Source: Clostridiales bacterium (lineage in GTDB: Bacteria; Bacillota; Clostridia; Christensenellales; Borkfalkiaceae). From it: a stretch of 64,000 nt of DNA. The translations under genes and the position numbers were made by a program. The DNA lies in the NCBI GenBank assembly GCA_015055805.1, contig SVHN01000001.1:241982-305981 (forward strand), in the 5' to 3' direction. Positions 1 through 64,000 of the stretch are shown here, piece after piece. A model generated the notes under the pieces. It worked only from the letters and a program-made list of their open reading frames with translations, was not told the origin of the DNA and made no database searches. Numbering within the stretch: the stretch's first letter is position 1; each line of letters opens with the position of its first letter.

Positions 1-2
1 TA

Positions 3-842
3 TATTCTTGCCTAAAAGGGACTAAAGATTTATACGATACTGATTTTACTTATTCAATGCCGTTTAGTAGAGATATATTGCTTGAAGACATTAAACATAG
101 TGGTGCAACGATAAATGATCGTTGTGACACGGTAACCTTAACGGGTATCTCTGTTACAAATGGTCAAATTGGTACGTGGAAAGCAGTTAAAAATAACTAT
201 ATTGGTTTTGATAGCTTGTATGGTTTAGGTACTTATATTGATTTCTATTATACTGGTGATAACGTACCTTACGTTACTTTCTTTGCGGACCAAATTGACG
301 GTTGTATGAATGCATATGATTCTACTGGCAGTAACAGTATTGATGGTTTTAATAGAGCCGGAATAATGATAGCATCTGGTGGTAGAACGTATACTACTCC
401 GGGATCTGGATCTCAAGCTACCGCAAACACTGAGAATAATTTATACTTCTACGGTCCGTATAGATATCATTATACTAGCTCTTATTATACCAAATATGAC
501 GTTGCGAATTATACAAGTGTAGAAAATAGCAACTTTACAGAAATACTTCATAATAACGCTGTTGATAATAAGCAGTATAAGTTGACCTACGGTATGATTG
601 ACGTTGACGGAAGTATTTATGCAGATATCGCTCTTTCGTATCTAAAAGAAAACGAAACCGAATATACGCCTATTTGTTCGTTGAAATTAGATACTGGTGT
701 AACTGTAGAAGAGATGAAAACCGCTCTTGATATAACTGAAGGTGATCTTGTAGGTAAGATCATTGTGTATGCAGCGGTTAAAGGCGCAGGCAACGATACC
801 ACTTTCAGATTTAGTCAACCTTACACCAAGACCAACGGTTAA
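3..842 (+). CDS. C-terminal part of a large secreted beta-rich protein (5' partial)
   Basis: The reading frame is open to the window edge, so the first in-window ATG (57) is probably internal and the real start lies upstream. About 280 residues are visible. They are rich in Tyr, Thr, Gly and Asn, with alternating hydrophobic strands, and look like a concanavalin/LamG-like or carbohydrate-binding beta-sandwich at the end of an extracellular protein. No catalytic motif, sortase signal or transmembrane anchor is visible at the C terminus. A strong intrinsic terminator follows 20 bases after the stop, so it ends its transcription unit. A role in binding or processing surface glycan would fit the neighbourhood, but that is inference; I do not recognise the family. 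Confidence 0.7.
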   Translation, partial: YSCLKGTKDLYDTDFTYSMPFSRDILLEDIKHSGATINDRCDTVTLTGISVTNGQIGTWKAVKNNYIGFDSLYGLGTYIDFYYTGDNVPYVTFFADQIDGCMNAYDSTGSNSIDGFNRAGIMIASGGRTYTTPGSGSQATANTENNLYFYGPYRYHYTSSYYTKYDVANYTSVENSNFTEILHNNAVDNKQYKLTYGMIDVDGSIYADIALSYLKENETEYTPICSLKLDTGVTVEEMKTALDITEGDLVGKIIVYAAVKGAGNDTTFRFSQPYTKTNG

Positions 843-862
843 ATAAATACAAAAAACAACAG

Positions 863-900
863 CCTACCTAGACAGAAACTGTCTAGGTAGGGGTTGTGTT
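863..900 (+). terminator. Rho-independent terminator after the partial secreted protein
   Basis: A perfect 13-bp inverted repeat (arms 863-875 and 879-891) with an AAA loop is followed by a T/G-rich tail. Outer bases (ACAAC / GTTGT) can extend the stem. Confidence 0.85.
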
Positions 901-940
901 ATCAAAATTCAGAGTTTTTAAGGACGAAAAGGCATATATT

Positions 941-2329
941 ATGGACAAAAAAATAAAAGATAAGTTTCGCGTTTACGCGTATACCGCACCAGGGTCGGTT
1001 GGAATATGTCGCCACGACGATTCGGTAATGAAAGATTTCGTTGATGCAGGGTTTAACTGCTATCTTTTAACGGGGCTTAATCAATTTAACGGCGGCGATT
1101 ATCAAAATTCTGATGCTAAAAAGACTATCGAACTTGCAAAAAAACACGGCATAAACGAATTTATTATGCGTGACGGTAGGCTTATCGACTTAATTTTCTT
1201 AAAAGACAAACTTTTAGGCGAAAAGGACTGTAAATTTAAGACGGAAGACCAACTCGACGAATATGTTCTAACCTGTCTAAACGACTATTTATCGGACGTA
1301 ATCGGCGTAGATTTAAGGGACGAGCCAAAGTATTATGAAACGGATAGTTTTTGCACCGTTTACCGTTCGATAAGAAGGGTTACGGATAAACTCGGCATAG
1401 AAGATTTTTATATTCACATAAATCTTCTGCCTATAAACTACGAGCGACTAATAACAGTAAATCCCGATAAATCGAGGACGTATATAAACTCAAACGTCTT
1501 TGTTCCCGACAAGGAATATGAAAGCATAAACCAAGCGTTTAGAACGTATATTACAAGATATTTAGACGGTTGCAAGGCGAATAGACTTTGCGTGGACGAT
1601 TATCCTTTCCGTAGGGGAAGATTTTTATCTACGTATTTTACTTCTCTGCAAATTTTAGCCGAAGAGTGTAGAAAGCGCGACGTAGAATTTTCCTTTATTC
1701 TACAAGCGTACGACACTAAAAACTGCATATTTAGAGAAGTCGATAAGTTCAATATGTACCTACAAATGAACGCCGTCGTTGGGTTTGGCGCAAAAGATAT
1801 CGGATTTTATACCTATATGGCACACGGTGGGTCTGACGATAAGTACGTTGCGAAGTCGTCTTTCGTGCGTGCTAACGGCGAAAAAAATCCCACTTATTAT
1901 AACGGTAAAAAGGTAATAAAAGAATTTCAAGACTTTGCAAAGGTAATTCAGCCTTTTAATTATAAGGGCGCAAAGTTCTTCTATAACACCGACTTTTACT
2001 ACTTATCAATAACAGAAAACTTCGATAATGGTTACGAGTTTAAATACTTAAAAAATCTTTCGGTAGATAACGACCTTATTTTAACAACCGAGATGGCAAA
2101 ATATAATTCGCAGTATTTATACATGATATCTAACGCAGCGGATACCGTATATAATCTTGGTGAAGTAAATTTCACGGCAGAGTTTGACGGAGAATTTACA
2201 CACGTTGAAGAATATTATTTCGGAACGCAAGAAGAGTGCGGATATAAGGGCAAGAAAGAACTTAAAGACGGCAAATACACAAAGACACTCGCATCGGGAG
2301 CGGCAGTATATTTAATCCCGACAAAGTAG
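941..2329 (+). CDS. Putative TIM-barrel glycoside hydrolase (GH42/GH35-like fold)
   Basis: A protein of about 462 residues without a signal peptide. The frame opens at a GTG (896) inside the preceding terminator; I chose ATG 941 because AAAAGG lies 8 bases before it and the barrel-like sequence starts there. The N terminus (FRVYAYTAP, then 'FVDAGFNCYLLTG') resembles the first strand/helix of A-type TIM-barrel hydrolases. 'IGVDLRDEPKYYE' has the Asp-Glu-Pro signature often seen around the acid/base Glu of GH42-related enzymes. The C-terminal 100 residues look like a small beta domain. It is the first gene of a unit with an oxidoreductase (9-base gap) and a GH78 rhamnosidase, so a role in cytoplasmic trimming of imported oligosaccharides is likely. 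Family assignment and substrate are uncertain. Confidence 0.55.
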   Translation: MDKKIKDKFRVYAYTAPGSVGICRHDDSVMKDFVDAGFNCYLLTGLNQFNGGDYQNSDAKKTIELAKKHGINEFIMRDGRLIDLIFLKDKLLGEKDCKFKTEDQLDEYVLTCLNDYLSDVIGVDLRDEPKYYETDSFCTVYRSIRRVTDKLGIEDFYIHINLLPINYERLITVNPDKSRTYINSNVFVPDKEYESINQAFRTYITRYLDGCKANRLCVDDYPFRRGRFLSTYFTSLQILAEECRKRDVEFSFILQAYDTKNCIFREVDKFNMYLQMNAVVGFGAKDIGFYTYMAHGGSDDKYVAKSSFVRANGEKNPTYYNGKKVIKEFQDFAKVIQPFNYKGAKFFYNTDFYYLSITENFDNGYEFKYLKNLSVDNDLILTTEMAKYNSQYLYMISNAADTVYNLGEVNFTAEFDGEFTHVEEYYFGTQEECGYKGKKELKDGKYTKTLASGAAVYLIPTK

Positions 2330-2338
2330 GAGATCATC

Positions 2339-3649
2339 ATGAAAAAATTAAGTTGTTTCGTTTTGGGCTACGGCGCAAGGGGTAAAGTATATTCAAGGTA
2401 TGCAATTAAGCACCCCGACCTTTTAGAAGTTAAGGGCGTAATAGAATTAGACCCCAATAGGCGCGAAGAAGCTCGTGAAAAATACAATCTAAAAGAAGAA
2501 AACATATTTTCTTCCTTAGCAGATTTTTTTGCGGCAAAAAAGACGTGTGATTTTATAATCAATGCAACGATGGATCAAATGCACTATGAAACGGGTAAGC
2601 AGGTTTTAGAGCACGGCTACAATATGCTCATTGAAAAACCCGTTACTGCAAACTATGAAGAACTTTTAGACCTTGAGAATATAGCAAAAGAAAAAGGCTT
2701 AAAGGTTGCAGTTTGTCACGTTTTAAGGTATACTGAATTTTATCGTCAAATAAAAACGCTAATAAATAGCGGAGAACTCGGCAAAATCGTAAATATCCAG
2801 ATGAACGAACACATAAGCCACCGCCACTTTATAAACTCTTACGTAAGGGGAAAATGGCGCAGCGAATTAAAATGCGGTTCGGGACTGTTGCTTGCGAAAA
2901 CCTGTCACGATATAGACCTTGGTTGCTGGATAAACAACACAACCAAACCTGAGTGGATTCAAAGTTTCGGTTCAAGAAAACAGTATTGCCCAGAGAACGC
3001 ACCAAAGGGAAGCGCAGAGTATTGCGTAGACTGTCCGCTAAAAAGTGATTGCGACTACGAAGCGGTGCACTTCGAGTTCAAAAACGGCAGTATTCCGTAC
3101 ACCGCGTATTACGATTTGGGAAAACCCCTAGACCAGATTACCGATCAAGAAAAACTTGAATACTTAAAGTATAGCGACTTCGGCAAATGCGTTTATAAAA
3201 CCGACATGGATATCGTTGATAGACAAACGGTAAACGTAAGTTTTGAAGATGGTTCGTTATTAGTTTTGACGGTAGTCGGCGGAGCATGTAAACCCGATAG
3301 ACACATACACATAGTATGTGAGCGCGGTGAAGTCGTAGGGTACATAAACGAAAACAAATATACCGTAAGAAAATATAGAAGAGAAGACGCTCGTTGGAGC
3401 GAAGAAACGATTGATTTAAGCGGTGTAGTTGACCTTGGAAAAATCGACAACGCAACTATCGGTCATTATGGCGGCGACTATAATATTATGGTTGACCTTG
3501 TTAAATTTTTCGGTGGAGAACAGACGTCACCGTCAACTACGGTGTTGTCCGATTCGATTAGCGGACACATGGTTTGTTATGCGGCTGAAAGGTCAAGAAA
3601 AGAAAACCGCATTGTAAACATAAAAGAATTTTATTCAGACGAGCAGTAA
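2339..3649 (+). CDS. Gfo/Idh/MocA family NAD(P)-dependent oxidoreductase
   Basis: 436 residues. The N-terminal Rossmann domain starts with a glycine-rich loop (VLGYGARGKVYSRYA), and the family EKP motif (LIEKPVTANYEE) lies near residue 100. The C-terminal alpha/beta domain carries a Cys cluster near residues 220-240 (YCPENAP...YCVDCPLKSDC), seen in a subset of this family and possibly metal-binding. These enzymes oxidise or reduce sugars, sugar acids or glycosides with a bound nicotinamide. It lies 9 bases after the hydrolase and 12 before the rhamnosidase, so the three genes are probably co-transcribed. Substrate unknown; some relatives support oxidative cleavage of glycosidic bonds. Confidence 0.85.
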   Translation: MKKLSCFVLGYGARGKVYSRYAIKHPDLLEVKGVIELDPNRREEAREKYNLKEENIFSSLADFFAAKKTCDFIINATMDQMHYETGKQVLEHGYNMLIEKPVTANYEELLDLENIAKEKGLKVAVCHVLRYTEFYRQIKTLINSGELGKIVNIQMNEHISHRHFINSYVRGKWRSELKCGSGLLLAKTCHDIDLGCWINNTTKPEWIQSFGSRKQYCPENAPKGSAEYCVDCPLKSDCDYEAVHFEFKNGSIPYTAYYDLGKPLDQITDQEKLEYLKYSDFGKCVYKTDMDIVDRQTVNVSFEDGSLLVLTVVGGACKPDRHIHIVCERGEVVGYINENKYTVRKYRREDARWSEETIDLSGVVDLGKIDNATIGHYGGDYNIMVDLVKFFGGEQTSPSTTVLSDSISGHMVCYAAERSRKENRIVNIKEFYSDEQ

Positions 3650-3661
3650 AAGGAAACGAAC

Positions 3662-5521
3662 GTGCAAAGTACAGTATTTGACAAAAATACCAAATGGATA
3701 TGGAAAACAGGTGGCGCATACAAGGACGAGTACGCGGAGTTTAACACGGAATTTAACGTAGAAAACCCGTCAGACGTATTCTTAAAAGTGTCTTACGACG
3801 GCACCTTTTGCGCCTACTTAAACGACCAAATAGTGGCGTTTTCAAGGTGTTCTGATTATCCTTACTACAAATTTTACGATCAAATAAACTTAACTAAGTA
3901 TTGCAGAAAAAACAACGTATTAAAAATCCAAGTTTGGCACAACGGCGAAGAGTGTATGACTTACGTCGGTGCAGACGCAGGGGTTATTTTTGAAGTGGTT
4001 CAGGACGGAAATATTCTTGCATTTAGCAACGAACAAACCCTATCCAGACAAATGAACGAATACAAAAACGGATACTTAAAGACTATTACAATCCAGCTAG
4101 GGCTTAGTTTTTGTTATGATTTGAACACGGTAAAAAGCAAGTATTGCGAGAGTGTAGAAGTTGAAAAACCCTTGCTGTTTACAAAGCGACCCACAAAGCA
4201 ACTATTAATGGGTGAGCGTGTAAATACGGCGGTGGTTTTCAGTTCTGAAAGCACCGCGCTTATCGACCTAAAAAGAGAAAGCGTAGGCTTTTTAGATTTG
4301 GATATTGAGAGCGAAGAAACGCAAAAAATAACCATTGCTTACGGCGAACATATTGCCGACGGGGGCGTAAGACAAATAATCGGCAACCGCGATTTTAGCG
4401 TGGAAATAATCCTTAAAAAGGGCAGTAATAAGTATACCAACTGTTTTAGAAGATTAGCAGGAAGATACTTGCAGGTTTTCTTTGAAAAGCCTATAAAAAT
4501 CAACTATCTAGGACTTAAAGAAGTTTATTACGACGTGGAGCGTAAGGACAAAAAATTTAGCGATAAACTTATTCAGCAGATATACGACGTTTCGGTACAT
4601 ACCTTGCGTTGCTGTATGTTTGAGCATTACGAAGACTGCCCGTGGCGTGAACAAGCACTTTACGCTTTGGATAGTAGACACCAAATGATGTGCGGTTATT
4701 ATGCGTTTAAAGGGTACGACTATCAAAGGGCAAATCTTATTTTTATGAGTAAGGGTATGAACGAATACGATCTTCTTGATATTTGTTTCCCGATAAAGCA
4801 CGATAGAACGATTCCAAGCTTTTCACTTTTTTATATTCTCGCCGTGTGCGAATATCTTGAAATTACGGGCGATATGACCTTACTTGACGAAGTAAGACCT
4901 GCAATAGACAAGATATTAGATAAATATTTTTCAAGCATAGACGATACGGGCTTATTACCAGAGTTTGGTAAACCGCAATGGAATTTTTACGAGTGGAATC
5001 AGTTTTCCAACGGTTTCCGCCCACCCGAGGATAAAACGACGTACAGTATTATTTTGAACTGTCTGTTAGTATACGTCGTTGAAAGGTATAACGAATATCT
5101 TTCAATGCCCGTAAAAGTAGACGGCTTAAAGGAAAACATTGCCAAGTATTTTCGTCTGCCTGACGGAACGTTTAAAATATCTAGCGAAAAGGACAACAGA
5201 AGTCAGTTAGGCAACGCGCTTGCTTTGCTTATAGGTCTAGGTGATAAATCGCTTGCCGAAAAACTTGTAAAAGATGATACCTTGGTTGAAGCAACGCTTG
5301 CAATGCGTGGATTCGTATACGACGCGTTGTTGACTTTTGGCGACGAGTATAAAGAGTATATAATCAGCGATATTAAACGGCGTTATAAAAAAATGTTAGA
5401 TGCAGGTGCAACCACGTTTTGGGAAACCGAAGAAGGCTTATCTGCTTTCCGTGGCGCGGGTAGTTTGTGCCACGGCTGGTCGGCTTTGCCCGTGTACTAT
5501 TTTTCAAAACTGCTAGATTAA
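3662..5521 (+). CDS. Alpha-L-rhamnosidase-like glycoside hydrolase, family 78
   Basis: 619 residues starting at GTG 3662 with AAAGGA upstream. The N-terminal 270 residues are beta-sandwich modules (WIWKTGG, 'FLKVSYDGTFCAYLN') as in GH78. The (alpha/alpha)6 catalytic barrel begins near residue 310 with 'YEDCPWREQALYALDSR', the classic GH78 Asp/Glu-containing block. The second acidic block is near the end ('GATTFWETEEG') with 'SLCHGWSALPVYYF' closing the barrel. No secretion signal, so it should act on imported oligosaccharides and release terminal alpha-L-rhamnose. It is shorter than many GH78 enzymes and belongs to the compact form. Last gene of its unit, followed by a terminator. Exact linkage is unknown. 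Confidence 0.85.
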   Translation: MQSTVFDKNTKWIWKTGGAYKDEYAEFNTEFNVENPSDVFLKVSYDGTFCAYLNDQIVAFSRCSDYPYYKFYDQINLTKYCRKNNVLKIQVWHNGEECMTYVGADAGVIFEVVQDGNILAFSNEQTLSRQMNEYKNGYLKTITIQLGLSFCYDLNTVKSKYCESVEVEKPLLFTKRPTKQLLMGERVNTAVVFSSESTALIDLKRESVGFLDLDIESEETQKITIAYGEHIADGGVRQIIGNRDFSVEIILKKGSNKYTNCFRRLAGRYLQVFFEKPIKINYLGLKEVYYDVERKDKKFSDKLIQQIYDVSVHTLRCCMFEHYEDCPWREQALYALDSRHQMMCGYYAFKGYDYQRANLIFMSKGMNEYDLLDICFPIKHDRTIPSFSLFYILAVCEYLEITGDMTLLDEVRPAIDKILDKYFSSIDDTGLLPEFGKPQWNFYEWNQFSNGFRPPEDKTTYSIILNCLLVYVVERYNEYLSMPVKVDGLKENIAKYFRLPDGTFKISSEKDNRSQLGNALALLIGLGDKSLAEKLVKDDTLVEATLAMRGFVYDALLTFGDEYKEYIISDIKRRYKKMLDAGATTFWETEEGLSAFRGAGSLCHGWSALPVYYFSKLLD

Positions 5522-5542
5522 CGAGCATTTAATAGACTTAAC

Positions 5543-5585
5543 AAAATCGGAGAACGAAGAGAATAATCGTTTTCCGATTTTTTGT
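5543..5585 (+). terminator. Rho-independent terminator after the GH78 gene
   Basis: Arms AAAATCGGAGAACGA and TCGTTTTCCGATTTT (one G-U pair) enclose a short A-rich loop and run into a T tract. Confidence 0.85.
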
Positions 5586-5594
5586 TTTTGATTG

Positions 5595-5623
5595 TTGACA
5601 CAACTTATATTTAATGCTAGAAT
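5595..5623 (+). promoter_or_regulatory. Sigma-A promoter for the DUF1295/CDF unit
   Basis: TTGACA (5595-5600), 17-base spacer, TAGAAT (5618-5623). The expected start is about 20 bases before the Shine-Dalgarno and ATG 5649. Confidence 0.8.
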
Positions 5624-5648
5624 ATTCTAGTACCAAAGAGGAGAGAAA

Positions 5649-6497
5649 ATGAAAGACAGTAGAGTAAAAAGTTTTATAGTAGTAGGCGTTATTTACGCCC
5701 TAGCAATTGCCGTCGGGATAGTGTCGTATATACTTTTGCCGATAGAAAGCGTGTTTCTAAAATTACTTTTAGCAGACGTTATCGCAACGGTATTTACGTT
5801 TATATTCAGCGTAATATTAAAAAACGCGTCGGTTTACGACCCTTACTGGAGCGTTCAACCGCTAGTTATTGTCTTATGTTTTGCAATAGGTAAAGAATTG
5901 ACCGTTATGCGTATCCTAATTTTGATTGCAGTATTCTACTGGGGGATAAGGCTAACGGCAAACTGGGCGTATACCTTTCACGGACTTAACCACCAAGACT
6001 GGCGATATACTATGCTCAATGAAAAAACGGGCAAGTTATATCCGGTTATAAACTTCTTAGGAATACATATGTTTCCGACGCTCGTAGTTTACCTTTGCTG
6101 TTTACCGGCAGTCTACGCGTTTATAAACGATTTGGACGTCACGGTGTTTAGCGTATTATTTATACTAGTGTCGTGCGGCGCAGCCACCTTGCAACTCGTT
6201 GCAGATATTCAAATGCAATCGTTTAGAAACTCTAAGGTGGGCGGGTTTATCCGCAAAGGTCTATGGAAATATTCTCGCCACCCAAACTATCTTGGCGAAA
6301 TACTTATGTGGTGGGGAATTGCGCTTGCCGTGATATGTGCAGTACCGTCCGCGTGGTATTTAGCACTAGGCGCACTAGTAAACACGCTTATGTTCTTAAT
6401 CGTAAGTATTCCTATGGCAGATAAGCGTCAGTCAAGAAAAGACGGATTTACCGAATATAAAAAGGCAACGCGCATGCTTTTGCCCATAAAAAAATAA
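5649..6497 (+). CDS. DUF1295 / steroid 5-alpha-reductase C-terminal-like membrane protein
   Basis: 282 residues with about seven to eight hydrophobic segments. The diagnostic block is near residue 205: 'GLWKYSRHPNYLGEILMWWG', the RHPNY signature shared by DUF1295, steroid reductase-like and isoprenylcysteine methyltransferase-like membrane enzymes. It carries its own consensus promoter and GAGGAG-type ribosome site. Members of this fold reduce or methylate lipids; the bacterial DUF1295 substrate is generally unknown. It sits with a cation diffusion facilitator and is unlike the sugar genes around it, so it is probably a housekeeping membrane gene between carbohydrate loci. Confidence 0.85.
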   Translation: MKDSRVKSFIVVGVIYALAIAVGIVSYILLPIESVFLKLLLADVIATVFTFIFSVILKNASVYDPYWSVQPLVIVLCFAIGKELTVMRILILIAVFYWGIRLTANWAYTFHGLNHQDWRYTMLNEKTGKLYPVINFLGIHMFPTLVVYLCCLPAVYAFINDLDVTVFSVLFILVSCGAATLQLVADIQMQSFRNSKVGGFIRKGLWKYSRHPNYLGEILMWWGIALAVICAVPSAWYLALGALVNTLMFLIVSIPMADKRQSRKDGFTEYKKATRMLLPIKK

Positions 6498-6526
6498 CGT
6501 GTTAAAAATTGATAGGGAAAAGATAT

Positions 6527-7651
6527 ATGGATAACCAAGTAAAACCCAACCGAGATGAAGTGGGGAAAAGTACGAGTATAATAGGCATTATAGTCAATTC
6601 TATTCTTGCCGTTGGAAAAATAGTTCTAGGCATAATAAGCGGCGCAATATCGGTGCTAGCGGACGGGCTTAATAATTTAACCGATTGCGGTAGCAGTATA
6701 ATATCTACGATATCTTTTAAGTTGTCGTCAAAACCTGCCGATAAAGAACACCCTTACGGACACGAACGTATAGAATACGTCTGTTCTTTGGCGGTTGCGT
6801 TTTTGATACTTTTAGTGGCGTTTGAAACCATAATGGAATCGGTCAATAAAATTATCGCACCGATAGGAGTGGACTTTTCTATCGTGTTAGTTTTGGTTTT
6901 AGTGGTGTCGATATTAGCAAAACTTTGCTTGTTTATTTATTATAGAGCAGTTGCTAAACGGATAAATTCCGACATATTAAAAGCAACTGCAACCGACAGT
7001 TTAACAGACAGCATTTCAACCTTTGTGGTATTAGCGTCGTTATGCGTGTATAAATTTACGGGCGTAAACGTAGACGGTTACGCAGGGATCTTGGTCGCGG
7101 CGTTCATTGCCTATTCTGCGGTAGGGATACTTAAAGATATGTTTTCAAAACTCATAGGTCAAGCGGTAGACGAACAAATGCTTTTTGAGATAAAAAGAAA
7201 GATAATGACCTATACTGGGGTTTTAGGCGTTCACGACTTGTCCGTTTATAGTTACGGACCTAATAAGTACTTTGCCAGCGCGCATATCGAAGTTGATGCA
7301 AGTGTAGACGTGTTAGTTTCGCACGAACTCGTTGATTTTATAGAGAAAAGTTTTATTGAAGATACGAATATAGTTTTAACAGGACATTTAGACCCGATTG
7401 TAGTCGACGACGAAAGGGTAAACCAACTAAAAGAAAAGGTGGAAACAATAATAAATGAGATAAACGAATGTTTTACAATCCACGATTTTAGGGTGGTGTT
7501 CGGCGAAAACCGAACCAACGTTTTGTTTGACGTGGCTGTTCCGTATGCGCTTATTGAAAATAAAAATCAAATAAAACAAACTATAGAAAAAAGAATAAAA
7601 ACTCTTGGCGAACAATACTACGCCGTAATCACGGTAGAGCCGACCAACTGA
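6527..7651 (+). CDS. Cation diffusion facilitator (CDF) family metal transporter
   Basis: 374 residues. The frame opens at TTG 6509, but ATG 6527 has AGGGAAAAG about 9 bases upstream and is the better start. The N-terminal domain has the CDF signature (GAISVLADGLNNLTDCGSS, then HPYGHERIEY), with the metal-site Asp residues repeated in 'ATATDSLTDSIST'. About six membrane helices are followed by a cytoplasmic C-terminal domain of some 170 residues, longer than minimal CDFs, with repeated 'F.I.DFRVVFG' ferredoxin-like elements. These proteins export Zn2+, Mn2+, Fe2+ or Co2+ in exchange for protons. Co-transcribed with the DUF1295 gene (29-base gap). Metal specificity cannot be read with confidence. 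Confidence 0.9.
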   Translation: MDNQVKPNRDEVGKSTSIIGIIVNSILAVGKIVLGIISGAISVLADGLNNLTDCGSSIISTISFKLSSKPADKEHPYGHERIEYVCSLAVAFLILLVAFETIMESVNKIIAPIGVDFSIVLVLVLVVSILAKLCLFIYYRAVAKRINSDILKATATDSLTDSISTFVVLASLCVYKFTGVNVDGYAGILVAAFIAYSAVGILKDMFSKLIGQAVDEQMLFEIKRKIMTYTGVLGVHDLSVYSYGPNKYFASAHIEVDASVDVLVSHELVDFIEKSFIEDTNIVLTGHLDPIVVDDERVNQLKEKVETIINEINECFTIHDFRVVFGENRTNVLFDVAVPYALIENKNQIKQTIEKRIKTLGEQYYAVITVEPTN

Positions 7652-7670
7652 TACAAAGAAAAATCATATA

Positions 7671-7712
7671 TTATGCAAAAAAGAGCAAGCCACCTTGCTC
7701 TTTTTGCATAAT
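7671..7712. terminator. Strong hairpin terminator after the CDF gene
   Basis: Arms of about 18 bases (TTATGCAAAAAAGAGCAAG / CTTGCTCTTTTTGCATAA) with one A bulge and a CCAC loop. T-rich on the right and A-rich on the left, so it could act in both directions. Confidence 0.85.
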
Positions 7713-7766
7713 AATTTATTTAACTTGTAAAATAATATTCAGTTTTTTATAAATCGGGATTATCTA

Positions 7767-7795
7767 TTGACACCTTGTTTTTTATAATCTATAAT
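7767..7795 (+). promoter_or_regulatory. Perfect-consensus sigma-A promoter for the GH42-like gene
   Basis: TTGACA (7767-7772), 17-base spacer, TATAAT (7790-7795). ATG 7840 lies 45 bases downstream with AAAAAGG before it. Confidence 0.85.
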
Positions 7796-7839
7796 TTAAT
7801 AAAGTTCAGCGAGTAAAATAAAAAAGGTGTAACTAGCAA

Positions 7840-9840
7840 ATGAAAGATAAAAAAGAATTTGGATATATTTTAAGATATTATTTGCCCGTAGAGCCTAATT
7901 TTAGTGCAGAGTTTACTAAAAAGCGGTTTGATGAATTGCTAAGTTTTTGCAAAGAAAACAAAGTGGGGGCAGTAATCTTTTACGTCGCATTAGACCCTAA
8001 CTTTTATTATATGCCCGATACCCCCGAATACGCAAAATCTTGGCGCGACCAAATGTTGCCGTATATAAAAGAGATTAAAAAACATGGAATAAGTTATCAA
8101 CTCAACTTCCAAAATCTGTTGGGTGCAACGACGGCAGGCGTGGATTTTAGATATAAATACGACTGGGAACATCTAGTTGACCAGCACGGCAATCAGTCGG
8201 CTTGCGGCTGTCCTATCGGCGAAAAGTTTAGGGCTAAGTCTAGCGAGCGGCTTAAAGTTTGGGCAGAAACCGATCCCGACGTTATTTGGATAGACGACGA
8301 TATAAGACTTCACGGTCACGGCAATCCGCAACTGTATAACGGCAATTATATCGACCATTATTGTTTTTGTGATAACCACCTTGCATTGTTCAATAAGAAA
8401 TATGGCGTAAACTACGATAGAGAAAGTTTGATTAAAGAAATACTTCAAAAAGGCCAACCAACTTTTGCTAGGAAAGCATACCTTGAATTTTTATCTGAAA
8501 CGATGGCTGATACCGCAAAATGGATTTACGAAACCGTTCACGACGTAAACCCTAGAATCAAAATCGCGCTTATGACCAGCGCGCCCGATTCGCACTCGGC
8601 AGAAGGCAGGGACTGGGGAAAGTTTTTATCCGCGCTAGGCGGTGGAGATACCGTTATGTTACGCCCGACTTTCGGACCGTATCAAGAAGGAAATCCAAAA
8701 GACTTTACTTCGTGCTATTCCCTTTTATCGCAGATGAGAGCGCACGTTAGGGAAACTTTCGATGGATGCGCAGAGTTTTGTCCCGAAGTGGAAAACACAA
8801 GGTTTACGGTTTATGCAAAGTCAAGAGCAGCAACGTCTTTTCAACTTGCCTTGGCGGCGTTTACAGGCTGTAAGGATATAACTCTTTCTCTTTACGACTT
8901 GGAAGGCTGTGCGTTATCTGACGAGCCGAATTACGGCAAAATGCTTAAAGATGAAAAGGAATTTTTAAATAAACTTCGTTCGTTAAATCTAGATGAATTT
9001 TCAGAGTATGGCGTAGTAATTCCTACAACTGGAAAAGGTGGGTATAGGTACAGCGCAAATGACGGCGCAACCTATTCGCATTTACGTGGCGGAGAGAGAT
9101 ATATTCACTCGTATTTATTAAAGGTCGGTGTTCCTTGCGCGTTTAAAAACGTCGACGAACTAGATTGTAAAGGCGTGGTTGCGCTAGATGCGTATACTGC
9201 TAATATTTTAACTGATACCGAACTTAAAACAGTTTTATCGGGCGGTGTGCTTATCGACGCTGGCGGTGCGGAAAAATTGATTGAAAGGGGATACTGTGAG
9301 TATATAGGTATAAATAAAGTAAGCGTTCAAAGTTCAAACGCGCAGTCGGAAATAATAAACGCATTTTCAAGAGCAGACGGAACGAATATTAAAGTCCCGT
9401 CAAGAGCACCGGCAGGGTGTTGGTACTCGGCAAAATTGTGCGAGAAAGCGGAAGTCCTTTCAGAGTTTATGTCCCCCGAAGGGAAGAAAAGCGCAGGTTT
9501 TGTAAGCTATAAAAACGCGCTTGGCGGAAAGGTAATAACATACTTATGTAAAGGCAACTGGGGTGACGGATTTTATACGCATTATAGGGTTAAACTGTTA
9601 AAAGACTTGCTTAAAAATCTTGGTTTAAAGAATAGGATAGACGGCGTGGTATACTCATTGTTTGCAGTCAAAAAACTAGGCGAAAAGGAGTATTATTTAG
9701 TCACCAACCTATCTGCGGATACCGTAAAAGAATTTATCATTGATAATATAAAAGTTAAAGATAACCTAAAACTCTATCAAACGGGAGTGTATGAAAGGAC
9801 GAAAAACGGCATAAAAAAAGTAGGCAAATTAAACTTATAA
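7840..9840 (+). CDS. Putative beta-galactosidase-like glycoside hydrolase (GH42-related TIM barrel)
   Basis: 666 residues, no signal peptide. An N-terminal TIM barrel of about 390 residues carries 'DPDVIWIDDDIRLHGHG' (near 145-160), placed like the acid/base strand of clan-A enzymes, and 'CPEVENTRF' (near 310), placed like the nucleophile strand. The middle (400-560) resembles the Rossmann-like trimerisation domain of GH42, with a glutamine-amidotransferase-like fold ('GVVIPTTGKGGYRYS', 'LLKVGVPCAFKNVDELD'). The last 80 residues look like a small beta domain. It is monocistronic, with a perfect promoter in front and a terminator behind. Substrate unknown; close families with the same architecture act on beta-galactosides or related sugars. 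Confidence 0.6.
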   Translation: MKDKKEFGYILRYYLPVEPNFSAEFTKKRFDELLSFCKENKVGAVIFYVALDPNFYYMPDTPEYAKSWRDQMLPYIKEIKKHGISYQLNFQNLLGATTAGVDFRYKYDWEHLVDQHGNQSACGCPIGEKFRAKSSERLKVWAETDPDVIWIDDDIRLHGHGNPQLYNGNYIDHYCFCDNHLALFNKKYGVNYDRESLIKEILQKGQPTFARKAYLEFLSETMADTAKWIYETVHDVNPRIKIALMTSAPDSHSAEGRDWGKFLSALGGGDTVMLRPTFGPYQEGNPKDFTSCYSLLSQMRAHVRETFDGCAEFCPEVENTRFTVYAKSRAATSFQLALAAFTGCKDITLSLYDLEGCALSDEPNYGKMLKDEKEFLNKLRSLNLDEFSEYGVVIPTTGKGGYRYSANDGATYSHLRGGERYIHSYLLKVGVPCAFKNVDELDCKGVVALDAYTANILTDTELKTVLSGGVLIDAGGAEKLIERGYCEYIGINKVSVQSSNAQSEIINAFSRADGTNIKVPSRAPAGCWYSAKLCEKAEVLSEFMSPEGKKSAGFVSYKNALGGKVITYLCKGNWGDGFYTHYRVKLLKDLLKNLGLKNRIDGVVYSLFAVKKLGEKEYYLVTNLSADTVKEFIIDNIKVKDNLKLYQTGVYERTKNGIKKVGKLNL

Positions 9841-9858
9841 AAAATCATAACAACTTGC

Positions 9859-9892
9859 AAAAAAATAAGCGGAAAACACCGCTTATTTTTTT
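9859..9892 (+). terminator. Rho-independent terminator after the GH42-like gene
   Basis: Perfect 14-bp stem (AAAAAAATAAGCGG / CCGCTTATTTTTTT) with an AAAACA loop. Confidence 0.9.
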
Positions 9893-9960
9893 ATTTACTG
9901 CAAAAACTATCATAAAAGTATCACACTTTTTCATTAAAATCTTAACTATTTGAAAGGCTA

Positions 9961-9988
9961 TTGACAACGATAAAATTTATGCTATCAT
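9961..9988 (+). promoter_or_regulatory. Promoter of operon A
   Basis: TTGACA (9961-9966), 16-base spacer, TATCAT (9983-9988). The predicted start near 9995 puts the conserved 10001-10020 box inside the leader. Confidence 0.7.
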
Positions 9989-10000
9989 AAAAAATATCAA

Positions 10001-10020
10001 TAAAATGGTGCAATAGGATT
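10001..10020 (+). promoter_or_regulatory. Leader box shared with operon B (copy A)
   Basis: TAAAATGGTGCAATAGGATT matches 31509-31528, upstream of operon B, at 19 of 20 positions. Each copy begins 12-13 bases after its -10 element. It could be a regulator site, a sequence acting in the mRNA leader, or a remnant of the operon duplication. Confidence 0.55.
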
Positions 10021-10040
10021 AAAAATAAGGGGAAAAACAG

Positions 10041-10886
10041 ATGACCAACGTAAACGTAACTGATAAATACGGTCTTAATCATCAAGAAATAAATATATCG
10101 ACAAACCTTGTATCGGCATATATAAGTATTGCAAAACCGTCGTTTAAGGGAAGTTATAACGATTACAAAAAAGCACTCTGTTGGCAGAACGATTTCGTGG
10201 GATATGTTCGCACTATAAAAGGTTGTGGAAAAATAGTTACGACCAAGGGTGAATACGAATTGAAAGAGAATTGCGTTATATTCGTTCATTATCAGAGCTG
10301 CATAAACTTTATTGCAGGGGAAGACGGTTGGGAGTTTTATACGGTATGGTTTAGGATAAACAACTTCAAAGTTAAACTAGACCAAATCTTTGAAATACCG
10401 CTATCGGATACCGAAAGGAATTCAATGGAGTCCATTGTGTGGCTGTTAAACACAAACAACTACATCAACTGTTGTAAAGCAAACACTTTTGCTCAGTCAA
10501 TAATCTTGGACGTGCACTCAAAGATAAACGATTACAGCGATTCTTCGCCGTACGAAGAGAGTATGAAAAAGGTTGCACTCTACATCAGTCAAAATATAGA
10601 TAAGAACTTTTTAGTTGCCGACCTTGCAGAACTGTGTTCCTTTTCAAAAAATCACTTTTTCAAGGTGTTTAAGCAGTTTTTTAAGATGTCCCCGAAAGCG
10701 TATATTCGCCGTGAAAAACTTAAAAAAGCCGCGTTTTTACTGTCAAGTTCGTCTATGCAAATAGAGGCGATAGCAGAAGAATTATCTTTCTATTCGCCTG
10801 CGCATTTCTCAAACTGTTTTAAGAAAATCTACAAAGTGACGCCGTCGGAATTTAGACACGACAGCGGAATGAAAGGAGAACGATAA
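10041..10886 (+). CDS. AraC family transcriptional regulator of operon A
   Basis: 281 residues. The N-terminal 170 residues form a cupin-like sugar-sensing domain ('GCGKIVTTKGEYELKENCVIFVHY', 'WEFYTVWFRI'). The C-terminal 100 residues contain the two helix-turn-helix motifs of the AraC/XylS family ('FLVADLAELCSFSKNHFFKVFKQFF' region, then 'IEAIAEELSFYSPAHFSNCFKK' and 'TPSEFR'). As the first gene, with a strong AAGGGG ribosome site, it probably autoregulates and activates the downstream sugar genes when its ligand is present. Its stop overlaps the next start (TAATG), indicating translational coupling. Confidence 0.9.
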   Translation: MTNVNVTDKYGLNHQEINISTNLVSAYISIAKPSFKGSYNDYKKALCWQNDFVGYVRTIKGCGKIVTTKGEYELKENCVIFVHYQSCINFIAGEDGWEFYTVWFRINNFKVKLDQIFEIPLSDTERNSMESIVWLLNTNNYINCCKANTFAQSIILDVHSKINDYSDSSPYEESMKKVALYISQNIDKNFLVADLAELCSFSKNHFFKVFKQFFKMSPKAYIRREKLKKAAFLLSSSSMQIEAIAEELSFYSPAHFSNCFKKIYKVTPSEFRHDSGMKGER

Positions 10887-11725
10887 TGAATATAGGTGTT
10901 TTAATCCGCTACGAAGGCGAATTAAAGGAAAAACTTAATTTTAAGGAAAGATTTATCGAAGCCCAAGAAATGGGCATTTCAAGCTGTCAGTTATGCTTTC
11001 CTACAGGTGAAGGCTATACCGATCAAGTGGCTGAAAAAATAGTCTCGGCAGTAAAAGAAACGGGATTTAACGTGTCGCTTTTATGGGCTGGTTGGTCTGG
11101 AAAAAACGAGTGGAACTTCACCGAAGGACCGATAACCTTAGGTATCGTACCTAAAAAGTTTAGAAAGATAAGGGTTAAAGAATTAGAAGCGGCATCTGTT
11201 TTTGCAGAGAAGATAGGTGTTAAAGATATTGCAACCCACGTTGGTTTTATCCCCGAAAACCTTACCGATAAAGAGTACGAACCGCTCATAAAAACGCTCA
11301 GAAAACTTTGCTTGTCATATAAGAGCAGGGGGCAAAACTTCTTGTTTGAAACAGGACAAGAAACACCCGTAACACTTCTTAGAACGATAGAGAAAATCGG
11401 TACTGGCAACGCATTTATAAATTTCGATATGGCAAACCTTATCCTTTACGGTAAAGCAAACTCGGTTGACGCCGTAAGAGTTTTCGGCAAATACGTCCGC
11501 AATACGCACGTAAAGGACGGCTTGTACCCAACGGACGGCATGAAACTCGGCAGAGAAGTTAAGGTGGGCGAAGGTCTTGCTAACTTTCCAGTGTTAATTC
11601 CTATGCTGATAGAGTGTGGGTACGACGGACCTTTTACCATAGAAAGAGAAATTAGTGGGGATAAGCAAAAGAGCGATATAGCAGACACCGTTACGTACTT
11701 AAAGAATATAGTAGGCGAGAAATAA
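10886..11725 (+). CDS. Sugar phosphate isomerase/epimerase-like TIM-barrel protein
   Basis: 279 residues of the xylose-isomerase-like/AP-endonuclease 2 TIM-barrel family. Visible family blocks are the start 'MNIGVLIRYEGELKEKLNFKERFIEA', 'GVKDIATHVGFIPE' (metal-ligand His strand), 'FLFETGQE' (Glu ligand), 'AFINFDMANLILYG' (Asp ligand), 'RNTHVKDGLYP' (His) and 'PFTIERE' (Glu). Together these look like a complete divalent-metal site. Starts at the A of the AraC stop codon. Probably isomerises or epimerises a sugar or sugar acid produced by the operon. A second, distinct paralogue follows. Confidence 0.85.
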   Translation: MNIGVLIRYEGELKEKLNFKERFIEAQEMGISSCQLCFPTGEGYTDQVAEKIVSAVKETGFNVSLLWAGWSGKNEWNFTEGPITLGIVPKKFRKIRVKELEAASVFAEKIGVKDIATHVGFIPENLTDKEYEPLIKTLRKLCLSYKSRGQNFLFETGQETPVTLLRTIEKIGTGNAFINFDMANLILYGKANSVDAVRVFGKYVRNTHVKDGLYPTDGMKLGREVKVGEGLANFPVLIPMLIECGYDGPFTIEREISGDKQKSDIADTVTYLKNIVGEK

Positions 11726-11748
11726 AAACTTTATAAAAGGGACTAACA

Positions 11749-12582
11749 ATGAAATTATCGGTATTTTTCTTGTATTTAATAAGGCTAGCAGAACAGGAAA
11801 ACTGGACGTTAGAAACAGCCGTTAAGTACGCAAAAGACCTTGGATATACGGCAATCGATATTGATAAAGACGAAATAGACGCTTACCCTGACGCTCTTGA
11901 CCTTTTTAAAAAACACGGTTTAATCGTGCGCAACGTATACGGCGCGTACGACTTAATTAGCGGTAAAGACGCCGACGCGACTGAACTTATCGATTACGCA
12001 GTAAAAAGCGGCGCAAAGGTAGTAATGTTGCTAGCAGGCTTGTTTGATAATGACGAGATCACTTCTTTTATGAAAGAGAACGAACAAGCCATGGTTGAAT
12101 TCTTGGAAAAAAATAAAAAGGCTAAAAGAACGCTTTTGGCAATAAGGCGCACGGCTGAATACGCAAAAGAAAAGGGCGTAACTTTAACCATAGAATCGTT
12201 TGGAAGTCCCAACAGCATAACTTCGTATATAAGCCAAATAAAGTGGCTGATCGATAACGCCGACGGGTTAAAGTTTACTTTTGATATAGGCAATTTTTAC
12301 TTGAACGGACAAGACGTATTTTACGCATATCAACTTTTTAAGGATCATAGCGTACACGTTCATTGTAAAGATTATTTAATAGAGCCTAAGGTCGGGTCCA
12401 ACGAGTTTTCGTATGCAAAGATTTCCGTTCCCGTAGGTGAAGGTAAAGCACCGACTAAAGAAATAGTAAATAACTTTTTATCAAACGGTTACGACGGATA
12501 TTTTACGGTAGAGTATTTAGGTGTAGAAAACGTAAAGAGTATATTAGAGCGTTCGGCAAAGTATATGCTATCGCTTAGATAA
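11749..12582 (+). CDS. Second sugar phosphate isomerase/epimerase-like protein
   Basis: 277 residues of the same TIM-barrel superfamily but clearly divergent from its neighbour. Metal-site blocks are 'LTIESFGSPNS' (Glu), 'LKFTFDIGNFYLNG' (Asp), 'VHVHCKDY' (His) and 'YFTVEYLG' (Glu). Ribosome site AAAGGG lies upstream of ATG 11749. With the preceding protein and the following oxidoreductase it forms a three-enzyme cytoplasmic set, an arrangement seen in inositol, 3-keto-sugar and glycoside oxidation pathways. Which of these applies is not determinable here. Confidence 0.85.
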   Translation: MKLSVFFLYLIRLAEQENWTLETAVKYAKDLGYTAIDIDKDEIDAYPDALDLFKKHGLIVRNVYGAYDLISGKDADATELIDYAVKSGAKVVMLLAGLFDNDEITSFMKENEQAMVEFLEKNKKAKRTLLAIRRTAEYAKEKGVTLTIESFGSPNSITSYISQIKWLIDNADGLKFTFDIGNFYLNGQDVFYAYQLFKDHSVHVHCKDYLIEPKVGSNEFSYAKISVPVGEGKAPTKEIVNNFLSNGYDGYFTVEYLGVENVKSILERSAKYMLSLR

Positions 12583-12593
12583 CGGAGGGAAAA

Positions 12594-13580
12594 ATGAAAA
12601 AGGTAAGAATAGGAATTTTAGGTTGTAATTATATGGGTAAAATGCACGCCGATTGTTATTCAAACATAGAAGGTGTCGACGTAGTAGCCGTAGCAGATAT
12701 TAACGAAGAAACCGTGCGTAAAGTTGCAGAAAGTTGCGGAGCAAAAGCATTTACTGACGCAAAAGAACTAATAGATACGGTTGAACTTGATGCGATAGAT
12801 ATTTGCTTGCCTACCTTTTTACATACCGAGTATGCGGTTAAGGCAATGGATAAAGTGCCATACGTGTTTATTGAAAAACCCGTTGCGTTGAATATGGAAC
12901 AATGCAACACCCTGCTTGAAAAGCAGAAAGCAACGGGCGCAGAAGTGCAGGTAGGTCAGGTTATAAGGTTTTGGGACGAATACGCATTCCTTAAAAAGGT
13001 AGTGGATAGTGGCGAGTACGGCAAGGTAGTAAACGCCTCGTTTAAGAGAATAAGTCCGTCACCAAACTGGAGTTCAAAAGGCTGGATTAAAAACAGTAAA
13101 CTTTCGGGCGGAGCGATAGTGGACTTGCATATACACGACGTGGACTTTATGCTTTATCTTTTCGGCACGCCTAAAACAAAGAACTTTATAAAGAATACTA
13201 TCGGCGAGCACAATTCTTACGTGACTACCATTTGTAATTATGAAGATTTCTGTGTAAGCGTAGAGGCGACTTGGTATTTGCCGCCGAGCTATCCTTTTAA
13301 TATGTATTATAGGGTAGTGTTTGAAAAAGCCGTAGTCGAATACGACCGTGGGAAATTAACCGTTTACGACGATAACGGCGCGTTCTGTCCTAGCCTAGAA
13401 AAGAGTAGCGAAACTCTGAAAGGTTTTAAGGGCGGTAACGTTTCCGAACAGGGCGGATACATAAACGAACTCAAATATTTTACCGATAGAATACGTTTAA
13501 AGGAAAAGGTGGAACGGGCAACCCTTTCGTCAGCCGTTAATTCGCTCGAATTTATACTCGATTTAATAAAAGAAAACTAA
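12594..13580 (+). CDS. Gfo/Idh/MocA family oxidoreductase
   Basis: 328 residues. The Rossmann start 'RIGILGCNYMGKMHADCY' fits G-x-x-x-x-G-x-x-H; the EKP motif (VFIEKPVALNMEQ) is near residue 93; the catalytic-region motif 'GGAIVDLHIHDVDFMLYLFG' contains the conserved D-x-H-x-x-D. This is a canonical, complete member with all the motifs. It follows the isomerases with an 11-base gap and a GGAGGG ribosome site. Probably interconverts a sugar and a keto-sugar in the same pathway. Confidence 0.9.
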   Translation: MKKVRIGILGCNYMGKMHADCYSNIEGVDVVAVADINEETVRKVAESCGAKAFTDAKELIDTVELDAIDICLPTFLHTEYAVKAMDKVPYVFIEKPVALNMEQCNTLLEKQKATGAEVQVGQVIRFWDEYAFLKKVVDSGEYGKVVNASFKRISPSPNWSSKGWIKNSKLSGGAIVDLHIHDVDFMLYLFGTPKTKNFIKNTIGEHNSYVTTICNYEDFCVSVEATWYLPPSYPFNMYYRVVFEKAVVEYDRGKLTVYDDNGAFCPSLEKSSETLKGFKGGNVSEQGGYINELKYFTDRIRLKEKVERATLSSAVNSLEFILDLIKEN

Positions 13581-13682
13581 GCGTTTTTAGTTGCAGTTTT
13601 TGAACGAAAAACGGAAGGTATTTATAGCGATACTATTTTGCAATAAGTTAAGATTTATGTGTATGGAGCTTTAACGCTTGGT

Positions 13683-16127
13683 ATGGTAAAATATAAAGGT
13701 GGAATATCGTGCGAAAAAATTGCGCGGTTTAGAAATATGGATAGTAAACACTTTAACGTATATATTCCCATAAATGCAGATAATACGGTTTTAAGCGCGG
13801 CGGAACTATTTAAGTCGGCAATCTCAAAAACGCTAGCAAAAAATGCTGTAATATCTAGTAGTTTAGAACTCGAAAAAATAAACCAAGGTTTTGTTTTTTC
13901 GACATTTTCTTGCGTTAAAAGCAAAAAGGCTGAAAGCCTTTCAAAAAAGGTAAAAGGCGAGGACTTTGCAGTTTATAAAGAAAGCGGCGCGGTGTACGTT
14001 TTATCGCACCTTTCGCGCGGCGTGTATTACGGCGTGTGTGAACTTATTGAAAGAAACTTGCCCGTCGTGTTTTCAAGAGGCGCAAAAGAAGAGAGCCTGC
14101 AATACTTAAAAGTAGATGCGTGTGATTTTACAGATACCGATTTTATATGTAACTGTGATTTTTCGGTTAGGTCGTTTAATCTTTGCGGTTTAGGTTCGGA
14201 CGGGGTAGGACATATAGACTACGGCACGGCGGAAAATCTTGCAAGGAACAAATGCAATTCATTTTTTCACAGTATAGACGACGAGTGGCGAAACTTCGGT
14301 GTGTTCCATAACGGCAAGCGCGTTAGAAGTTTGCAAGTGTTCGACGACCTTATGACAGAACACCCAGAATATTTTATGACGGGTATAGACGGAAAACCTA
14401 AGTCTGCGTTCGGTGGGTACGAGAGTTTTCCAAACTATTTTAATAAGGACCTGCCGAAGGTGTTAGCACAGCGTGTCGTCAAAGATATGGGCGAACTAAA
14501 AGGTGAAGATATTTTACATTGGACTATGCCCGATAATTCTTGCTTTTTCGTTATGGGAAACGGCGTAAAGTTACACGAACAACCCTTTACTTGTGACGAC
14601 GGAACGGTGGTTTATCCTAGTCAGGCTAACTATAAGTCCACCGTGTATTTTAATTTTGTAAACCGACTTATTAAAGAGATAAATAAGCTTAGACCGGGAA
14701 CTAGTTTGCAGGTGTTTAGTTATATTTACACAGAGCTTGTCCCAGCAATAGATATAGATAAACGCTTAAAGATTTTATACGCGCCTATATTCACTAACGA
14801 AAAATATCCTTATACGGATTTGACGGATAGCAGTAACGCTGGAATAAGAAAGAATTTAGAAGAGTGGTCGAAAAAGACCGACGAGCTTTACGTATACGCC
14901 TACTGGCAAACGTTTAGCGGCTCAACTTATACAAGACCTATTCTTAAAACGGTCAAGGAAAATCTTAAATGGTTTAGGACTATCGGCGTTAAAGGCATAA
15001 CCGTGGAAATGGTTACCGATTGCAGTTTTATTGAAAACCTAAGCGATAGTCAGAAAAACCAAATACAGTTTTTCGATATGAACGAGGCGTACGTTTGGGC
15101 GGTGAGTAAACTTATGTGGAATCCCGACCTTGACGTTGATGAGCTTTTAAGAAGATATACGAAGGTCGTGTATAAAGAATGCGCGCAAGAAATCTTTGAA
15201 TACTTTAAGTTGATTGAAAGCGGTTGGGATAAAACCCCTGCGACCGTATGGTATACGACGGGCGGCGACGTTTATTACTTGCAAATGGTAGTAGGCGCAG
15301 GGATTGACGATAAGGTCTTAAGTGTGCTAGCCACCGCAACAAAAAAGGCGACGACACCGTCGGTAATAAGAAAGGTTAACAGCATATACAAGGTTGTAAG
15401 CGTAGAGATTGAAAAGTATAAAAACTTCGTTGCTGAAAATGCCGAAGTCAGCTACTTTGATGGTGACGGACGCACGCTTTTAACCAAGACAGAAATGGAC
15501 TATGAGAATAACCCTGAAAGTTTTTGGAACAATGTAAAACCCTTAACCGTGCTTAGAAACGCAAGGACACTTCAATTTTATCCCGAAGAAACTAAGTTTT
15601 CTTTAAGAATAGTTTATGACAAAGAAAACCTATATTTTGGATATACCTTGCACGATAGAGAACTAAGCCAAGTTAAAGTCACCGATAGCGGAAGAAAACT
15701 TTATTATAGAGAGAATGGAAAGCAAATAGTTGCGCTGTCTGAAACGTATATAGGCGGCGACGTTGTAAATCAATCGGTGTACTACGGCTACACTAGTGGG
15801 TTTACCGACGCAAACAAAAACGAACAGGGCGATTTTTACGTAAATAACGGTGAAATAAAAAGCATCAAGATACCCGACGGAGTTTATACGAAAAACTTTG
15901 CGCGTTTGGATAAGGATAAAGACAAAAGATACCTTTTCCACGTTCAAGTTATACCTTTCGCTGTTTTGGGTGAAAGTGTAGACACGGCAAAACCTTACGG
16001 TTCTTTTGCCTACGTTTCGGACAAGTTCGGCGTTGCAGGCTGGCAGGGGTTCGGACTGTGGAGCAAACAAAATTTCAAGGAGTTTACGCTAGTAAACAGC
16101 ACGGAGGCTAATAAATGCAAAAGTTAG
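13683..16127 (+). CDS. DUF4838 domain glycoside hydrolase-like protein with C-terminal CBM9-like domain
   Basis: About 814 residues; the frame extends to GTG 13659. I prefer ATG 13683, but neither has a well-placed ribosome site and ATG 13737 is possible. The N-terminal 130 residues match the alpha/beta domain found before GH20/GH67 barrels ('YGVCELIERNLPVVFSRGA'). The central part (about 220-560) is a DUF4838 TIM barrel ('EHPEYFM', 'DNSCFF', 'YAYWQTFSG', 'AYVWAVSKLMWNPDLDVDELL'). The last 180 residues resemble the family 9 carbohydrate-binding/DOMON-like fold ('FSLRIVYDKENLYFGYTLHD'). No signal peptide. Its 3' end overlaps the permease gene by 13 bases. Hydrolase activity is inferred from fold and context. 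Confidence 0.75.
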   Translation: MVKYKGGISCEKIARFRNMDSKHFNVYIPINADNTVLSAAELFKSAISKTLAKNAVISSSLELEKINQGFVFSTFSCVKSKKAESLSKKVKGEDFAVYKESGAVYVLSHLSRGVYYGVCELIERNLPVVFSRGAKEESLQYLKVDACDFTDTDFICNCDFSVRSFNLCGLGSDGVGHIDYGTAENLARNKCNSFFHSIDDEWRNFGVFHNGKRVRSLQVFDDLMTEHPEYFMTGIDGKPKSAFGGYESFPNYFNKDLPKVLAQRVVKDMGELKGEDILHWTMPDNSCFFVMGNGVKLHEQPFTCDDGTVVYPSQANYKSTVYFNFVNRLIKEINKLRPGTSLQVFSYIYTELVPAIDIDKRLKILYAPIFTNEKYPYTDLTDSSNAGIRKNLEEWSKKTDELYVYAYWQTFSGSTYTRPILKTVKENLKWFRTIGVKGITVEMVTDCSFIENLSDSQKNQIQFFDMNEAYVWAVSKLMWNPDLDVDELLRRYTKVVYKECAQEIFEYFKLIESGWDKTPATVWYTTGGDVYYLQMVVGAGIDDKVLSVLATATKKATTPSVIRKVNSIYKVVSVEIEKYKNFVAENAEVSYFDGDGRTLLTKTEMDYENNPESFWNNVKPLTVLRNARTLQFYPEETKFSLRIVYDKENLYFGYTLHDRELSQVKVTDSGRKLYYRENGKQIVALSETYIGGDVVNQSVYYGYTSGFTDANKNEQGDFYVNNGEIKSIKIPDGVYTKNFARLDKDKDKRYLFHVQVIPFAVLGESVDTAKPYGSFAYVSDKFGVAGWQGFGLWSKQNFKEFTLVNSTEANKCKS

Positions 16128-17071
16128 ACAAAGAAAATCAAACCAAAACAAAAAAGCCTATCAACTATTTTAGAAGAAAGCAACTTGCCTTTTTCTGGGG
16201 GTGGTTGGCGATTCCGCTCGTCAGTTGGCTAATATTTTACTGGTACGTAAATTTTCAGTCGTTCGTACAAGCGTTTCAAGATCCTATAACTAACGAGTGG
16301 TCTTTGATAAACTTTAAGGACGTTTGGAAGAGCATAACCGCAGGTATGGACTCGCCAAACTCACTAGCGGTAGGTTTTGTAAACACAATGAAGTATTTCT
16401 TTTTGGGGATACTAGTTCACTATCCTATACAGATTATCTTTTGTTATTTTTTGTATAAGCAGATTTTTGGTTACAAGGCGTTTAGATATATATTCTATCT
16501 TCCTGCAATAATCTCAGCCGTTGCAATCAGCGGTGTATTTAAACAGTTTATTGCAGCGTCTGGTCCGATAGGTGAACTTTTAACCAGTATCGGCGTGGAA
16601 ATTCCTAAGGGCGGATTTTTGGGTAATCCCGATACCGCAACTAATACCATTATGGTGTATACGACGTGGCTTTGCGTACACGGACACTTGCTTTTAGTCT
16701 GTGGCGCAATGAACAGAATCCCCGTTGAAGTATTAGAGGCAGCGCGCCTAGAGGGCGTTAAACCGTTCGGTGAACTTTACTACTTGATTTTACCGCTTAT
16801 ATGGCCGACCTTATCGACCTTACTTATCCTTTCGTGTACGGGAATATTAAATTCCAGCGGACCGATACTACTACTTGCACCAGAAACTAACGTTTTAAGG
16901 ACAACAACGCTTAACTACTGGATATTTGAACGCGTTTATGCAGGCGGTATATTTGCAAACGGACAGTTTAACTTGGTTTCTGCAATGGGGCTTGTTATGA
17001 CGCTTGTATCTTTCCCTATAGTCATGCTGTTCCGTAAACTTTTAGACTACGTTCCCACGGTGGAATACTAA
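16115..17071 (+). CDS. ABC sugar transporter permease 1, operon A (LplB/UgpA-like)
   Basis: 318 residues, six predicted membrane helices. The EAA loop that docks the ATPase is clear: 'VLEAARLEGVKPFGELYYLILPLIWPTL'. The start overlaps the end of the DUF4838 gene, so the two are translationally coupled (GGAGG just before ATG). Paired with the next permease and the lipoprotein at 18002. No ATPase gene is in the window, as is common for this class, which borrows an MsmX-type shared ATPase. Homologous to the operon B permease at 33515 ('FYLPAIISA' and 'NETATNTIM'-like blocks shared). Confidence 0.92.
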   Translation: MQKLDKENQTKTKKPINYFRRKQLAFFWGWLAIPLVSWLIFYWYVNFQSFVQAFQDPITNEWSLINFKDVWKSITAGMDSPNSLAVGFVNTMKYFFLGILVHYPIQIIFCYFLYKQIFGYKAFRYIFYLPAIISAVAISGVFKQFIAASGPIGELLTSIGVEIPKGGFLGNPDTATNTIMVYTTWLCVHGHLLLVCGAMNRIPVEVLEAARLEGVKPFGELYYLILPLIWPTLSTLLILSCTGILNSSGPILLLAPETNVLRTTTLNYWIFERVYAGGIFANGQFNLVSAMGLVMTLVSFPIVMLFRKLLDYVPTVEY

Positions 17072-17082
17072 GGAGGTGCGAC

Positions 17083-17979
17083 ATGAAAAAAGTTAAAGAT
17101 ACTAGTTATATATTTATGAAAAAAACCAAGAGTGAGTTGGTCGTTCATACGTTTATGTTCGTGATTTTCACTCTTTACGCTCTGTCGCTTATCGTGCCTT
17201 TAATATGGCTACTACTTCAATCCTTTCACGATAAAAGTTTATACAGTATAACCATACTTGAAAACGGTTCGTTTGCAATCCCGACTGTATGGCATTTTGA
17301 AAACTATATTGATGCTTTCGGGCACATGGAACACAACGGCGTAAACTTTTTCGGTATGATAACCAACAGTCTTTGGTACATACTTATCGCTAATACGTGG
17401 TGCTTGTTTTGGCCGGTTACAACGGGGTACTTGTTTGCTAAATACGACTGTAAAGGTAAAAAATTCCTACACGCATTAATACTGTTTACGCTAATGGTTC
17501 CCGTCGTTGGAACAACGGGCGCAACCATGAAACTTATTGATAAAATGGGGATTTACAATAAAGGTCCGCTTTTCGTCATCTTGACGGGTGTAAGTGGGTT
17601 CAATAGTTCTTTCCTAATTTACTACGCAATATTTAAAGGACTTTCATGGGACTATGCGGAATCGGTTTTCGTTGACGGCGGTGGAAACTTTATGGCGTAT
17701 ATATACGTTATGTTACCGCTTGCGCTTCCAGCGATTTCGGCAATGATGGTGCAGGGTGTTATAGGGCAATGGAACGAATATTATCAATTTATGATGTATA
17801 TGCCGTCCACACCACCCGTTGCAATGGGACTTTATTTTATCTCATTAACCATTGATAGATTTGGTCAGCCGCTATATTACGCAGGACTAGTAATAAGTAT
17901 GATACCTGTTCTAATTATCTACGCGTTCATGGCTGAAAAAATGATGAAAAATTTGACCATAGGTGGTCTTAAAGGATAA
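17083..17979 (+). CDS. ABC sugar transporter permease 2, operon A (YtcP/UgpE-like)
   Basis: 298 residues, six membrane helices. EAA loop: 'YAESVFVDGGGNFMAYIYVMLPLALPAI'; the ending 'MKNLTIGGLKG' is typical of the second permease in this importer class. Ribosome site AAGGAGG. Eleven bases after permease 1; the pair forms the heterodimeric membrane channel for the oligosaccharide bound by the 18002 lipoprotein. The operon B counterpart is 34574. Confidence 0.92.
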   Translation: MKKVKDTSYIFMKKTKSELVVHTFMFVIFTLYALSLIVPLIWLLLQSFHDKSLYSITILENGSFAIPTVWHFENYIDAFGHMEHNGVNFFGMITNSLWYILIANTWCLFWPVTTGYLFAKYDCKGKKFLHALILFTLMVPVVGTTGATMKLIDKMGIYNKGPLFVILTGVSGFNSSFLIYYAIFKGLSWDYAESVFVDGGGNFMAYIYVMLPLALPAISAMMVQGVIGQWNEYYQFMMYMPSTPPVAMGLYFISLTIDRFGQPLYYAGLVISMIPVLIIYAFMAEKMMKNLTIGGLKG

Positions 17980-18001
17980 AACCAAAAAAGGAGAGAAAAT
18001 T

Positions 18002-19687
18002 ATGAAGAAAAGATTAACCAAATTTATAGCGTTATTAATGTCTTTAGTTGTTTGCTTTAGCGCAACTGCATGTAGCAGTAAAAATGCGGCTGGATCGGAC
18101 GATCCGCAAACTCTCGACATCTACCTTTTATATAAAGGGTACGGAAAAGAATGGTTAGAAGGGAACATTGAACTATTTAAAAACCAAGACTGGGTAAAGG
18201 ATAAATACCCTGATTTGCAAGTTAATTTTCTTTACGATGCAAACGATATCAACGCGAGAGAAAAGATAACCAACGGCGCGTCGGTAAATAAATTCGACGT
18301 ACTGTTCGGCGTAAACTTAAAAGGTTTTGAATCAACTGGTCTTGTAGCAGATTTGACCGACAGCGTATATTTAGCGGAAGTACCTGGTGAGAGCGGCGTT
18401 AAGGTTATTGACAAAGTACCAGATAACGTAAAGCAATTTATGTATAGGGTAGATGCACCTGCGCGTGCGGACGGTAACGAAAGTTTTTACGCCGTAAATT
18501 ATATAGACGGACTTATGGGAATGCTATATAATCACGACATTTTAGTTGAACAACTTAAAATGGAAATACCTTTAACTACCGAACAATTCCTATCTGTTGG
18601 CGCGGAAATACAGAGCAAAAAATATAGTTCTCACCGTGGCGAAGGACTTGATACGGTTATTATATCATGTCCCGACAACGGTTACTGGAAAACTACGTTT
18701 AACGTTTGGTGGACTCAGTACGAAGGCTATGAAGGATACGTAAACTATTTTGACGGTTACGACCCAGTTGAAGATAAAAAGCCGTCTACCGCTATATTCG
18801 ACCAAGAAGGAAGACTTGAAGCCTTAAAAACTATTGAAACGATTTTATCTAAATACGGCTATGAGAATAAGAACTCAGCCGCGTATAAGACTATACAGAC
18901 CGACTTCTTATACGGAAACGGTGTATTCCACTATAACGGCGACTATTTTTCGAGCGAAATGCAGATAGAAATTGAAACTATGGAAAAAGAAGGCAAGAGA
19001 TACGATATCCGTTATATGAAGATGCCTGTTATAAGTTCCATAGTTGAAACGCTAGATCTTTATACTCACGGAGATAAAGACTATTACAATGATTTAACCG
19101 ATCAAGAAAGGGCTGCTTACGACAAGACTTTGCAATCTATCATTAAGGAAATTGATGCAGACAAACTTTGGGCGGATTCTCAATCAAAGATTGACGGCAT
19201 TAAAAAATCCGATTATGAAAAGGTTGCAGAAGCTCGTCAGGTATCGGCATCTTCTGCTGCTAGCGGACAGGTTGCGGTAGTTCCCGAATATTCGCCAGCA
19301 AAAGCACTTGCTGCGGACTTTTTAAGATTTATGTATTCTGATATGGCAATAGAAAATTTTGCTAGAACAAGTAAAGGCATAATTTTCCCAACCACTTACG
19401 ATATCAAGGGGAATACCGAATTATACGATTCGTTTGATCCTATAAGCAAGAGCAAACTTGAACTCGCCGCAGGAACAAGCAACTATCCGATGTTAAGACT
19501 TCCAGCAAACGACGCAACTAAGCTTGGTTCGGCAGGTTTGACAGCACTATTTTATAACGGTAAGTTTGAAGTAAACTTTATTCTTGACGAAGATCAAAGA
19601 ATATCGCCTGAAGATATCATAGCCGCAGAAAAAGACCACTGGAACGGTACGGCTTGGGAACAGATGATAGGCGAGGCAAAATATTAA
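18002..19687 (+). CDS. Extracellular solute-binding lipoprotein, operon A
   Basis: 561 residues. The frame starts earlier (17963), but ATG 18002 follows AAAAAAGGAGAG and begins a perfect lipoprotein signal peptide ending in ATA-C (Cys24). After a Ser/Asn linker the mature protein is a two-lobed periplasmic-binding fold of the LplA/large sugar-binding class ('QTLDIYLLYKGYGKEW', 'FDVLFGVNLKG', 'GNGVFHYNGDYF'). It is anchored to the outer face of the membrane, captures the oligosaccharide and delivers it to the 16115/17083 channel. Clearly homologous to the operon B protein at 35571 ('FDLLFGYGFD', 'AAVFHYNGDYF'). Confidence 0.92.
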   Translation: MKKRLTKFIALLMSLVVCFSATACSSKNAAGSDDPQTLDIYLLYKGYGKEWLEGNIELFKNQDWVKDKYPDLQVNFLYDANDINAREKITNGASVNKFDVLFGVNLKGFESTGLVADLTDSVYLAEVPGESGVKVIDKVPDNVKQFMYRVDAPARADGNESFYAVNYIDGLMGMLYNHDILVEQLKMEIPLTTEQFLSVGAEIQSKKYSSHRGEGLDTVIISCPDNGYWKTTFNVWWTQYEGYEGYVNYFDGYDPVEDKKPSTAIFDQEGRLEALKTIETILSKYGYENKNSAAYKTIQTDFLYGNGVFHYNGDYFSSEMQIEIETMEKEGKRYDIRYMKMPVISSIVETLDLYTHGDKDYYNDLTDQERAAYDKTLQSIIKEIDADKLWADSQSKIDGIKKSDYEKVAEARQVSASSAASGQVAVVPEYSPAKALAADFLRFMYSDMAIENFARTSKGIIFPTTYDIKGNTELYDSFDPISKSKLELAAGTSNYPMLRLPANDATKLGSAGLTALFYNGKFEVNFILDEDQRISPEDIIAAEKDHWNGTAWEQMIGEAKY

Positions 19688-19709
19688 TCTATCACATAAA
19701 GAGTTTATT

Positions 19710-22256
19710 ATGAAAAATAAAGTTCTAAAACGAATACTGCCGTGTGCTTTGGCGTTTACAATGCTGCTGTCGGCGTGTGACAATAAAAAATCCGACGGCA
19801 ACTTTGCTAAAATCGGCGACGTGGAATTTTGGTCAACCTATTCGACTGAAAAGGTGTTACAAAACAATATCGACGCGTACGCCGAGATAAAAAAGAGCGC
19901 AGAACTCAACGTTTCCGCCGTTAAGGGCGAAGAAGAGGCAGCGCAGATAATAATGACGACCAAGGAAAAAGCGGTCGATTCATACGACGTAACCGTAGGC
20001 GATTTGACTAGTGGCGATAATACCTTTTCAAAAGATAACGTCAAGGTTTATCACCAAAAATACGTCGAGATAACGGGTGCGGACGAATACTATATTGACC
20101 AAGGCTTTTATCCCGATTGTCTAGTTCCGTTTGACGGCGTAAAAAAGGTAAAGGAAAACCAAATTCCTGCAAACAGCAATCAGGGATTATACGTAAGTTT
20201 TGACGTCCCTGAAAATCAGGCGTCTGGAACGTATACTGGACAAATTACAGTAACTATCGGTGGAGAAAATAAATCCATACCGCTAAGTTTAACCGTTGTA
20301 AACGCTGCAATAGGCGCAGAAACGCATACCAAGAGTATATTCCTTAACGAATGGTATTTTTACCGTGGCGAACTTGACGAAACCGAAGAGATGTACGATG
20401 CGTACAATAAATTCTTGTTTGATTACAGGGTGGGGTGTAACGACGTTATCTTAGCAAGCTACGACGCAGAGTATTACGCGGAAAGGGTTTGCGAATACGC
20501 AAAACTTAAAGAGTGCCCAACCTACAATATACCTTACTTTGCAATGAACTGTAAGGGCGGCGGAGTATATCTTAACGGCAGAGAACTAAAAGGACATCAC
20601 GTTTATAACCCAACGCTTTTGAAAAAATATTTTAAGGCGATTGCCTACGAAGGGTTTAAGGAAAACGTAGATCCGTTTGCAAAAGCGGTTATTTACGGTT
20701 ACGACGAGCCTGAACTTAACTTTGTTAAGTATAACAACTATACGATGGATTACGTTATAGAGTGTATAGACGAGTGGGCGTACGTAGTAAGACAATGCAA
20801 AAACAACGTTATTGAAGAACTGAGAGCAGATCCGTCGGTAAATGGCCACGCAATGTTCGACCAGATTATAACTAGCCTTGATAACGTTCCGCACGTCGTA
20901 ACGCAATGTACCTATCTAAATCTTGACCTAGATTTAGAAAACGAAGATTTCGTGTACTCACCCGAGTTCCAGTTTATGAGTTCGGAAGAGGCGAGAGAAA
21001 AGTATAGACTTAGTGAAGATAACGAACTTTGGTGGTACGGCTGTACTGCCCCCGAATATCCTTATCCGACCTATCACATAGACGACACCTTGCTTTCAGC
21101 AAGAGTTTTATCATGGATGCAAAAAGACTATGATATTCAAGGCAATCTTTACTGGTCCACGTCTTCTTATCAATCGGTAATTAACGGACAGAGTACGATG
21201 CCAGAAGACTATTACGGCGGAATAGTTCCCACCGACGGAGAAGGGCTACTTCTTTACCCGGGCGCAAAATACGGCGTTTACGGACCGTTACCGTCAATGC
21301 GATTAGAGCAAATTCGCGACGGACTAGAAGAGTATGAAATGATTTATTCTATGTCTGAAATTTATAAAACGGTGGCAAAAGAAATAGGCGTAGACTTTGA
21401 TGAAAAAGCGGTTATGTTCTACCTTTACGATACTATGTATTCGGGAACAAAGGTAAATACGACAAGTAAAAACTTTGAAAAACAACGCGCGCTTTTATTA
21501 GACTTGTTTGAACTTGCAAGTTCGTCTAGTAGAGTTTGCGTAATGGACGTAAAAGAAATAGCGGGAAAATACGAGTTTACTGTATATTCCGACAATAGCG
21601 ACCTTAAAAACAAGGGTGAAGTTATAACTAGTAAAATAGCAAAGGGCAACGGCTACGTTTACACTATTACTTCGTCGCTTGATAGCGGTGACGAACTAGA
21701 CCTTTCGGTAACTGCTGACGGCGCAAGTTGTGGCGTTAAGTTTAATCTGGGCGATTCTGCGATAAGTTACGACGCAGCGTACGCTTATGACAACGAGATT
21801 ATAAATAGACGTAGCGATAAGTCAACGCCTGTGGAAGTGGGCGAACTTATAGACGCTACCACGGTTAATCCTAATGCTGCGGCAGGCGAAAAATATCTGC
21901 CTATAAGTTTAGGAGAGGCAAAAGATGCAGCGCAAGACTTCTTACTTATTGATAAAGACGTCATTAAAAAACTAAGCGCGAAAGATAGGAAATTCGTCGT
22001 AAGACTATATAGCACGGCGGAAGAAGAAATAAGCGCAAGTATACTCTTAAAGTATGCTAACGGCGAATCGGGATACTCAACTTACGACAACTCGATAAAG
22101 ATTAAACCCGGTGAAAACATCTTGATAATAAACAACATTGACGGATTCTTGTGGAGAAGGATAAAGGGTATAGAAAATATCCGTATCCAGATCGGAAGTA
22201 AAGGGGACGCAGCGCGCAGTTGTATCTACTTTATAGATATGTCGGTTTATAGTTAA
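19710..22256 (+). CDS. DUF4091 lipoprotein, putative cell-surface glycoside hydrolase (operon A)
   Basis: 848 residues with a lipobox (LLSAC, Cys23). Residues 30-200 form a beta-sandwich with 'YPDCLVPFDG', typical of the domain before DUF4091. A TIM-barrel-like middle (210-500) holds 'YGYDEPELNFVKY', with an Asp-Glu pair resembling a clan-A acid/base site. 'LWWYGCTAPEYPYPTYHID', 'LSWMQKDYDIQGNLYWSTSSY' and 'MRLEQIRDGLEEYEMIYSM' are the DUF4091 hallmarks. The C-terminal 250 residues are beta-rich. DUF4091 proteins are suspected glycosidases; activity here is inferred. Between the binding protein and the 22269 lipoprotein; paralogous to 37218 in operon B. Confidence 0.8.
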   Translation: MKNKVLKRILPCALAFTMLLSACDNKKSDGNFAKIGDVEFWSTYSTEKVLQNNIDAYAEIKKSAELNVSAVKGEEEAAQIIMTTKEKAVDSYDVTVGDLTSGDNTFSKDNVKVYHQKYVEITGADEYYIDQGFYPDCLVPFDGVKKVKENQIPANSNQGLYVSFDVPENQASGTYTGQITVTIGGENKSIPLSLTVVNAAIGAETHTKSIFLNEWYFYRGELDETEEMYDAYNKFLFDYRVGCNDVILASYDAEYYAERVCEYAKLKECPTYNIPYFAMNCKGGGVYLNGRELKGHHVYNPTLLKKYFKAIAYEGFKENVDPFAKAVIYGYDEPELNFVKYNNYTMDYVIECIDEWAYVVRQCKNNVIEELRADPSVNGHAMFDQIITSLDNVPHVVTQCTYLNLDLDLENEDFVYSPEFQFMSSEEAREKYRLSEDNELWWYGCTAPEYPYPTYHIDDTLLSARVLSWMQKDYDIQGNLYWSTSSYQSVINGQSTMPEDYYGGIVPTDGEGLLLYPGAKYGVYGPLPSMRLEQIRDGLEEYEMIYSMSEIYKTVAKEIGVDFDEKAVMFYLYDTMYSGTKVNTTSKNFEKQRALLLDLFELASSSSRVCVMDVKEIAGKYEFTVYSDNSDLKNKGEVITSKIAKGNGYVYTITSSLDSGDELDLSVTADGASCGVKFNLGDSAISYDAAYAYDNEIINRRSDKSTPVEVGELIDATTVNPNAAAGEKYLPISLGEAKDAAQDFLLIDKDVIKKLSAKDRKFVVRLYSTAEEEISASILLKYANGESGYSTYDNSIKIKPGENILIINNIDGFLWRRIKGIENIRIQIGSKGDAARSCIYFIDMSVYS

Positions 22257-22268
22257 GGGGGCACGGTG

Positions 22269-23585
22269 ATGAAAAAGATTATTAAACTAATATCGTTGCT
22301 TTTGTCAGTAGTGCTACTCTTTGGCGTAACTGCTTGCTCAAAATCAAAAGACCAGGAAAGCGATAGGGTAGTTATCAACGACTTTGAAGTGTTTGATAGA
22401 GATATCCAACTTATAAACGTATTCAATCGTTTCGGAAGATTAGAGCAGAATACCGATGCTAAATTCGTTAAGAGCGGTGAAAACTCTCTGCATATCCAAC
22501 CGTTTGGCGGTAGGATAATAAACAACACGGCAAATCCGTTTATGGTAATACCTACCGTTTCAACAAGGTTTTCTGAACTTGCTTACGGTGACTTTTCCAA
22601 AGTGGATACGGTATCCTTTTGGCTCTATAATGAAGAAGAGTATGAGTACGAAATCGGAATAGGTTTTCAGGCAGGTAAAATTAGTTCGTCAAAAGATAGA
22701 CCAAGACTTGACCTTGTCAAAAGAACGCCGACCGAATATTACACCGTAAAACCCGGTTGGAATTTTATAGAATACAAAGTCAATACTGCAAGGCTTAAAC
22801 TTCACGGACTTAACTTAGAACAAGTTTTAGGTATAGCGATTGAGTTTGATTACGTTTGGTCTAACGACTTTAACGACGCGCCCGATTTATATATGGACCA
22901 ACTGTCTATTAAATACACAGACGAAGAAAGACCTACCGAGTTAGAAGTCCCTATAAAGAAACAAACCACCGCCGACGGAAGAGATAGTTTCGTCATCTGC
23001 GACTTTGAAACGCCAGGGCAGTCTTGGTACTTCTTTACAGGTACTCTAAGTAGCGCAATCGGTGCAGGTTCACCCGTGGTTAAACAAGTATTTGCTGGCG
23101 ATTACGGCGCAGTTTGCGATTTAGAAAATTCGCAAGCGTTGCTAATACAAAAAAAGCACGGCGCGCAACAGTATGCTGAATATATCGGTATGTTTATGTA
23201 CGGCGAAATAATGAAAGCGGCAATCGACTTTATAGGCGAAGATATCGATAATCACCCCGAAAACTACGTTTTCTGTATGGACGTGTTTAACGGTTCTAGC
23301 GTTACCGATTCAATGAGCTTAGCGTTTATCAATACTGAGAAAATAAAGGACTATTCAAGTACGTCTATAACCACTAAGGCTAAAGAGTGGAACTATTTTA
23401 CTTACCACTCTAACTTTAAAGCAATGTCGGAAACGAAGAGCGCGATAGATAATCAATTGCCCAGTTACGTTTCTGATCCAGGATACATCCGCTTTGCTTG
23501 GAGCGGTTACGCTAAAAGTGGCGACTATGCAGATAGATATATCCTTATAGACAATATAAGGATAGAAAAAGTAGTGGCTGAATAA
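22269..23585 (+). CDS. Lipoprotein with two 'DFE' beta-sandwich domains (operon A)
   Basis: About 438 residues. The frame starts at GTG 22266; ATG 22269 is 7 bases after AAGGGGG. Lipobox VTAC. Two related halves each begin with a short Asp-Phe-Glu motif ('VINDFEVFD' and 'VICDFETPG') and continue as beta-sandwiches of the carbohydrate-binding/galactose-binding type ('APDLYMDQLSIKY' and 'DRYILIDNIRIEK' close the halves). Paralogue of 39729 in operon B ('DFEEWG...NTDTKFVKGGNYSAKLQPVGGR'). No catalytic motif seen; likely a surface glycan-binding accessory to the importer. Not a family I can name. Confidence 0.75.
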   Translation: MKKIIKLISLLLSVVLLFGVTACSKSKDQESDRVVINDFEVFDRDIQLINVFNRFGRLEQNTDAKFVKSGENSLHIQPFGGRIINNTANPFMVIPTVSTRFSELAYGDFSKVDTVSFWLYNEEEYEYEIGIGFQAGKISSSKDRPRLDLVKRTPTEYYTVKPGWNFIEYKVNTARLKLHGLNLEQVLGIAIEFDYVWSNDFNDAPDLYMDQLSIKYTDEERPTELEVPIKKQTTADGRDSFVICDFETPGQSWYFFTGTLSSAIGAGSPVVKQVFAGDYGAVCDLENSQALLIQKKHGAQQYAEYIGMFMYGEIMKAAIDFIGEDIDNHPENYVFCMDVFNGSSVTDSMSLAFINTEKIKDYSSTSITTKAKEWNYFTYHSNFKAMSETKSAIDNQLPSYVSDPGYIRFAWSGYAKSGDYADRYILIDNIRIEKVVAE

Positions 23586-23597
23586 GGGGGGATTTAT

Positions 23598-25415
23598 ATG
23601 AAAAACTTACGTTTAATCAAAATAAGTCTTGCTTGTATTTTGGCGGTTTGCATATCTGCTTTTGTGGTTAGCTGCTCAAACAAAGTTGAACTTAAAAACT
23701 GGGAGAACACCACTCAATCGGTAAGCTACGGCACAACTTTCAATTTGGAAACTACTGCGGAAGATACCGACGGCAATCTTTATGAAATGACCGCATCTGT
23801 TACCGACGCAAACGGCGACGCCGTCAGTTACGAAGGCGCAAAGTTCGTGGTTAAAAGTTACGATGGCTACACCGTCAACTATTCGGTAAAGATAGGAAAA
23901 AAGGACTTTGAAAAAACGGTGACCATAACCGTTACTGCGCCTGCACCCGTGATAACGACGGCAGTAGCATCAAAGTACTACGTTGGCGGAACGTACTCTA
24001 TTCCTACTTGTACGGTAGCCGACTATGAAGACGGTGAAATTAAAGATTACACCGTGGAAATGTTTTTGATAACGGAAAATGGTGAGCAAAAACAGGAATA
24101 TAACGTAGCGGATATGACCTTTACACCTACGACGGCTGGCAGTTATTACTTTATATACCGCGCGGTAAATAGCGCAGGGGTAGAAGGAATAGCAAAGCTT
24201 GAATTTGAAGTTGAAGACCTTGCAAAATATCTTCCTTACGTCGTCAAAGCCAACGACGAAGAGCAGATAACTAGGATTTATCACGAAAGTAATTCAAGTA
24301 GGGTGAGCGTGGTTTCTACCGATTCAGGACTATTTGAAACGTATAGCGGAAACTATGACGGCAGCGCGGCAAGGTTTACGGCGCAGCACGCCTATAACGG
24401 TGAATATAGGGTTAAAAACGTTTATCCTAAAGAAACGCTAGATCAAGTCAAGAAAAGCTATACCCACGTTACACTTTGGTGGGCGTTTGACTTAGTAGAA
24501 CTTGAAAACCAGAACGGCGAAATATATCTGTTAAATAAAAACACGTCGACAGGTCTAGAATATCAATGCTTTTTCGGCAAAGCGAACGCGCTTAAAACCT
24601 ATTATACGGCGCAAGGCAAAACGTGGCGAAAAATTTCAATAAGTATCGACGATTATATCGCTTTAGTTGAAGAAACCGATTATCAGTATTTTATACTTTT
24701 CGGGCTTGCAAATAGGGGCACGAAGATATCTGACACTAAGTCGGCAATATTTATCGGTGATATATTCTTTGACAACGTCGTTGCCGAATCGTTTATAGTC
24801 AATCAAGACAATTATAGTTACTATAACTATAACGGATATTCAAACTCTAATTACGTAAATTATCTGCCATTAGGTTCAAGCGAGCTTGAAACGCTTAGCG
24901 GAGATTATACGGGTAACGCCGTTAAAATGAAAGTTGCTGCTGGACACGGCGGACAGTATAGGATTACAAACAACTACACCAAAGCGCAGTTGGAAAGTGT
25001 TAAAAATCAATATAAATACGTTACGATATACTGGGCTTTCAGTATTACGCCTACTGCGGGAAATTCAAGTTGTTACTTAAATTTCTTGCCAGAAACTAGC
25101 GGTAACAGTATCTTGCTAAAAGGCGGAATTTTGGGCATGAAGAACGACAGTTCGGAAACAAACAAGGCTTGGCAAAAAACGACTATATCGTTTGAAGATT
25201 ATTTAGCGTTACTGGAAGAAAATGATTATAAATATGCAGTTTTATTCCGTACGGGCGACGTCAATACGATAGACGTTCCAAACTCTGCGTTCTATTTGGG
25301 CAATATAATTTTCTCAAAAACCGAAGATCCTAACGCGCCAAATGAGCCAACCCCTGCGCCGATAGTTCAAGACGTTGATCAGGATAACGGCGACCATATT
25401 CAATACTGGCAATAA
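23598..25415 (+). CDS. Ig-domain lipoprotein with duplicated beta-sandwich module and C-terminal tail (operon A)
   Basis: 605 residues. Lipobox VVSC (Cys26). Two Ig-like domains (about 35-115 and 116-205, 'GGTYSIPTCTVADYEDG', 'AGSYYFIYRAVNSAG') precede two copies of a roughly 180-residue module (about 215-395 and 400-580) with repeated signatures: 'GEYRVKN', 'VTLWWAF', 'TWRKISISIDDYIALVEE', 'IFIGDIFF'. The same module occurs twice in the secreted protein at 25633. After a Pro/Thr linker it ends in the tail VDQDNGDHIQYWQ, which is repeated in the small peptide gene just downstream. Probably surface-anchored and glycan-binding. Counterpart of 41037 in operon B. Confidence 0.78.
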   Translation: MKNLRLIKISLACILAVCISAFVVSCSNKVELKNWENTTQSVSYGTTFNLETTAEDTDGNLYEMTASVTDANGDAVSYEGAKFVVKSYDGYTVNYSVKIGKKDFEKTVTITVTAPAPVITTAVASKYYVGGTYSIPTCTVADYEDGEIKDYTVEMFLITENGEQKQEYNVADMTFTPTTAGSYYFIYRAVNSAGVEGIAKLEFEVEDLAKYLPYVVKANDEEQITRIYHESNSSRVSVVSTDSGLFETYSGNYDGSAARFTAQHAYNGEYRVKNVYPKETLDQVKKSYTHVTLWWAFDLVELENQNGEIYLLNKNTSTGLEYQCFFGKANALKTYYTAQGKTWRKISISIDDYIALVEETDYQYFILFGLANRGTKISDTKSAIFIGDIFFDNVVAESFIVNQDNYSYYNYNGYSNSNYVNYLPLGSSELETLSGDYTGNAVKMKVAAGHGGQYRITNNYTKAQLESVKNQYKYVTIYWAFSITPTAGNSSCYLNFLPETSGNSILLKGGILGMKNDSSETNKAWQKTTISFEDYLALLEENDYKYAVLFRTGDVNTIDVPNSAFYLGNIIFSKTEDPNAPNEPTPAPIVQDVDQDNGDHIQYWQ

Positions 25416-25478
25416 TCGACCTAACCTATGGACTAGTTAAAAAAAATAAATAATTCATAGATAAAGGAGGATATTTCT

Positions 25479-25619
25479 ATGAAAAGAAAGTATTTACCCC
25501 CAACGGCATACCTAGATATGCTTGAACCGCTCGACGTGCTTACCACATCAACTACAGGTCAAAGCGTCGACCAAAGTAACGGCGACCATATTCAATACTG
25601 GTCGGACGACGTAATTTAA
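25479..25619 (+). CDS. 46-residue tail peptide (operon A)
   Basis: A short ORF with an excellent ribosome site (AAAGGAGG at 25463-25470) and ATG 25479. The N terminus MKRKYLPPTAYLDMLEPLD is followed by VLTTSTTG and the acidic/aromatic end VDQSNGDHIQYWSDDVI. Eleven of the twelve residues of VDQSNGDHIQYW match the tail of the lipoprotein ending at 25415, and the DNA is identical over two dozen bases. There is no secretion signal or Cys. The pattern Y-x-x-P followed by D-[VI]-x-x-x-S is shared with the operon B peptide at 42951. Leader-like N terminus plus variable C terminus recalls a peptide precursor, but no maturation enzyme is nearby. Confidence 0.7.
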   Translation: MKRKYLPPTAYLDMLEPLDVLTTSTTGQSVDQSNGDHIQYWSDDVI

Positions 25620-25632
25620 GGAGGAAAAAGTC

Positions 25633-27567
25633 ATGACTAAGAAAAACGTATTGTTAAAACTTCTAGTTTTCTGTTCAGCAATCTGTATGGCGTTATGCGC
25701 GTTTACGTTTATACCCAAACAGACCTTAGCAGCAACCGACCTTCCTTCTGTATCCACAATCTATATGAGCGAGGGCGCAGAAGTAAGATTAAAGTCCACT
25801 GATGGTGAATATAAAGACGTTACGGGTATTCGTTTTACTATGCTAGTAAATAAAGATTACTATGATGAATTAACCGATTCTAAACTAACTATTTACGTTG
25901 ACGAAGCAACCGTAAAGACCGAAGCCGATATGAAAGATAGTGCAAAAGCATCAACTTCACGCTTTACTTATAACTGCGAAAAACTCGTTACGCACGCGGC
26001 AGGCGAAAAGGCGCAAGAGGCAGTTTATAGCTTTAACGCTGTCGTTGCAGGTCTTCCGTCAGAAAACTTCGGTACTAAACTTATAGCAAACGGCTGTATT
26101 AAAGTAGGTAATAGTGAGCCTGTTTTTGCAACTAATCCTCAAACCAGATCAATATCACAGGTTGCAAGTAGCGCGCTTGCAGATAATATCGCAGACGACG
26201 AGTTCGGCACGTTAAAATCATACGTGGACGGAGCAGTTGACGTATCCAACTTTAAGTTTGGCAACACTTCTATTACTACCGACCTTTATAAAACGGCAGA
26301 ACCCACCGTCAACGCAACTATACCCGAGAACTTAACACCTATTTGGACTAGTAGCGACACAGAAGTTGCAACGGTAAATCAAAACGGTGAAATAACCCGT
26401 GGCGAAAAACTTGGCACAACGACCATAACGGCAAAACTCGGCACAATAAGCCGCACGGCAACAGTCAAGGTTGGCGAACCTAACGTCAATAAGGTTGTAA
26501 ATGGAACACATAAAAATTATAGTGTTAATAATGACACTTCTTTACTAGGTTTTGCTAGTGCTGATACATTGACAGACTTTACAGGTGAAACCTACATGGG
26601 AAATGCCGCAACAGTTAAGCCTGTTTCGTCCTATTCTATAGGATATAAGGTTAAAAACAATTACACGTTAGACGAACTTAATAGAATTGCAGAAGATTAT
26701 AATACTGTTACGTTATATTACGCTGTAAATCTTACTGAATTAGCAAGTGGCGGATATCTAAATTTCTTGACTTCGAAAAACTATAATTCTTTCACGGAAA
26801 ATAGCTTTTTTGGTAAGGCTGGTATTTATGGGACAAAGTATGTAAGTGCAAATAAAGTATGGAACAAGGTTTCTATAAGCATATCTGATTATATTGCTAT
26901 AGCAACAGAAAGCGAAGGAGTAGCAACGTCTTCCGTGGTCTTATTTGGGTTAGGTAATCCAAGCAATATAAGTGCGGATAGTTCAAAAATCTATATCAGC
27001 GACATTATTTTTGAATTAGTTGTTTCTCCAGAAATACTTACTGTAACTTCAGCTAACTATAAAACGTTTAATTATAATGGAAACACAACTACAACTTATT
27101 TAAATTATGCAGCGGCAGGATCTACTGAATTGAGTGCTATAAGTGGTGACTATGAAGGTAATGCGGCTAGATATAAACCAGTAGGTGCTTTTAACGGAGA
27201 GTATAGAGTACTTAATACTTTGACACAAACAGATTTTGCTACGTTAAAAAAAGTATATAATAGCGTTTCTTTATGGTGGGCGTTCAGTTTAACTAAAACT
27301 GCAGACAGTCATTATATAAATTTCCTTGCTGAATCTGGCGGCGGCAAAAGTTTCCTTTTGACTGCGGGAATATCAAGTACGAGGTCCACAACTTCTAATA
27401 AGCATCAAGTGTGGCAAAAGGCAACTATTTCAATAGATGATTATATAGCTCTTTTAGAAGCGAATAATTATACTCATTGCGTATTATTCGGATTAGGTGG
27501 ACCTGTTGGAATTGATCAAAGCAATTCTGCTATCTACATCGGCGATATATTCTTTGAAAACGTTTAA
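25633..27567 (+). CDS. Secreted protein: GIRF domain, bacterial Ig (Big2) domain and two beta-sandwich modules (operon A)
   Basis: 644 residues. Signal peptide with probable cleavage after LAA (near 34), no lipobox. An N-terminal domain (about 40-190) begins 'GAEVRLK...GIRFTMLV' and is shared with 43094 and 45415. A Big2 Ig domain follows (about 225-285, 'PIWTSSDTEVATVNQNGEI'). Two copies of the roughly 175-residue module of lipoprotein 23598 end the protein ('GYKVKNNYTLDEL...WNKVSISISDYIAI' and 'GEYRVLNTLTQTDF...WQKATISIDDYIALLEA'). No anchor signal. Starts 13 bases after the tail peptide. Likely a cell-surface or released glycan-binding protein. Codon use is noticeably more A/T-rich in the module region (about 26490 onward), hinting at a separate origin for that half. 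Confidence 0.78.
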   Translation: MTKKNVLLKLLVFCSAICMALCAFTFIPKQTLAATDLPSVSTIYMSEGAEVRLKSTDGEYKDVTGIRFTMLVNKDYYDELTDSKLTIYVDEATVKTEADMKDSAKASTSRFTYNCEKLVTHAAGEKAQEAVYSFNAVVAGLPSENFGTKLIANGCIKVGNSEPVFATNPQTRSISQVASSALADNIADDEFGTLKSYVDGAVDVSNFKFGNTSITTDLYKTAEPTVNATIPENLTPIWTSSDTEVATVNQNGEITRGEKLGTTTITAKLGTISRTATVKVGEPNVNKVVNGTHKNYSVNNDTSLLGFASADTLTDFTGETYMGNAATVKPVSSYSIGYKVKNNYTLDELNRIAEDYNTVTLYYAVNLTELASGGYLNFLTSKNYNSFTENSFFGKAGIYGTKYVSANKVWNKVSISISDYIAIATESEGVATSSVVLFGLGNPSNISADSSKIYISDIIFELVVSPEILTVTSANYKTFNYNGNTTTTYLNYAAAGSTELSAISGDYEGNAARYKPVGAFNGEYRVLNTLTQTDFATLKKVYNSVSLWWAFSLTKTADSHYINFLAESGGGKSFLLTAGISSTRSTTSNKHQVWQKATISIDDYIALLEANNYTHCVLFGLGGPVGIDQSNSAIYIGDIFFENV

Positions 27568-27598
27568 GAATAATAATAACAATTAATTAAAAGCACGA

Positions 27599-27624
27599 CC
27601 GACCGTGTAAAATAGCACGGTCGG
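27599..27624 (+). terminator. Hairpin between the secreted protein and GH20 genes (weak terminator or processing site)
   Basis: 9-bp perfect stem CCGACCGTG / CACGGTCGG with an 8-base loop, followed by GTTTGG rather than a clean T run. Probably partial termination or mRNA stabilisation. Confidence 0.5.
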
Positions 27625-27679
27625 GTTTGGTGCGCAAAATATCACAAAAAATCTTAGCAAAAATTAGGAGAAAAGGACA

Positions 27680-29242
27680 ATGAAACGTTACGGCGTGATG
27701 CTTGACTGTTCAAGAAACGGAGTTATGAAAGTAAGCGAAGTCAAGCACATGATTGATGCCTTAAGTAAAATGGGCTATAATGCGCTTGAACTTTACACCG
27801 AAGATACTTTTGAGATTAAGGACGAGCCTTACTTTGGTTATATGCGTGGTAGATATACGGCAGAAGAAATTAAGGAGATTGACGCTTACGCTATAAGTAA
27901 AGGCGTTGAGTTAATTCCTTGTATACAGACCTTAGCGCATTTTACCAGCCTTGTACGCCATCGCGAGTATAGGGACGTTTTGGACGTCAACGATATTTTG
28001 CTTATTGACGAGCCTAAAACCTACCAACTTATAGATAAAATATTTAAGACTTTAGCGGAGAATTTTTCATCAAGGCTTGTAAATATAGGTATGGACGAGG
28101 CGCATATGATGGGCAAGGGGAAATTCCTAGATAAGTATGGTTATCAAGACCGTTTGGAAGTTTTCGTTCGTCACCTAAATAAAGTAGTTGATATTGCAAA
28201 AAAATACGGATTTACTACGCATATGTGGAGCGATATGTTTTTTAGGCTTGCAAACAACGGTGAGCCTTACGGAAAAAATATAAAGATACCACAGCATATA
28301 GTAGACAAAATCCCCGAAGACGTAACGCTAGCGTACTGGGATTATTATCACTACAATAAGAGCGATTACGACAGCATGTTCAAAACCTATTCAGAAATCG
28401 GCGCGCCCGTATGGTTTTTCGGCTCGGTTTGGACGTGTTGTGGATTTGTTCCTCTGTGGGATAAAGTTTTCGACACCATGAAACCTGCGATAGAAAGCGC
28501 GATTGAGCACGATATAGACAATATCTTTTTCTGCGCTTGGGGCGACGGTGGAAGAGAGTGTTCGTACTTTGCGTCTTTGCCGTTATTTTATGCGTTAAAA
28601 CAATTTTCCGACGGCAACTTTGATTGTCAGAAAATTAAAGATGGCTTTTACAATTTGTTCGGCGTAGATATGGACGATTTTGCTCTATTGTCAAAAGTGA
28701 ACGGCGCAAAGGACAGAAGAGAATATATAAGTTCAATGCATCTTTATAACGATTGTCTTTTAGGTCTTAACGACGAATACGTTAAAGATAACGGGGCGGT
28801 TAATTATGCAGAATACACTAAGCAGCTTACCGCAGCCGTAGAGAGAACGGGCGAATTTTCTTACATATTCGATTGTATTGCAGCACTAAGTAGCGTTTTA
28901 GAATTAAAGTACGATTTCGGTGTTAGATTAAGAAATGCGTATGCGTCAGGCAAACCCGCGTTAAAACCGTTTATAGACGAGTGTGACGAGATAATTAATA
29001 GAATTGAAAAGTTCTATTGGAAACTAAAAATTATGTGGCATAAAGAAAACAAGTCGTTTGGGTTTGAAGTTCAAACGGTAAGGATCGGCGGTGTTATTCA
29101 AAGGCTTAAAGACTGTAAAGAGCGTATAAGCGATTATCTTTCTGACGTGGTTGACAGTATCGAAGAACTTACGCAAGATACGCTGTCACACCCCGAATAC
29201 GATACTCAGTATTTTACTCTAATGAGCGCAGGCACCATTTAG
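27680..29242 (+). CDS. Glycoside hydrolase family 20-type protein (beta-N-acetylhexosaminidase-like)
   Basis: 520 residues consisting of a GH20-like TIM barrel plus a helical C-terminal part, no signal peptide. The barrel opens with 'GVMLDCSRNGVM' and 'MIDALSKMGYNALELYTEDTFE'. The adjacent Asp-Glu catalytic pair of GH20 is at D139-E140 in 'NIGMDEAHMMGKGK'; the conserved His strand is 'IPCIQTLAHF'; 'THMWSDMFF' and 'LAYWDYYHY' supply aromatic subsite residues. GH20 enzymes use substrate-assisted catalysis on terminal beta-GlcNAc/GalNAc, though compact relatives of this type may prefer other sugars. Ribosome site AGGAGAAAAGG. Paralogue of 31539 in operon B, which retains the extra N-terminal domain. 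Confidence 0.82.
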   Translation: MKRYGVMLDCSRNGVMKVSEVKHMIDALSKMGYNALELYTEDTFEIKDEPYFGYMRGRYTAEEIKEIDAYAISKGVELIPCIQTLAHFTSLVRHREYRDVLDVNDILLIDEPKTYQLIDKIFKTLAENFSSRLVNIGMDEAHMMGKGKFLDKYGYQDRLEVFVRHLNKVVDIAKKYGFTTHMWSDMFFRLANNGEPYGKNIKIPQHIVDKIPEDVTLAYWDYYHYNKSDYDSMFKTYSEIGAPVWFFGSVWTCCGFVPLWDKVFDTMKPAIESAIEHDIDNIFFCAWGDGGRECSYFASLPLFYALKQFSDGNFDCQKIKDGFYNLFGVDMDDFALLSKVNGAKDRREYISSMHLYNDCLLGLNDEYVKDNGAVNYAEYTKQLTAAVERTGEFSYIFDCIAALSSVLELKYDFGVRLRNAYASGKPALKPFIDECDEIINRIEKFYWKLKIMWHKENKSFGFEVQTVRIGGVIQRLKDCKERISDYLSDVVDSIEELTQDTLSHPEYDTQYFTLMSAGTI

Positions 29243-29262
29243 CGATATTAAAGGGAAAAGAT

Positions 29263-30378
29263 ATGGAAAGAATAAACGTAACACCTAATGACGGATACGA
29301 ATACTTTTTCGGTTATTACGATCTGCAACCGTTTGACAAAACTAATTCAATGCACCTAGCGCATAGGGTAAAATTTCGCGATAGACTTCCCTTAAAAACT
29401 GATATTGCAGATATCGGGTATATAAATATAGCAGAAAAAAAGTTTTATAAAATAGCCGAAACTTGTTCGTGGAACTTTCAGCAAGGCGCACTACTTAGTT
29501 GGTTTGAAGACGGAAAAAGCGTTTTATTTAACGACTTCGACGGTGAAAAATTTATTTCTCGCGTGGTCGGTATCGATGGAAAGGAAATTCGCAGATATTC
29601 TATGCCGCTCGGTGCGGTAAGTAAAGACAGAAAGAAAGGTTTATCCATTAACTTTGCTAGAATTTTTGATTTTAGACCAGGTTACGGCTACTCTAATATT
29701 AAAGACGAGTATTTTTCGGATAACGCGCCGAAGACCGACGGTATTTTTGAAGTCGATTTAATTTTAGGCAACAGCCGTTTGGTTTCGTCATACTTTGATA
29801 TGAAAAAGATATTTTCCGAACCGCCCTTTACGGATAGCAAATTAGTGGTAAATCATATAACCTTTAATCGGTCGGGAACAGAGTTTGTAATCCTATTGAG
29901 AAACTTCCCCGAAACAGGCAAAAAATGGGGTACGGTGCTTGCTGTGGGCGACTTAAACGGCAATTTCCGTCAAATGACAAAATTTCAGGTCAACTCTCAT
30001 TATTCTTTTAAGGACGATAAAACTCTTGCTATATGGTCGGGACTTCCCGAATACGGTGTGTATTTTTTCGATCTGATAAGTGGAGAGAAGAAAAGACTAA
30101 GAAACCATATAACTGATAAAGGCGATATTCACGTCAATTTTGCGCCCGACGGCAAGTCGTTTATAGGCGACGGATACGTCGAAGAAGGCGGCGTCCGTTC
30201 GGTTTATAGGTATGAAATGGAATCTGACCGCATGGAAAAACTTTTTTCGGTGTATAGTGAACCAGCAAAAAATACTGACGTTAGGTGTGATTTGCACGCA
30301 AGATTTTCTATTGACGGAAAATTATTGTCGTATGATACAACCGAAAATTCAAGAAGAGAAATTTACGTATGTAAATAA
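29263..30378 (+). CDS. Beta-propeller protein (TolB/oligogalacturonate-lyase-like), function unknown
   Basis: 371 residues with recurring blade-like patterns ('GALLSWFEDGKSVLFND', 'HITFNRSGTEFVILL', 'HYSFKDDKTLAIWSG', 'DIHVNFAPDGKSFIGDGY', 'HARFSIDGKLLSYDT'), consistent with a six- or seven-bladed propeller without a signal peptide. The general pattern recalls cytoplasmic oligogalacturonate lyases (PL22) and TolB-like proteins, and conserved His residues at blade starts could bind a metal, but I cannot confirm a catalytic set. Twenty bases after the GH20 gene; last gene of operon A before a double terminator. Confidence 0.6.
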   Translation: MERINVTPNDGYEYFFGYYDLQPFDKTNSMHLAHRVKFRDRLPLKTDIADIGYINIAEKKFYKIAETCSWNFQQGALLSWFEDGKSVLFNDFDGEKFISRVVGIDGKEIRRYSMPLGAVSKDRKKGLSINFARIFDFRPGYGYSNIKDEYFSDNAPKTDGIFEVDLILGNSRLVSSYFDMKKIFSEPPFTDSKLVVNHITFNRSGTEFVILLRNFPETGKKWGTVLAVGDLNGNFRQMTKFQVNSHYSFKDDKTLAIWSGLPEYGVYFFDLISGEKKRLRNHITDKGDIHVNFAPDGKSFIGDGYVEEGGVRSVYRYEMESDRMEKLFSVYSEPAKNTDVRCDLHARFSIDGKLLSYDTTENSRREIYVCK

Positions 30379-30407
30379 AAACAGAATAGTTCAAATAAAA
30401 AAACCAA

Positions 30408-30470
30408 CCGCTTAGCCTTTTGCTAAGCGGCAAAAAAGGTCGGTGATAAGTTTATCACCGACCTTTTTTA
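30408..30470. terminator. Double, bidirectional terminator between operon A and the minus-strand regulator
   Basis: Hairpin 1 (30408-30430, CCGCTTAGC / GCTAAGCGG) is followed by hairpin 2 (30432-30469), an almost perfect 18-bp stem with A6 on the left and T6 on the right, so it terminates both converging transcripts. Confidence 0.9.
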
Positions 30471-30479
30471 TGTATAACG

Positions 30480-31361
30480 TTATTTGTTAGAGAACTTTTT
30501 TCTGAATTGTAATGGGGAAAAGCCTGTGCGTTTTTTAAATATTTTTATGAAATAATTGTAATTCGGGAACCCTGTTTCAGAAGCGATAGTATCTATTGTT
30601 TTATTACTTTTACTAAGTAAATTTTTGGCTTTTTCAATGCGTTTTTTAATGATATAGTTGTGGACAGAATCGTGGAAATTTTCTTTAAAAATACTATGAA
30701 GTTTTTGCTTGTTTGTAAAGAAAACGGTGCATAAATGGTCGGTAGTAAGATTTTCTGATAGATTGTCTAAAATATATTCTTTAATCTGTGCAGAAAGTTC
30801 ATTGCTTCTAACTTCTAAAAAATGTTCACGAAGTATATGCTGTATGCAAATATTTAAAATATTAAGCGCAGATTCTACGGTAGACTTACTTAATACTGGT
30901 AATTTACTGTATAAGTTAAGTAGCGTCGTTTGGTCTAAAGAATATTTTTTAGCAGTTTCTTTAATTTTTTCAGTTGAAGAATATTTTCCTTCGGCATCAA
31001 TAAACATACCGCACATAATGTAGCCTACGATAACGTTATCAAGAAAGATGGGGGTGATGATTTCGCATAATCCAGCATGACAGGTTATGATAATCGTTCG
31101 CTTTTCTTTTTTAGCTTGGTTTAAATAGAACAGGTCGTTTTTACGACAAATGTCTTTAGAAACGTTTTCGTGAATATAATGACAAAAATGCATTGACGAT
31201 GCGTCGTATGAATTCGTTCCTACTTGAATAGAGTCGTCGGTTGTAAAAGTTGTAGACTCAAGTAAAACGTCGTCAAAAGCAAGACTTGCAGTTAAATTGG
31301 TGCAGTTAGAAAAGTCGTTTAGTAGTTTTAAAATTTTCGAATGATTGTATTTTATATTCAT
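30480..31361 (-). CDS. AraC family regulator with PocR sensor domain
   Basis: 293 residues. The N-terminal domain matches the PocR ligand-binding fold: paired Cys/His elements ('HFCHYIHENVSKDICRKNDLF', 'TCHAGLCEIITPIFLDNVIVGYIMCGMF'). The C-terminal 100 residues are a two-motif AraC DNA-binding domain ('LTTDHLCTVFFTNKQKLHSIFKE', 'IDTIASETGFPNYNYFIKIFKKRTGFSPLQFRKK'). Divergent from operon B, so it probably activates the GH20/importer genes and senses a small carbohydrate-related ligand. A perfect promoter ends only 6 bases before the ATG and no ribosome site is possible, so translation appears leaderless. Confidence 0.9.
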   Translation of the reverse strand: MNIKYNHSKILKLLNDFSNCTNLTASLAFDDVLLESTTFTTDDSIQVGTNSYDASSMHFCHYIHENVSKDICRKNDLFYLNQAKKEKRTIIITCHAGLCEIITPIFLDNVIVGYIMCGMFIDAEGKYSSTEKIKETAKKYSLDQTTLLNLYSKLPVLSKSTVESALNILNICIQHILREHFLEVRSNELSAQIKEYILDNLSENLTTDHLCTVFFTNKQKLHSIFKENFHDSVHNYIIKKRIEKAKNLLSKSNKTIDTIASETGFPNYNYFIKIFKKRTGFSPLQFRKKFSNK

Positions 31362-31367
31362 ATTTGG

Positions 31368-31396
31368 ATTATAACACTAAGTAAATAACTTGTCAA
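31368..31396 (-). promoter_or_regulatory. Perfect-consensus promoter giving a leaderless regulator mRNA
   Basis: On the minus strand: TTGACA (31396-31391), 17-base spacer, TATAAT (31373-31368), then CCAAAT and ATG at 31361. The expected start point coincides with the start codon. Confidence 0.85.
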
Positions 31397-31489
31397 TTGA
31401 TGAGGAGAAATAATGTCTTATTTGATAAAAATATACAAAAGTGCAGTTTTTTGTTTTGATTTGATATATAAATGGAAAAAATTTAGAGT

Positions 31490-31528
31490 TATAATCAAAA
31501 AAACAATATAAAATGGTGTAATAGGATT
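31490..31528 (+). promoter_or_regulatory. Operon B -10 element and shared leader box (copy B)
   Basis: TATAAT at 31490-31495 has no recognisable -35 at the usual distance, suggesting activator dependence. The box TAAAATGGTGTAATAGGATT (31509-31528) differs from the operon A copy at one position. Confidence 0.55.
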
Positions 31529-31538
31529 TTAAGATTTT

Positions 31539-33380
31539 ATGGAGCAAATTTTCAAAGAATTAGTTGAGATAGGCTATGTATTTCCAGCTGAAACAGAATT
31601 TGTGTCGTCAAAAAACCGATTAAAAGTCAACGTTTTAAACGGGCGCGTACGCATAGACTATGCAAATATTCGTGACGTTGCGCGTGCAGGCTTGATACTC
31701 AAAACTTACGGCACGGACAGCGACTACGTTATTGAAGAAAAAAATGAATTTAAAGACGTATGCTTAATGGTGGACTGTTCGAGAAACGCAGTAAAAAATA
31801 TTCAAACGGTAAAAAAGCTTATTCGTAATCTTGCAATGATAGGCTATACTAGCTTAATGCTTTATACGGAAGATACGTATGAAGTAGAGAATGAGCCTAT
31901 GTTTGGATATCTTCGCGGCAGATACACGAAAGCCGAGATGAAAGAGTTAGATGCGTATGCTAATCAATGGGGAATAGAACTTATCCCTTGCATACAAACG
32001 CTAGCGCACTTAAATCAATTGACAAGATATAAATACTCGCATTTTAAATGTTTTGATTGCGAAGATATTTTGTTTGTTGGAGAAGAAAGAACGTACGCGC
32101 TTATCGACAATATGTTCAAAACGTTATCCGAGTGTTACGCAAGTAGAAGAATACATATCGGTATGGATGAAGCGTGGCTACTTGGACGTGGCAAATATCT
32201 TAATAAAAACGGGCTTGCGCCAAGGTTTGAAATTTTATGCGTACATTTGCAAAAGATATGTGAGATCGCAAGAAAATACGGCTTAAAACCGATAATGTGG
32301 AGCGATATGTTTTGGCGTACTGCTATTGAAGGTAGAAACGGTCACGATAAAAACGACGAAGTGTTAATACCGCAAGAGATACTAAATAAAATTCCTAAAG
32401 AAGTCACACTGTGCCATTGGGATTATCATTACGTAAACGCTGAAGAATATGGCAAATTATTAGGAATACATAAACAATTCAATAACGAGATTTGGTTTGC
32501 TGGTGGCACGGTGGAAGATATTAGAGGATTTATTCCACACCTTACCTATTCAAATAAGGTAGCCAAAGCAGCGATAGAGGCGGCGAAGAGTTTTAACATA
32601 AAGAGTTTAATGGAAACGGTGTGGGGAGATAACGGTGGAGAGTGTTCGCTTTTTGCAACTCTGCCTGCTATTATGTGTTATTCATATACGTCGCTCGGTT
32701 TGTCTAATGAGCGATTGGAGAGAGAATTTCAAGCGTTGACAGGTTATGACTATAACGAGTATATGCGTTTAGAAGAAGCGCAAACGTTTGGAAAATACAC
32801 CGAAGACCTTGGTAATCCGTCTAAATACGGTTTATATAACGACGTGTTTTTAGGTTACGCGGATACGGCAATAAGCACCGAAGATAAAAAGTATTTCACC
32901 AAAGCAAAGCAGTCAATAGCGAATTTAAAAAATGGTCAGTATGGATACGTTTTTGAAAGTGCGTATGACTTAAACGCAGTTTTGGAACTCAAATACGATA
33001 TGGGTCTTAGGCTTAGAAAGGCATATCAAGAGAAAGATAAAACCGAACTCAATAACTGTGCCGACGACTTATTGAAAACTATCGGCTTATTAGAAAAGTT
33101 TATTGAAAGTTATCGCAAACAATGGCTCACAGAAAACAAACCCAACGGCTTGGAAGTGCAGGAAATCCGTTTGTGTGGCTTGAAAGGGCGTTTAATAGGT
33201 TGTAGAGAAAGATTGATAGCCTACTTAAATGGCGAGATAGAAGAAATTCCTGAACTTAATGAAACGCTATTAGAACAAGCCGTGTCCAGAAAGTGTGCAG
33301 GAAATCGTTTAGATTTGTTTTCGCACGAAGCGATAGCAAGCGTTGGTGCATTCGACGGGTACACGGAAGTAGACGTATAA
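31539..33380 (+). CDS. Glycoside hydrolase family 20-type protein with N-terminal GH20b-like domain (operon B)
   Basis: 613 residues. About 70 N-terminal residues ('RLKVNVLNGRVRIDYANIRDVARAGLIL') look like the small alpha/beta domain that precedes GH20 barrels. The barrel follows closely the same pattern as 27680 ('CLMVDCSRNAVKNIQTVKKLI', 'LYTEDTYEVENEPMFGYLRGRYT'). Catalytic pair D210-E211 in 'HIGMDEAWLLGRGKYL'; aromatic subsites 'PIMWSDMFW' and 'LCHWDYHYVN'. No signal peptide, so it should act on imported oligosaccharides. Only a weak ribosome site (AGGA, 12 bases upstream), which overlaps the shared leader box. First gene of operon B; sugar specificity not provable from sequence. Confidence 0.82.
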   Translation: MEQIFKELVEIGYVFPAETEFVSSKNRLKVNVLNGRVRIDYANIRDVARAGLILKTYGTDSDYVIEEKNEFKDVCLMVDCSRNAVKNIQTVKKLIRNLAMIGYTSLMLYTEDTYEVENEPMFGYLRGRYTKAEMKELDAYANQWGIELIPCIQTLAHLNQLTRYKYSHFKCFDCEDILFVGEERTYALIDNMFKTLSECYASRRIHIGMDEAWLLGRGKYLNKNGLAPRFEILCVHLQKICEIARKYGLKPIMWSDMFWRTAIEGRNGHDKNDEVLIPQEILNKIPKEVTLCHWDYHYVNAEEYGKLLGIHKQFNNEIWFAGGTVEDIRGFIPHLTYSNKVAKAAIEAAKSFNIKSLMETVWGDNGGECSLFATLPAIMCYSYTSLGLSNERLEREFQALTGYDYNEYMRLEEAQTFGKYTEDLGNPSKYGLYNDVFLGYADTAISTEDKKYFTKAKQSIANLKNGQYGYVFESAYDLNAVLELKYDMGLRLRKAYQEKDKTELNNCADDLLKTIGLLEKFIESYRKQWLTENKPNGLEVQEIRLCGLKGRLIGCRERLIAYLNGEIEEIPELNETLLEQAVSRKCAGNRLDLFSHEAIASVGAFDGYTEVDV

Positions 33381-33403
33381 ACAACGTGGATACTTTGAAG
33401 ATG

Positions 33404-33452
33404 AAAGAAAAGGGCTAGCCCTTTTCTTTGACGAAAAAATCGTCAAAGAAAA
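33404..33452 (+). other. Two overlapping, mutually exclusive hairpins between GH20 and permease genes
   Basis: Hairpin 1 is a perfect 26-base palindrome (33404-33429) centred on GGGCTAGCCC. Hairpin 2 (33422-33452) pairs TTTTCTTTGACGA with TCGTCAAAGAAAA. They share TTTTCTTT, so only one can form at a time. No T tract follows hairpin 2. Could be an attenuator-like or mRNA-processing element. Confidence 0.6.
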
Positions 33453-33514
33453 AACTCTTGGCGGATTTATAATGCGGATTTATAATAACGCATGAAATAT
33501 AAAAAGGAGAAAAT

Positions 33515-34555
33515 ATGACGGCAACAGAAAAGAAAAACGAACAGTCGTTCGAGTATCAACGAACGAAAAAAGAGCGAGTCGGAGATTTTTTATACGAAAC
33601 TTCCCGAAAACTCTTTTGGAAGAACGGCAAAAAAACAGCCACAAATATGAGTGTAAAACGCGGTGATCAAATTTTTATCATAGCTATGCTTATTTTGCCT
33701 ATTATTAGTTGGGGAGTGTTTTGGCTTTACACGAATATTCAATCCATTTTTATGGCTTTTGAGCACCCGACAACGGGAGAATTGAGTTTTATTAACTTTA
33801 AAAACGTTTGGAACTTGATAACGAACCCTGCCAATACTACTTATTCTTTAAGTATTTCGATTATAAACACTTTGAAATATTTTGGGGTTATGATGCTTAT
33901 CAATACGCCGGTTTGTTTGATTATCGCGTATTTCTTCTATAAGAGAATAATGTGCTACAAACTGTTTAGAATTGTATTCTATTTGCCTGCGATTATTTCA
34001 GCTATTGTATATGTAACGGCGTTTCAGGAATTTATCAATCCTATTGGACCTCTTGGTCAAATTCAAAGATGGTTTGGTATAACGCCCGACCCCGTTGGAT
34101 TGTTGGCGAAAAACGAAACGGCAACCAATACCATTATGCTCTACTGTATATACACGGGTATGACTACCAACGTCTTGCTCTTTTCTAGCGGTATGGCGCG
34201 TATTCCCATTGAAGTGTTAGAGGCGGCTAAATTAGACGGTGTAGGTCCAGCTAGGGAATTAATGCAACTTATTTTCCCATTGATATGGCCTACGTTCTCT
34301 ACGCAAATGGTGTTTATGCTGACGGGTGTGTTCAGTTCGTCTGGACCGATTTTGCTTTTTACTAACGGTGCATACGACACGTCCACTATTTCGTACTGGA
34401 TATTTAGACAATTGTATGGAAGTGACGGAAACGGCGGTGGCGAAGGCGCATATTCGCTTGTAGCTTGCGTAGGGTTATGTTTCACAATGTTAGGTGTACC
34501 ACTTATTTTGTTGGTTAGAAAAATTGTTGAACGCATTGATCCTATAGAATACTAA
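33515..34555 (+). CDS. ABC sugar transporter permease 1, operon B
   Basis: 346 residues with a charged N-terminal extension of about 50 residues before the first of six membrane helices. The EAA loop reads 'VLEAAKLDGVGPARELMQLIFPLIWPTF'. Shares blocks with the operon A permease ('FYLPAIISAIVYVTAFQEFI', 'NETATNTIMLYC'). Ribosome site AAAAAGGAG. Partner of the 34574 permease and 35571 binding protein; no ATPase gene nearby. Confidence 0.92.
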   Translation: MTATEKKNEQSFEYQRTKKERVGDFLYETSRKLFWKNGKKTATNMSVKRGDQIFIIAMLILPIISWGVFWLYTNIQSIFMAFEHPTTGELSFINFKNVWNLITNPANTTYSLSISIINTLKYFGVMMLINTPVCLIIAYFFYKRIMCYKLFRIVFYLPAIISAIVYVTAFQEFINPIGPLGQIQRWFGITPDPVGLLAKNETATNTIMLYCIYTGMTTNVLLFSSGMARIPIEVLEAAKLDGVGPARELMQLIFPLIWPTFSTQMVFMLTGVFSSSGPILLFTNGAYDTSTISYWIFRQLYGSDGNGGGEGAYSLVACVGLCFTMLGVPLILLVRKIVERIDPIEY

Positions 34556-34573
34556 AAGGGGGAGAAGGAAAAA

Positions 34574-35503
34574 ATGTCTAAGTTAATAAAAAAGAAGAAA
34601 GATGATACTGCAAACGTTTTGACAAGACGTACAGGCGGAGAAAAAATACTATTTGGCGTTGTTTTTGTTATTTTTCTATTATATGCCATACTTCTTCTCT
34701 ATCCCTTGGTTTTCTTGTTTATAAATTCTTTTCAAGATGCGTTGACGTACGTTTTAGTGCGAACAAAACCAGGTTATAATCCCTTTGCAATGCCTGAGGT
34801 TTGGCATTTTGAAAACTACGTAAAGGCGTTCGGAATGTCGATAGTTGATACAAAAGGCAATCCCATTAATTTATTCCAAATGCTACTTAACAGCTTGTGG
34901 TTTTGTTTCTGCCGTGTATGTTTCCCTGTGTTTACTTGTTGTTGTACGGGGTATGTGCTTTCTAAATATAATTTTAGGTGTAAGGAACTTATTTACACGA
35001 TAATTATTTTTACAATGACCGTACCTATCGTAGGCAATACGGCATCTAGTTTAAGACTTGCGCACGCAATAGGAACGTATAATAATCCGATTTTAATGTT
35101 GATAACAAACTTTACGGGCTACGGATTTAATTTTATGGTTATGTACGCCTTTTTCAAGAACATTTCTTGGAGCTACGCCGAAGCCGTATTTTTAGACGGC
35201 GGCAATAACTTTACTGCGTTTTTTAAAGTAATGATACCTCAAGCAAAAATGGCGATAGTAACCCTTTGCGTTATCGCGTTTATCGGGGTGTGGAACGATT
35301 ATGAAAGCGCATTATTGCTTTATCCCGATTATTTACCGCTTGCCGCTGGTCTGTATCGCTTGCAACTAACTGCGACGCGTTCGGGGGATATTCCGTATTA
35401 TTATGCAGGACTTATGATTTCTACCGTTCCGTTGATCATAGTGTATGCATGTTGTTCGGATATTATCTTTAAGAACTTCTCTGTAGGTGGCTTAAAAGGC
35501 TAA
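34574..35503 (+). CDS. ABC sugar transporter permease 2, operon B
   Basis: 309 residues, six membrane helices. EAA loop 'YAEAVFLDGGNNFTAFFKVMIPQAKMAI'; C terminus 'IIFKNFSVGGLKG' as in its operon A counterpart. Ribosome site GGGGGAGAAGG. Eighteen bases after permease 1. 'VLSKYNFRCKELIYTIIIFTMTVPIVGNT' aligns with 'LFAKYDCKGKKFLHALILFTLMVPVVGTT' of operon A, showing paralogy. Confidence 0.92.
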   Translation: MSKLIKKKKDDTANVLTRRTGGEKILFGVVFVIFLLYAILLLYPLVFLFINSFQDALTYVLVRTKPGYNPFAMPEVWHFENYVKAFGMSIVDTKGNPINLFQMLLNSLWFCFCRVCFPVFTCCCTGYVLSKYNFRCKELIYTIIIFTMTVPIVGNTASSLRLAHAIGTYNNPILMLITNFTGYGFNFMVMYAFFKNISWSYAEAVFLDGGNNFTAFFKVMIPQAKMAIVTLCVIAFIGVWNDYESALLLYPDYLPLAAGLYRLQLTATRSGDIPYYYAGLMISTVPLIIVYACCSDIIFKNFSVGGLKG

Positions 35504-35570
35504 TTAAAAAAGGTTTAATTTAAATAAAACAATTAATAAAAAACAAAATACATAATAAGGAGTATGTGTT

Positions 35571-37196
35571 ATGAAAAGAAACTTTGTAGCAAAAATTATG
35601 GCAATTGTCTTGATCGCAGCAATGCTTTTAACAGGTTGTGGCGGCGGGAAGACAAACGAAGAAGGGAACAACGAACAACTTCTTGAGATCTACGTTTTGG
35701 AACAAGGGTATGGCTCAGACTGGGCGCGAAACACGGTTGAAGCGTTCAAAGAACAGGATTGGGTAAAAGAAAAATACCCTGAATTGCAAATAAAGACTAC
35801 GTTTAACGATCGCGTATATTTTGCAAGAGACCAGTTGGCGTTAGGCGAAAAGGATAATACCTTCGATTTGCTCTTTGGATATGGCTTTGATTCTTACTGC
35901 AATGCTAAGGATCTAGTTGACCTTACCGAAGTGGTTTACAATGCAAAAGTACCAGGGGAAGAGATTACCTACTCGGAAAAACTTAACGATTCACTAGAAG
36001 CGGGTATGGCTACCATAGACGACGAAACAGGTGAAACTAGTTATTTTATGGCACCTTATTATAGTGGTATTTATGGGTTTATTTATAACGAAAACGCATT
36101 GAAAACTTACGGAGAAGTTCCGAGAACAACCGACGAGTTTATTGCAATTTGTCATAAAATTAAGAACGAAAATGCAAGCAAGTACGCAAACGAAGATCCT
36201 ACTGCACAATACGTATTTATGCAATCTAAGGACGCGCCTTATTGGGAAAAGGAAGGCTCTGCGCTGGAAGCTTGGTGGGCGCAATACGAAGGCGTGCAAG
36301 GCTACGACGATTTCTTTAACGGAATTGTAAACGGACAACGTTCTAAAGATATCTTTAAGCAAAAAGGTAGATTAGAATCCTTAAAAGTTATTGAAACCTT
36401 GCTTGATTACGACAACGGATTCATTAATCCTCAATCGTTTAGTCAAGAATTCATGGTTGCTCAAACTGGATTTTTGCAAGGTGCTGCCGTATTCCATTAT
36501 AACGGCGACTATTTCGTAGACGAAATGAAAGAAACGGTAGATCGTTTGGTTGCTGCAAACTATGAAGTTCCTACTATCAAAATGATGAAGACACCAATTA
36601 TTAGCAGTATTATTGAAAAGTGTACGACCATAGAAAACGATGCCGAACTTTCAGCACTCGTTAAAGCAATTGACGCAAACAGCAACGAGCCTAAAGGCGA
36701 AGGTTATGACGTAAGTAAAAAAGACTTTAACAAAATAAAGGAAGCAAGAAGTATTGTATGTTCAGTAGGTCCTGCACAAAGCGTTATTCCTGCTTATGCC
36801 AAGGGAAAAGATATTGCAATAGATTTCTTGAGATTTATGGCAACCGATAGGGGTATTGTAGAGTATGCAAAAGGCACGAGTGGTTCTACCCTTGATTTCT
36901 ATTTTGATTTACAGGAAACTGCACCCGAAGTTTATGAAACGCTATCACCTTTGCATAAAGATCGTATTGCATATATGAGCAACAAAGATCAGCCTATTAA
37001 CATTTTGAAGAAAGGCAGCTCTTATAAACTTTGCGCTGTTGGTGGAGTTAAACCGTTTGTAAACGACGGGCATTATACCACTTTATCTAACTCAACTAAT
37101 ACGGTAACTGCACAAGATTTTTATGATGATACTATTAAACATTGGACGGATAGTGCTTGGTCCATGGCGTTATCACTTGCAGGTTTAAGTAATTAA
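35571..37196 (+). CDS. Extracellular solute-binding lipoprotein, operon B
   Basis: 541 residues. Lipoprotein signal peptide ending LLTGC (Cys23), then a Gly/Asn/Glu-rich linker. Two-lobed sugar-binding fold ('LLEIYVLEQGYGSDW', 'FDLLFGYGFDSYCN', 'AAVFHYNGDYFVDEM', 'DIAIDFLRFMATDRGIVEYA'). Homologous to the operon A protein over its whole length, but divergent enough to imply a different ligand. Ribosome site AAGGAG. Expected to be highly expressed and membrane-anchored, feeding the 33515/34574 channel. Confidence 0.92.
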   Translation: MKRNFVAKIMAIVLIAAMLLTGCGGGKTNEEGNNEQLLEIYVLEQGYGSDWARNTVEAFKEQDWVKEKYPELQIKTTFNDRVYFARDQLALGEKDNTFDLLFGYGFDSYCNAKDLVDLTEVVYNAKVPGEEITYSEKLNDSLEAGMATIDDETGETSYFMAPYYSGIYGFIYNENALKTYGEVPRTTDEFIAICHKIKNENASKYANEDPTAQYVFMQSKDAPYWEKEGSALEAWWAQYEGVQGYDDFFNGIVNGQRSKDIFKQKGRLESLKVIETLLDYDNGFINPQSFSQEFMVAQTGFLQGAAVFHYNGDYFVDEMKETVDRLVAANYEVPTIKMMKTPIISSIIEKCTTIENDAELSALVKAIDANSNEPKGEGYDVSKKDFNKIKEARSIVCSVGPAQSVIPAYAKGKDIAIDFLRFMATDRGIVEYAKGTSGSTLDFYFDLQETAPEVYETLSPLHKDRIAYMSNKDQPINILKKGSSYKLCAVGGVKPFVNDGHYTTLSNSTNTVTAQDFYDDTIKHWTDSAWSMALSLAGLSN

Positions 37197-37217
37197 AAAA
37201 TCAAAGGATAAAAAAAT

Positions 37218-39707
37218 ATGTGGAAAAGTAGAATAAGAAATTTATGTATAATTCTTGCTTTGGTGATGAGTTTTAGTTGTTTTAGCTCTTGTGGGAAGAA
37301 AGACCCAAACTCTGTTTCTGCGGATAACGTAGATATCTGGGGTTGCCATGCAAGTATTAAAGTGTTACAAAGCTTTTTAGATAAAAACGGCGAAGAGTAT
37401 AACGATGCAACTTATTACGACGACGTAAAGCAAGACGCAAAAGTTTCCATCGTTATGGCACGAGGTGAATACGAGGGCGCGCAAATTATTATTACGCCCG
37501 AAGTGGACGTTGACTATTACGACGTAAAAGTTAGCGACCTAAAAACTTCTGACGGCTCTGCTGTTATTAATCAAGATCAGATTAGTGTATATCACGAAAA
37601 ATATCTTATCGTAGAAAAGAACGGTGAAAAGAACGGCGCGCCTTTGGGATATTATCCCGATGCAATAGTTCCTTTCGATAAAATTATAGAATATAAAGAA
37701 AATAAAATCGTAAAGAACGAAAACCAAGGCGTCTATATGACGGTGGAATCAGCACTTGACCAAAAAGTAGGAACGTATACGGGCACAATGACGATTGACT
37801 TTAAAACGTATACGAAGGACGTACCTATTAGCGTAGAAGTGGTTGATTTTACAGTCAATCCAGAAACCCATGCAAAAAGTACCTTTCTTACCAACTGGAA
37901 CGCACATCACGCTGAATTAGATACGTCACAAAGAATGATAGACGCTTACACGGATAAGCTTATCGAATACCGACTTGCACCGTTTGGTATCTATAAAGAA
38001 AATGACCACAGCGACCAAGGTATTCAAGCTTGGCTTGAAAAAGCATACGCTTTGCTCAAAAACCCAAGACTTAGTTGTTTAAGTATTCCTTATAAGGAAG
38101 TAGCAGGTTCAAAGGGTACTGTTATTGATAGGGGAATTTTTGAGAAGTATTTGTACGCGATTGCAAAAAAATCTTTTGAAGAAGATTTTAATATGTTCAA
38201 AAAGCTTATTGTATATAACGTAATTTTGGACGAAGCAATACAACGCAAACTTCCCGACGAGCAGATTTTGGAAAACGGTGAAATATTTAACACCACGGTA
38301 AAAAAAGTGGCAGATGCTTTGGAAACGGATACTACAATCACTTCTTCAGTTAAAGCAGAGGCGATTGCATCACTAAGAGTGATGCCGCACGTATGCACTT
38401 TTTGGTATCAGGATAAATATTCCGATTATAATACTGATGCTTACATTAATGCTTACTGTCCAAAGTTCTACTTTGTAGATACGGAAGGTGAGAGAGAACA
38501 ATATCGTCTAGATGAAAAATCAGTAGAGCTTTGGTGGTACGGCTGTAACGACCCGATTCATCCTTACGTCGATTATCATCTTGAGCACACGACCAACTTA
38601 AACACTCGTTTGCTAAGTTGGATGCAAGCCGAATACGATATCGCAGGAAATTTATATTGGGCGGTAAACGACTACGGCTTGAAAGAAGATTATTATGATA
38701 ATTATTGGGATGATCGTTTGGCTGTAAGTAATGAAGGTGTACTTTTCGCACCTGGCGGACAGTACGGTCTAGACGAGCCGGTGGCAACGTTGAGACTAGA
38801 AGGCATTAGGGACGGCATGGAAGAATACGAAATTCTCTATGCAATGAAACAAAAGTATAAAGAACTAGGACTTCCTGCAGACGAGTTCGTTTCTGCACTA
38901 TCTTCAAGTTTATATAGCAGCGCGCAAGTACTAGCAAGCGTAGATAACTTTGTAGATGCAAGAGAAGCGTTGTTAGCGGCGGCGGTTGCAGCGCATTCTC
39001 CGGCAGAACTTTGCATTATAAGTTCGACGGATAATGGCGATGGTACGATAACGACAAAAGCTTATATTAAAGATGGTTATGAGTTGAAAAGCAATGGTAA
39101 AACGCTTACCGACCGCATAGCGCACGGTGAAGGTTGGATTTATACGACCACGACTAATTTAGACCAAAATGAAAACTATATCGACCTTTCATATGAAGCA
39201 AACGGAACGACCTATTCTTACACAAAATACGTAGGCGGCAAGGCGCAAATCATTAGCGCAGAGAATTTCTATGACTGTTTTGAAGAAGATACGGCGGCAG
39301 TAACGCCGACGCTAGTGGACGGGGAAACGATCGGAATGACCGGACAATACGCAAGACTAGCGATAGACGCGCTAGACGGATCTTCGCAGATGATATCGTT
39401 CATATCTTCTGAATTAAACGAAGCGGCAAATAAAAATGCCGAAAAGGTTATTTTCACAATATATAACGATAGCGCGAAAGAGATACCGCTTACCTTATCA
39501 GTCAAGTATAAAAAACAAAGCATTTATAGCGCAAGACCTCAAGCGATATTAAAACCGAAAACGACGACGCTAGTAGAAATACCGTTAGCAAACGTTCAAT
39601 GGGCGACCATGGGCGCAATGGAAAAGGTACGTTTGTGGTTTGGCGATACGGACAATGAAGACAGTAAGGTCGTATACGTAAAGAACGTATTGATTTATGG
39701 GAAATAA
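37218..39707 (+). CDS. DUF4091 lipoprotein, putative cell-surface glycoside hydrolase (operon B)
   Basis: 829 residues; lipobox FSSC (Cys25). An N-terminal beta-sandwich carries 'YYPDAIVPFDKII'. The barrel region carries 'LWWYGCNDPIHPYVDYHLE', 'LSWMQAEYDIAGNLYWAVNDY' and 'LRLEGIRDGMEEYEILYAM', the same DUF4091 hallmarks and order as the operon A paralogue. One difference: the operon A sequence 'YGYDEPEL' is replaced by 'NVILDEAIQ', so a Pro typical of the acid/base strand is absent and the activity could differ. The beta-rich C-terminal 230 residues are probably a carbohydrate-binding region. Confidence 0.8.
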   Translation: MWKSRIRNLCIILALVMSFSCFSSCGKKDPNSVSADNVDIWGCHASIKVLQSFLDKNGEEYNDATYYDDVKQDAKVSIVMARGEYEGAQIIITPEVDVDYYDVKVSDLKTSDGSAVINQDQISVYHEKYLIVEKNGEKNGAPLGYYPDAIVPFDKIIEYKENKIVKNENQGVYMTVESALDQKVGTYTGTMTIDFKTYTKDVPISVEVVDFTVNPETHAKSTFLTNWNAHHAELDTSQRMIDAYTDKLIEYRLAPFGIYKENDHSDQGIQAWLEKAYALLKNPRLSCLSIPYKEVAGSKGTVIDRGIFEKYLYAIAKKSFEEDFNMFKKLIVYNVILDEAIQRKLPDEQILENGEIFNTTVKKVADALETDTTITSSVKAEAIASLRVMPHVCTFWYQDKYSDYNTDAYINAYCPKFYFVDTEGEREQYRLDEKSVELWWYGCNDPIHPYVDYHLEHTTNLNTRLLSWMQAEYDIAGNLYWAVNDYGLKEDYYDNYWDDRLAVSNEGVLFAPGGQYGLDEPVATLRLEGIRDGMEEYEILYAMKQKYKELGLPADEFVSALSSSLYSSAQVLASVDNFVDAREALLAAAVAAHSPAELCIISSTDNGDGTITTKAYIKDGYELKSNGKTLTDRIAHGEGWIYTTTTNLDQNENYIDLSYEANGTTYSYTKYVGGKAQIISAENFYDCFEEDTAAVTPTLVDGETIGMTGQYARLAIDALDGSSQMISFISSELNEAANKNAEKVIFTIYNDSAKEIPLTLSVKYKKQSIYSARPQAILKPKTTTLVEIPLANVQWATMGAMEKVRLWFGDTDNEDSKVVYVKNVLIYGK

Positions 39708-39728
39708 GAATAAAGGAGTGAACTAAAA

Positions 39729-41024
39729 ATGAAAAAACTAATATGTTTATTGTTAGCATTGATAACGTGTTTTACTTCTTTGTTCGTTGTTGGCTGTAAA
39801 GATAAAAAAGCCGAAGAAGTCAAAGACGACAGTAAAATCATGTTTGCTGATTTTGAAGAGTGGGGACCGAACTTTCAAACAATGGCACTGTACGGTTATT
39901 TTGGTCGTATAACAAGAAATACCGACACTAAGTTTGTAAAAGGCGGTAACTATTCGGCAAAGTTGCAACCAGTCGGTGGAAGAGTTTCTATAACTTCACC
40001 TTGCTTTGTAATGCCCTTAAAATCAGATCTGTTCGATTATGATTATTCCGATTTTACCTATTACGAAGAAGTAAGCGCGTATTTGTATAACGATTCAGAA
40101 AAGGCCATTACAATGACGTTTGGTTTAGCAGCATCGCACAACAATTCAACAGCAACGCTTATGGCTGGCGAAAAAGTAGTGCTTGCGCCCAAAACGTGGA
40201 CGAGGGCGAGCTATCTAGTAGACTGTACGTTTTTAAGTATTGCAGGTGACCCAACGGCAATATCGGGCGTATACTTCCAGTTCCCTGACACGGGAGTGGA
40301 ATATCCCGATCAAGCACCAAGTATTTATCTAGATAACGTAGTGCTTACCAAGGCAGCTGAACAAGCAACGATTGACGGTGGCTTAGAACTAGATAAGACG
40401 GATACGACGACGGAAATTTGCGACTTTGAAAAAATCTGGCAAAAATACGCGTATAGAGCAGAAGTTCGTGAAGAAATTGGCGAAGTAAAAATCGTAAAGG
40501 CAGCCGACTATGATATTACTGCTAGTTCAGGTGAAAACGTATTGCGCGTAATGCGTACAAATACCATACAAACCAACTTCAACGTAACCATACCCGCACA
40601 ACTAATGAAAGCGGCAGGGCTAGATAAAGTCCCTGAAGAAGACTGGGCAAGTACTTACTTCTGTTTCGATATGTATAACGATTCTGATAAGTTCGCTCAA
40701 TATCACGCAATTTGGGCATATACGGAATCTGGAACTCACATTATCCCAAATAAATGGAAAGGATCTAAGGATAAGAAGGAATATGATTGGGCACCCGTTA
40801 ATGGCTATTATACGTGGCCACGTCCCGAGTATGGAAAATGGACTAGTTATAAGATTTCTCTTTGGGAACTTTCACGAGGCTTAAACGCAAAAGAGTACGT
40901 AACAAAAACTGGCGGATTTGCAATGACGTTCGCAACGCTACCAGCAGCGGACGGCGAAGAATGGGTAGTATTCCTAGACAACTTCCGTCTAGAAAAGGGC
41001 GAGAAACTTGAAGGCGTAAATTAA
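39729..41024 (+). CDS. Lipoprotein with two 'DFE' beta-sandwich domains (operon B)
   Basis: 431 residues. Lipobox FVVGC (Cys23). Two beta-sandwich halves begin with 'MFADFEEWG' and 'EICDFEKIW' and end with 'APSIYLDNVVLTK' and 'WVVFLDNFRLEKG'. Full-length paralogue of 22269 in operon A ('RITRNTDTKFVKGGNYSAKLQPVGGR' region aligned). Ribosome site AAAGGAG. Probably a surface glycan-binding subunit working with the DUF4091 and Ig-type lipoproteins; no catalytic motif seen. Confidence 0.75.
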   Translation: MKKLICLLLALITCFTSLFVVGCKDKKAEEVKDDSKIMFADFEEWGPNFQTMALYGYFGRITRNTDTKFVKGGNYSAKLQPVGGRVSITSPCFVMPLKSDLFDYDYSDFTYYEEVSAYLYNDSEKAITMTFGLAASHNNSTATLMAGEKVVLAPKTWTRASYLVDCTFLSIAGDPTAISGVYFQFPDTGVEYPDQAPSIYLDNVVLTKAAEQATIDGGLELDKTDTTTEICDFEKIWQKYAYRAEVREEIGEVKIVKAADYDITASSGENVLRVMRTNTIQTNFNVTIPAQLMKAAGLDKVPEEDWASTYFCFDMYNDSDKFAQYHAIWAYTESGTHIIPNKWKGSKDKKEYDWAPVNGYYTWPRPEYGKWTSYKISLWELSRGLNAKEYVTKTGGFAMTFATLPAADGEEWVVFLDNFRLEKGEKLEGVN

Positions 41025-41036
41025 GGAGATGAGAAT

Positions 41037-42806
41037 ATGAATAAAATCAAAAAATTATTTATCTTAATTTTAAGCGCGATAACCTTGATTTGTGCAGCGT
41101 TAGGACTTGTAGGCTGTAAGGATAAAGACAATGCGATTGAACTTGTCGGGTTTAACGACGTAACGGTAGAAGGCGCGCTATACGAAGATTTCTCGGTGTC
41201 AAGTTACGTTATGGTAGTTGATACGGAAGATAACGTGTATAAAGGCACGGTGGAAGTAACCGATCATGAGAACAATCCCGTAGAGCTAACGTTCAACCGT
41301 TTTGAACTTAATTCGTTAAATCCCTATACTATTAAAGTAAGCGTACAATTGCCGAGCGGAGAAGTAAAGACGCGTGTAATTACCATAGAAGTAAAAGATA
41401 AATCCGCGCCGAAGTTTATATATTCGTCTAAATTGTATACTGGTACGGTAGGCTCTGTCTATACCTTGCCGACAGTAACGGCGACAAAGGTAACGGGCGA
41501 CGTACTTGAACCAACTATAAAAGTATATTTTATGGACGGTGGCTCGGAGAAAGAACAGACGATAACGGACGGAAAATTTACACCGCAACAAGCAGGAAAG
41601 TATACTTTGCGTTCAACTGCAATCGATAAATATAACGACGAGTACGTGAATGAAAAAACGATTGTTGTTCGTCCTCAAATGCCTGAAAAGATGCTAGAAG
41701 ACTTTGGACACGCAAACAGCGTAGAGAATGCGACAGGCGGACTAAGCTTTTTGAGCGGACCATCTACCGGAACTTATCTTGCGACCAAGACTGATAGCGA
41801 AGAAACGACCGCAAACGGCGTAGTTGCGTTTTCCATTTGGTACAGTAACCAAGTTGCCGCAGGAAGATTTAATAAAACCCAAGCGGAATTAACGGAAATA
41901 ATTAAGAAAGTTGACGCAATCACCTTGCACTTTATGATTGAAAGAGAGGGCTTTGAAGAATTTGCATTTAGATTCTTTGGCGTACAGCAAACTGTTCCCG
42001 TTGGCAAATGGACGGCAATTTGTGTTTCCAAGGAACAAATTTTTTCCAAAATGCAAGGCGCAACAGAAGAAGAAAAGATTGCGGACTTTGCCAAGGCATA
42101 TAGCGTTACAGGCTCAGGCGTATCCAAAGGCGGTTGCCGTATATTCGGTGCGCCTATCGGTGATATGACGGGCAAAGGTCTTCCAGTTTGGGTTGATGCA
42201 ATCTATTTAGGTATGCCCGAACTTGCTGAAAACGTATTAGACGATTACACGTACGGTTTAAGCACGAATAACGTCGCTTCTGGCGCAGTAAGCTTCGCGC
42301 AAGATCGTAAAGGTACGCATTATGCAAGTTTTACTGACGGCGAAGGAACGGTAGCAAACGGCGTTGTTTACGGACAAATGTGGTACACAAATCAAGTTCT
42401 TCCAGTACGTTTCAATAGAACGGAAAGCGAACTATTAAGCATTATGCAAGACTTGAAAACGCTAACTGTTAGACTTCTTGTCAAACATGGTGAAGACCAA
42501 ACGATTGTTGTAAAACTGTTTGGTGTAGCAAAAGAAATCCCCACGAACAAGTGGACGGAAATTACCGTTACTAGATCGGAAATATTATACGCTATGTCAG
42601 GCGCAACGCAAGAAGAAAAAATTGCAAAGTTTGCTGAAAATTTCTGCTCGACAGGCTCTGGCGACGCACCAAGACTGTTTAGCGCAGCTATTGCTGGATC
42701 TGGTGTAAGTTTAGATATGTATTTTGACAGTATCACTTTTGAAAAAAAGGAAATACAGGAAGATAACCCTTACGATCCGTCTTTAGACGACGTGTATATT
42801 CCGTAA
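41037..42806 (+). CDS. Ig-domain lipoprotein with duplicated beta-sandwich module and C-terminal tail (operon B)
   Basis: 589 residues. Lipobox GLVGC (Cys27). Two Ig-like domains (about 35-120 and 121-210, 'AGKYTLRSTAIDKYND'), then two copies of a module of about 165 residues (about 215-390 and 395-570) with signatures 'MLEDFGHAN', 'RFNKTQAELTEI', 'TVPVGKWTAICVSKEQIF', 'FAKAYSVTGSG', 'VWVDAIYL'. Related modules occur in the secreted proteins 43094 and 45415. Ends with NPYDPSLDDVYIP, a tail shared with the peptide at 42951. Architecture is equivalent to 23598 of operon A although module and tail sequences differ. Confidence 0.78.
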   Translation: MNKIKKLFILILSAITLICAALGLVGCKDKDNAIELVGFNDVTVEGALYEDFSVSSYVMVVDTEDNVYKGTVEVTDHENNPVELTFNRFELNSLNPYTIKVSVQLPSGEVKTRVITIEVKDKSAPKFIYSSKLYTGTVGSVYTLPTVTATKVTGDVLEPTIKVYFMDGGSEKEQTITDGKFTPQQAGKYTLRSTAIDKYNDEYVNEKTIVVRPQMPEKMLEDFGHANSVENATGGLSFLSGPSTGTYLATKTDSEETTANGVVAFSIWYSNQVAAGRFNKTQAELTEIIKKVDAITLHFMIEREGFEEFAFRFFGVQQTVPVGKWTAICVSKEQIFSKMQGATEEEKIADFAKAYSVTGSGVSKGGCRIFGAPIGDMTGKGLPVWVDAIYLGMPELAENVLDDYTYGLSTNNVASGAVSFAQDRKGTHYASFTDGEGTVANGVVYGQMWYTNQVLPVRFNRTESELLSIMQDLKTLTVRLLVKHGEDQTIVVKLFGVAKEIPTNKWTEITVTRSEILYAMSGATQEEKIAKFAENFCSTGSGDAPRLFSAAIAGSGVSLDMYFDSITFEKKEIQEDNPYDPSLDDVYIP

Positions 42807-42950
42807 GGCTATAGTGGGGGGTGGAAATGATGAAATAAAGAAAAAAACCAACTAAAAAAAGTATTACAAAGCAATCACAAATCTTATTAGAAAAAAGACA
42901 AACTCAAAACAAAAAATTAAAAATACGCTAAAAGCGTAAGGGAGAAGACA

Positions 42951-43073
42951 ATGACAACAAAAAAGAGTTATACTCCCGCAATAATTAACCTAGTATTGTT
43001 GACAAAGGACATTATGAACGAATCACAGACACCACTTAATTACGATCCGTCCTTAGACGACGTATATCTTTAA
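42951..43073 (+). CDS. 40-residue tail peptide (operon B)
   Basis: Short ORF with ribosome site GGGAGAAG 5-10 bases before ATG 42951. N terminus MTTKKSYTPAIINLVLLTKD, then IMNESQTPLNYDPSLDDVYL. The last 11 residues repeat the tail of the lipoprotein ending at 42806 (DPSLDDVY identical; DNA nearly identical). Like the operon A peptide it has Y-x-P near residue 7 and D-[VI]-x-x-x-S near residue 20, with no secretion signal. Lies directly before the secreted protein 43094. Confidence 0.7.
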   Translation: MTTKKSYTPAIINLVLLTKDIMNESQTPLNYDPSLDDVYL

Positions 43074-43093
43074 GGTTAATGGGAGGTAAGAAA

Positions 43094-45118
43094 ATGAAAC
43101 AAAGAAAAAATAAACTTATTAAATGGTTAGCAGGGGTTGCGTTGTGCACCGCACTCATAAGCACGGCAACGGGTGTTGCTATTGCTGATACTGCTACACC
43201 GATAAGTGAAGCGGATTATAAGATTGAAATGGTTGGCGCGGAAATTCGTACCGACGCTCACTATGGTATCCGTTTCAAAGCAACAACAAAAGCCGTTAGA
43301 CCTGGTTCTAAATACTACGTTATGATAGTTCCCGCAAAATGGCTAACGGAAACCGATTATGATCTTCAAAACGCAGCAGACGGCGATTACTACGCTCACT
43401 TAATAGGTAAAGGTCTTAGCGACGTGGACGATCCCGCAACTGAAGACGTAAACGAACGTGACTTTATCACTATGCAAACTGAGCCCGAGAAAATAGGCGA
43501 CAACTTGTACGAATTGAAAGGCACGATTAGTAACGTGCATTTCACAAACAGCAACACTAAGTTTTTCGGTATAGCATACGAAGAGATGGCTAACGGCACG
43601 CGCAATTACGCTGAAAGAAATGATAAATCTGTTAGAAGTATTTGTTGGGTAGCAGGTGCTGCATTAAACGACGAAAACTTTGATGGCGATAAAACAAACC
43701 TTAAACCCACCATTGATAGAGCATACGATCTTATCACCAACGGCACAGAAACTGGCGCAACGCTCGACCTTTCTAAGGTTGGATTTAAACAAAACGTATA
43801 CTATACGCTAGATAAAGGATCGGTAACCCCGTTGGAAATGGTTGGTCTTCCCAAGGAGGAAAAACTTGATCTACCTATCGAATATTCGGTGGATGGAACT
43901 TCAGCCATCACGGAAGACGGCGTGTTGACGGTCAATGATGAAACTGGTTACTCTTTCGTGAAAGCAAAGATCGCAGGGGAAACCAAAAATCTTATCGTTT
44001 ACCACACTCCCAAAATGGCAGAGGGTATGTTGCAAGATTTTGCCGCTTCGCATTACGAGAATGAAAATGGCTCTACAAGAACGTACGATATCAACACCTA
44101 TGAAATTATTCCAACAACTAGTAGCGGTGAATGGGTGGAATCGTATACCGATGCTCACGGCAATATAGGATATGGTGTTGGTAAGGCGACGAAAGATAAG
44201 ACGTACTATTCATGTGGATTAAGGTTGAATGCAAGCAGAGCGGAACTTGAGGCAATGAACATTGAAACGATTACCGTTCGTTTTTGCGCAACTAGCCCTA
44301 ACGCAGTTGCGAATTTGAGTGTACGGTTTTTCAATGGAGGATATACGGCGTATCCCGTTAACACATGGAGTTATTACACTGTTACGAAGGCAAGTCTTAT
44401 TAGCGGACAAACAGGTAGTACGGACGAAGAAAAGTGGAATTCTTTCTTGGACCTGTATTGCAATACGGGTACGGGTAAGATCATAGGTGGCAATGATGGT
44501 GGCTGTCAAAATTATGATAGTGGTACGCAGGGAAAAGTAACGTTCTATATCGATTACGTAAGCGTTGGTACGATAAGAATGGAAGAGCACGAATTAGAAA
44601 ACTTTAATCTTCCAAAAAGTGTTGCGTTAAATAATTACATTACTTCTAACATGGCATTACCGGGTAATGCAAATAATATCAGTCTTGTTGAAACTCAAGC
44701 TGACAGCAGTGGCAAGACTGCTTATAACGTTGCAAAAGTAACGATCACGTCAGGTAGTTCTGGCTATGCTACGATGCGTTTTGCAAGAACGGCAGAAGAG
44801 CTTACGGCTATGATGGGAACGTTAGATTCAATAACCTGGCGTATTATGGTGGATAAAGCCGTAACGTTGAAGATTTTAGGTAATGAGATTACGACGCTTA
44901 CTGCAAATAAATGGACGGACGTAACGCTTACAAAAGCACAAATACTTACAAACTTTACGGGTGCTAATGAGGCGGAAAAAATTAGCAAATTTGCATCAGC
45001 GTTCTGTTCAACAGGGACTGGAAATGCAGCAGGTAGAATGTTTTCTGTGCCTTCAGCGGATTGTCCAGTTAATTTATATGTTGACGGCGTTACCTACACG
45101 ACCACTACGGCTGAATAA
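43094..45118 (+). CDS. Secreted GIRF-domain protein with two beta-sandwich modules (operon B)
   Basis: About 674 residues. The frame opens at 43079, but ATG 43094 follows GGGAGGTAAG and begins a clear signal peptide (cleavage near AIADT). The GIRF domain (about 40-220) contains 'GAEIRTDAHYGIRFKA', 'YYVMIVPAKWLTE' and 'FFGIAYEE'. After a short linker, two modules of the 41037 type follow ('MLQDFAASHYENEN...RLNASRAELEAM...YPVNTWSYYTVTKASLI...YIDYVSVG' and 'ARTAEELTAMMGTLDSITWRIMV...NKWTDVTLTKAQIL...FCSTGTGN...LYVDGVTYT'). No lipobox or anchor. Twenty bases after the tail peptide stop. Confidence 0.78.
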   Translation: MKQRKNKLIKWLAGVALCTALISTATGVAIADTATPISEADYKIEMVGAEIRTDAHYGIRFKATTKAVRPGSKYYVMIVPAKWLTETDYDLQNAADGDYYAHLIGKGLSDVDDPATEDVNERDFITMQTEPEKIGDNLYELKGTISNVHFTNSNTKFFGIAYEEMANGTRNYAERNDKSVRSICWVAGAALNDENFDGDKTNLKPTIDRAYDLITNGTETGATLDLSKVGFKQNVYYTLDKGSVTPLEMVGLPKEEKLDLPIEYSVDGTSAITEDGVLTVNDETGYSFVKAKIAGETKNLIVYHTPKMAEGMLQDFAASHYENENGSTRTYDINTYEIIPTTSSGEWVESYTDAHGNIGYGVGKATKDKTYYSCGLRLNASRAELEAMNIETITVRFCATSPNAVANLSVRFFNGGYTAYPVNTWSYYTVTKASLISGQTGSTDEEKWNSFLDLYCNTGTGKIIGGNDGGCQNYDSGTQGKVTFYIDYVSVGTIRMEEHELENFNLPKSVALNNYITSNMALPGNANNISLVETQADSSGKTAYNVAKVTITSGSSGYATMRFARTAEELTAMMGTLDSITWRIMVDKAVTLKILGNEITTLTANKWTDVTLTKAQILTNFTGANEAEKISKFASAFCSTGTGNAAGRMFSVPSADCPVNLYVDGVTYTTTTAE

Positions 45119-45183
45119 ATTTTAGAAAAGTTTTGAGTTTTGTTGTTTATTAAAGATAAGATTATTTGATGTACATCATAGGT

Positions 45184-45220
45184 AACTTCTACCGCTGGAT
45201 TTTTCCAGCGGTAGGAAGTT
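45184..45220 (+). terminator. Large hairpin between 43094 and the mini-lipoprotein
   Basis: About 16-bp GC-rich stem (ACCGCTGGA / TCCAGCGGT core, one bulge) with a T-rich loop. No clean T run follows (CCCTAATAT), so it may be a partial terminator or mRNA stabiliser. Confidence 0.5.
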
Positions 45221-45257
45221 CCCTAATATAGCGTTTATTTTAATTAAGGGAAATAAG

Positions 45258-45404
45258 ATGAAGAAAAAAATATTGTTGATTATGATGGCGGTTTTATGCG
45301 TTTTAACGTGCGCATTTTCCGCTTGTAAACAAGATAAGCCTGACGTAGAGAGTCCGCCTGTTGGGGAATATAACGACCCAGTAATGGACGATATTTACGC
45401 ATAA
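45258..45404 (+). CDS. 48-residue mini-lipoprotein with tail
   Basis: ATG 45258 follows AAGGGAAATAAG. A lipoprotein signal peptide ends in FSAC (Cys22). The mature part is only about 27 residues: KQDKPDVESPPVGE then YNDPVMDDIYA. The ending resembles the 41037/42951 tail (DP-x-x-DD-[VI]-Y), so this is a membrane-anchored minimal form of the tail. It stops 10 bases before the secreted protein 45415, repeating the peptide-then-GIRF gene order. Confidence 0.7.
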   Translation: MKKKILLIMMAVLCVLTCAFSACKQDKPDVESPPVGEYNDPVMDDIYA

Positions 45405-45414
45405 GGAGAAAAAT

Positions 45415-47046
45415 ATGAAAAGAGAACAAAAGGTTATTTTAACTTGGCTTTTGTCCTTTATTGCAACTATTTGTTTGTTGCTTGGTTTTTTTGCGATTTT
45501 ACCGCAAAAAGCGGTGGCATCGTCGGAAGATTTTTCTATGACCAAAGCAGAAGTTCGTTTGGACGATAATAGCGGTATACGCTTTACGGCAAAACTAACT
45601 GCATCTGCTTACGAAGATAATTGTGAATATTACGTTATGATAATCCCTTACGATTGGTTTGACGAATATAACTTATCGTTCGGTGATGATTATTATGACG
45701 TTTTGATAAATGAATATGAAATAAAGCCTGAAGACGTGTTGATTATGCGCTCGTCGCCTGTTCAGCAAACTTCGGGAGACTATCTCATTTCAGGTAGTAT
45801 TTCTAAGGTTTTATATAAAAACAGTAACCGTGAGTTTTTCGGTATTGCGTATAAACAGGATAGCGACGGAAAAAGAACTTATGCAACGGAAGATAAGTCG
45901 TACATAAAAAGTCTTGCAGCTGTTGCCGTTGCGGCTACAAAGGTAGAGAACGCTAATTACACTCAAAGTGAAAAGGCTGAGCTTGATTCTATGATACGCC
46001 GTGCGTTCAACCAACTTTCTGGCAAAAAAGAAAATAACCAAGGCGCGATTGTTTTTCAGATGAATACGGCAAAAATGAGCCTTTCTCAAGGTGATACGGC
46101 TAATTTAAGCGTACGATATGCCGAAGAGTTGGGATTTGACGTTGTTTGGGAAAGTCAAGATAAAAGTAAGGCGACGGTGGACAAAAACGGAAAAGTAACC
46201 GCGCTTGTTTCCGAGGGCGTGTGCAGCGTTACGGCAAAAGTATACGGACAGACTTGCACTACCGTGATAATGTTCCGTCCTAAAATGGCAGACAACTTTT
46301 TGGAAGATTTTTCGCACGAAGGTAGCGCGCTTAATATGAACACGAGTAATTGCGGCGACCTAAAACAATCGGGAACGTGGCTAGCAAGTTTTAAAGGGGC
46401 GCAAGGCGTTGGCTATTGTCTTGCTTATAAATCCATGAACGCTTTGGCTGTGCGTTTTGGGCGTAGTTTAGAATACCTAAAGAACTTAGACTTTGATAGT
46501 ATTACCGTTAGGCTTTATATGGATTGGGAAGGCGTGGATAAAAAAACGGGTGAGCCTATAAGAAAACATTCGCTTTGCATCGGAACTAAACGTGAATTAA
46601 ATGTTCCCACTAAAGAGTGGTATGATTTTACCGTTACCAAAAACGAACTGTTATCTAATCGCGAAGGGAATACGGCAAAAGAGCGGCACGAAAATTTTTG
46701 TAAAACCTTTAACAATGCAGGTTCGGGACAATTTTTAATGAGTTTTCACGACGGTAATAATTCCATTCCTATTTATATTGACTCAATAACTTTCGGGTTT
46801 ATTGACGTTGAAAAAAAGGCTGCCCCAACGTCGGCAGGTGAAACGTTTATATTGCCAACGGCAAAGCTTTTAGCTGGTGAAACGATATTATCAGAAGAAT
46901 ATAGTGTAAACGTTAAAGTTGGTGAAACCGAAGTCGCTGTAAATAACGGTGAAATTATAACGCAAAACGGAACTACGGTAGTAGAATATACTTTTATATA
47001 CGACGGTGTTACTTATAAAAAAACGTACGTCTTTGACGTGAATTAA
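45415..47046 (+). CDS. Second secreted GIRF-domain protein with Big2-like domain (operon B)
   Basis: 543 residues. Signal peptide with likely cleavage after AVA. The GIRF domain (about 40-205) reads 'KAEVRLDDNSGIRFTAKL', 'YYVMIIPYDWFDEY', 'FFGIAYKQ', closely parallel to 43094. A Big2-like Ig domain follows ('VVWESQDKSKATVDKNGKV', about 220-290), then a single 41037-type module ('NFLEDFSHEGS', 'DSITVRLYMDWEG', 'VPTKEWYDFTVTKNELL', 'IYIDSITFG') and a short C-terminal beta domain. Ribosome site AAGGAG. A surface or secreted binding protein; enzymatic activity not indicated. Confidence 0.75.
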   Translation: MKREQKVILTWLLSFIATICLLLGFFAILPQKAVASSEDFSMTKAEVRLDDNSGIRFTAKLTASAYEDNCEYYVMIIPYDWFDEYNLSFGDDYYDVLINEYEIKPEDVLIMRSSPVQQTSGDYLISGSISKVLYKNSNREFFGIAYKQDSDGKRTYATEDKSYIKSLAAVAVAATKVENANYTQSEKAELDSMIRRAFNQLSGKKENNQGAIVFQMNTAKMSLSQGDTANLSVRYAEELGFDVVWESQDKSKATVDKNGKVTALVSEGVCSVTAKVYGQTCTTVIMFRPKMADNFLEDFSHEGSALNMNTSNCGDLKQSGTWLASFKGAQGVGYCLAYKSMNALAVRFGRSLEYLKNLDFDSITVRLYMDWEGVDKKTGEPIRKHSLCIGTKRELNVPTKEWYDFTVTKNELLSNREGNTAKERHENFCKTFNNAGSGQFLMSFHDGNNSIPIYIDSITFGFIDVEKKAAPTSAGETFILPTAKLLAGETILSEEYSVNVKVGETEVAVNNGEIITQNGTTVVEYTFIYDGVTYKKTYVFDVN

Positions 47047-47095
47047 AAAGATAAAAAAGACGGCTAGAATTTATTTGGCTAAAAGTGAGTGAATT

Positions 47096-48478
47096 ATGGA
47101 ATACAACGTTTTAAAATACGGTGCGGTCGCAGACGGTAAAAGTCTTGACACAAAAGCCGTTCAAGCGGCGATAAATGCTTGTTCTTTGACGGGTGGGCGC
47201 GTTTTCTTCCCAAAAGGAACTTACGTTCTTTCAAGCGTGTTTTTAAAAAGCAACGTTGAGATTGTTTTTGATGACGGGGCGCAGATTTTAGGTAGCCTAG
47301 ATTTTAACGATTACTGCCCTGACGAAAAATTAGATTATCCGTTATATCAAGATAAATCGCATTCGTGCTTTCATTGTTCAATGTTTATAGGCATTGACTT
47401 AGAGAATATCAAAATAACAGGAAATGCCAAGATTGATATGCGCAGCGTTTGGGACGAAGAAAACGTTCGCAACATGGCGCATAGGGGCGCAAAATGTATT
47501 GCGCTAAAGAACTGCAAAAAAGTAGTGCTTAGCAATTTTGAATTGAATTTTGCAACCGACTTAGCCATTTATTTTGCTGGGTGTGAAGACGTCGATATTT
47601 ACGGAATTAAAATGCGTACTTATATAGACGGAATATCACCTGATAATTGCAAGAACGTACGTATTCACGATTGTGAAATAGAAGCAGGGGACGATGCGAT
47701 AGTATTTAAAAGTTCGTATACTTTAAACCGTTTGGATATATGCTCAAATATAAATGTATGGAATTGTAAATTGAAAAGCCGTTGCTATGCAATTAAATTC
47801 GGTACCGAATCAAACGGTGGATTTACTAATATTCAAATTGATAATATTTATATATGCGATACTAGAATATGTGGCGTTGGGATTGAAAGTGTTGACGGCG
47901 CAATTATAGACGGAATATCTATTAAAAATATTAAAATGAAAAACGTAAACGTACCGTTATTTGTATTTTTAGGCAAGCGCATGAGAGGGCCTAAAGGCCG
48001 AGCAATAGGTCGGATACGCAATATTCTCTTTGAAAATATAACGGCAACGGGCGAGTATGGACCTTATGAAATTGTTCCTTGCTTTTACGATACTTTTAAA
48101 GCTAACGACTGGTTTCAAGATCCTAAAAAATTCGGTATTGCTGCAGGACTTTTTGCTGAAGAATATACTGACGTTTGGCAAATGACGTCTAATGTTTGCG
48201 GATTGCAGGGAATACCGCTTGAAAATATAACAATTAGAAATGCTTATTTTGAACTTGACGGTGGCGTTACAGCTTATAACAAAGACGTTCCCGAAGAGTG
48301 TCAAGATTATCCTGAAGTGTATAATTACGGGCGGATTTTACCTGCAAAAGGTATTTATTTTAGGTACGTAGACGGTTTAACTCTTGACAACGTAACGGTA
48401 AAAGTTGATCGAAAGGATATTCGTAAAGATTTTGTTTTTGAAAAATGTGAAAACGTAAATGTACAAACAAACGAATAA
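47096..48478 (+). CDS. GH28-like right-handed beta-helix protein (polygalacturonase-related)
   Basis: 460 residues, no signal peptide. The start matches GH28 ('VLKYGAVADGKSLDTKAVQAAINACSLTGGRVFFPKGTY'), with repeated beta-helix coils. The acidic sites are kept: 'YIDGISPDNCKNVRIHDCEIEAGDDAIVFKS' supplies the three Asp positions. The canonical catalytic His segment (HGG-type) is replaced by 'RCYAIKFGTESNGG', and the RIK substrate-binding motif by 'GVGIESVD'. So it belongs to a divergent branch and may not be a classical polygalacturonase. Fifty bases after 45415 and probably co-transcribed. The cytoplasmic location suggests action on imported, already shortened fragments. Confidence 0.75.
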   Translation: MEYNVLKYGAVADGKSLDTKAVQAAINACSLTGGRVFFPKGTYVLSSVFLKSNVEIVFDDGAQILGSLDFNDYCPDEKLDYPLYQDKSHSCFHCSMFIGIDLENIKITGNAKIDMRSVWDEENVRNMAHRGAKCIALKNCKKVVLSNFELNFATDLAIYFAGCEDVDIYGIKMRTYIDGISPDNCKNVRIHDCEIEAGDDAIVFKSSYTLNRLDICSNINVWNCKLKSRCYAIKFGTESNGGFTNIQIDNIYICDTRICGVGIESVDGAIIDGISIKNIKMKNVNVPLFVFLGKRMRGPKGRAIGRIRNILFENITATGEYGPYEIVPCFYDTFKANDWFQDPKKFGIAAGLFAEEYTDVWQMTSNVCGLQGIPLENITIRNAYFELDGGVTAYNKDVPEECQDYPEVYNYGRILPAKGIYFRYVDGLTLDNVTVKVDRKDIRKDFVFEKCENVNVQTNE

Positions 48479-48494
48479 CAATATATAAAAAATT

Positions 48495-48532
48495 AAAAGG
48501 AGGGTGCTTTAATAGCACGAAAGAATAAAATG
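48495..48532 (+). promoter_or_regulatory. Distant Shine-Dalgarno with intervening hairpin before 48530
   Basis: A strong AAAAGGAGGG (48495-48504) lies 26 bases before ATG 48530. A 5-bp stem GTGCT/AGCAC (504-508 with 514-518) sits between them and would shorten the effective spacing to about 11. Confidence 0.45.
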
Positions 48533-49744
48533 AAAAAAATTAGATTAGGAATGTTTGGCGTTAACAGAGGAAGTGCTTATTATGATATCGTAAGGGCAAA
48601 CGAGGGTGAACTCGTCGCAATTTGCGAAAAAGACGAGGAAAGATGCCAACAAGCAAAGGAATATTGGGGCGAAAATCTTGCTATTTATGATAATTTCGAC
48701 GAGTTTATCAAACACGATTTGGACGCGGTGTTTATTTGTAATTATTTTCATGAACACGCGCCGTACGCTATTAAATGTATCGAAAAAGGCATACCTGTTT
48801 TAAGTGAATGTACTGCCGCAGGAACGATTGCCGAAGCCGTAGAGCTTGTTAGGGCTGTTGAAAAGTATAAAACAATCTATATGCTCGCAGAAAATTATCC
48901 CTATATGTTATTCAACCAAGAAATGCGCAGAATTTATAGAAAAGGCGAACTTGGAACACTGTTATTTGCCGAAGGCGAATACAATCACCCTGCGAATAAA
49001 TTAGACCCTAATCCTGAAAAAACTGCTAAAACTTTACACCCGTTTTTAGAACATTGGCGTTATCATTTGCCGCGTACTTATTATTTGACTCACTCGCTTG
49101 CGCCGCTTATGTGGATTACTGGGGTTCGTCCTACGAAAGTAACTGCTATGCCTATTTATAAGCCAGAAGTAAATGGCGGACCTTATGTTGGAGATATCGG
49201 TGCGGCAATGCTTATCACTAATGATGATAATTCGGTTTTCCGCGTATTTGGGCACGCAAGTTTTGGGTTTAGAGAAGATTCTTATAGGATAGTCGGTACA
49301 AAAGGTCAGATTGAAAACATTAGAGGCGGTGGTAACAAAGTTGCTTTGAATTTCAATCTGTGGGATATCCCGGAAGGCAAACAAGAAAACAATATATATT
49401 TGCCAGAATGGGGTTCGGAATGGGAAGACGTTGATATTGAAACCTTGAAAAAATATGGGCACGGTGGTAGTGACTATTTCACGATACACGAATTCTTTAA
49501 ATGCATAAGGGAAAATTGTCAGCCGGAAATGGACGTTTACTTTGCTACTTCTATGTCGGTTGCAGGGATTCTTGCCTTCCGTAGTATATTAGAGAACAAA
49601 CCTTTTGATATACCGAATATGAAAGATGAAAGTGAAAGAAGTAAATTTGAAAACGATAGGGAGACGCCTTTCTATTCAAGTGACGGCGGTGTGCCTACGA
49701 TAAGGTGCTGTTCAAATCCTGATCACGGTAAAAACAATAAATAA
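48530..49744 (+). CDS. Gfo/Idh/MocA family oxidoreductase (operon B end)
   Basis: 404 residues. Rossmann start 'RLGMFGVNRGSAYYDIV'. The usual EKP is replaced by 'VLSECTAAGTIAEAVEL', with Cys-Thr in place of Lys-Pro, and the catalytic region reads 'YYLTHSLAPLMWITG' with a His but no D-x-H-x-x-D. This deviation is seen in family branches whose chemistry is unclear. The C-terminal end has two Cys and a His (RCCSNPDHG) that could bind metal. Fifty-one bases after the GH28-like gene; last gene before the 49757 promoter. Confidence 0.82.
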   Translation: MKKIRLGMFGVNRGSAYYDIVRANEGELVAICEKDEERCQQAKEYWGENLAIYDNFDEFIKHDLDAVFICNYFHEHAPYAIKCIEKGIPVLSECTAAGTIAEAVELVRAVEKYKTIYMLAENYPYMLFNQEMRRIYRKGELGTLLFAEGEYNHPANKLDPNPEKTAKTLHPFLEHWRYHLPRTYYLTHSLAPLMWITGVRPTKVTAMPIYKPEVNGGPYVGDIGAAMLITNDDNSVFRVFGHASFGFREDSYRIVGTKGQIENIRGGGNKVALNFNLWDIPEGKQENNIYLPEWGSEWEDVDIETLKKYGHGGSDYFTIHEFFKCIRENCQPEMDVYFATSMSVAGILAFRSILENKPFDIPNMKDESERSKFENDRETPFYSSDGGVPTIRCCSNPDHGKNNK

Positions 49745-49756
49745 TTTTTCTTTTTC

Positions 49757-49785
49757 TAGACAAAATTAAATAAATGTTGTATAAT
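49757..49785 (+). promoter_or_regulatory. Sigma-A promoter for the 49855 gene
   Basis: TAGACA (49757-49762), 17-base spacer, TATAAT (49780-49785). Confidence 0.75.
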
Positions 49786-49826
49786 AATTTGGCATATGTA
49801 AATGTTTGCATGTGCCAAATTATTTA
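49783..49826. promoter_or_regulatory. Large inverted repeat overlapping the -10 and start site
   Basis: AATAATTTGGCATATG is repeated inverted as CATGTGCCAAATTATT (one G-U) around a 10-base centre. It begins in the -10 hexamer and covers the predicted start of transcription. Either a repressor operator or a 5' mRNA hairpin; there is no T run, so not a terminator. Confidence 0.65.
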
Positions 49827-49854
49827 CATTAAAATAGTATTGTAGGAGAGTAAA

Positions 49855-51297
49855 ATGCTTGTTTGTATTGCAAAAGGGTTTGCGCTATTTCGTACTTATT
49901 TTGACGAGAAATACGATTTGATACAAAAATTTCGCGGCGTTGAATTAAGCTCTAATCGTTATAATCAGCCTGTTGATTTTATGGAATCGGGGCTTATGCA
50001 AAGGGATAAATGGGACTACTGGCACATTGACGTTCCTTTTGCACTTAACACCGACGAAGCTGCGCCTGTTTTCATAAATGATAGTTATATCGGGGCAAAT
50101 CACGGACACAATGGTGCGGTACAAGTTTATGCGCCAAAACATAATAAAACGTTTGCCGACGTAGGCTCGCTATGGCAAGATGATTTAGGCAATAAATTCA
50201 CGCTTTTGACTATTGTAAACGAAGATTATTTAATATTTGTATCAGAAAACGTAGGCGAGAGTGTTGAAAACTATTCTTTTGTTAAGAAGATAGTCGGAAA
50301 CTTAATATATCTTGAAAATGGTAACGATACGGAAGATATTTTGCCTGAAAAGCAAAATGCAACCGATTTATGTAGGGCAATCAGACACAAAGCAAAAAAC
50401 GTTTACGCTTTTATAGATGGTAAAGACCGTGTAGTAAACGGTGAAATAATTTGCGACTATGCTGAAATTCGTGAAGAATACGACATAATTAATCCAGCAA
50501 CCGTTGCGGAAGATTTGCGTAAACAAAGACCTAACGGCGGATATAAATGTCAACCTAATTTAGCCGAGTACGGAAAGCCGATGATGGCGTGTTCTTTGGT
50601 TTATCGCGTTTTAGACGACGGAACGATTCTTACTATTTTTAACTATAAAAAATTAATGAACGTCCGAGTTCAAAAATTTATGGGCTTGATGAATCAAGAA
50701 AAACTTGACGTCTACAGCGGCGGTATTTGGAGATATTTTCCAAAGATTTTGCCGTTTGATACGCCTGAGGGGCACTTTGATTATTCTCAACCTTCAAATA
50801 TTACGGCTGGGAATAATTACCCTAGAAATATTGTTTTAAATAGAGAGTATTTTAGAGACAATAATTCCCCCTGTGAAAGAGTCGTAGATTATTTTAGAGA
50901 TAGGACAGGGCAAGATAGATTAGGCTTTGCTAGTGGATTTTTGCCTGTGTATGACGGTGAAATAAAGGTTCGCGATAAGAGCGTGTCTAACGTCTTGCAT
51001 TTAATTCTGACACGCAAACATTATCCAACTTTTACAGACAAAGATTTTAATGAGATTAAGGGCGTAGCGTATAAAAAATACTTTATACCTAAGCAAAATA
51101 AAGGCTCTGTATACACAGTATCGTTTGAAGATAAAAAATATTTATATATTGACGTATTTGAAAATAAAGAAATAAAAGTTCCATATCAAGGCGACGCCAC
51201 TTTATTAGAAAAAGGCGAAAGTATAGATTATAATATAGAAGACGATACTATTATAGTGTCTGGCGAAAAAGGCTATGCCGTATTTGTTTTGCAATGA
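49855..51297 (+). CDS. Unrecognised 480-residue protein, possibly carbohydrate-active
   Basis: 480 residues with no signal peptide or membrane segment. ATG 49855 follows GTAGGAGAG. The sequence is rich in Tyr, Asp and Asn with many short beta strands. Notable segments are 'VFINDSYIGANHGHNGAVQVYAP', 'DVGSLWQDDLGNKFTLL', 'DYWHIDVPFALN' and 'YRVLDDGTILTIFNYKK'; the His-rich 'GANHGHN' could be a metal or catalytic site, as in some polysaccharide lyases. I do not recognise the family. Alone between its own regulated promoter and a strong terminator, it follows the GH28/oxidoreductase end of operon B, so a role in uronic-acid oligosaccharide breakdown is plausible but unproven. Confidence 0.6.
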   Translation: MLVCIAKGFALFRTYFDEKYDLIQKFRGVELSSNRYNQPVDFMESGLMQRDKWDYWHIDVPFALNTDEAAPVFINDSYIGANHGHNGAVQVYAPKHNKTFADVGSLWQDDLGNKFTLLTIVNEDYLIFVSENVGESVENYSFVKKIVGNLIYLENGNDTEDILPEKQNATDLCRAIRHKAKNVYAFIDGKDRVVNGEIICDYAEIREEYDIINPATVAEDLRKQRPNGGYKCQPNLAEYGKPMMACSLVYRVLDDGTILTIFNYKKLMNVRVQKFMGLMNQEKLDVYSGGIWRYFPKILPFDTPEGHFDYSQPSNITAGNNYPRNIVLNREYFRDNNSPCERVVDYFRDRTGQDRLGFASGFLPVYDGEIKVRDKSVSNVLHLILTRKHYPTFTDKDFNEIKGVAYKKYFIPKQNKGSVYTVSFEDKKYLYIDVFENKEIKVPYQGDATLLEKGESIDYNIEDDTIIVSGEKGYAVFVLQ

Positions 51298-51335
51298 GTG
51301 AAAAATTAAATAAACAGTCAATTTGTAAAAAAGAA

Positions 51336-51374
51336 GAGAACCCAAAAGTTTAACAAACTTTTGGGTTCTCTTTA
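51336..51374 (+). terminator. Rho-independent terminator after the 49855 gene
   Basis: Perfect 16-bp stem GAGAACCCAAAAGTTT / AAACTTTTGGGTTCTC with an AAC loop and T-rich tail. Confidence 0.92.
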
Positions 51375-51375
51375 T

Positions 51376-51454
51376 ATCTATCACCGACTTTTTTGCTTTA
51401 AAAATATTGCGAAACAAAACGCTCTAATTTTCCATTAAAATGAAAGTATTAAAT
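51376..51454 (+). repeat. Dispersed repeat remnant (copy 1)
   Basis: The stretch from 51376 resembles 57043 onward (TCTATCA-CG-CTTTTTTG, TAAAAATA-TGCGAA). 51437-51454 (AAAATGAAAGTATTAAAT) is identical to 58789-58806. The interval 51375-51559 holds no gene. Confidence 0.55.
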
Positions 51455-51559
51455 AACGTCTTACGATTTGATCTATTTGTTTTATGGGTATCGTAAATTA
51501 AAAAATCGAATGTATGTCAATTTAAAGTATAAAAAATTTTGATGACTTTTAATTTTTAG

Positions 51560-51588
51560 TTGCATTTGTTAATAAAATATATTATAAT
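51560..51588 (+). promoter_or_regulatory. Promoter of the glycine-riboswitch transcript
   Basis: TTGCAT (51560-51565), 17-base spacer, TATAAT (51583-51588). The leader then carries the riboswitch. Confidence 0.8.
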
Positions 51589-51611
51589 CAAAAAAAATAA
51601 ATATGTAATTG

Positions 51612-51808
51612 TTGGGTGATAAAAGCGGAAGAGAACGATTATTCGTCACCGAAGAAGTAATGCTTTCAGGTAAAAGGACCGCTTTTTGACAACACTTTGG
51701 AGAATGCGTTAACGCTACCGAAGAAGCAATTTGTTTTATAGCAGAGAATCTTTCAGGTAAAAAGACAAAGATGTGTTTAGGAGTAAACATGGACTCTGTC
51801 TTTTTTTG
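51612..51808 (+). ncRNA. Tandem glycine riboswitch with terminator expression platform
   Basis: Two aptamers. The first (51621-51686) has P1 AAAAGCGG/CCGCTTTT, CACCGAAGAAGTAA and CTTTCAGGTAAAAGGAC. The second (51691-51777) has TGGAGA, TACCGAAGAAGCAA, CTTTCAGGTAAAAAGAC and P1 AACACTTTG / CAAAGATGTGTT. These are the conserved gcvT-type glycine riboswitch elements. The 3' P1 strand of aptamer 2 also belongs to a competing hairpin (51759-51770 with about 51794-51805, one mismatch) containing an inner TGTTTA/TAAACA stem with the ribosome site in its loop, followed by T7 (51801-51807). This predicts a glycine ON switch controlling the gene at 51789. Confidence 0.88.
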
Positions 51809-52445
51809 TTTGGAAATTTTAGGAGTAATCGCATTTTCTATATCGGGGGCATTAGTTGCTATAAGAAGTAAATTTGATATTTTCGGTGTTTTAGTGGTAG
51901 GTGTTATTACTGCTGTGGGTGGTGGAATTACAAGGGATATACTAGTAGGTCAGCTACCACCGAAAATATTTGATAACGCCTATTTGGTAGCGGTTGCAGC
52001 TCTGTCAGCCGTTTTAACATTCGTGCTTGCATATTTTAAGGGGAGAAAATTTTCCATTATCCAAGAAAAAATTGAAGAGATAAATAATTATTTTGATGCG
52101 CTTGGACTGGCGGTATTCACTGTGATGGGAGTGGAAACGACTTTAAATTATGGGTTTTCATATAATATACTTATTTGCGTAACAATGGGTGTTTTAACAG
52201 GAGTTGGCGGGGGATTGATGCGAGATATTTTCACTAGGTCAAAAATCAGTATATTCACAAAGCATGTTTATGCATTAGCGTCTATTGTTGGGGCGACTGT
52301 ATTTTATATATTACGAATCAAAATTCAATTTGCGACAATATCGACTTTAGTTGGCGTATTAGTAATATTTGTTTTAAGATTGTTTGCAACAAAATATCAC
52401 TGGGAACTTCCGAAGGCACACATTGAAGAAGATAAAGGAAAATAA
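51789..52445 (+). CDS. TRIC/UPF0126 (Gly_transporter) family membrane protein
   Basis: About 218 residues. An upstream in-frame ATG (51771) exists, but ATG 51789 has AGGAG 5 bases before it. Two homologous three-helix repeats carry the family glycine motifs 'AVGGGITRDILVGQLP' and 'GVGGGLMRDIFT'. The family is described as trimeric cation channels (TRIC) and, in Pfam, as glycine transporters. The tandem glycine riboswitch directly in front strongly suggests a glycine-related role, probably export or uptake of glycine; which direction is unknown. Confidence 0.9.
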   Translation: MDSVFFCLEILGVIAFSISGALVAIRSKFDIFGVLVVGVITAVGGGITRDILVGQLPPKIFDNAYLVAVAALSAVLTFVLAYFKGRKFSIIQEKIEEINNYFDALGLAVFTVMGVETTLNYGFSYNILICVTMGVLTGVGGGLMRDIFTRSKISIFTKHVYALASIVGATVFYILRIKIQFATISTLVGVLVIFVLRLFATKYHWELPKAHIEEDKGK

Positions 52446-52566
52446 TGTAAACAAACTTATATGAGAATTTAATACAATATCCACAATGAATAACAAAAAA
52501 GGGTTAAATAAAATTCTCTAAAAAATATAAAGTTTTCCCTAAAAAATTCTCCAAAAAGTAAAAATT

Positions 52567-52583
52567 TAAAATTCGTTATTTAT
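52567..52583 (+). repeat. Dispersed repeat remnant
   Basis: TAAAATTCGTTATTTAT resembles 58873-58889. It lies in the A/T-rich 52446-52650 interval, which contains no gene. Confidence 0.45.
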
Positions 52584-52653
52584 TCAAGGTAAGTATTGTA
52601 GCTAAGTATTACAAAAGCCTGTAAAAGAAATATTATATTAATAATATATTTTT

Positions 52654-52710
52654 TGCTATTATATTAGCAATTTATTGACAAATATTAAATTTAATGCTAA
52701 AATATTAGCA
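52654..52710 (+). promoter_or_regulatory. hipBA promoter with two palindromic operators
   Basis: TTGACA (52675-52680), 17-base spacer, TAAAAT (52698-52703). Operators TGCTATTATATTAGCA (52654-52669) and TGCTAAAATATTAGCA (52695-52710) share TGCTA-N6-TAGCA, are 41 bases apart (about four helical turns), and the second covers the -10. They are the likely binding sites of the HipB-type repressor. Confidence 0.8.
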
Positions 52711-52712
52711 CT

Positions 52713-53003
52713 ATGAAAAATAATTTTGATATAAATGAGTTTGTCAGCACTCCAACTATTCAGTCAATACTAGTATCTTTAACTGATAGGGTAAAAGAAA
52801 GACGGAAAGAAATCAAACTGACGCAAAAACTTCTTGCTCAAAAATCAGGTGTATCGTATGCTTCTATTCGTAGGTTTGAAAACACTGGTGAAATTTCTTT
52901 GGTTTCACTATTGAAAATCGCAAAAGCATTAAGTTGTTTAGAAGATTTTAATATGCTGTTTGGTAATAAGATTATTACTAATTTGAAGGATTTTGATTTA
53001 TGA
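52713..53003 (+). CDS. hipB: HipB-like XRE family antitoxin/repressor
   Basis: 96 residues. A helix-turn-helix at about 28-80 ('RVKERRKEIKLTQKLLAQKSGVSYASIRRFENTG' region; this is the canonical XRE pattern). ATG 52713 is the only Met in the protein and lies 9 bases after the -10, leaving at most a few bases of leader and no ribosome site, so it is probably translated leaderless. It overlaps the toxin gene by ATGA. Expected to neutralise the HipA kinase and to repress its own promoter through the paired operators upstream. Confidence 0.88.
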   Translation: MKNNFDINEFVSTPTIQSILVSLTDRVKERRKEIKLTQKLLAQKSGVSYASIRRFENTGEISLVSLLKIAKALSCLEDFNMLFGNKIITNLKDFDL

Positions 53004-54115
53004 TTAAAGAAGTTAAAAAAGTAACTGTTAAATATAATGAGAGGATAGTTGGTTATCTTGCTGAAATTAAACCATCAACAATTGCATTTCAATATGACGA
53101 TGAATGGATAAAAAACGGCTTTTCAATCTCTCCATTATCTCTGCCATTGGATAATAAAGTATATGTAAGTAAAAAAGAACAGTTTAATGGATTATATGGC
53201 GTTTTCTGGGATTCTTTACCTGATGGCTGGGGAGAACTATTAATGAATAGAGTTTTACAGAAAAAAGGCATAAATCCAAACCAACTACCTATTTTAACTA
53301 AATTATCACTAATTAATAATAATGGTTTAGGTGGGTTGACTTATGAACCTAATCAATCGTTTAAGTCCACTTATAATGATTTAGATTTTGATAAATTGTC
53401 TGATGAAGTCAAAAAAATATTAAATGACGAAAGTGAATCTGTTGATTTGGATTTTATTTATAAACTGGGTGGTTCTAGTGGTGGGGCAAGACCAAAGGCT
53501 CATATAAAGATTGACGATGAAGAATGGATAGTTAAGTTTGCGTGTAGGATTGATCCGCCGAATGTTGGGGTAAAAGAATTTAGAGCGAATGAAACAGCCA
53601 TGCGTTGTGGTATTAATGTCAATGAGCATAAACTGTTTCCTTCAAAATTGTGTTCAGGTTATTTTGGAACCAAACGTTTTGATAGAATAGGGGAAAGACG
53701 TATACACATGATTTCGCTTGCGGCTTTATTAGAAACGACTCATAAAATTCCTAACTTGGATTATATGCACTTGTTTCAAGTAATTCAAATAATTAGCGCA
53801 AGACCAACTGAAGATTTATATGAAGCATTTAGACGTATGTGTTTTAACGTGTTTTATAAAAATAAAGACGATCATGGCAAAAATTTTGCTTTTATTTATG
53901 ACGAGAATTTATGCGGTTACGTTTTGTCACCGGCATATGATTTAACGCGTATAGAAGATAAATTTGAGCATGAAATGACGGTTAATGGTAATGGAAATCC
54001 AAATAAAGAAGATATGTTTGAGGTGGCAAAGAAATTTAAATTATCTATAACTAAATGCAAGGATATTATGACACAAATTGATAAAATTTGTTCAAGTACT
54101 AACAACAAAGATTAA
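53000..54115 (+). CDS. hipA: HipA-like serine/threonine kinase toxin
   Basis: 371 residues. The N-terminal HipA-couple domain ('TVKYNERIVGYLAEI', 'FSISPLSLPLDNKVY', 'FWDSLPDGWGELL') is followed by the kinase core: glycine-rich loop 'LGGSSGGARPKA', lysine strand 'WIVKFACR', catalytic 'KNKDDHGKNFAF' and Mg-binding 'SPAYDLT'. All catalytic positions appear present, so the toxin should be active. HipA kinases phosphorylate aminoacyl-tRNA synthetases or other targets and cause growth arrest or persistence. Overlaps hipB by 4 bases; a terminator follows. It is shorter than the E. coli protein, as many hipA-domain proteins are. Confidence 0.9.
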   Translation: MIKEVKKVTVKYNERIVGYLAEIKPSTIAFQYDDEWIKNGFSISPLSLPLDNKVYVSKKEQFNGLYGVFWDSLPDGWGELLMNRVLQKKGINPNQLPILTKLSLINNNGLGGLTYEPNQSFKSTYNDLDFDKLSDEVKKILNDESESVDLDFIYKLGGSSGGARPKAHIKIDDEEWIVKFACRIDPPNVGVKEFRANETAMRCGINVNEHKLFPSKLCSGYFGTKRFDRIGERRIHMISLAALLETTHKIPNLDYMHLFQVIQIISARPTEDLYEAFRRMCFNVFYKNKDDHGKNFAFIYDENLCGYVLSPAYDLTRIEDKFEHEMTVNGNGNPNKEDMFEVAKKFKLSITKCKDIMTQIDKICSSTNNKD

Positions 54116-54133
54116 ATTATAAGAATAGACAGT

Positions 54134-54162
54134 AAAGGTTTGCTAAAAGCAGACCTTTTTTC
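54134..54162 (+). terminator. Rho-independent terminator after hipBA
   Basis: Stem AAAGGTTTGCT / AGCAGACCTTT (one G-U) with an AAA loop and T tract. Confidence 0.85.
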
Positions 54163-54226
54163 TTATTTTAAATGCTTATACTAAAAGAAAGGAGAATTAG
54201 TGTGGTTGCAGTTATAAAGGAAGTAT

Positions 54227-54748
54227 AAGTTTAAGGTTTATCAATATATAGTTGGCTATATTATTAATGTTTTTGACTTCTTTCTATATTCAAATAGACA
54301 TAGAGATGTGATAACATATTGTAGTAAGTATGCTATTCCACTATTAAAAAAAGTGGGTGGTGGTAGTATAATAAATACTTCGTCAAGTGCTGGAGTAATA
54401 GGTGTACCACAGTGTGATGAATATACGGCATCAAAGGGCGCAACTATATCTTTAACGCGCTCTATGGCGGTAGAATATGGTCCGTTTAATATCCGTACAA
54501 ATTGTATTGCTCCTTGTTCAATAATGACGCCTATGGTTTACGAAAGCAATTTAAATGATCCTAACTTTGATGAAAATAAACTTTTAAACGTTGATATGCC
54601 ATTGAGAAGATGGGGAACATCAGAAGATATTGCAAACGTTGCGGCGTTTTTAGCAAGTGACGAGGGTTCATACATGAACGGAGCGATTTTGGTTGCTGAC
54701 GGTGGGATAACCGTTCACGTCCGTGAGGGCAAGAAAGAAGTGGATTGA
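54227..54748 (+). pseudogene. Remnant of a short-chain dehydrogenase/reductase (C-terminal half)
   Basis: About 145 clearly homologous residues (from about 54308) carry the SDR catalytic Ser strand 'GGGSIINTSSSAGVIG', the Tyr-x-x-x-Lys motif 'EYTASKGA', 'IRTNCIAPCSIMTP' and the C-terminal 'SEDIANVAAFLASDEGSYMNG'. The nucleotide-binding Rossmann half (about 100 residues, with TGxxxGxG) is missing. Upstream in-frame residues are degenerate (about 54227-54307) with no plausible start; only a GTG opens the homologous part. It cannot bind NAD(P), so it is a 5'-deleted pseudogene. Followed 34 bases later by the DUF4432 gene. Confidence 0.8.
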
Positions 54749-54782
54749 TATAGGATTTTTTATTTAGAATTAAAGGTGAAAA

Positions 54783-55733
54783 ATGTTATTAAGTAAAGAA
54801 AAAATAGCCAAGTATTATGGGAATATAAAAAACTTATGTTCGGTAAAACACGTAGAATATAAAGAAGGTAAAGAAAAAGGCGTTGAGGCGTATCAAGTGA
54901 ATAATGGAAGTGGGTTATTTATGGAAGTTTTACCATCAAGATGCATGGATATTTCCTATCTTTCGTATAAAGGTATTCCTGTCAGTTATCTTGCACCAAG
55001 TGGCATTGTTGCCCCAGAAATGTACGATAAAGAAGGCTTTGGTTGGCTCAAAGGCTTTTTTGCTGGCATGCTCACCACATGTGGTCTTGATAATGTCGGG
55101 GGCCCTGCCGTATATAATAACAAAACTATCGGAGATATTTATTGTGGTTTGCATGGCAGTATTGCAAACACCCCAGCCGAACAATTAGGTTATACTGAAG
55201 GTTATGATGGAGAAGATTACAAAATGACTCTTTCTGGCAGTATGTGCAATGGTTTTTTGCACGGCACAAAGGTAACCCTAAAAAGGGATTATGAAATTAT
55301 CGCTGGCAAAAACGCAGTCAAGATTAAAGACACTATCTTAAACGAAGGAGTGAGAGACTTTTATCTAACACTTTTATATCACATAAACGTCGGCTACCCA
55401 ATTTTATCAGAAGACGCAAAACTTTATTGCAAGGAAAAGACGGTAAAGGGTAATGATGATTTTGCTCAAGATGATATTAAAAACTTCAAAAACTTCCATA
55501 AGCCAACTATAGACATTGCTGAAAAGTGCTATTTTATAGATTTTGAAGACGATAACGTTGAAGTTGCAATCATAAACGAAAAAATCGACTTGGGTTTTTA
55601 CGTTAGGTATAACAAAAATCACCTTCCGCGCTTTTGCGAATGGAAGATGATGGGAGAAGAAGAATATGTTTTAGGTATAGAACCGGGACTTTGCAATCCT
55701 TTAGGTCTTGATAAAATCAAAGAGTTATTGTAA
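54783..55733 (+). CDS. DUF4432 aldose-1-epimerase-like protein, probably truncated at the C terminus
   Basis: 316 residues of the galactose-mutarotase-like fold typical of DUF4432: 'VLPSRCMDISYLSYKGIPVSYLAPSGI', 'GFFAGMLTTCGLDNVGGP', 'GLHGSIANTPAEQL', 'LLYHINVGYP', 'EEEYVLGIEPGLCNPLGL'. The family normally continues about 30 residues past this last motif; here it stops at KIKELL, exactly where an unrelated nagA remnant begins. The core fold and His residues seem intact, but it may be unstable. No signal peptide. Probably once part of a sugar-acid locus with the SDR and nagA. Confidence 0.75.
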   Translation: MLLSKEKIAKYYGNIKNLCSVKHVEYKEGKEKGVEAYQVNNGSGLFMEVLPSRCMDISYLSYKGIPVSYLAPSGIVAPEMYDKEGFGWLKGFFAGMLTTCGLDNVGGPAVYNNKTIGDIYCGLHGSIANTPAEQLGYTEGYDGEDYKMTLSGSMCNGFLHGTKVTLKRDYEIIAGKNAVKIKDTILNEGVRDFYLTLLYHINVGYPILSEDAKLYCKEKTVKGNDDFAQDDIKNFKNFHKPTIDIAEKCYFIDFEDDNVEVAIINEKIDLGFYVRYNKNHLPRFCEWKMMGEEEYVLGIEPGLCNPLGLDKIKELL

Positions 55734-55734
55734 T

Positions 55735-56601
55735 TTAACTGAAAAGCAAATGTTAGACGGCGCACAAAAGATACTAAAAGTGTCAAAATCGGGCGTTGGA
55801 AAAATCATAAACGGACTATATATGGAAGGTCCGTATATGAGCGGTTTTGGCAGCAACCAAAACAGTATACTTTGGAACGGTGAGATAGATAAAAAAGAAT
55901 ACAAACAAGTAGTAGATAAGCTTAAAGACGTTGCAAGGATATGGGCAATAGATCCCGCAAGAAAAGGGATAGAAGGGTTTATGCAGTATGTTAAAGAACA
56001 AAATCCTAACGCCATATTTGCATTAGGACATTCAACGGCAACTGCAAGAGAGTGCAAAAGCGTAAGCAAGTACGGAGTAAAAGTACAAACGCACCACGGC
56101 GATTCAGGTAAAGCGAAAGGCTTTGCGCAAGGAACGATAGGCGCAGGTTGTGACGAATACACACTGTATAACCCCGATATGTATGCAGAGATAATATGCG
56201 ACCAAGTAGGAGTACATTTACCTGCGGATATGATAAAAATGATCGTAAGGACAAAAGGGATAGAAAAGGTAATATTAATAAGCGACTCAATGCCACAAAG
56301 CGGAGATTACAAGAATAACGAAGAAGACGGCATTGCTTATGGACCAGACCTAAACTATGACTATGAAGGGCATTTAGCAGGCAGTCACTTAACGCTAGAT
56401 AATGCGTGTAAAAACCTTATGACGCATACGGGATACGGGCTATGTCACGCCGTAAGATGTGCAAGCCTTAACCCAGCAAAACTGCTCGGTATAGATAATG
56501 AAGTAGGTAGCATTGAAGTAGGAAAGACGGCAAACCTAATCTTAATAGACGACAAGTTTAACGTTAAAAAAGTGATGCTTAAGGGTGATTGTGTGTTTTA
56601 A
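55735..56601 (+). pseudogene. nagA: nagA remnant: N-acetylglucosamine-6-phosphate deacetylase lacking its N terminus
   Basis: About 285 residues from 'NLTEKQMLDGAQ' to 'MLKGDCVF' correspond to the C-terminal three quarters of NagA: metal Glu 'NGLYMEGPYMS', 'IFALGHSTA', 'KVQTHHGDSGKA', 'HLPADMIKMI', catalytic Asp 'VILISDSM', and the ending 'LAGSHLTLDNACKNL...GSIEVGKTANLILID'. The first 90 or so residues, with the initial H-x-H and start of the beta-sandwich, are missing, and the frame is joined directly to the truncated DUF4432 gene (overlap around 55708-55733). The only possible starts are TTG 55708 or ATG 55750. Probably inactive because the metal-binding N-terminal part is lost. Confidence 0.8.
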
Positions 56602-56689
56602 TAATATTTATCGCCATTTAATCCATAAAAAACTATAGAGGGAATTTTATTGGTATAGGGTGTTTGCCTAGCAAACAAGATTAAAGACT

Positions 56690-56857
56690 ATGGAAGAAAC
56701 GAAATGGATAATCTGCCCAGAATGTGGCGGTAAAACACGAGTAAAGATTAAGCATGCAACTATAATGAAAGACTTTCTATTGTTCTGTCATCATTGTAAA
56801 AAAGAGTTTACAGTTGACGTAGAAAATTTTATCGTAAAAGTAGTAAAAGAAAATTGA
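56690..56857 (+). CDS. Cys_rich_KTR family small protein (mobile-element associated)
   Basis: 55 residues: MEETKWIICPECGGKTRVKI, a middle segment ending LLFCHHCKKEF, then TVDVENFIVKVVKEN. Two CxxC pairs (CPEC, CHHC) flank the KTR signature, matching the Cys_rich_KTR family that is common in conjugative and integrative elements of Bacillota. It may bind zinc; molecular role unknown. The upstream ribosome site is poor. Its presence near a tRNA 3'-end remnant suggests a decayed integrated element. Confidence 0.75.
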   Translation: MEETKWIICPECGGKTRVKIKHATIMKDFLLFCHHCKKEFTVDVENFIVKVVKEN

Positions 56858-57030
56858 CAAACAAAGTCAAAATTCGGCAAGATTTTTTCAGGCACTATAT
56901 TTTTTAAATGATATAATGTATACTAAACCAAAAGTAATTATTGGTAAAAATAAAAAGGGATAGGTATACACTTTAATTAAATAGAATGATTGACCATCAT
57001 AGGGATTAAAAAATCTAAAGACGGTTAAAA

Positions 57031-57060
57031 GTCGGTGATATATCTATCAGCGGCTTTTTT
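57031..57060 (+). terminator. Imperfect hairpin with T tract in the gene-free 56858-57340 region
   Basis: GTCGGTGATA / TATCAGCGGC with one mismatch, then T6. Resembles the terminator remnants at 51376. The surrounding 480 bases contain no gene that I can support. Confidence 0.5.
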
Positions 57061-57114
57061 GATATAAAAATACTGCGAACTAAAATGGTTTGAATTTTTC
57101 CCCAAATTTTCCCC
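57043..57114 (+). repeat. Dispersed repeat remnant (copy 2)
   Basis: 57043-57086 resembles 51376-51419. CCCCAAATTTTCCCC (57100-57114) is identical to 58843-58857. Confidence 0.55.
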
Positions 57115-57139
57115 CGAAAAGTCGATTTTTTGCAAAAAT

Positions 57140-57194
57140 AAAACACAATATATCGTGCCTACATAAAATCTAAAACTACAATATATTGTGTTTT
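57140..57194. repeat. Inverted repeat beside the tRNA remnant
   Basis: AAAACACAATATAT (57140-57153) and its exact reverse complement ATATATTGTGTTTT (57181-57194), spaced 27 bases, directly abut the tRNA-like segment. Possibly recombinase arm sites or a terminator. Confidence 0.7.
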
Positions 57195-57219
57195 TGGCGG
57201 AAAGAATGGGATTCGAACC
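57195..57219 (-). other. tRNA-Ser-like 3' end: probable attachment-site remnant
   Basis: Read on the minus strand, the 25 bases consist of GGTTCGAAT (end of the T stem and T loop), CCCAT (T stem), TCTTTCC (acceptor), G (discriminator) and CCA. Upstream sequence cannot complete a tRNA: no matching T-stem strand or GGAAAGA acceptor follows. G73 fits tRNA-Ser. This is the usual footprint of integrase-mediated insertion at a tRNA 3' end. Confidence 0.75.
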
Positions 57220-57342
57220 AAAAACAGTATGTTAAAAAACATTTGTAAATCCCTAGTGATTTCAAGATTTTATCCCCCAAAAATCCCCCAAACAAAAGAT
57301 GATATTAGATTGTCTTTTTTACAAAAATATACAAATTTCCTA

Positions 57343-57371
57343 TTGACTTTTTATCTTAAATATATTATACT
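57343..57371 (+). promoter_or_regulatory. Promoter of the DUF4143 ATPase gene
   Basis: TTGACT (57343-57348), 17-base spacer, TATACT (57366-57371). Confidence 0.75.
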
Positions 57372-57422
57372 TATTACGGAAAAAGATGACAAAACTAATT
57401 TTATTGAAGCAAGGAGTGCGTT

Positions 57423-58721
57423 ATGGGAGAATTTGTTATAAAACGTGATTTATATCTAAACAAGCTTATTCGCAAGAAAAACAACGGTAGTATAAAAATT
57501 ATTACCGGACTTCGTCGTTCGGGCAAAAGTTATCTTCTTAATAACCTCTACTACGAATATCTTTTAAGCGAAGGCGTTAAAAAAGAGCAAATTATTAAAC
57601 TTGCCCTTGATGATGACCGCAATAGAGAATATAGAAATCCCGATAATCTTTCTAAGTTCCTTTACTCTAAAATAACTAATGAAACTGATAAATTTTATTT
57701 CCTTTTAGATGAAGTGCAATTTGCAATTTCTGATGAAGAAATAAAATCTAAAGAGCCTATTCGTCTTTACGGAATATTAAATGGTTTGTTAAGATTAAAA
57801 AACGTTGACGTTTACGTAACGGGTAGTAATTCTAAGTTCTTATCTTCTGACATCGCTACCGAATTTCGTGGTCGTGGTGACTTAATTCACGTTAATCCGC
57901 TTTCTTTTGCTGAGTTTTACTCGGTATATAAAAACGGCGATAAATACGATGCTTGGGATGAATATTCCGCCTACGGCGGAATGCCTATGCTTTTGGGTTT
58001 AGAAACCGATGAAGAAAAAGCGGAATATCTAAATAACCTTTTTAAGAACACTTATATTAAAGATATTATAGAGCGCAACAACTTACGTGGCGACGTTGCT
58101 ATTGATACTTTGGTTGATGTACTAGCATCTTCTATTGGTTCGCTTAACAACCCAACCAAAATAGCAAAAACCTTTGCTTCAAATGGAATTAAAACCGCTG
58201 ACAAAACTATATCAACCTACGTTGATTATCTTTTAGACGCTTTCTTAATACGTAAAGCAACTAGATACGATATTAAAGGTAGAAAATATATTAACTCACC
58301 ATTTAAATATTATTTTAGCGACGTAGGACTTCGCAATGCAAGACTTAATTTCCGACAACAAGAACAAACCCACATAATGGAAAACATCATTTATAACGAA
58401 CTCGTTATGCGCGGTTTTAACGTTGATGTTGGTATTATAGAACACGTTGTTAGAGATGAAAACGGAAAGCGCACTACCAAACATTTAGAAATTGACTTCG
58501 TATGCAACAAAGGAAATCAACGCTATTACATTCAATCGGCGTTCTCTATCCCGAATATTGAAAAAATGGCGCAAGAGCAAGCATCGCTTGACCGTATAGA
58601 TGATTCCTTTAAGAAGATTATTATTACCCAAGATAGAACTAAACTTTGGAGAAATGAAAAAGGCTACGTTATTATGAACGTTTTAGACTTCCTTCTTAAA
58701 GAGAATAGTCTTGAATTATAA
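57423..58721 (+). CDS. AAA ATPase with DUF4143 C-terminal domain
   Basis: 432 residues. Walker A 'GLRRSGKS' (29-36), Walker B 'FYFLLDEVQ' (DE at 96-97), sensor-like 'DVYVTGSNSKFLSSDIATEFRGRG' and the C-terminal DUF4143 nuclease-like region ('ENIIYNELVMRGFNVDVG', 'EIDFVCN' with a PD-(D/E)xK-like Asp). Ribosome site AAGGAG. These proteins are abundant and often horizontally transferred in anaerobes; proposed roles include DNA repair or defence, but function is unproven. Flanked on both sides by copies of short dispersed repeats, as if inserted as a cassette. Confidence 0.88.
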   Translation: MGEFVIKRDLYLNKLIRKKNNGSIKIITGLRRSGKSYLLNNLYYEYLLSEGVKKEQIIKLALDDDRNREYRNPDNLSKFLYSKITNETDKFYFLLDEVQFAISDEEIKSKEPIRLYGILNGLLRLKNVDVYVTGSNSKFLSSDIATEFRGRGDLIHVNPLSFAEFYSVYKNGDKYDAWDEYSAYGGMPMLLGLETDEEKAEYLNNLFKNTYIKDIIERNNLRGDVAIDTLVDVLASSIGSLNNPTKIAKTFASNGIKTADKTISTYVDYLLDAFLIRKATRYDIKGRKYINSPFKYYFSDVGLRNARLNFRQQEQTHIMENIIYNELVMRGFNVDVGIIEHVVRDENGKRTTKHLEIDFVCNKGNQRYYIQSAFSIPNIEKMAQEQASLDRIDDSFKKIIITQDRTKLWRNEKGYVIMNVLDFLLKENSLEL

Positions 58722-58788
58722 AATATTTCTTTGTCTATAACAAATCATATCTTCTCTCTGTTTCACTACGGGGGCAAAGCCGAACCGC

Positions 58789-58889
58789 AAAATGAAAGTA
58801 TTAAATCATTAGATATTGTCAATTGAAGTTCAGGTTTTTGCTCCCCAAATTTTCCCCTAAAAAGATAGACTTAAAAATTCGTTATTTAT
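58789..58889 (+). repeat. Dispersed repeat remnant (copy 3) downstream of the ATPase
   Basis: Contains AAAATGAAAGTATTAAAT (identical to 51437-51454), CCCCAAATTTTCCCC (identical to 57100-57114) and AAAATTCGTTATTTAT (as at 52568-52583). The 58722-59016 interval otherwise holds no gene. Confidence 0.55.
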
Positions 58890-58933
58890 CCAACAAATAA
58901 AAAAGTGTTAATCTTTTAATGAACTAAACAAGT

Positions 58934-58969
58934 AAAAAAAGAAGTCTTAAAAACAAGGCTTCTTTTTTT
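58934..58969. terminator. Bidirectional terminator between the ATPase and minus-strand AraC genes
   Basis: 15-bp stem AAAAAAAGAAGTCTT / AAGGCTTCTTTTTTT (one G-U) with an AAAAAC loop; A and T runs at both ends. Confidence 0.88.
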
Positions 58970-59016
58970 GTGTGTTTTTATCTGTTATTAAAGTATATTT
59001 AATAGATAACTATGAT

Positions 59017-59850
59017 TTAAATGTTTTGTTTTCTGTATTGAGAGGGGGTAACCCTTTCAATTTTTTTAAATACGTGATTGAAGTGAGAAAGTGAATCGTA
59101 ACCGATTATGCTTGAAATGTGTAAAGTTGTATAGTTGGTATGCTTTAGTAGGTTGCAAGCATAGTTGATTTTAAGGTTTGTTAAGTATTCAACAGGTGTT
59201 TTGCCTACGTACTTTTTAAAGGATTTTATTACCGCTGGCACAGACATAGGAAATAGTGAATATATGTCTTCTGGTGACTTGTCTATAAAGTCTTGTGAGT
59301 TAATTGTGTTAATTATACTTGCGAACCAATCGGGAAATGAATTTTGGTTGGTTTTTATATAGTTATATATAATAGACGTGCAAGATAAAAATAAGGAAAC
59401 AACGTTTGGTGATGATTGCTGCTCTTTTTCTATAAAGTCTAAATTGATTTTATTAACCCAGTAATTTATTTGAGCTGTTTCGGCTTTGGATAATTGAAAA
59501 TAAATTTCAGATTCAGTTTTATTAATATTTTGAAATAGTGAGCCATAGAAGTTATTGCAAGTATTTTCAAAATAACTAGGTGTTACCGCAAGATTAACGT
59601 GTTGGGCAGGACTAGTTTTATCAAATAAAAAGCTATGCTTATCACTTGGCTTTATTAAAGCCAAACAGCCAGGTTGCAATATGATGCTTTTATCATTTAT
59701 CAAATGATTAACAGGGGCTTTTTGGAAGAATAAAAATTCATAGTATTCGTGTTTGTGCATTGCAACGGGATTGTTTTTCCAAATATGAAAATCCAATGGC
59801 GAATTGGGGTTTGAAAATGAAGTTTTAGGTGTGAAAACTATATTACTCAT
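59017..59850 (-). CDS. AraC family regulator of the heparinase/GH88 locus
   Basis: 277 residues. A cupin-type N terminus ('MHKHEYYEFLFFQKAPVNHLI', 'LQPGCLALIKPSDKHSFLF') carries the His/Glu ligand-binding pattern, and the C-terminal AraC DNA-binding domain reads 'SVPAVIKSFKKYVGKTPVEYLTNLKINYA...ISSIIGYDSLSHFNHVFKKIERVTPSQYRK'. Divergent from the 60034 transporter gene; direct repeats in between are candidate binding sites. Its TATAAT is 6 bases from the ATG, so the mRNA appears leaderless, exactly as for the PocR/AraC gene at 31361. Confidence 0.9.
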   Translation of the reverse strand: MSNIVFTPKTSFSNPNSPLDFHIWKNNPVAMHKHEYYEFLFFQKAPVNHLINDKSIILQPGCLALIKPSDKHSFLFDKTSPAQHVNLAVTPSYFENTCNNFYGSLFQNINKTESEIYFQLSKAETAQINYWVNKINLDFIEKEQQSSPNVVSLFLSCTSIIYNYIKTNQNSFPDWFASIINTINSQDFIDKSPEDIYSLFPMSVPAVIKSFKKYVGKTPVEYLTNLKINYACNLLKHTNYTTLHISSIIGYDSLSHFNHVFKKIERVTPSQYRKQNI

Positions 59851-59856
59851 GCCTTA

Positions 59857-59885
59857 ATTATAGCGACTTAACAGTATTATGTCAA
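59857..59885 (-). promoter_or_regulatory. Perfect-consensus promoter giving a leaderless AraC mRNA
   Basis: Minus strand TTGACA (59885-59880), 17-base spacer, TATAAT (59862-59857), then TAAGGC and ATG at 59850. Geometry identical to 31368-31396. Confidence 0.85.
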
Positions 59886-59915
59886 CACATTAATAAAAAA
59901 TAAATTTAAAAAATC

Positions 59916-59956
59916 GCAACGGATTATTAAAAAAATAGCAATGATTGTTTAAAAAA
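59916..59956 (+). promoter_or_regulatory. Direct repeats in the AraC/transporter divergent region
   Basis: GCAACGGATTATTAAAAAA (59916-59934) and GCAATGATTGTTTAAAAAA (59938-59956) start 22 bases apart, about two helical turns, as expected for AraC-type half-sites. A further palindrome TTTATC-GTGT-GATAAA lies at 59972-59987. Confidence 0.55.
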
Positions 59957-60033
59957 AAACAAGATTTATAAATTTATCGTGTGATAAACTTGTAGTGAAA
60001 ACTGGACTTTGGCAGATATTAAGGAGATGCGTG

Positions 60034-61491
60034 ATGAATGCTTTTGTTATTATGTTTATAAACGTAATAATATTTACGGTGCTTGCTATACCGGGCTATT
60101 TGCTGACAAGATTTGGTGTGTTTAAGCAAGAACATTCAAACACCCTTTCAAAACTGTTGATTTATGTAGGGCTACCGTTTTTGGTCTTGTCAGGAACGTT
60201 AAGTGTGCAACTGAACGTGGAAGATTGCCTTAACATTATTTGGACAACTATTATAGGTATTGTATTAACTTTTGCGTTTTTTTTCGCGTCGAAGTTTACT
60301 ACGACTAAAAATAAGAAGATATACGATGAACTTGCTGATGAAAAAAGAAAGGGGATGGAAAGGTTTTGCGAAATTTTTTCAAACAATGGGTTTTTAGGTG
60401 TTGCGCTCGTCGTAGCTGTGTTTGGTGGCGAAAGTAAAATATTTATTTATCTAATCATACTTAATATTATTACAAATGCGCTTGCGTATACCATTGGTGT
60501 GTATCTTGTGTCAGCGGACAGAAAATTATTAGTTTTTAAAAAAATATTATTAAATCCAGTATTGATAGCTTTTGTTATAGGAATTATTCTAAATCTAATT
60601 GGTTTCAATAAATTAGTGCCTCAATTATTAACCTGTTCGGATTATTTTAAAAATATTGTAATACCACTTTCAATGACAATACTGGGTATGAAAATGGCGA
60701 CTGTTGATTTTAAAAAAGTTTTTTCCTCATGGAAGATGTATTTTGTTTCATTTATAAAGCTTATAGTTGTTCCAGTTGTTAGTGTATGCATAGCAATTTT
60801 ACTCAATAAAATTTGTCAACTTAAAGAAGACGTAGTTGTGTCAATATTTTTTGCTTTTGCAATGCCTACAGCTGTCTTGGCACTTGCTTTTGCTGATGAG
60901 TACAATGGAGCTGTTGAGGAAGCAACGACATTTACACTTTGCAGTACAATAGTGTTATCTTTTGGATTATCGGTAAAAACGGAAGATAGAAAGTGTGGGA
61001 TTAAGTGGTTTTTAATTAGCATAACTAGTTGTCTTTTTTCGGGAAGTTTAGGTTGCTTTCAAAAAATGTTGAAATTTGAATATCCTAATGTTAAAGTAGA
61101 GAATTTTGTTCAAGTTTCATTTTTCTTCATGCTTATAATCAGTTTATTTATCGTGTTGTTAATTTGGTTTATAAAACGCAAGAAACATGTTGAAAAAGAA
61201 GATGAGTTTGACCATAATACGTTTAGCCTAAAAAAAATACAATGGAAATATTTAGTCTTTATCGTTGCAACTGGCGTAATTATGGGGTTAATGAATAGTA
61301 TTAACGTCTTTTTGGCAGGGGCATTACCAAGCGTAGTTGTTTTTCCTTCTGTAAATGGTGGTGGCATTGTAGCAACGACAATCTTATCAATTATTATATT
61401 TAAAGAAAAAATAACAAAAAAACAAAAATTAGCATTATTGTTTGGGTTTTGCGGAATTTTGGCTATCGGGTTCGGTGGTTTGTTTGTATAA
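60034..61491 (+). CDS. AEC-type transporter joined to half of an EamA/DMT-type transporter
   Basis: About 485 residues; ATG 60034 has AAGGAG 7 bases upstream, so the GTG opening at 59995 is not needed. Residues 1 to about 300 are a full auxin-efflux-carrier family transporter ('IPGYLLTRFGVFKQEHSNTLSKLLIYVGLPFLVLSG', 'IFSNNGFLGVALVVAVFG', 'FFAFAMPTAVLALAFA'). From about 310 ('SVKTEDRKCGIKWFLIS') the sequence becomes the second five-helix half of a drug/metabolite transporter ('SLGCFQKMLKFEYPN', 'LPSVVVFPSVNGGGIVATTILSIIIFKEKITKKQKLALLFGFCGILAIG'). The first DMT half is absent. Either a fusion created by deletion or a real hybrid. The AEC half may still function. Confidence 0.8.
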   Translation: MNAFVIMFINVIIFTVLAIPGYLLTRFGVFKQEHSNTLSKLLIYVGLPFLVLSGTLSVQLNVEDCLNIIWTTIIGIVLTFAFFFASKFTTTKNKKIYDELADEKRKGMERFCEIFSNNGFLGVALVVAVFGGESKIFIYLIILNIITNALAYTIGVYLVSADRKLLVFKKILLNPVLIAFVIGIILNLIGFNKLVPQLLTCSDYFKNIVIPLSMTILGMKMATVDFKKVFSSWKMYFVSFIKLIVVPVVSVCIAILLNKICQLKEDVVVSIFFAFAMPTAVLALAFADEYNGAVEEATTFTLCSTIVLSFGLSVKTEDRKCGIKWFLISITSCLFSGSLGCFQKMLKFEYPNVKVENFVQVSFFFMLIISLFIVLLIWFIKRKKHVEKEDEFDHNTFSLKKIQWKYLVFIVATGVIMGLMNSINVFLAGALPSVVVFPSVNGGGIVATTILSIIIFKEKITKKQKLALLFGFCGILAIGFGGLFV

Positions 61492-61510
61492 AAATAATAG
61501 GAGTTAAATT

Positions 61511-63163
61511 ATGTATATTTACAGTTATGAAAATTTAAGTAAAATGTCACAGACAGAAAAAGGAAAAAAATATATTGAAAAGTTTAAGACTTATTATCAA
61601 GATAATATCAAAGATAAACCTATTAATAACCTTTCTTTTTCAAATTATAAGCTTTTCTTTTCTGCTGGAGATAGAAAAACGTTTGAGACACAGTTTTTTG
61701 GTAAGCGTGCACGATTAACCGTATTGCAGGTTTTAGCAATTTCTGATGATAAATACATAGAAGAACTAGAAGAAATCATAGCGTCAATTTGCGACGAGTT
61801 TACTTGGATTGTTCCCGCACATGCATATTTAAAACTTGAATTGTTTTCTACCGAAACGGCTAGAATGCTGGCAGAAACACTATATGTTTTTGGTGATAAA
61901 TTATCAAGAATTATTCAAGACAGAGTCAGAGAGAGCGTTTTTAATAAAGTTATTCAAGTGTATGAGAACAATTCCTTTTGGTGGGATTCTACCGATTGTA
62001 ATTGGGCGGCAGTTTGTGGATGTGGCGTAGGACTTGCATATCTTTATCTTTTTCCTGAGCGTTTTGAAAGTGTTAAAGATCGTTTATTTAATACATTTAA
62101 ATCTTTTTTGTCAGGTTTTGATGAAGAAGGTTATTGCTATGAAGGTGTCAATTATTGGCAATATGGTTTTACGGCATTTTGTGCGTTTTTTGAGATTTAT
62201 GAGAAATTATGTAATATTCGACCTGATTTTATTGATTCGGAAAAGGTTAAGAATGTTATTTGTTATGTTGAAAATGCTAAAATGAGCGAAGATATTTATT
62301 TGCCTTATGCCGATGGAGGTTATCCAACGTGGAATATGGATGCAAACAGCGCTTATACTATTAAACTGTTATATGTTAATGATTTTGCATTTAATAAAGT
62401 ATCGGAATTTTTGCCAAGCCATGCAGGTTTAGGTTTGCGTGGGTTGGTCGGAACAGTAACTTTTGATAAGCCTGAAAAGAATTTATTTAAGGAAAGCAGT
62501 ATTTATTATAAAAAAGCTGAAGTGTTTATTCGTAAGCGCAAAAAGTATTCTTTTACCACGCATGGCGGTAATAATGGTATAATACACAACCATAACGACG
62601 TTGGTGCTTTTCAAATTGTAAAAAATAATGAACGAATAATTTGTGATTTTGGTGCCGGGCTTTACACTAAAGAATATTTCGGGATTGATGAGCAAAGGTA
62701 TAAAATATTTGCTTGTAACTCTCTTTCGCACAGCGTTCCTATTGTCGATGGAGAATTGCAAATGTACGGTAGTCAGTACAAAGGAGAAATATTAAATCAA
62801 AGCGAAAATTCTATTGTAATAGACATTGCTAAAGCCTATGCGAATAATCCGAAAAACATAATTGTAGAGTATCAAACAGAAGAGGATTGTATTTTTGTAA
62901 AATATAAATGTAAAGGTATTAAAGAAAAGATAACGTTTCACTTTGTTAGTGATATTGAGCCAACCGTAAAAGAAAGTTGTGTTTGCATAAAAGATGTGCG
63001 CCTTTTGTGCAATCTGCCTATTAAACCTGAAATTTCACACAGGAAAGAGAGACCTCATAATCCTGCACGCAAGGAAACGGATAATATAAGAGATGTTTAT
63101 TTAATAGATTATGAAGTGTTTACTAATAACGAAATAATAGCGGAGTTTACGTTTCAACTATAA
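61511..63163 (+). CDS. Heparinase II/III-like polysaccharide lyase family protein
   Basis: 550 residues, no signal peptide. The N-terminal 310 residues form an (alpha/alpha) toroid ('FWWDSTDCNWAAVCGCGVGLAYLYLFPERF', 'EEGYCYEGVNYWQYGF'). The C-terminal beta-sandwich carries 'HGGNNGIIHNHNDVGAFQI' (351-369), the heparinase II/III His/Asn metal-site motif. Such enzymes cleave uronic-acid polysaccharides by beta-elimination and give unsaturated products, the substrates of the GH88 enzyme encoded next. A cytoplasmic location suggests action on short oligosaccharides. Substrate (heparin/chondroitin-like, alginate or other) unknown. Confidence 0.82.
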   Translation: MYIYSYENLSKMSQTEKGKKYIEKFKTYYQDNIKDKPINNLSFSNYKLFFSAGDRKTFETQFFGKRARLTVLQVLAISDDKYIEELEEIIASICDEFTWIVPAHAYLKLELFSTETARMLAETLYVFGDKLSRIIQDRVRESVFNKVIQVYENNSFWWDSTDCNWAAVCGCGVGLAYLYLFPERFESVKDRLFNTFKSFLSGFDEEGYCYEGVNYWQYGFTAFCAFFEIYEKLCNIRPDFIDSEKVKNVICYVENAKMSEDIYLPYADGGYPTWNMDANSAYTIKLLYVNDFAFNKVSEFLPSHAGLGLRGLVGTVTFDKPEKNLFKESSIYYKKAEVFIRKRKKYSFTTHGGNNGIIHNHNDVGAFQIVKNNERIICDFGAGLYTKEYFGIDEQRYKIFACNSLSHSVPIVDGELQMYGSQYKGEILNQSENSIVIDIAKAYANNPKNIIVEYQTEEDCIFVKYKCKGIKEKITFHFVSDIEPTVKESCVCIKDVRLLCNLPIKPEISHRKERPHNPARKETDNIRDVYLIDYEVFTNNEIIAEFTFQL

Positions 63164-63175
63164 ATAAAGGAAGGT

Positions 63176-63859
63176 GTGAATATGTTTCACATGATATTAA
63201 ATGATAATAAGGATTGGATAGATACAGTTTGGAATAAATTAGATAAAAAATTGTCTAAAACAGCGATTAAAAGTAGGTACAAACTTCCATACACAACAAT
63301 TAATGGTATTCATGATGACAGTAAAGATAACATATTGAATTGGACCAACGGGTTTTGGGGCGGATTAATGTGGCTTATGTACGTTGGTACTGGAAGAGAA
63401 TGTTATAAAATTACCGCTGAAACGTCTGAAAAATTATTAGATGAAGCCTTTAAGCACATGCAAGAATGGCATCATGACGTTGGGTTTATGTGGCATTTGA
63501 CAAGTGGAGTGAATTACCGTTTGACAGGAAATATCGATTCAAAAAACCGCAATCTAATTGCGGCAATGTCGCTTATGAGTAGGTATAATATATCGGGCGA
63601 TTACATTCGTTGCTGGAATGATGGAACATGGGGAGAAAAAGTTGCAGGATGGTCTATAATTGACTGCATGATGAATATTCCGATACTTTATTGGGCGAGC
63701 AAAGAAATCGGAGATGCTCGATTTGCAAAAATAGCTATGCGCCATGCAGATATGACTATGCGTGATCACGTTCGTGCGGATGGTTCAGTAAACCATATAG
63801 TTGTTCACGATACGGAAAAACCTAACGCCGTTTTAGGGGTAAGAAAAGGACAAGGATAA
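63176..63859 (+). pseudogene. GH88 unsaturated glucuronyl hydrolase, 3'-truncated
   Basis: 227 residues, about two thirds of the normal length. It shows clear GH88 features: 'NWTNGFWGGLMWLMY', 'EWHHDVGFMWHLTSG', 'RCWNDGTWGEKVAGWSIIDCMMNIPILYWASKEIGD' and 'HVRADGSVNHIVV'. The reading frame ends at VRKGQG, just where the family continues with the GYxxxSxWSRGQAW block, and the following DNA encodes a different protein (PfkB). The loss of the C-terminal helices of the (alpha/alpha)6 barrel should inactivate it. GH88 removes the unsaturated uronic acid left by lyases such as the neighbouring heparinase II/III-like enzyme. Confidence 0.82.
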
Positions 63860-63870
63860 GGTACTTTGAT

Positions 63871-64000
63871 ATGATACTTGCCGATATGGTCGGGGAAACT
63901 AAAGACGGCGTTTTGACCTTTAAGTCCTTTTGCGGCGGCGCGCCCTTTAACGTTGCGGTAAACGCTAAAAACGCAGGTGCAAAGGTTGGATTTATCGGTA
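63871..64000 (+). CDS. PfkB family sugar kinase, start region (partial at window end; 5' end probably lost)
   Basis: The last 130 bases encode 'MILADMVGETKDGVL' followed by 'FKSFCGGAPFNVAVNAKN' and 'AGAKVGFIG', the first signature of fructokinase/ribokinase-type PfkB enzymes. The usual opening strand with GE ahead of ILADM is absent; the frame instead reads from the GH88 break (RIRYFDM). G+C is visibly higher than in the preceding GH88 DNA. It lacks about ten N-terminal residues, so it may be non-functional or start at ATG 63871. No ribosome site of note is visible. Confidence 0.7.
   Translation, partial: MILADMVGETKDGVLTFKSFCGGAPFNVAVNAKNAGAKVGFIG

Follow-up and report, generated by a model that had tools for sequence, protein, structure and literature searches.

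On the forward strand of the 64,000 nucleotides analysed here (the window), an open reading frame at positions 45258-45404 encodes a 48-aa lipoprotein, MKKKILLIMMAVLCVLTCAFSACKQDKPDVESPPVGEYNDPVMDDIYA, which lies directly 5' of a gene for a secreted protein, in a place that holds a small peptide gene in 49 of 51 cases. The protein looks like an anchored stand-in for the small peptide. In our view the chances stand about even that it is a genuine minimal lipoprotein whose useful part is the C-terminal tail, acting, as far as can be judged from sequence, as the lipid-anchored carrier of an exoprotein-specific tag that belongs to the exoprotein encoded at 45415. The tail would dock to a domain of this exoprotein named here, after its motif, the GIRF domain.

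The reading frame is preceded by a TAAGG-type Shine-Dalgarno sequence and its stop codon is separated by 10 nt from the start of the next gene. Reading of the sequence and a lipobox scan placed a type II signal peptide at 45258-45326 (+), with a K-rich start followed by a hydrophobic stretch (MKKK-ILLIMMAVLCVLTCA) and the lipobox FSA/C23; the preliminary description had numbered this cysteine 22. A 14-residue linker leads to the C-terminal 11 residues, the tail YNDPVMDDIYA (45369-45401, +). The protein thus has all the features by which a bacterial lipoprotein (SPII) was recognised, namely K or R in the n-region, a hydrophobic stretch and a lipobox ending in Cys within about 35 residues. Among all open reading frames of 25-110 aa in the window, it was the sole match to a combined scan for a Shine-Dalgarno sequence and a lipoprotein signal, and the same scan on 15 shuffled windows gave one match in total. 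The protein has no family in Pfam or NCBIfam. Weak lipoprotein matches in the family libraries were discarded as similarity of the signal peptide alone. A small lipoprotein of the colicin-lysis or entericidin-like type was set aside as well, since these are not known to have C-terminal tags in common with their neighbours.

The tail connects the protein to two other genes of its operon, termed operon B. These are a 589-aa lipoprotein (41037-42806, +) ending DNPYDPSLDDVYIP and a 40-aa peptide (42951-43073, +) with the tail NYDPSLDDVYL, which lies 5' of its partner gene, a secreted exoprotein with a GIRF domain (43094-45118, +). The short lipoprotein follows, and after it the gene of a Sec-secreted exoprotein of 543 aa (45415-47046, +) with a GIRF domain at about residues 40-184 and a Big_2 domain. 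The 1.73-Mb genome as a whole contained three instances of the pattern DP-x-x-DD-[IV]-Y, always at a C-terminus and always in these three genes. Outside operons, 398 genomes of the family yielded four isolated matches and a reversed-pattern control about nine; the isolated matches were therefore rejected as relatives, being at chance level. The only other clustered case among the 398 genomes was G145, with a 237-aa lipoprotein (RDPARDDIY) followed by a 41-aa peptide (FDPGRDDIYELT).

Tails vary between operons, yet are common to the genes within one operon. Other tails are shared in the same manner in operon A of the window, where a lipoprotein (23598-25415, +) ending DVDQDNGDHIQYWQ is followed by a precursor peptide (25479-25619, +) ending SVDQSNGDHIQYWSDDVI and a secreted exoprotein with a GIRF domain (25633-27567, +), as well as in G109 and G145 and more weakly in G201 and G245. 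The strongest pair outside the window was found in G109 (L054), with a lipoprotein (7841-10885) of tail NDNDGKDVENWIV and a peptide (11608-11742) of tail NDNDGNDVENWYW. Tail pairs scored 73 in operon A, 69 in L054, 54 in operon B and 41 in G145, against best scores of 36, 34, 34 and 41, respectively, for C-termini from other loci; the outside match that ties with the G145 pair is the operon B lipoprotein itself, which has the identical tail type. The link that the preliminary description drew between small peptides and lipoproteins through a common tail thus holds, and further operons show it as well, each with a different tail. Codons were compared in regions picked for protein similarity, and the comparison served solely to rule out recent copying at the DNA level. 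Between the tails of the short lipoprotein and the operon B peptide, one of eight aligned codons was identical, four differed synonymously and three were conservative replacements; the tail of the short lipoprotein is thus not a fresh DNA copy. Its codons differ almost everywhere from those of both siblings in the operon while the residues are kept, and many synonymous differences with retained residues were also seen in the other aligned tails.

The GIRF domain has a length of about 145 residues and the motif [GA]A.[IV]R...GIRF, and is common to the secreted proteins encoded downstream of the peptides (in exoprotein 45415-47046 at 45532-45966). It is unnamed in Pfam and NCBIfam, has no sequence relative in the PDB and is nearly confined to the source bacterial family (6/347 genomes of the order at the threshold used). 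A structure model (pLDDT 78, from a shallow alignment) presented a generic FnIII/Ig-like sandwich. A structural identity was rejected, because the best scores (Foldseek E 1.6e-3; VIA-align Z 7.6, rmsd 2.9, 98 aligned residues) were within the range of unrelated folds. The locus has a setting of carbohydrate type, with an ABC importer, a GH123-like lipoprotein (Pfam GH123 matches) and Big_2 domains, which suggests polysaccharide-active exoproteins kept near the cell. The window itself starts inside another GIRF exoprotein (57-842), the YxxP peptide of which, MKKFYETILAELTEFNADDVIMASPATGDGDNYLGDSGDLKGIGSIGDL, lies outside the window; the stretch just upstream has the coordinates G000:C18:240372-241086.

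The gap between a peptide gene and its GIRF gene is typically -4 to 40 nt. In the genome of the window (G000), eight GIRF genes could be assessed. Seven are immediately preceded by a YxxP peptide; for the remaining one, 45415-47046, this slot holds the 48-aa lipoprotein. In total, 51 slots with a recognised carrier comprised 49 YxxP-type peptides, one of which (L177) gave a weak profile match, and two lipoproteins, both with an end of the form DP..[DE]DIY. The second lipoprotein has 102 aa, stems from another genus (G055, L211/L215) and is unrelated to the 48-aa protein. It consists of a signal with the lipobox AFAC, a Ser/Glu-rich linker and the end SDDPYGEDIYG, and its gene (L215) stops 13 nt before the GIRF gene of a genome in which PqqD, kinase and YxxP peptide were not detected. 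Its tail closely resembles those of some peptides, for instance DPYGQDGYDDG; two of 657 control C-termini and none of 1000 shuffles scored as high. For the tail of the 48-aa protein the likeness to tails of other genomes was moderate (4/657 control C-termini and 13/1000 shuffles as high). The notion that a minimal carrier presents the tail is supported by this equivalence of slot with the peptides and by the second short lipoprotein in another genus.

The most serious alternative, in our opinion an unlikely one, is a decayed gene, in which an internal deletion in a paralogue of the 589-aa lipoprotein left signal and tail by accident. A single independent copy is known, and the shorter, 237-aa tailed lipoprotein of the G145 operon demonstrates that shortening occurs. 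Decay is at odds with the retention of the tail residues despite the exchanged codons, with the intact Shine-Dalgarno sequence and reading frame, and with a slot that otherwise holds a functional-looking peptide or, in the other genus, a second lipoprotein. The preliminary description regarded a lack of homologues with a conserved end as the sign of decay. On this point the outcome was divided: a contig scan for the 48-aa gene returned only an identical MAG contig and G145, hence no independent orthologue, while the G055 protein is an analogue in the same slot. The copy in G004 (SVHH01000006.1), with 100 % identity over 12.4 kb, was not counted as independent evidence. The identical region (L232 and G004:C8) covers 12,435 nt, corresponding to 39532-51966 of the window. 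The kinases of the G000 and G004 MAGs share only 62 % protein identity, so that misbinning or a recent transfer must account for the shared contig.

A lipid-anchored carrier of a tag for the downstream exoprotein agrees with the co-variation of tails and GIRF domains, which the preliminary description had missed. Over 51 carrier/exoprotein pairs, tail and GIRF similarity correlated with a Mantel r of 0.30 (p=0.00025, the floor of 4000 permutations), while leader and GIRF similarity did not (r=0.03, not significant). The correlation persisted in a non-redundant set of 35, when permutation was confined to each genus, and when only pairs from different genera were used. No significant co-variation with the tail was observed for the 35 residues before the GIRF domain, which are mostly signal peptide, or for the 120 residues after it (26 proteins where readable), control regions that differ in length from the GIRF domain and, where shorter, have less power. 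For the two slot lipoproteins taken singly, GIRF similarity predicted the similarity of their tails to those of the peptides (Spearman 0.56, p=3e-5, and 0.48, p=6e-4), and the tail of the 48-aa protein fits its own GIRF clade. Therefore the tail stays with the GIRF domain despite a change of carrier from RiPP leader to lipid anchor. Such co-variation can also result if neighbouring genes are inherited together while the tail is conserved, with no need for physical contact.

The peptides were taken as cytosolic-looking in the preliminary description, which overlooked their RiPP-type nature and a dedicated RRE and kinase encoded elsewhere in the genome. A profile of YxxP near the start followed by D-V/I-x-T-S gave 27 matches in operons, and 48 small peptides were found directly 5' of exoprotein genes; none of them belongs to a Pfam or NCBIfam family. 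Strict YxxP was present in 35/48, the operon B peptide fitting poorly with an off-consensus YTPA, and the C-terminal tails were highly variable. A Ser, as needed for phosphorylation, occurred at Y+17 to Y+20 in 45/48 peptides versus 7-17 for neighbouring ranges of positions. The genome of the window encodes one PqqD/RRE protein (66 bits), whose best named relatives, the lasso-peptide PqqD chaperones, are below cut-off; the adjoining gene encodes a 240-aa kinase-like protein with similarity to ScmC/HprK below the curated cut-offs. The RRE is a discrete protein, and both are encoded apart from the precursors. Presence of kinase and peptide agreed in 139/151 family genomes (58 both, 81 neither, 12 discordant; Fisher p=1e-27, a statistic that ignores phylogeny), and that of kinase and GIRF domain in 132/151. 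PqqD was present in 11/11 kinase-positive and in 0/18 kinase-negative genomes tested. Beside the RRE of relatives (L119-L121) a SpI/SipW-like peptidase is encoded (TIGR02228, 24-33 bits, below cut-off); in the RRE neighbourhood of the window's genome this leader peptidase is not adjacent, and neither a B2 protease nor a lasso cyclase lies beside the RRE and kinase genes. An ApbE-family (flavin transferase) lipoprotein adjoins the kinase/RRE pair divergently in L084 (10930-12030), and lipoproteins of similar size occupy this position in several relatives.

By sequence, the small peptides are therefore LPP-like precursors: the YxxP leader and the Ser at Y+17-20 agree with the linear polyphosphorylated peptides (LPP; Popov et al. 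2026, PMC13381572), whose core genes, for an RRE and an HprK-like kinase, are present as well. In LPP precursors cleavage follows T-1, and the phosphorylated residue is S3, which lies 18 positions beyond the Tyr of the leader (PMC13381572); the Ser at Y+18/19 corresponds to it. Relatives including G145 moreover encode a putative archaeal-type signal peptidase I beside the RRE. The systems differ in that the precursors studied here lie apart from the enzymes and adjoin GIRF exoproteins, in that their leader is without HQxIxFET, and in that the mini-lipoprotein is without any leader. Prochlorosin precursors are unclustered as well, and a single set of modification enzymes acts on precursors encoded at many places in the genome. 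A single putative machinery with scattered precursors is also found here, although there is no lanthionine chemistry and the precursors are tied to exoprotein genes.

A second alternative, less probable still than decay, sees the tail as a C-terminal modification motif read by an enzyme and the 48-aa protein as a RiPP-lipoprotein hybrid. The closest known case of short lipoproteins and large proteins that end in a common motif is that of the DAG-RiPPs, such as DybA (Chen et al. 2025, PMC12636315), whose motif is found on peptides, lipoproteins and proteins above 30 kDa. The likeness comprises the short peptide, the lipoprotein signal and a conserved C-terminal motif that recurs on large proteins, as for MNIO substrates (PMC12636315), and an RRE and a kinase are encoded in the genome. 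In DAG-RiPPs, however, a MNIO (DUF692) modifies a constant Cys motif, whereas the tail YNDPVMDDIYA has no Cys and the tails vary by operon, many different ones occurring in one genome and following the GIRF domain. Furthermore, G055 has a tailed lipoprotein without a detected RRE or kinase, and the target of the LPP kinase is a Ser close to the leader, a context in which the lipoprotein has no Ser. Its N-terminus is a lipoprotein signal that does not match the peptide HMM (E=56), so that a YxxP leader for RRE binding is missing. By the features examined, the 48-aa protein belongs to neither LPP nor DAG-RiPPs, as both an RRE leader and a Cys motif are missing. New here are the bare lipid anchor in place of a peptide and the pairing with the GIRF domain. 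A signalling lipopeptide, with tail or signal peptide released and sensed and the GIRF exoprotein a bystander, would suit the small size, the operon-specific ends and the lipoprotein-derived pheromones known in other Gram-positives, but is improbable, as no dedicated receptor, protease or export gene lies beside the reading frame in the window and the tail changes with the GIRF domain.

As anchored carrier of a tag, the 48-aa protein would be exported by Sec, lipidated by Lgt and cleaved by LspA, which would leave a 26-residue lipopeptide on the outside of the membrane. Its tail may be the cognate tag of the secreted protein encoded next to it, in the simplest case a docking site that holds a carbohydrate-active exoprotein at the cell. 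The same tag would also be carried by the RiPP peptide and by the large lipoproteins with such a tail. Only tentatively, and with less confidence than in the single case, we extend this to a surface code of tags and receivers, in which each GIRF domain would recognise its own short acidic/aromatic tail, whichever carrier bears it; RiPP cores modified by the kinase, large lipoproteins that bind carbohydrate and bare lipid anchors would be interchangeable in this role. LPP-type RiPPs have been assigned no role yet (PMC13381572). Such a code, if true, would give them a biological one, their relatives here being linked individually to a single domain of secreted proteins from polysaccharide loci, with the tag also on lipoproteins. 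A bare lipid anchor with only the tag represents a natural minimal construct and makes the tag hypothesis directly testable as an 11-mer versus a 145-residue domain. In G189 (L068), two YxxP peptides of one operon (5497-5643 and 11328-11456) with the similar ends GFQDDFIV and GYENDFIV are each located 5' of a different gene.
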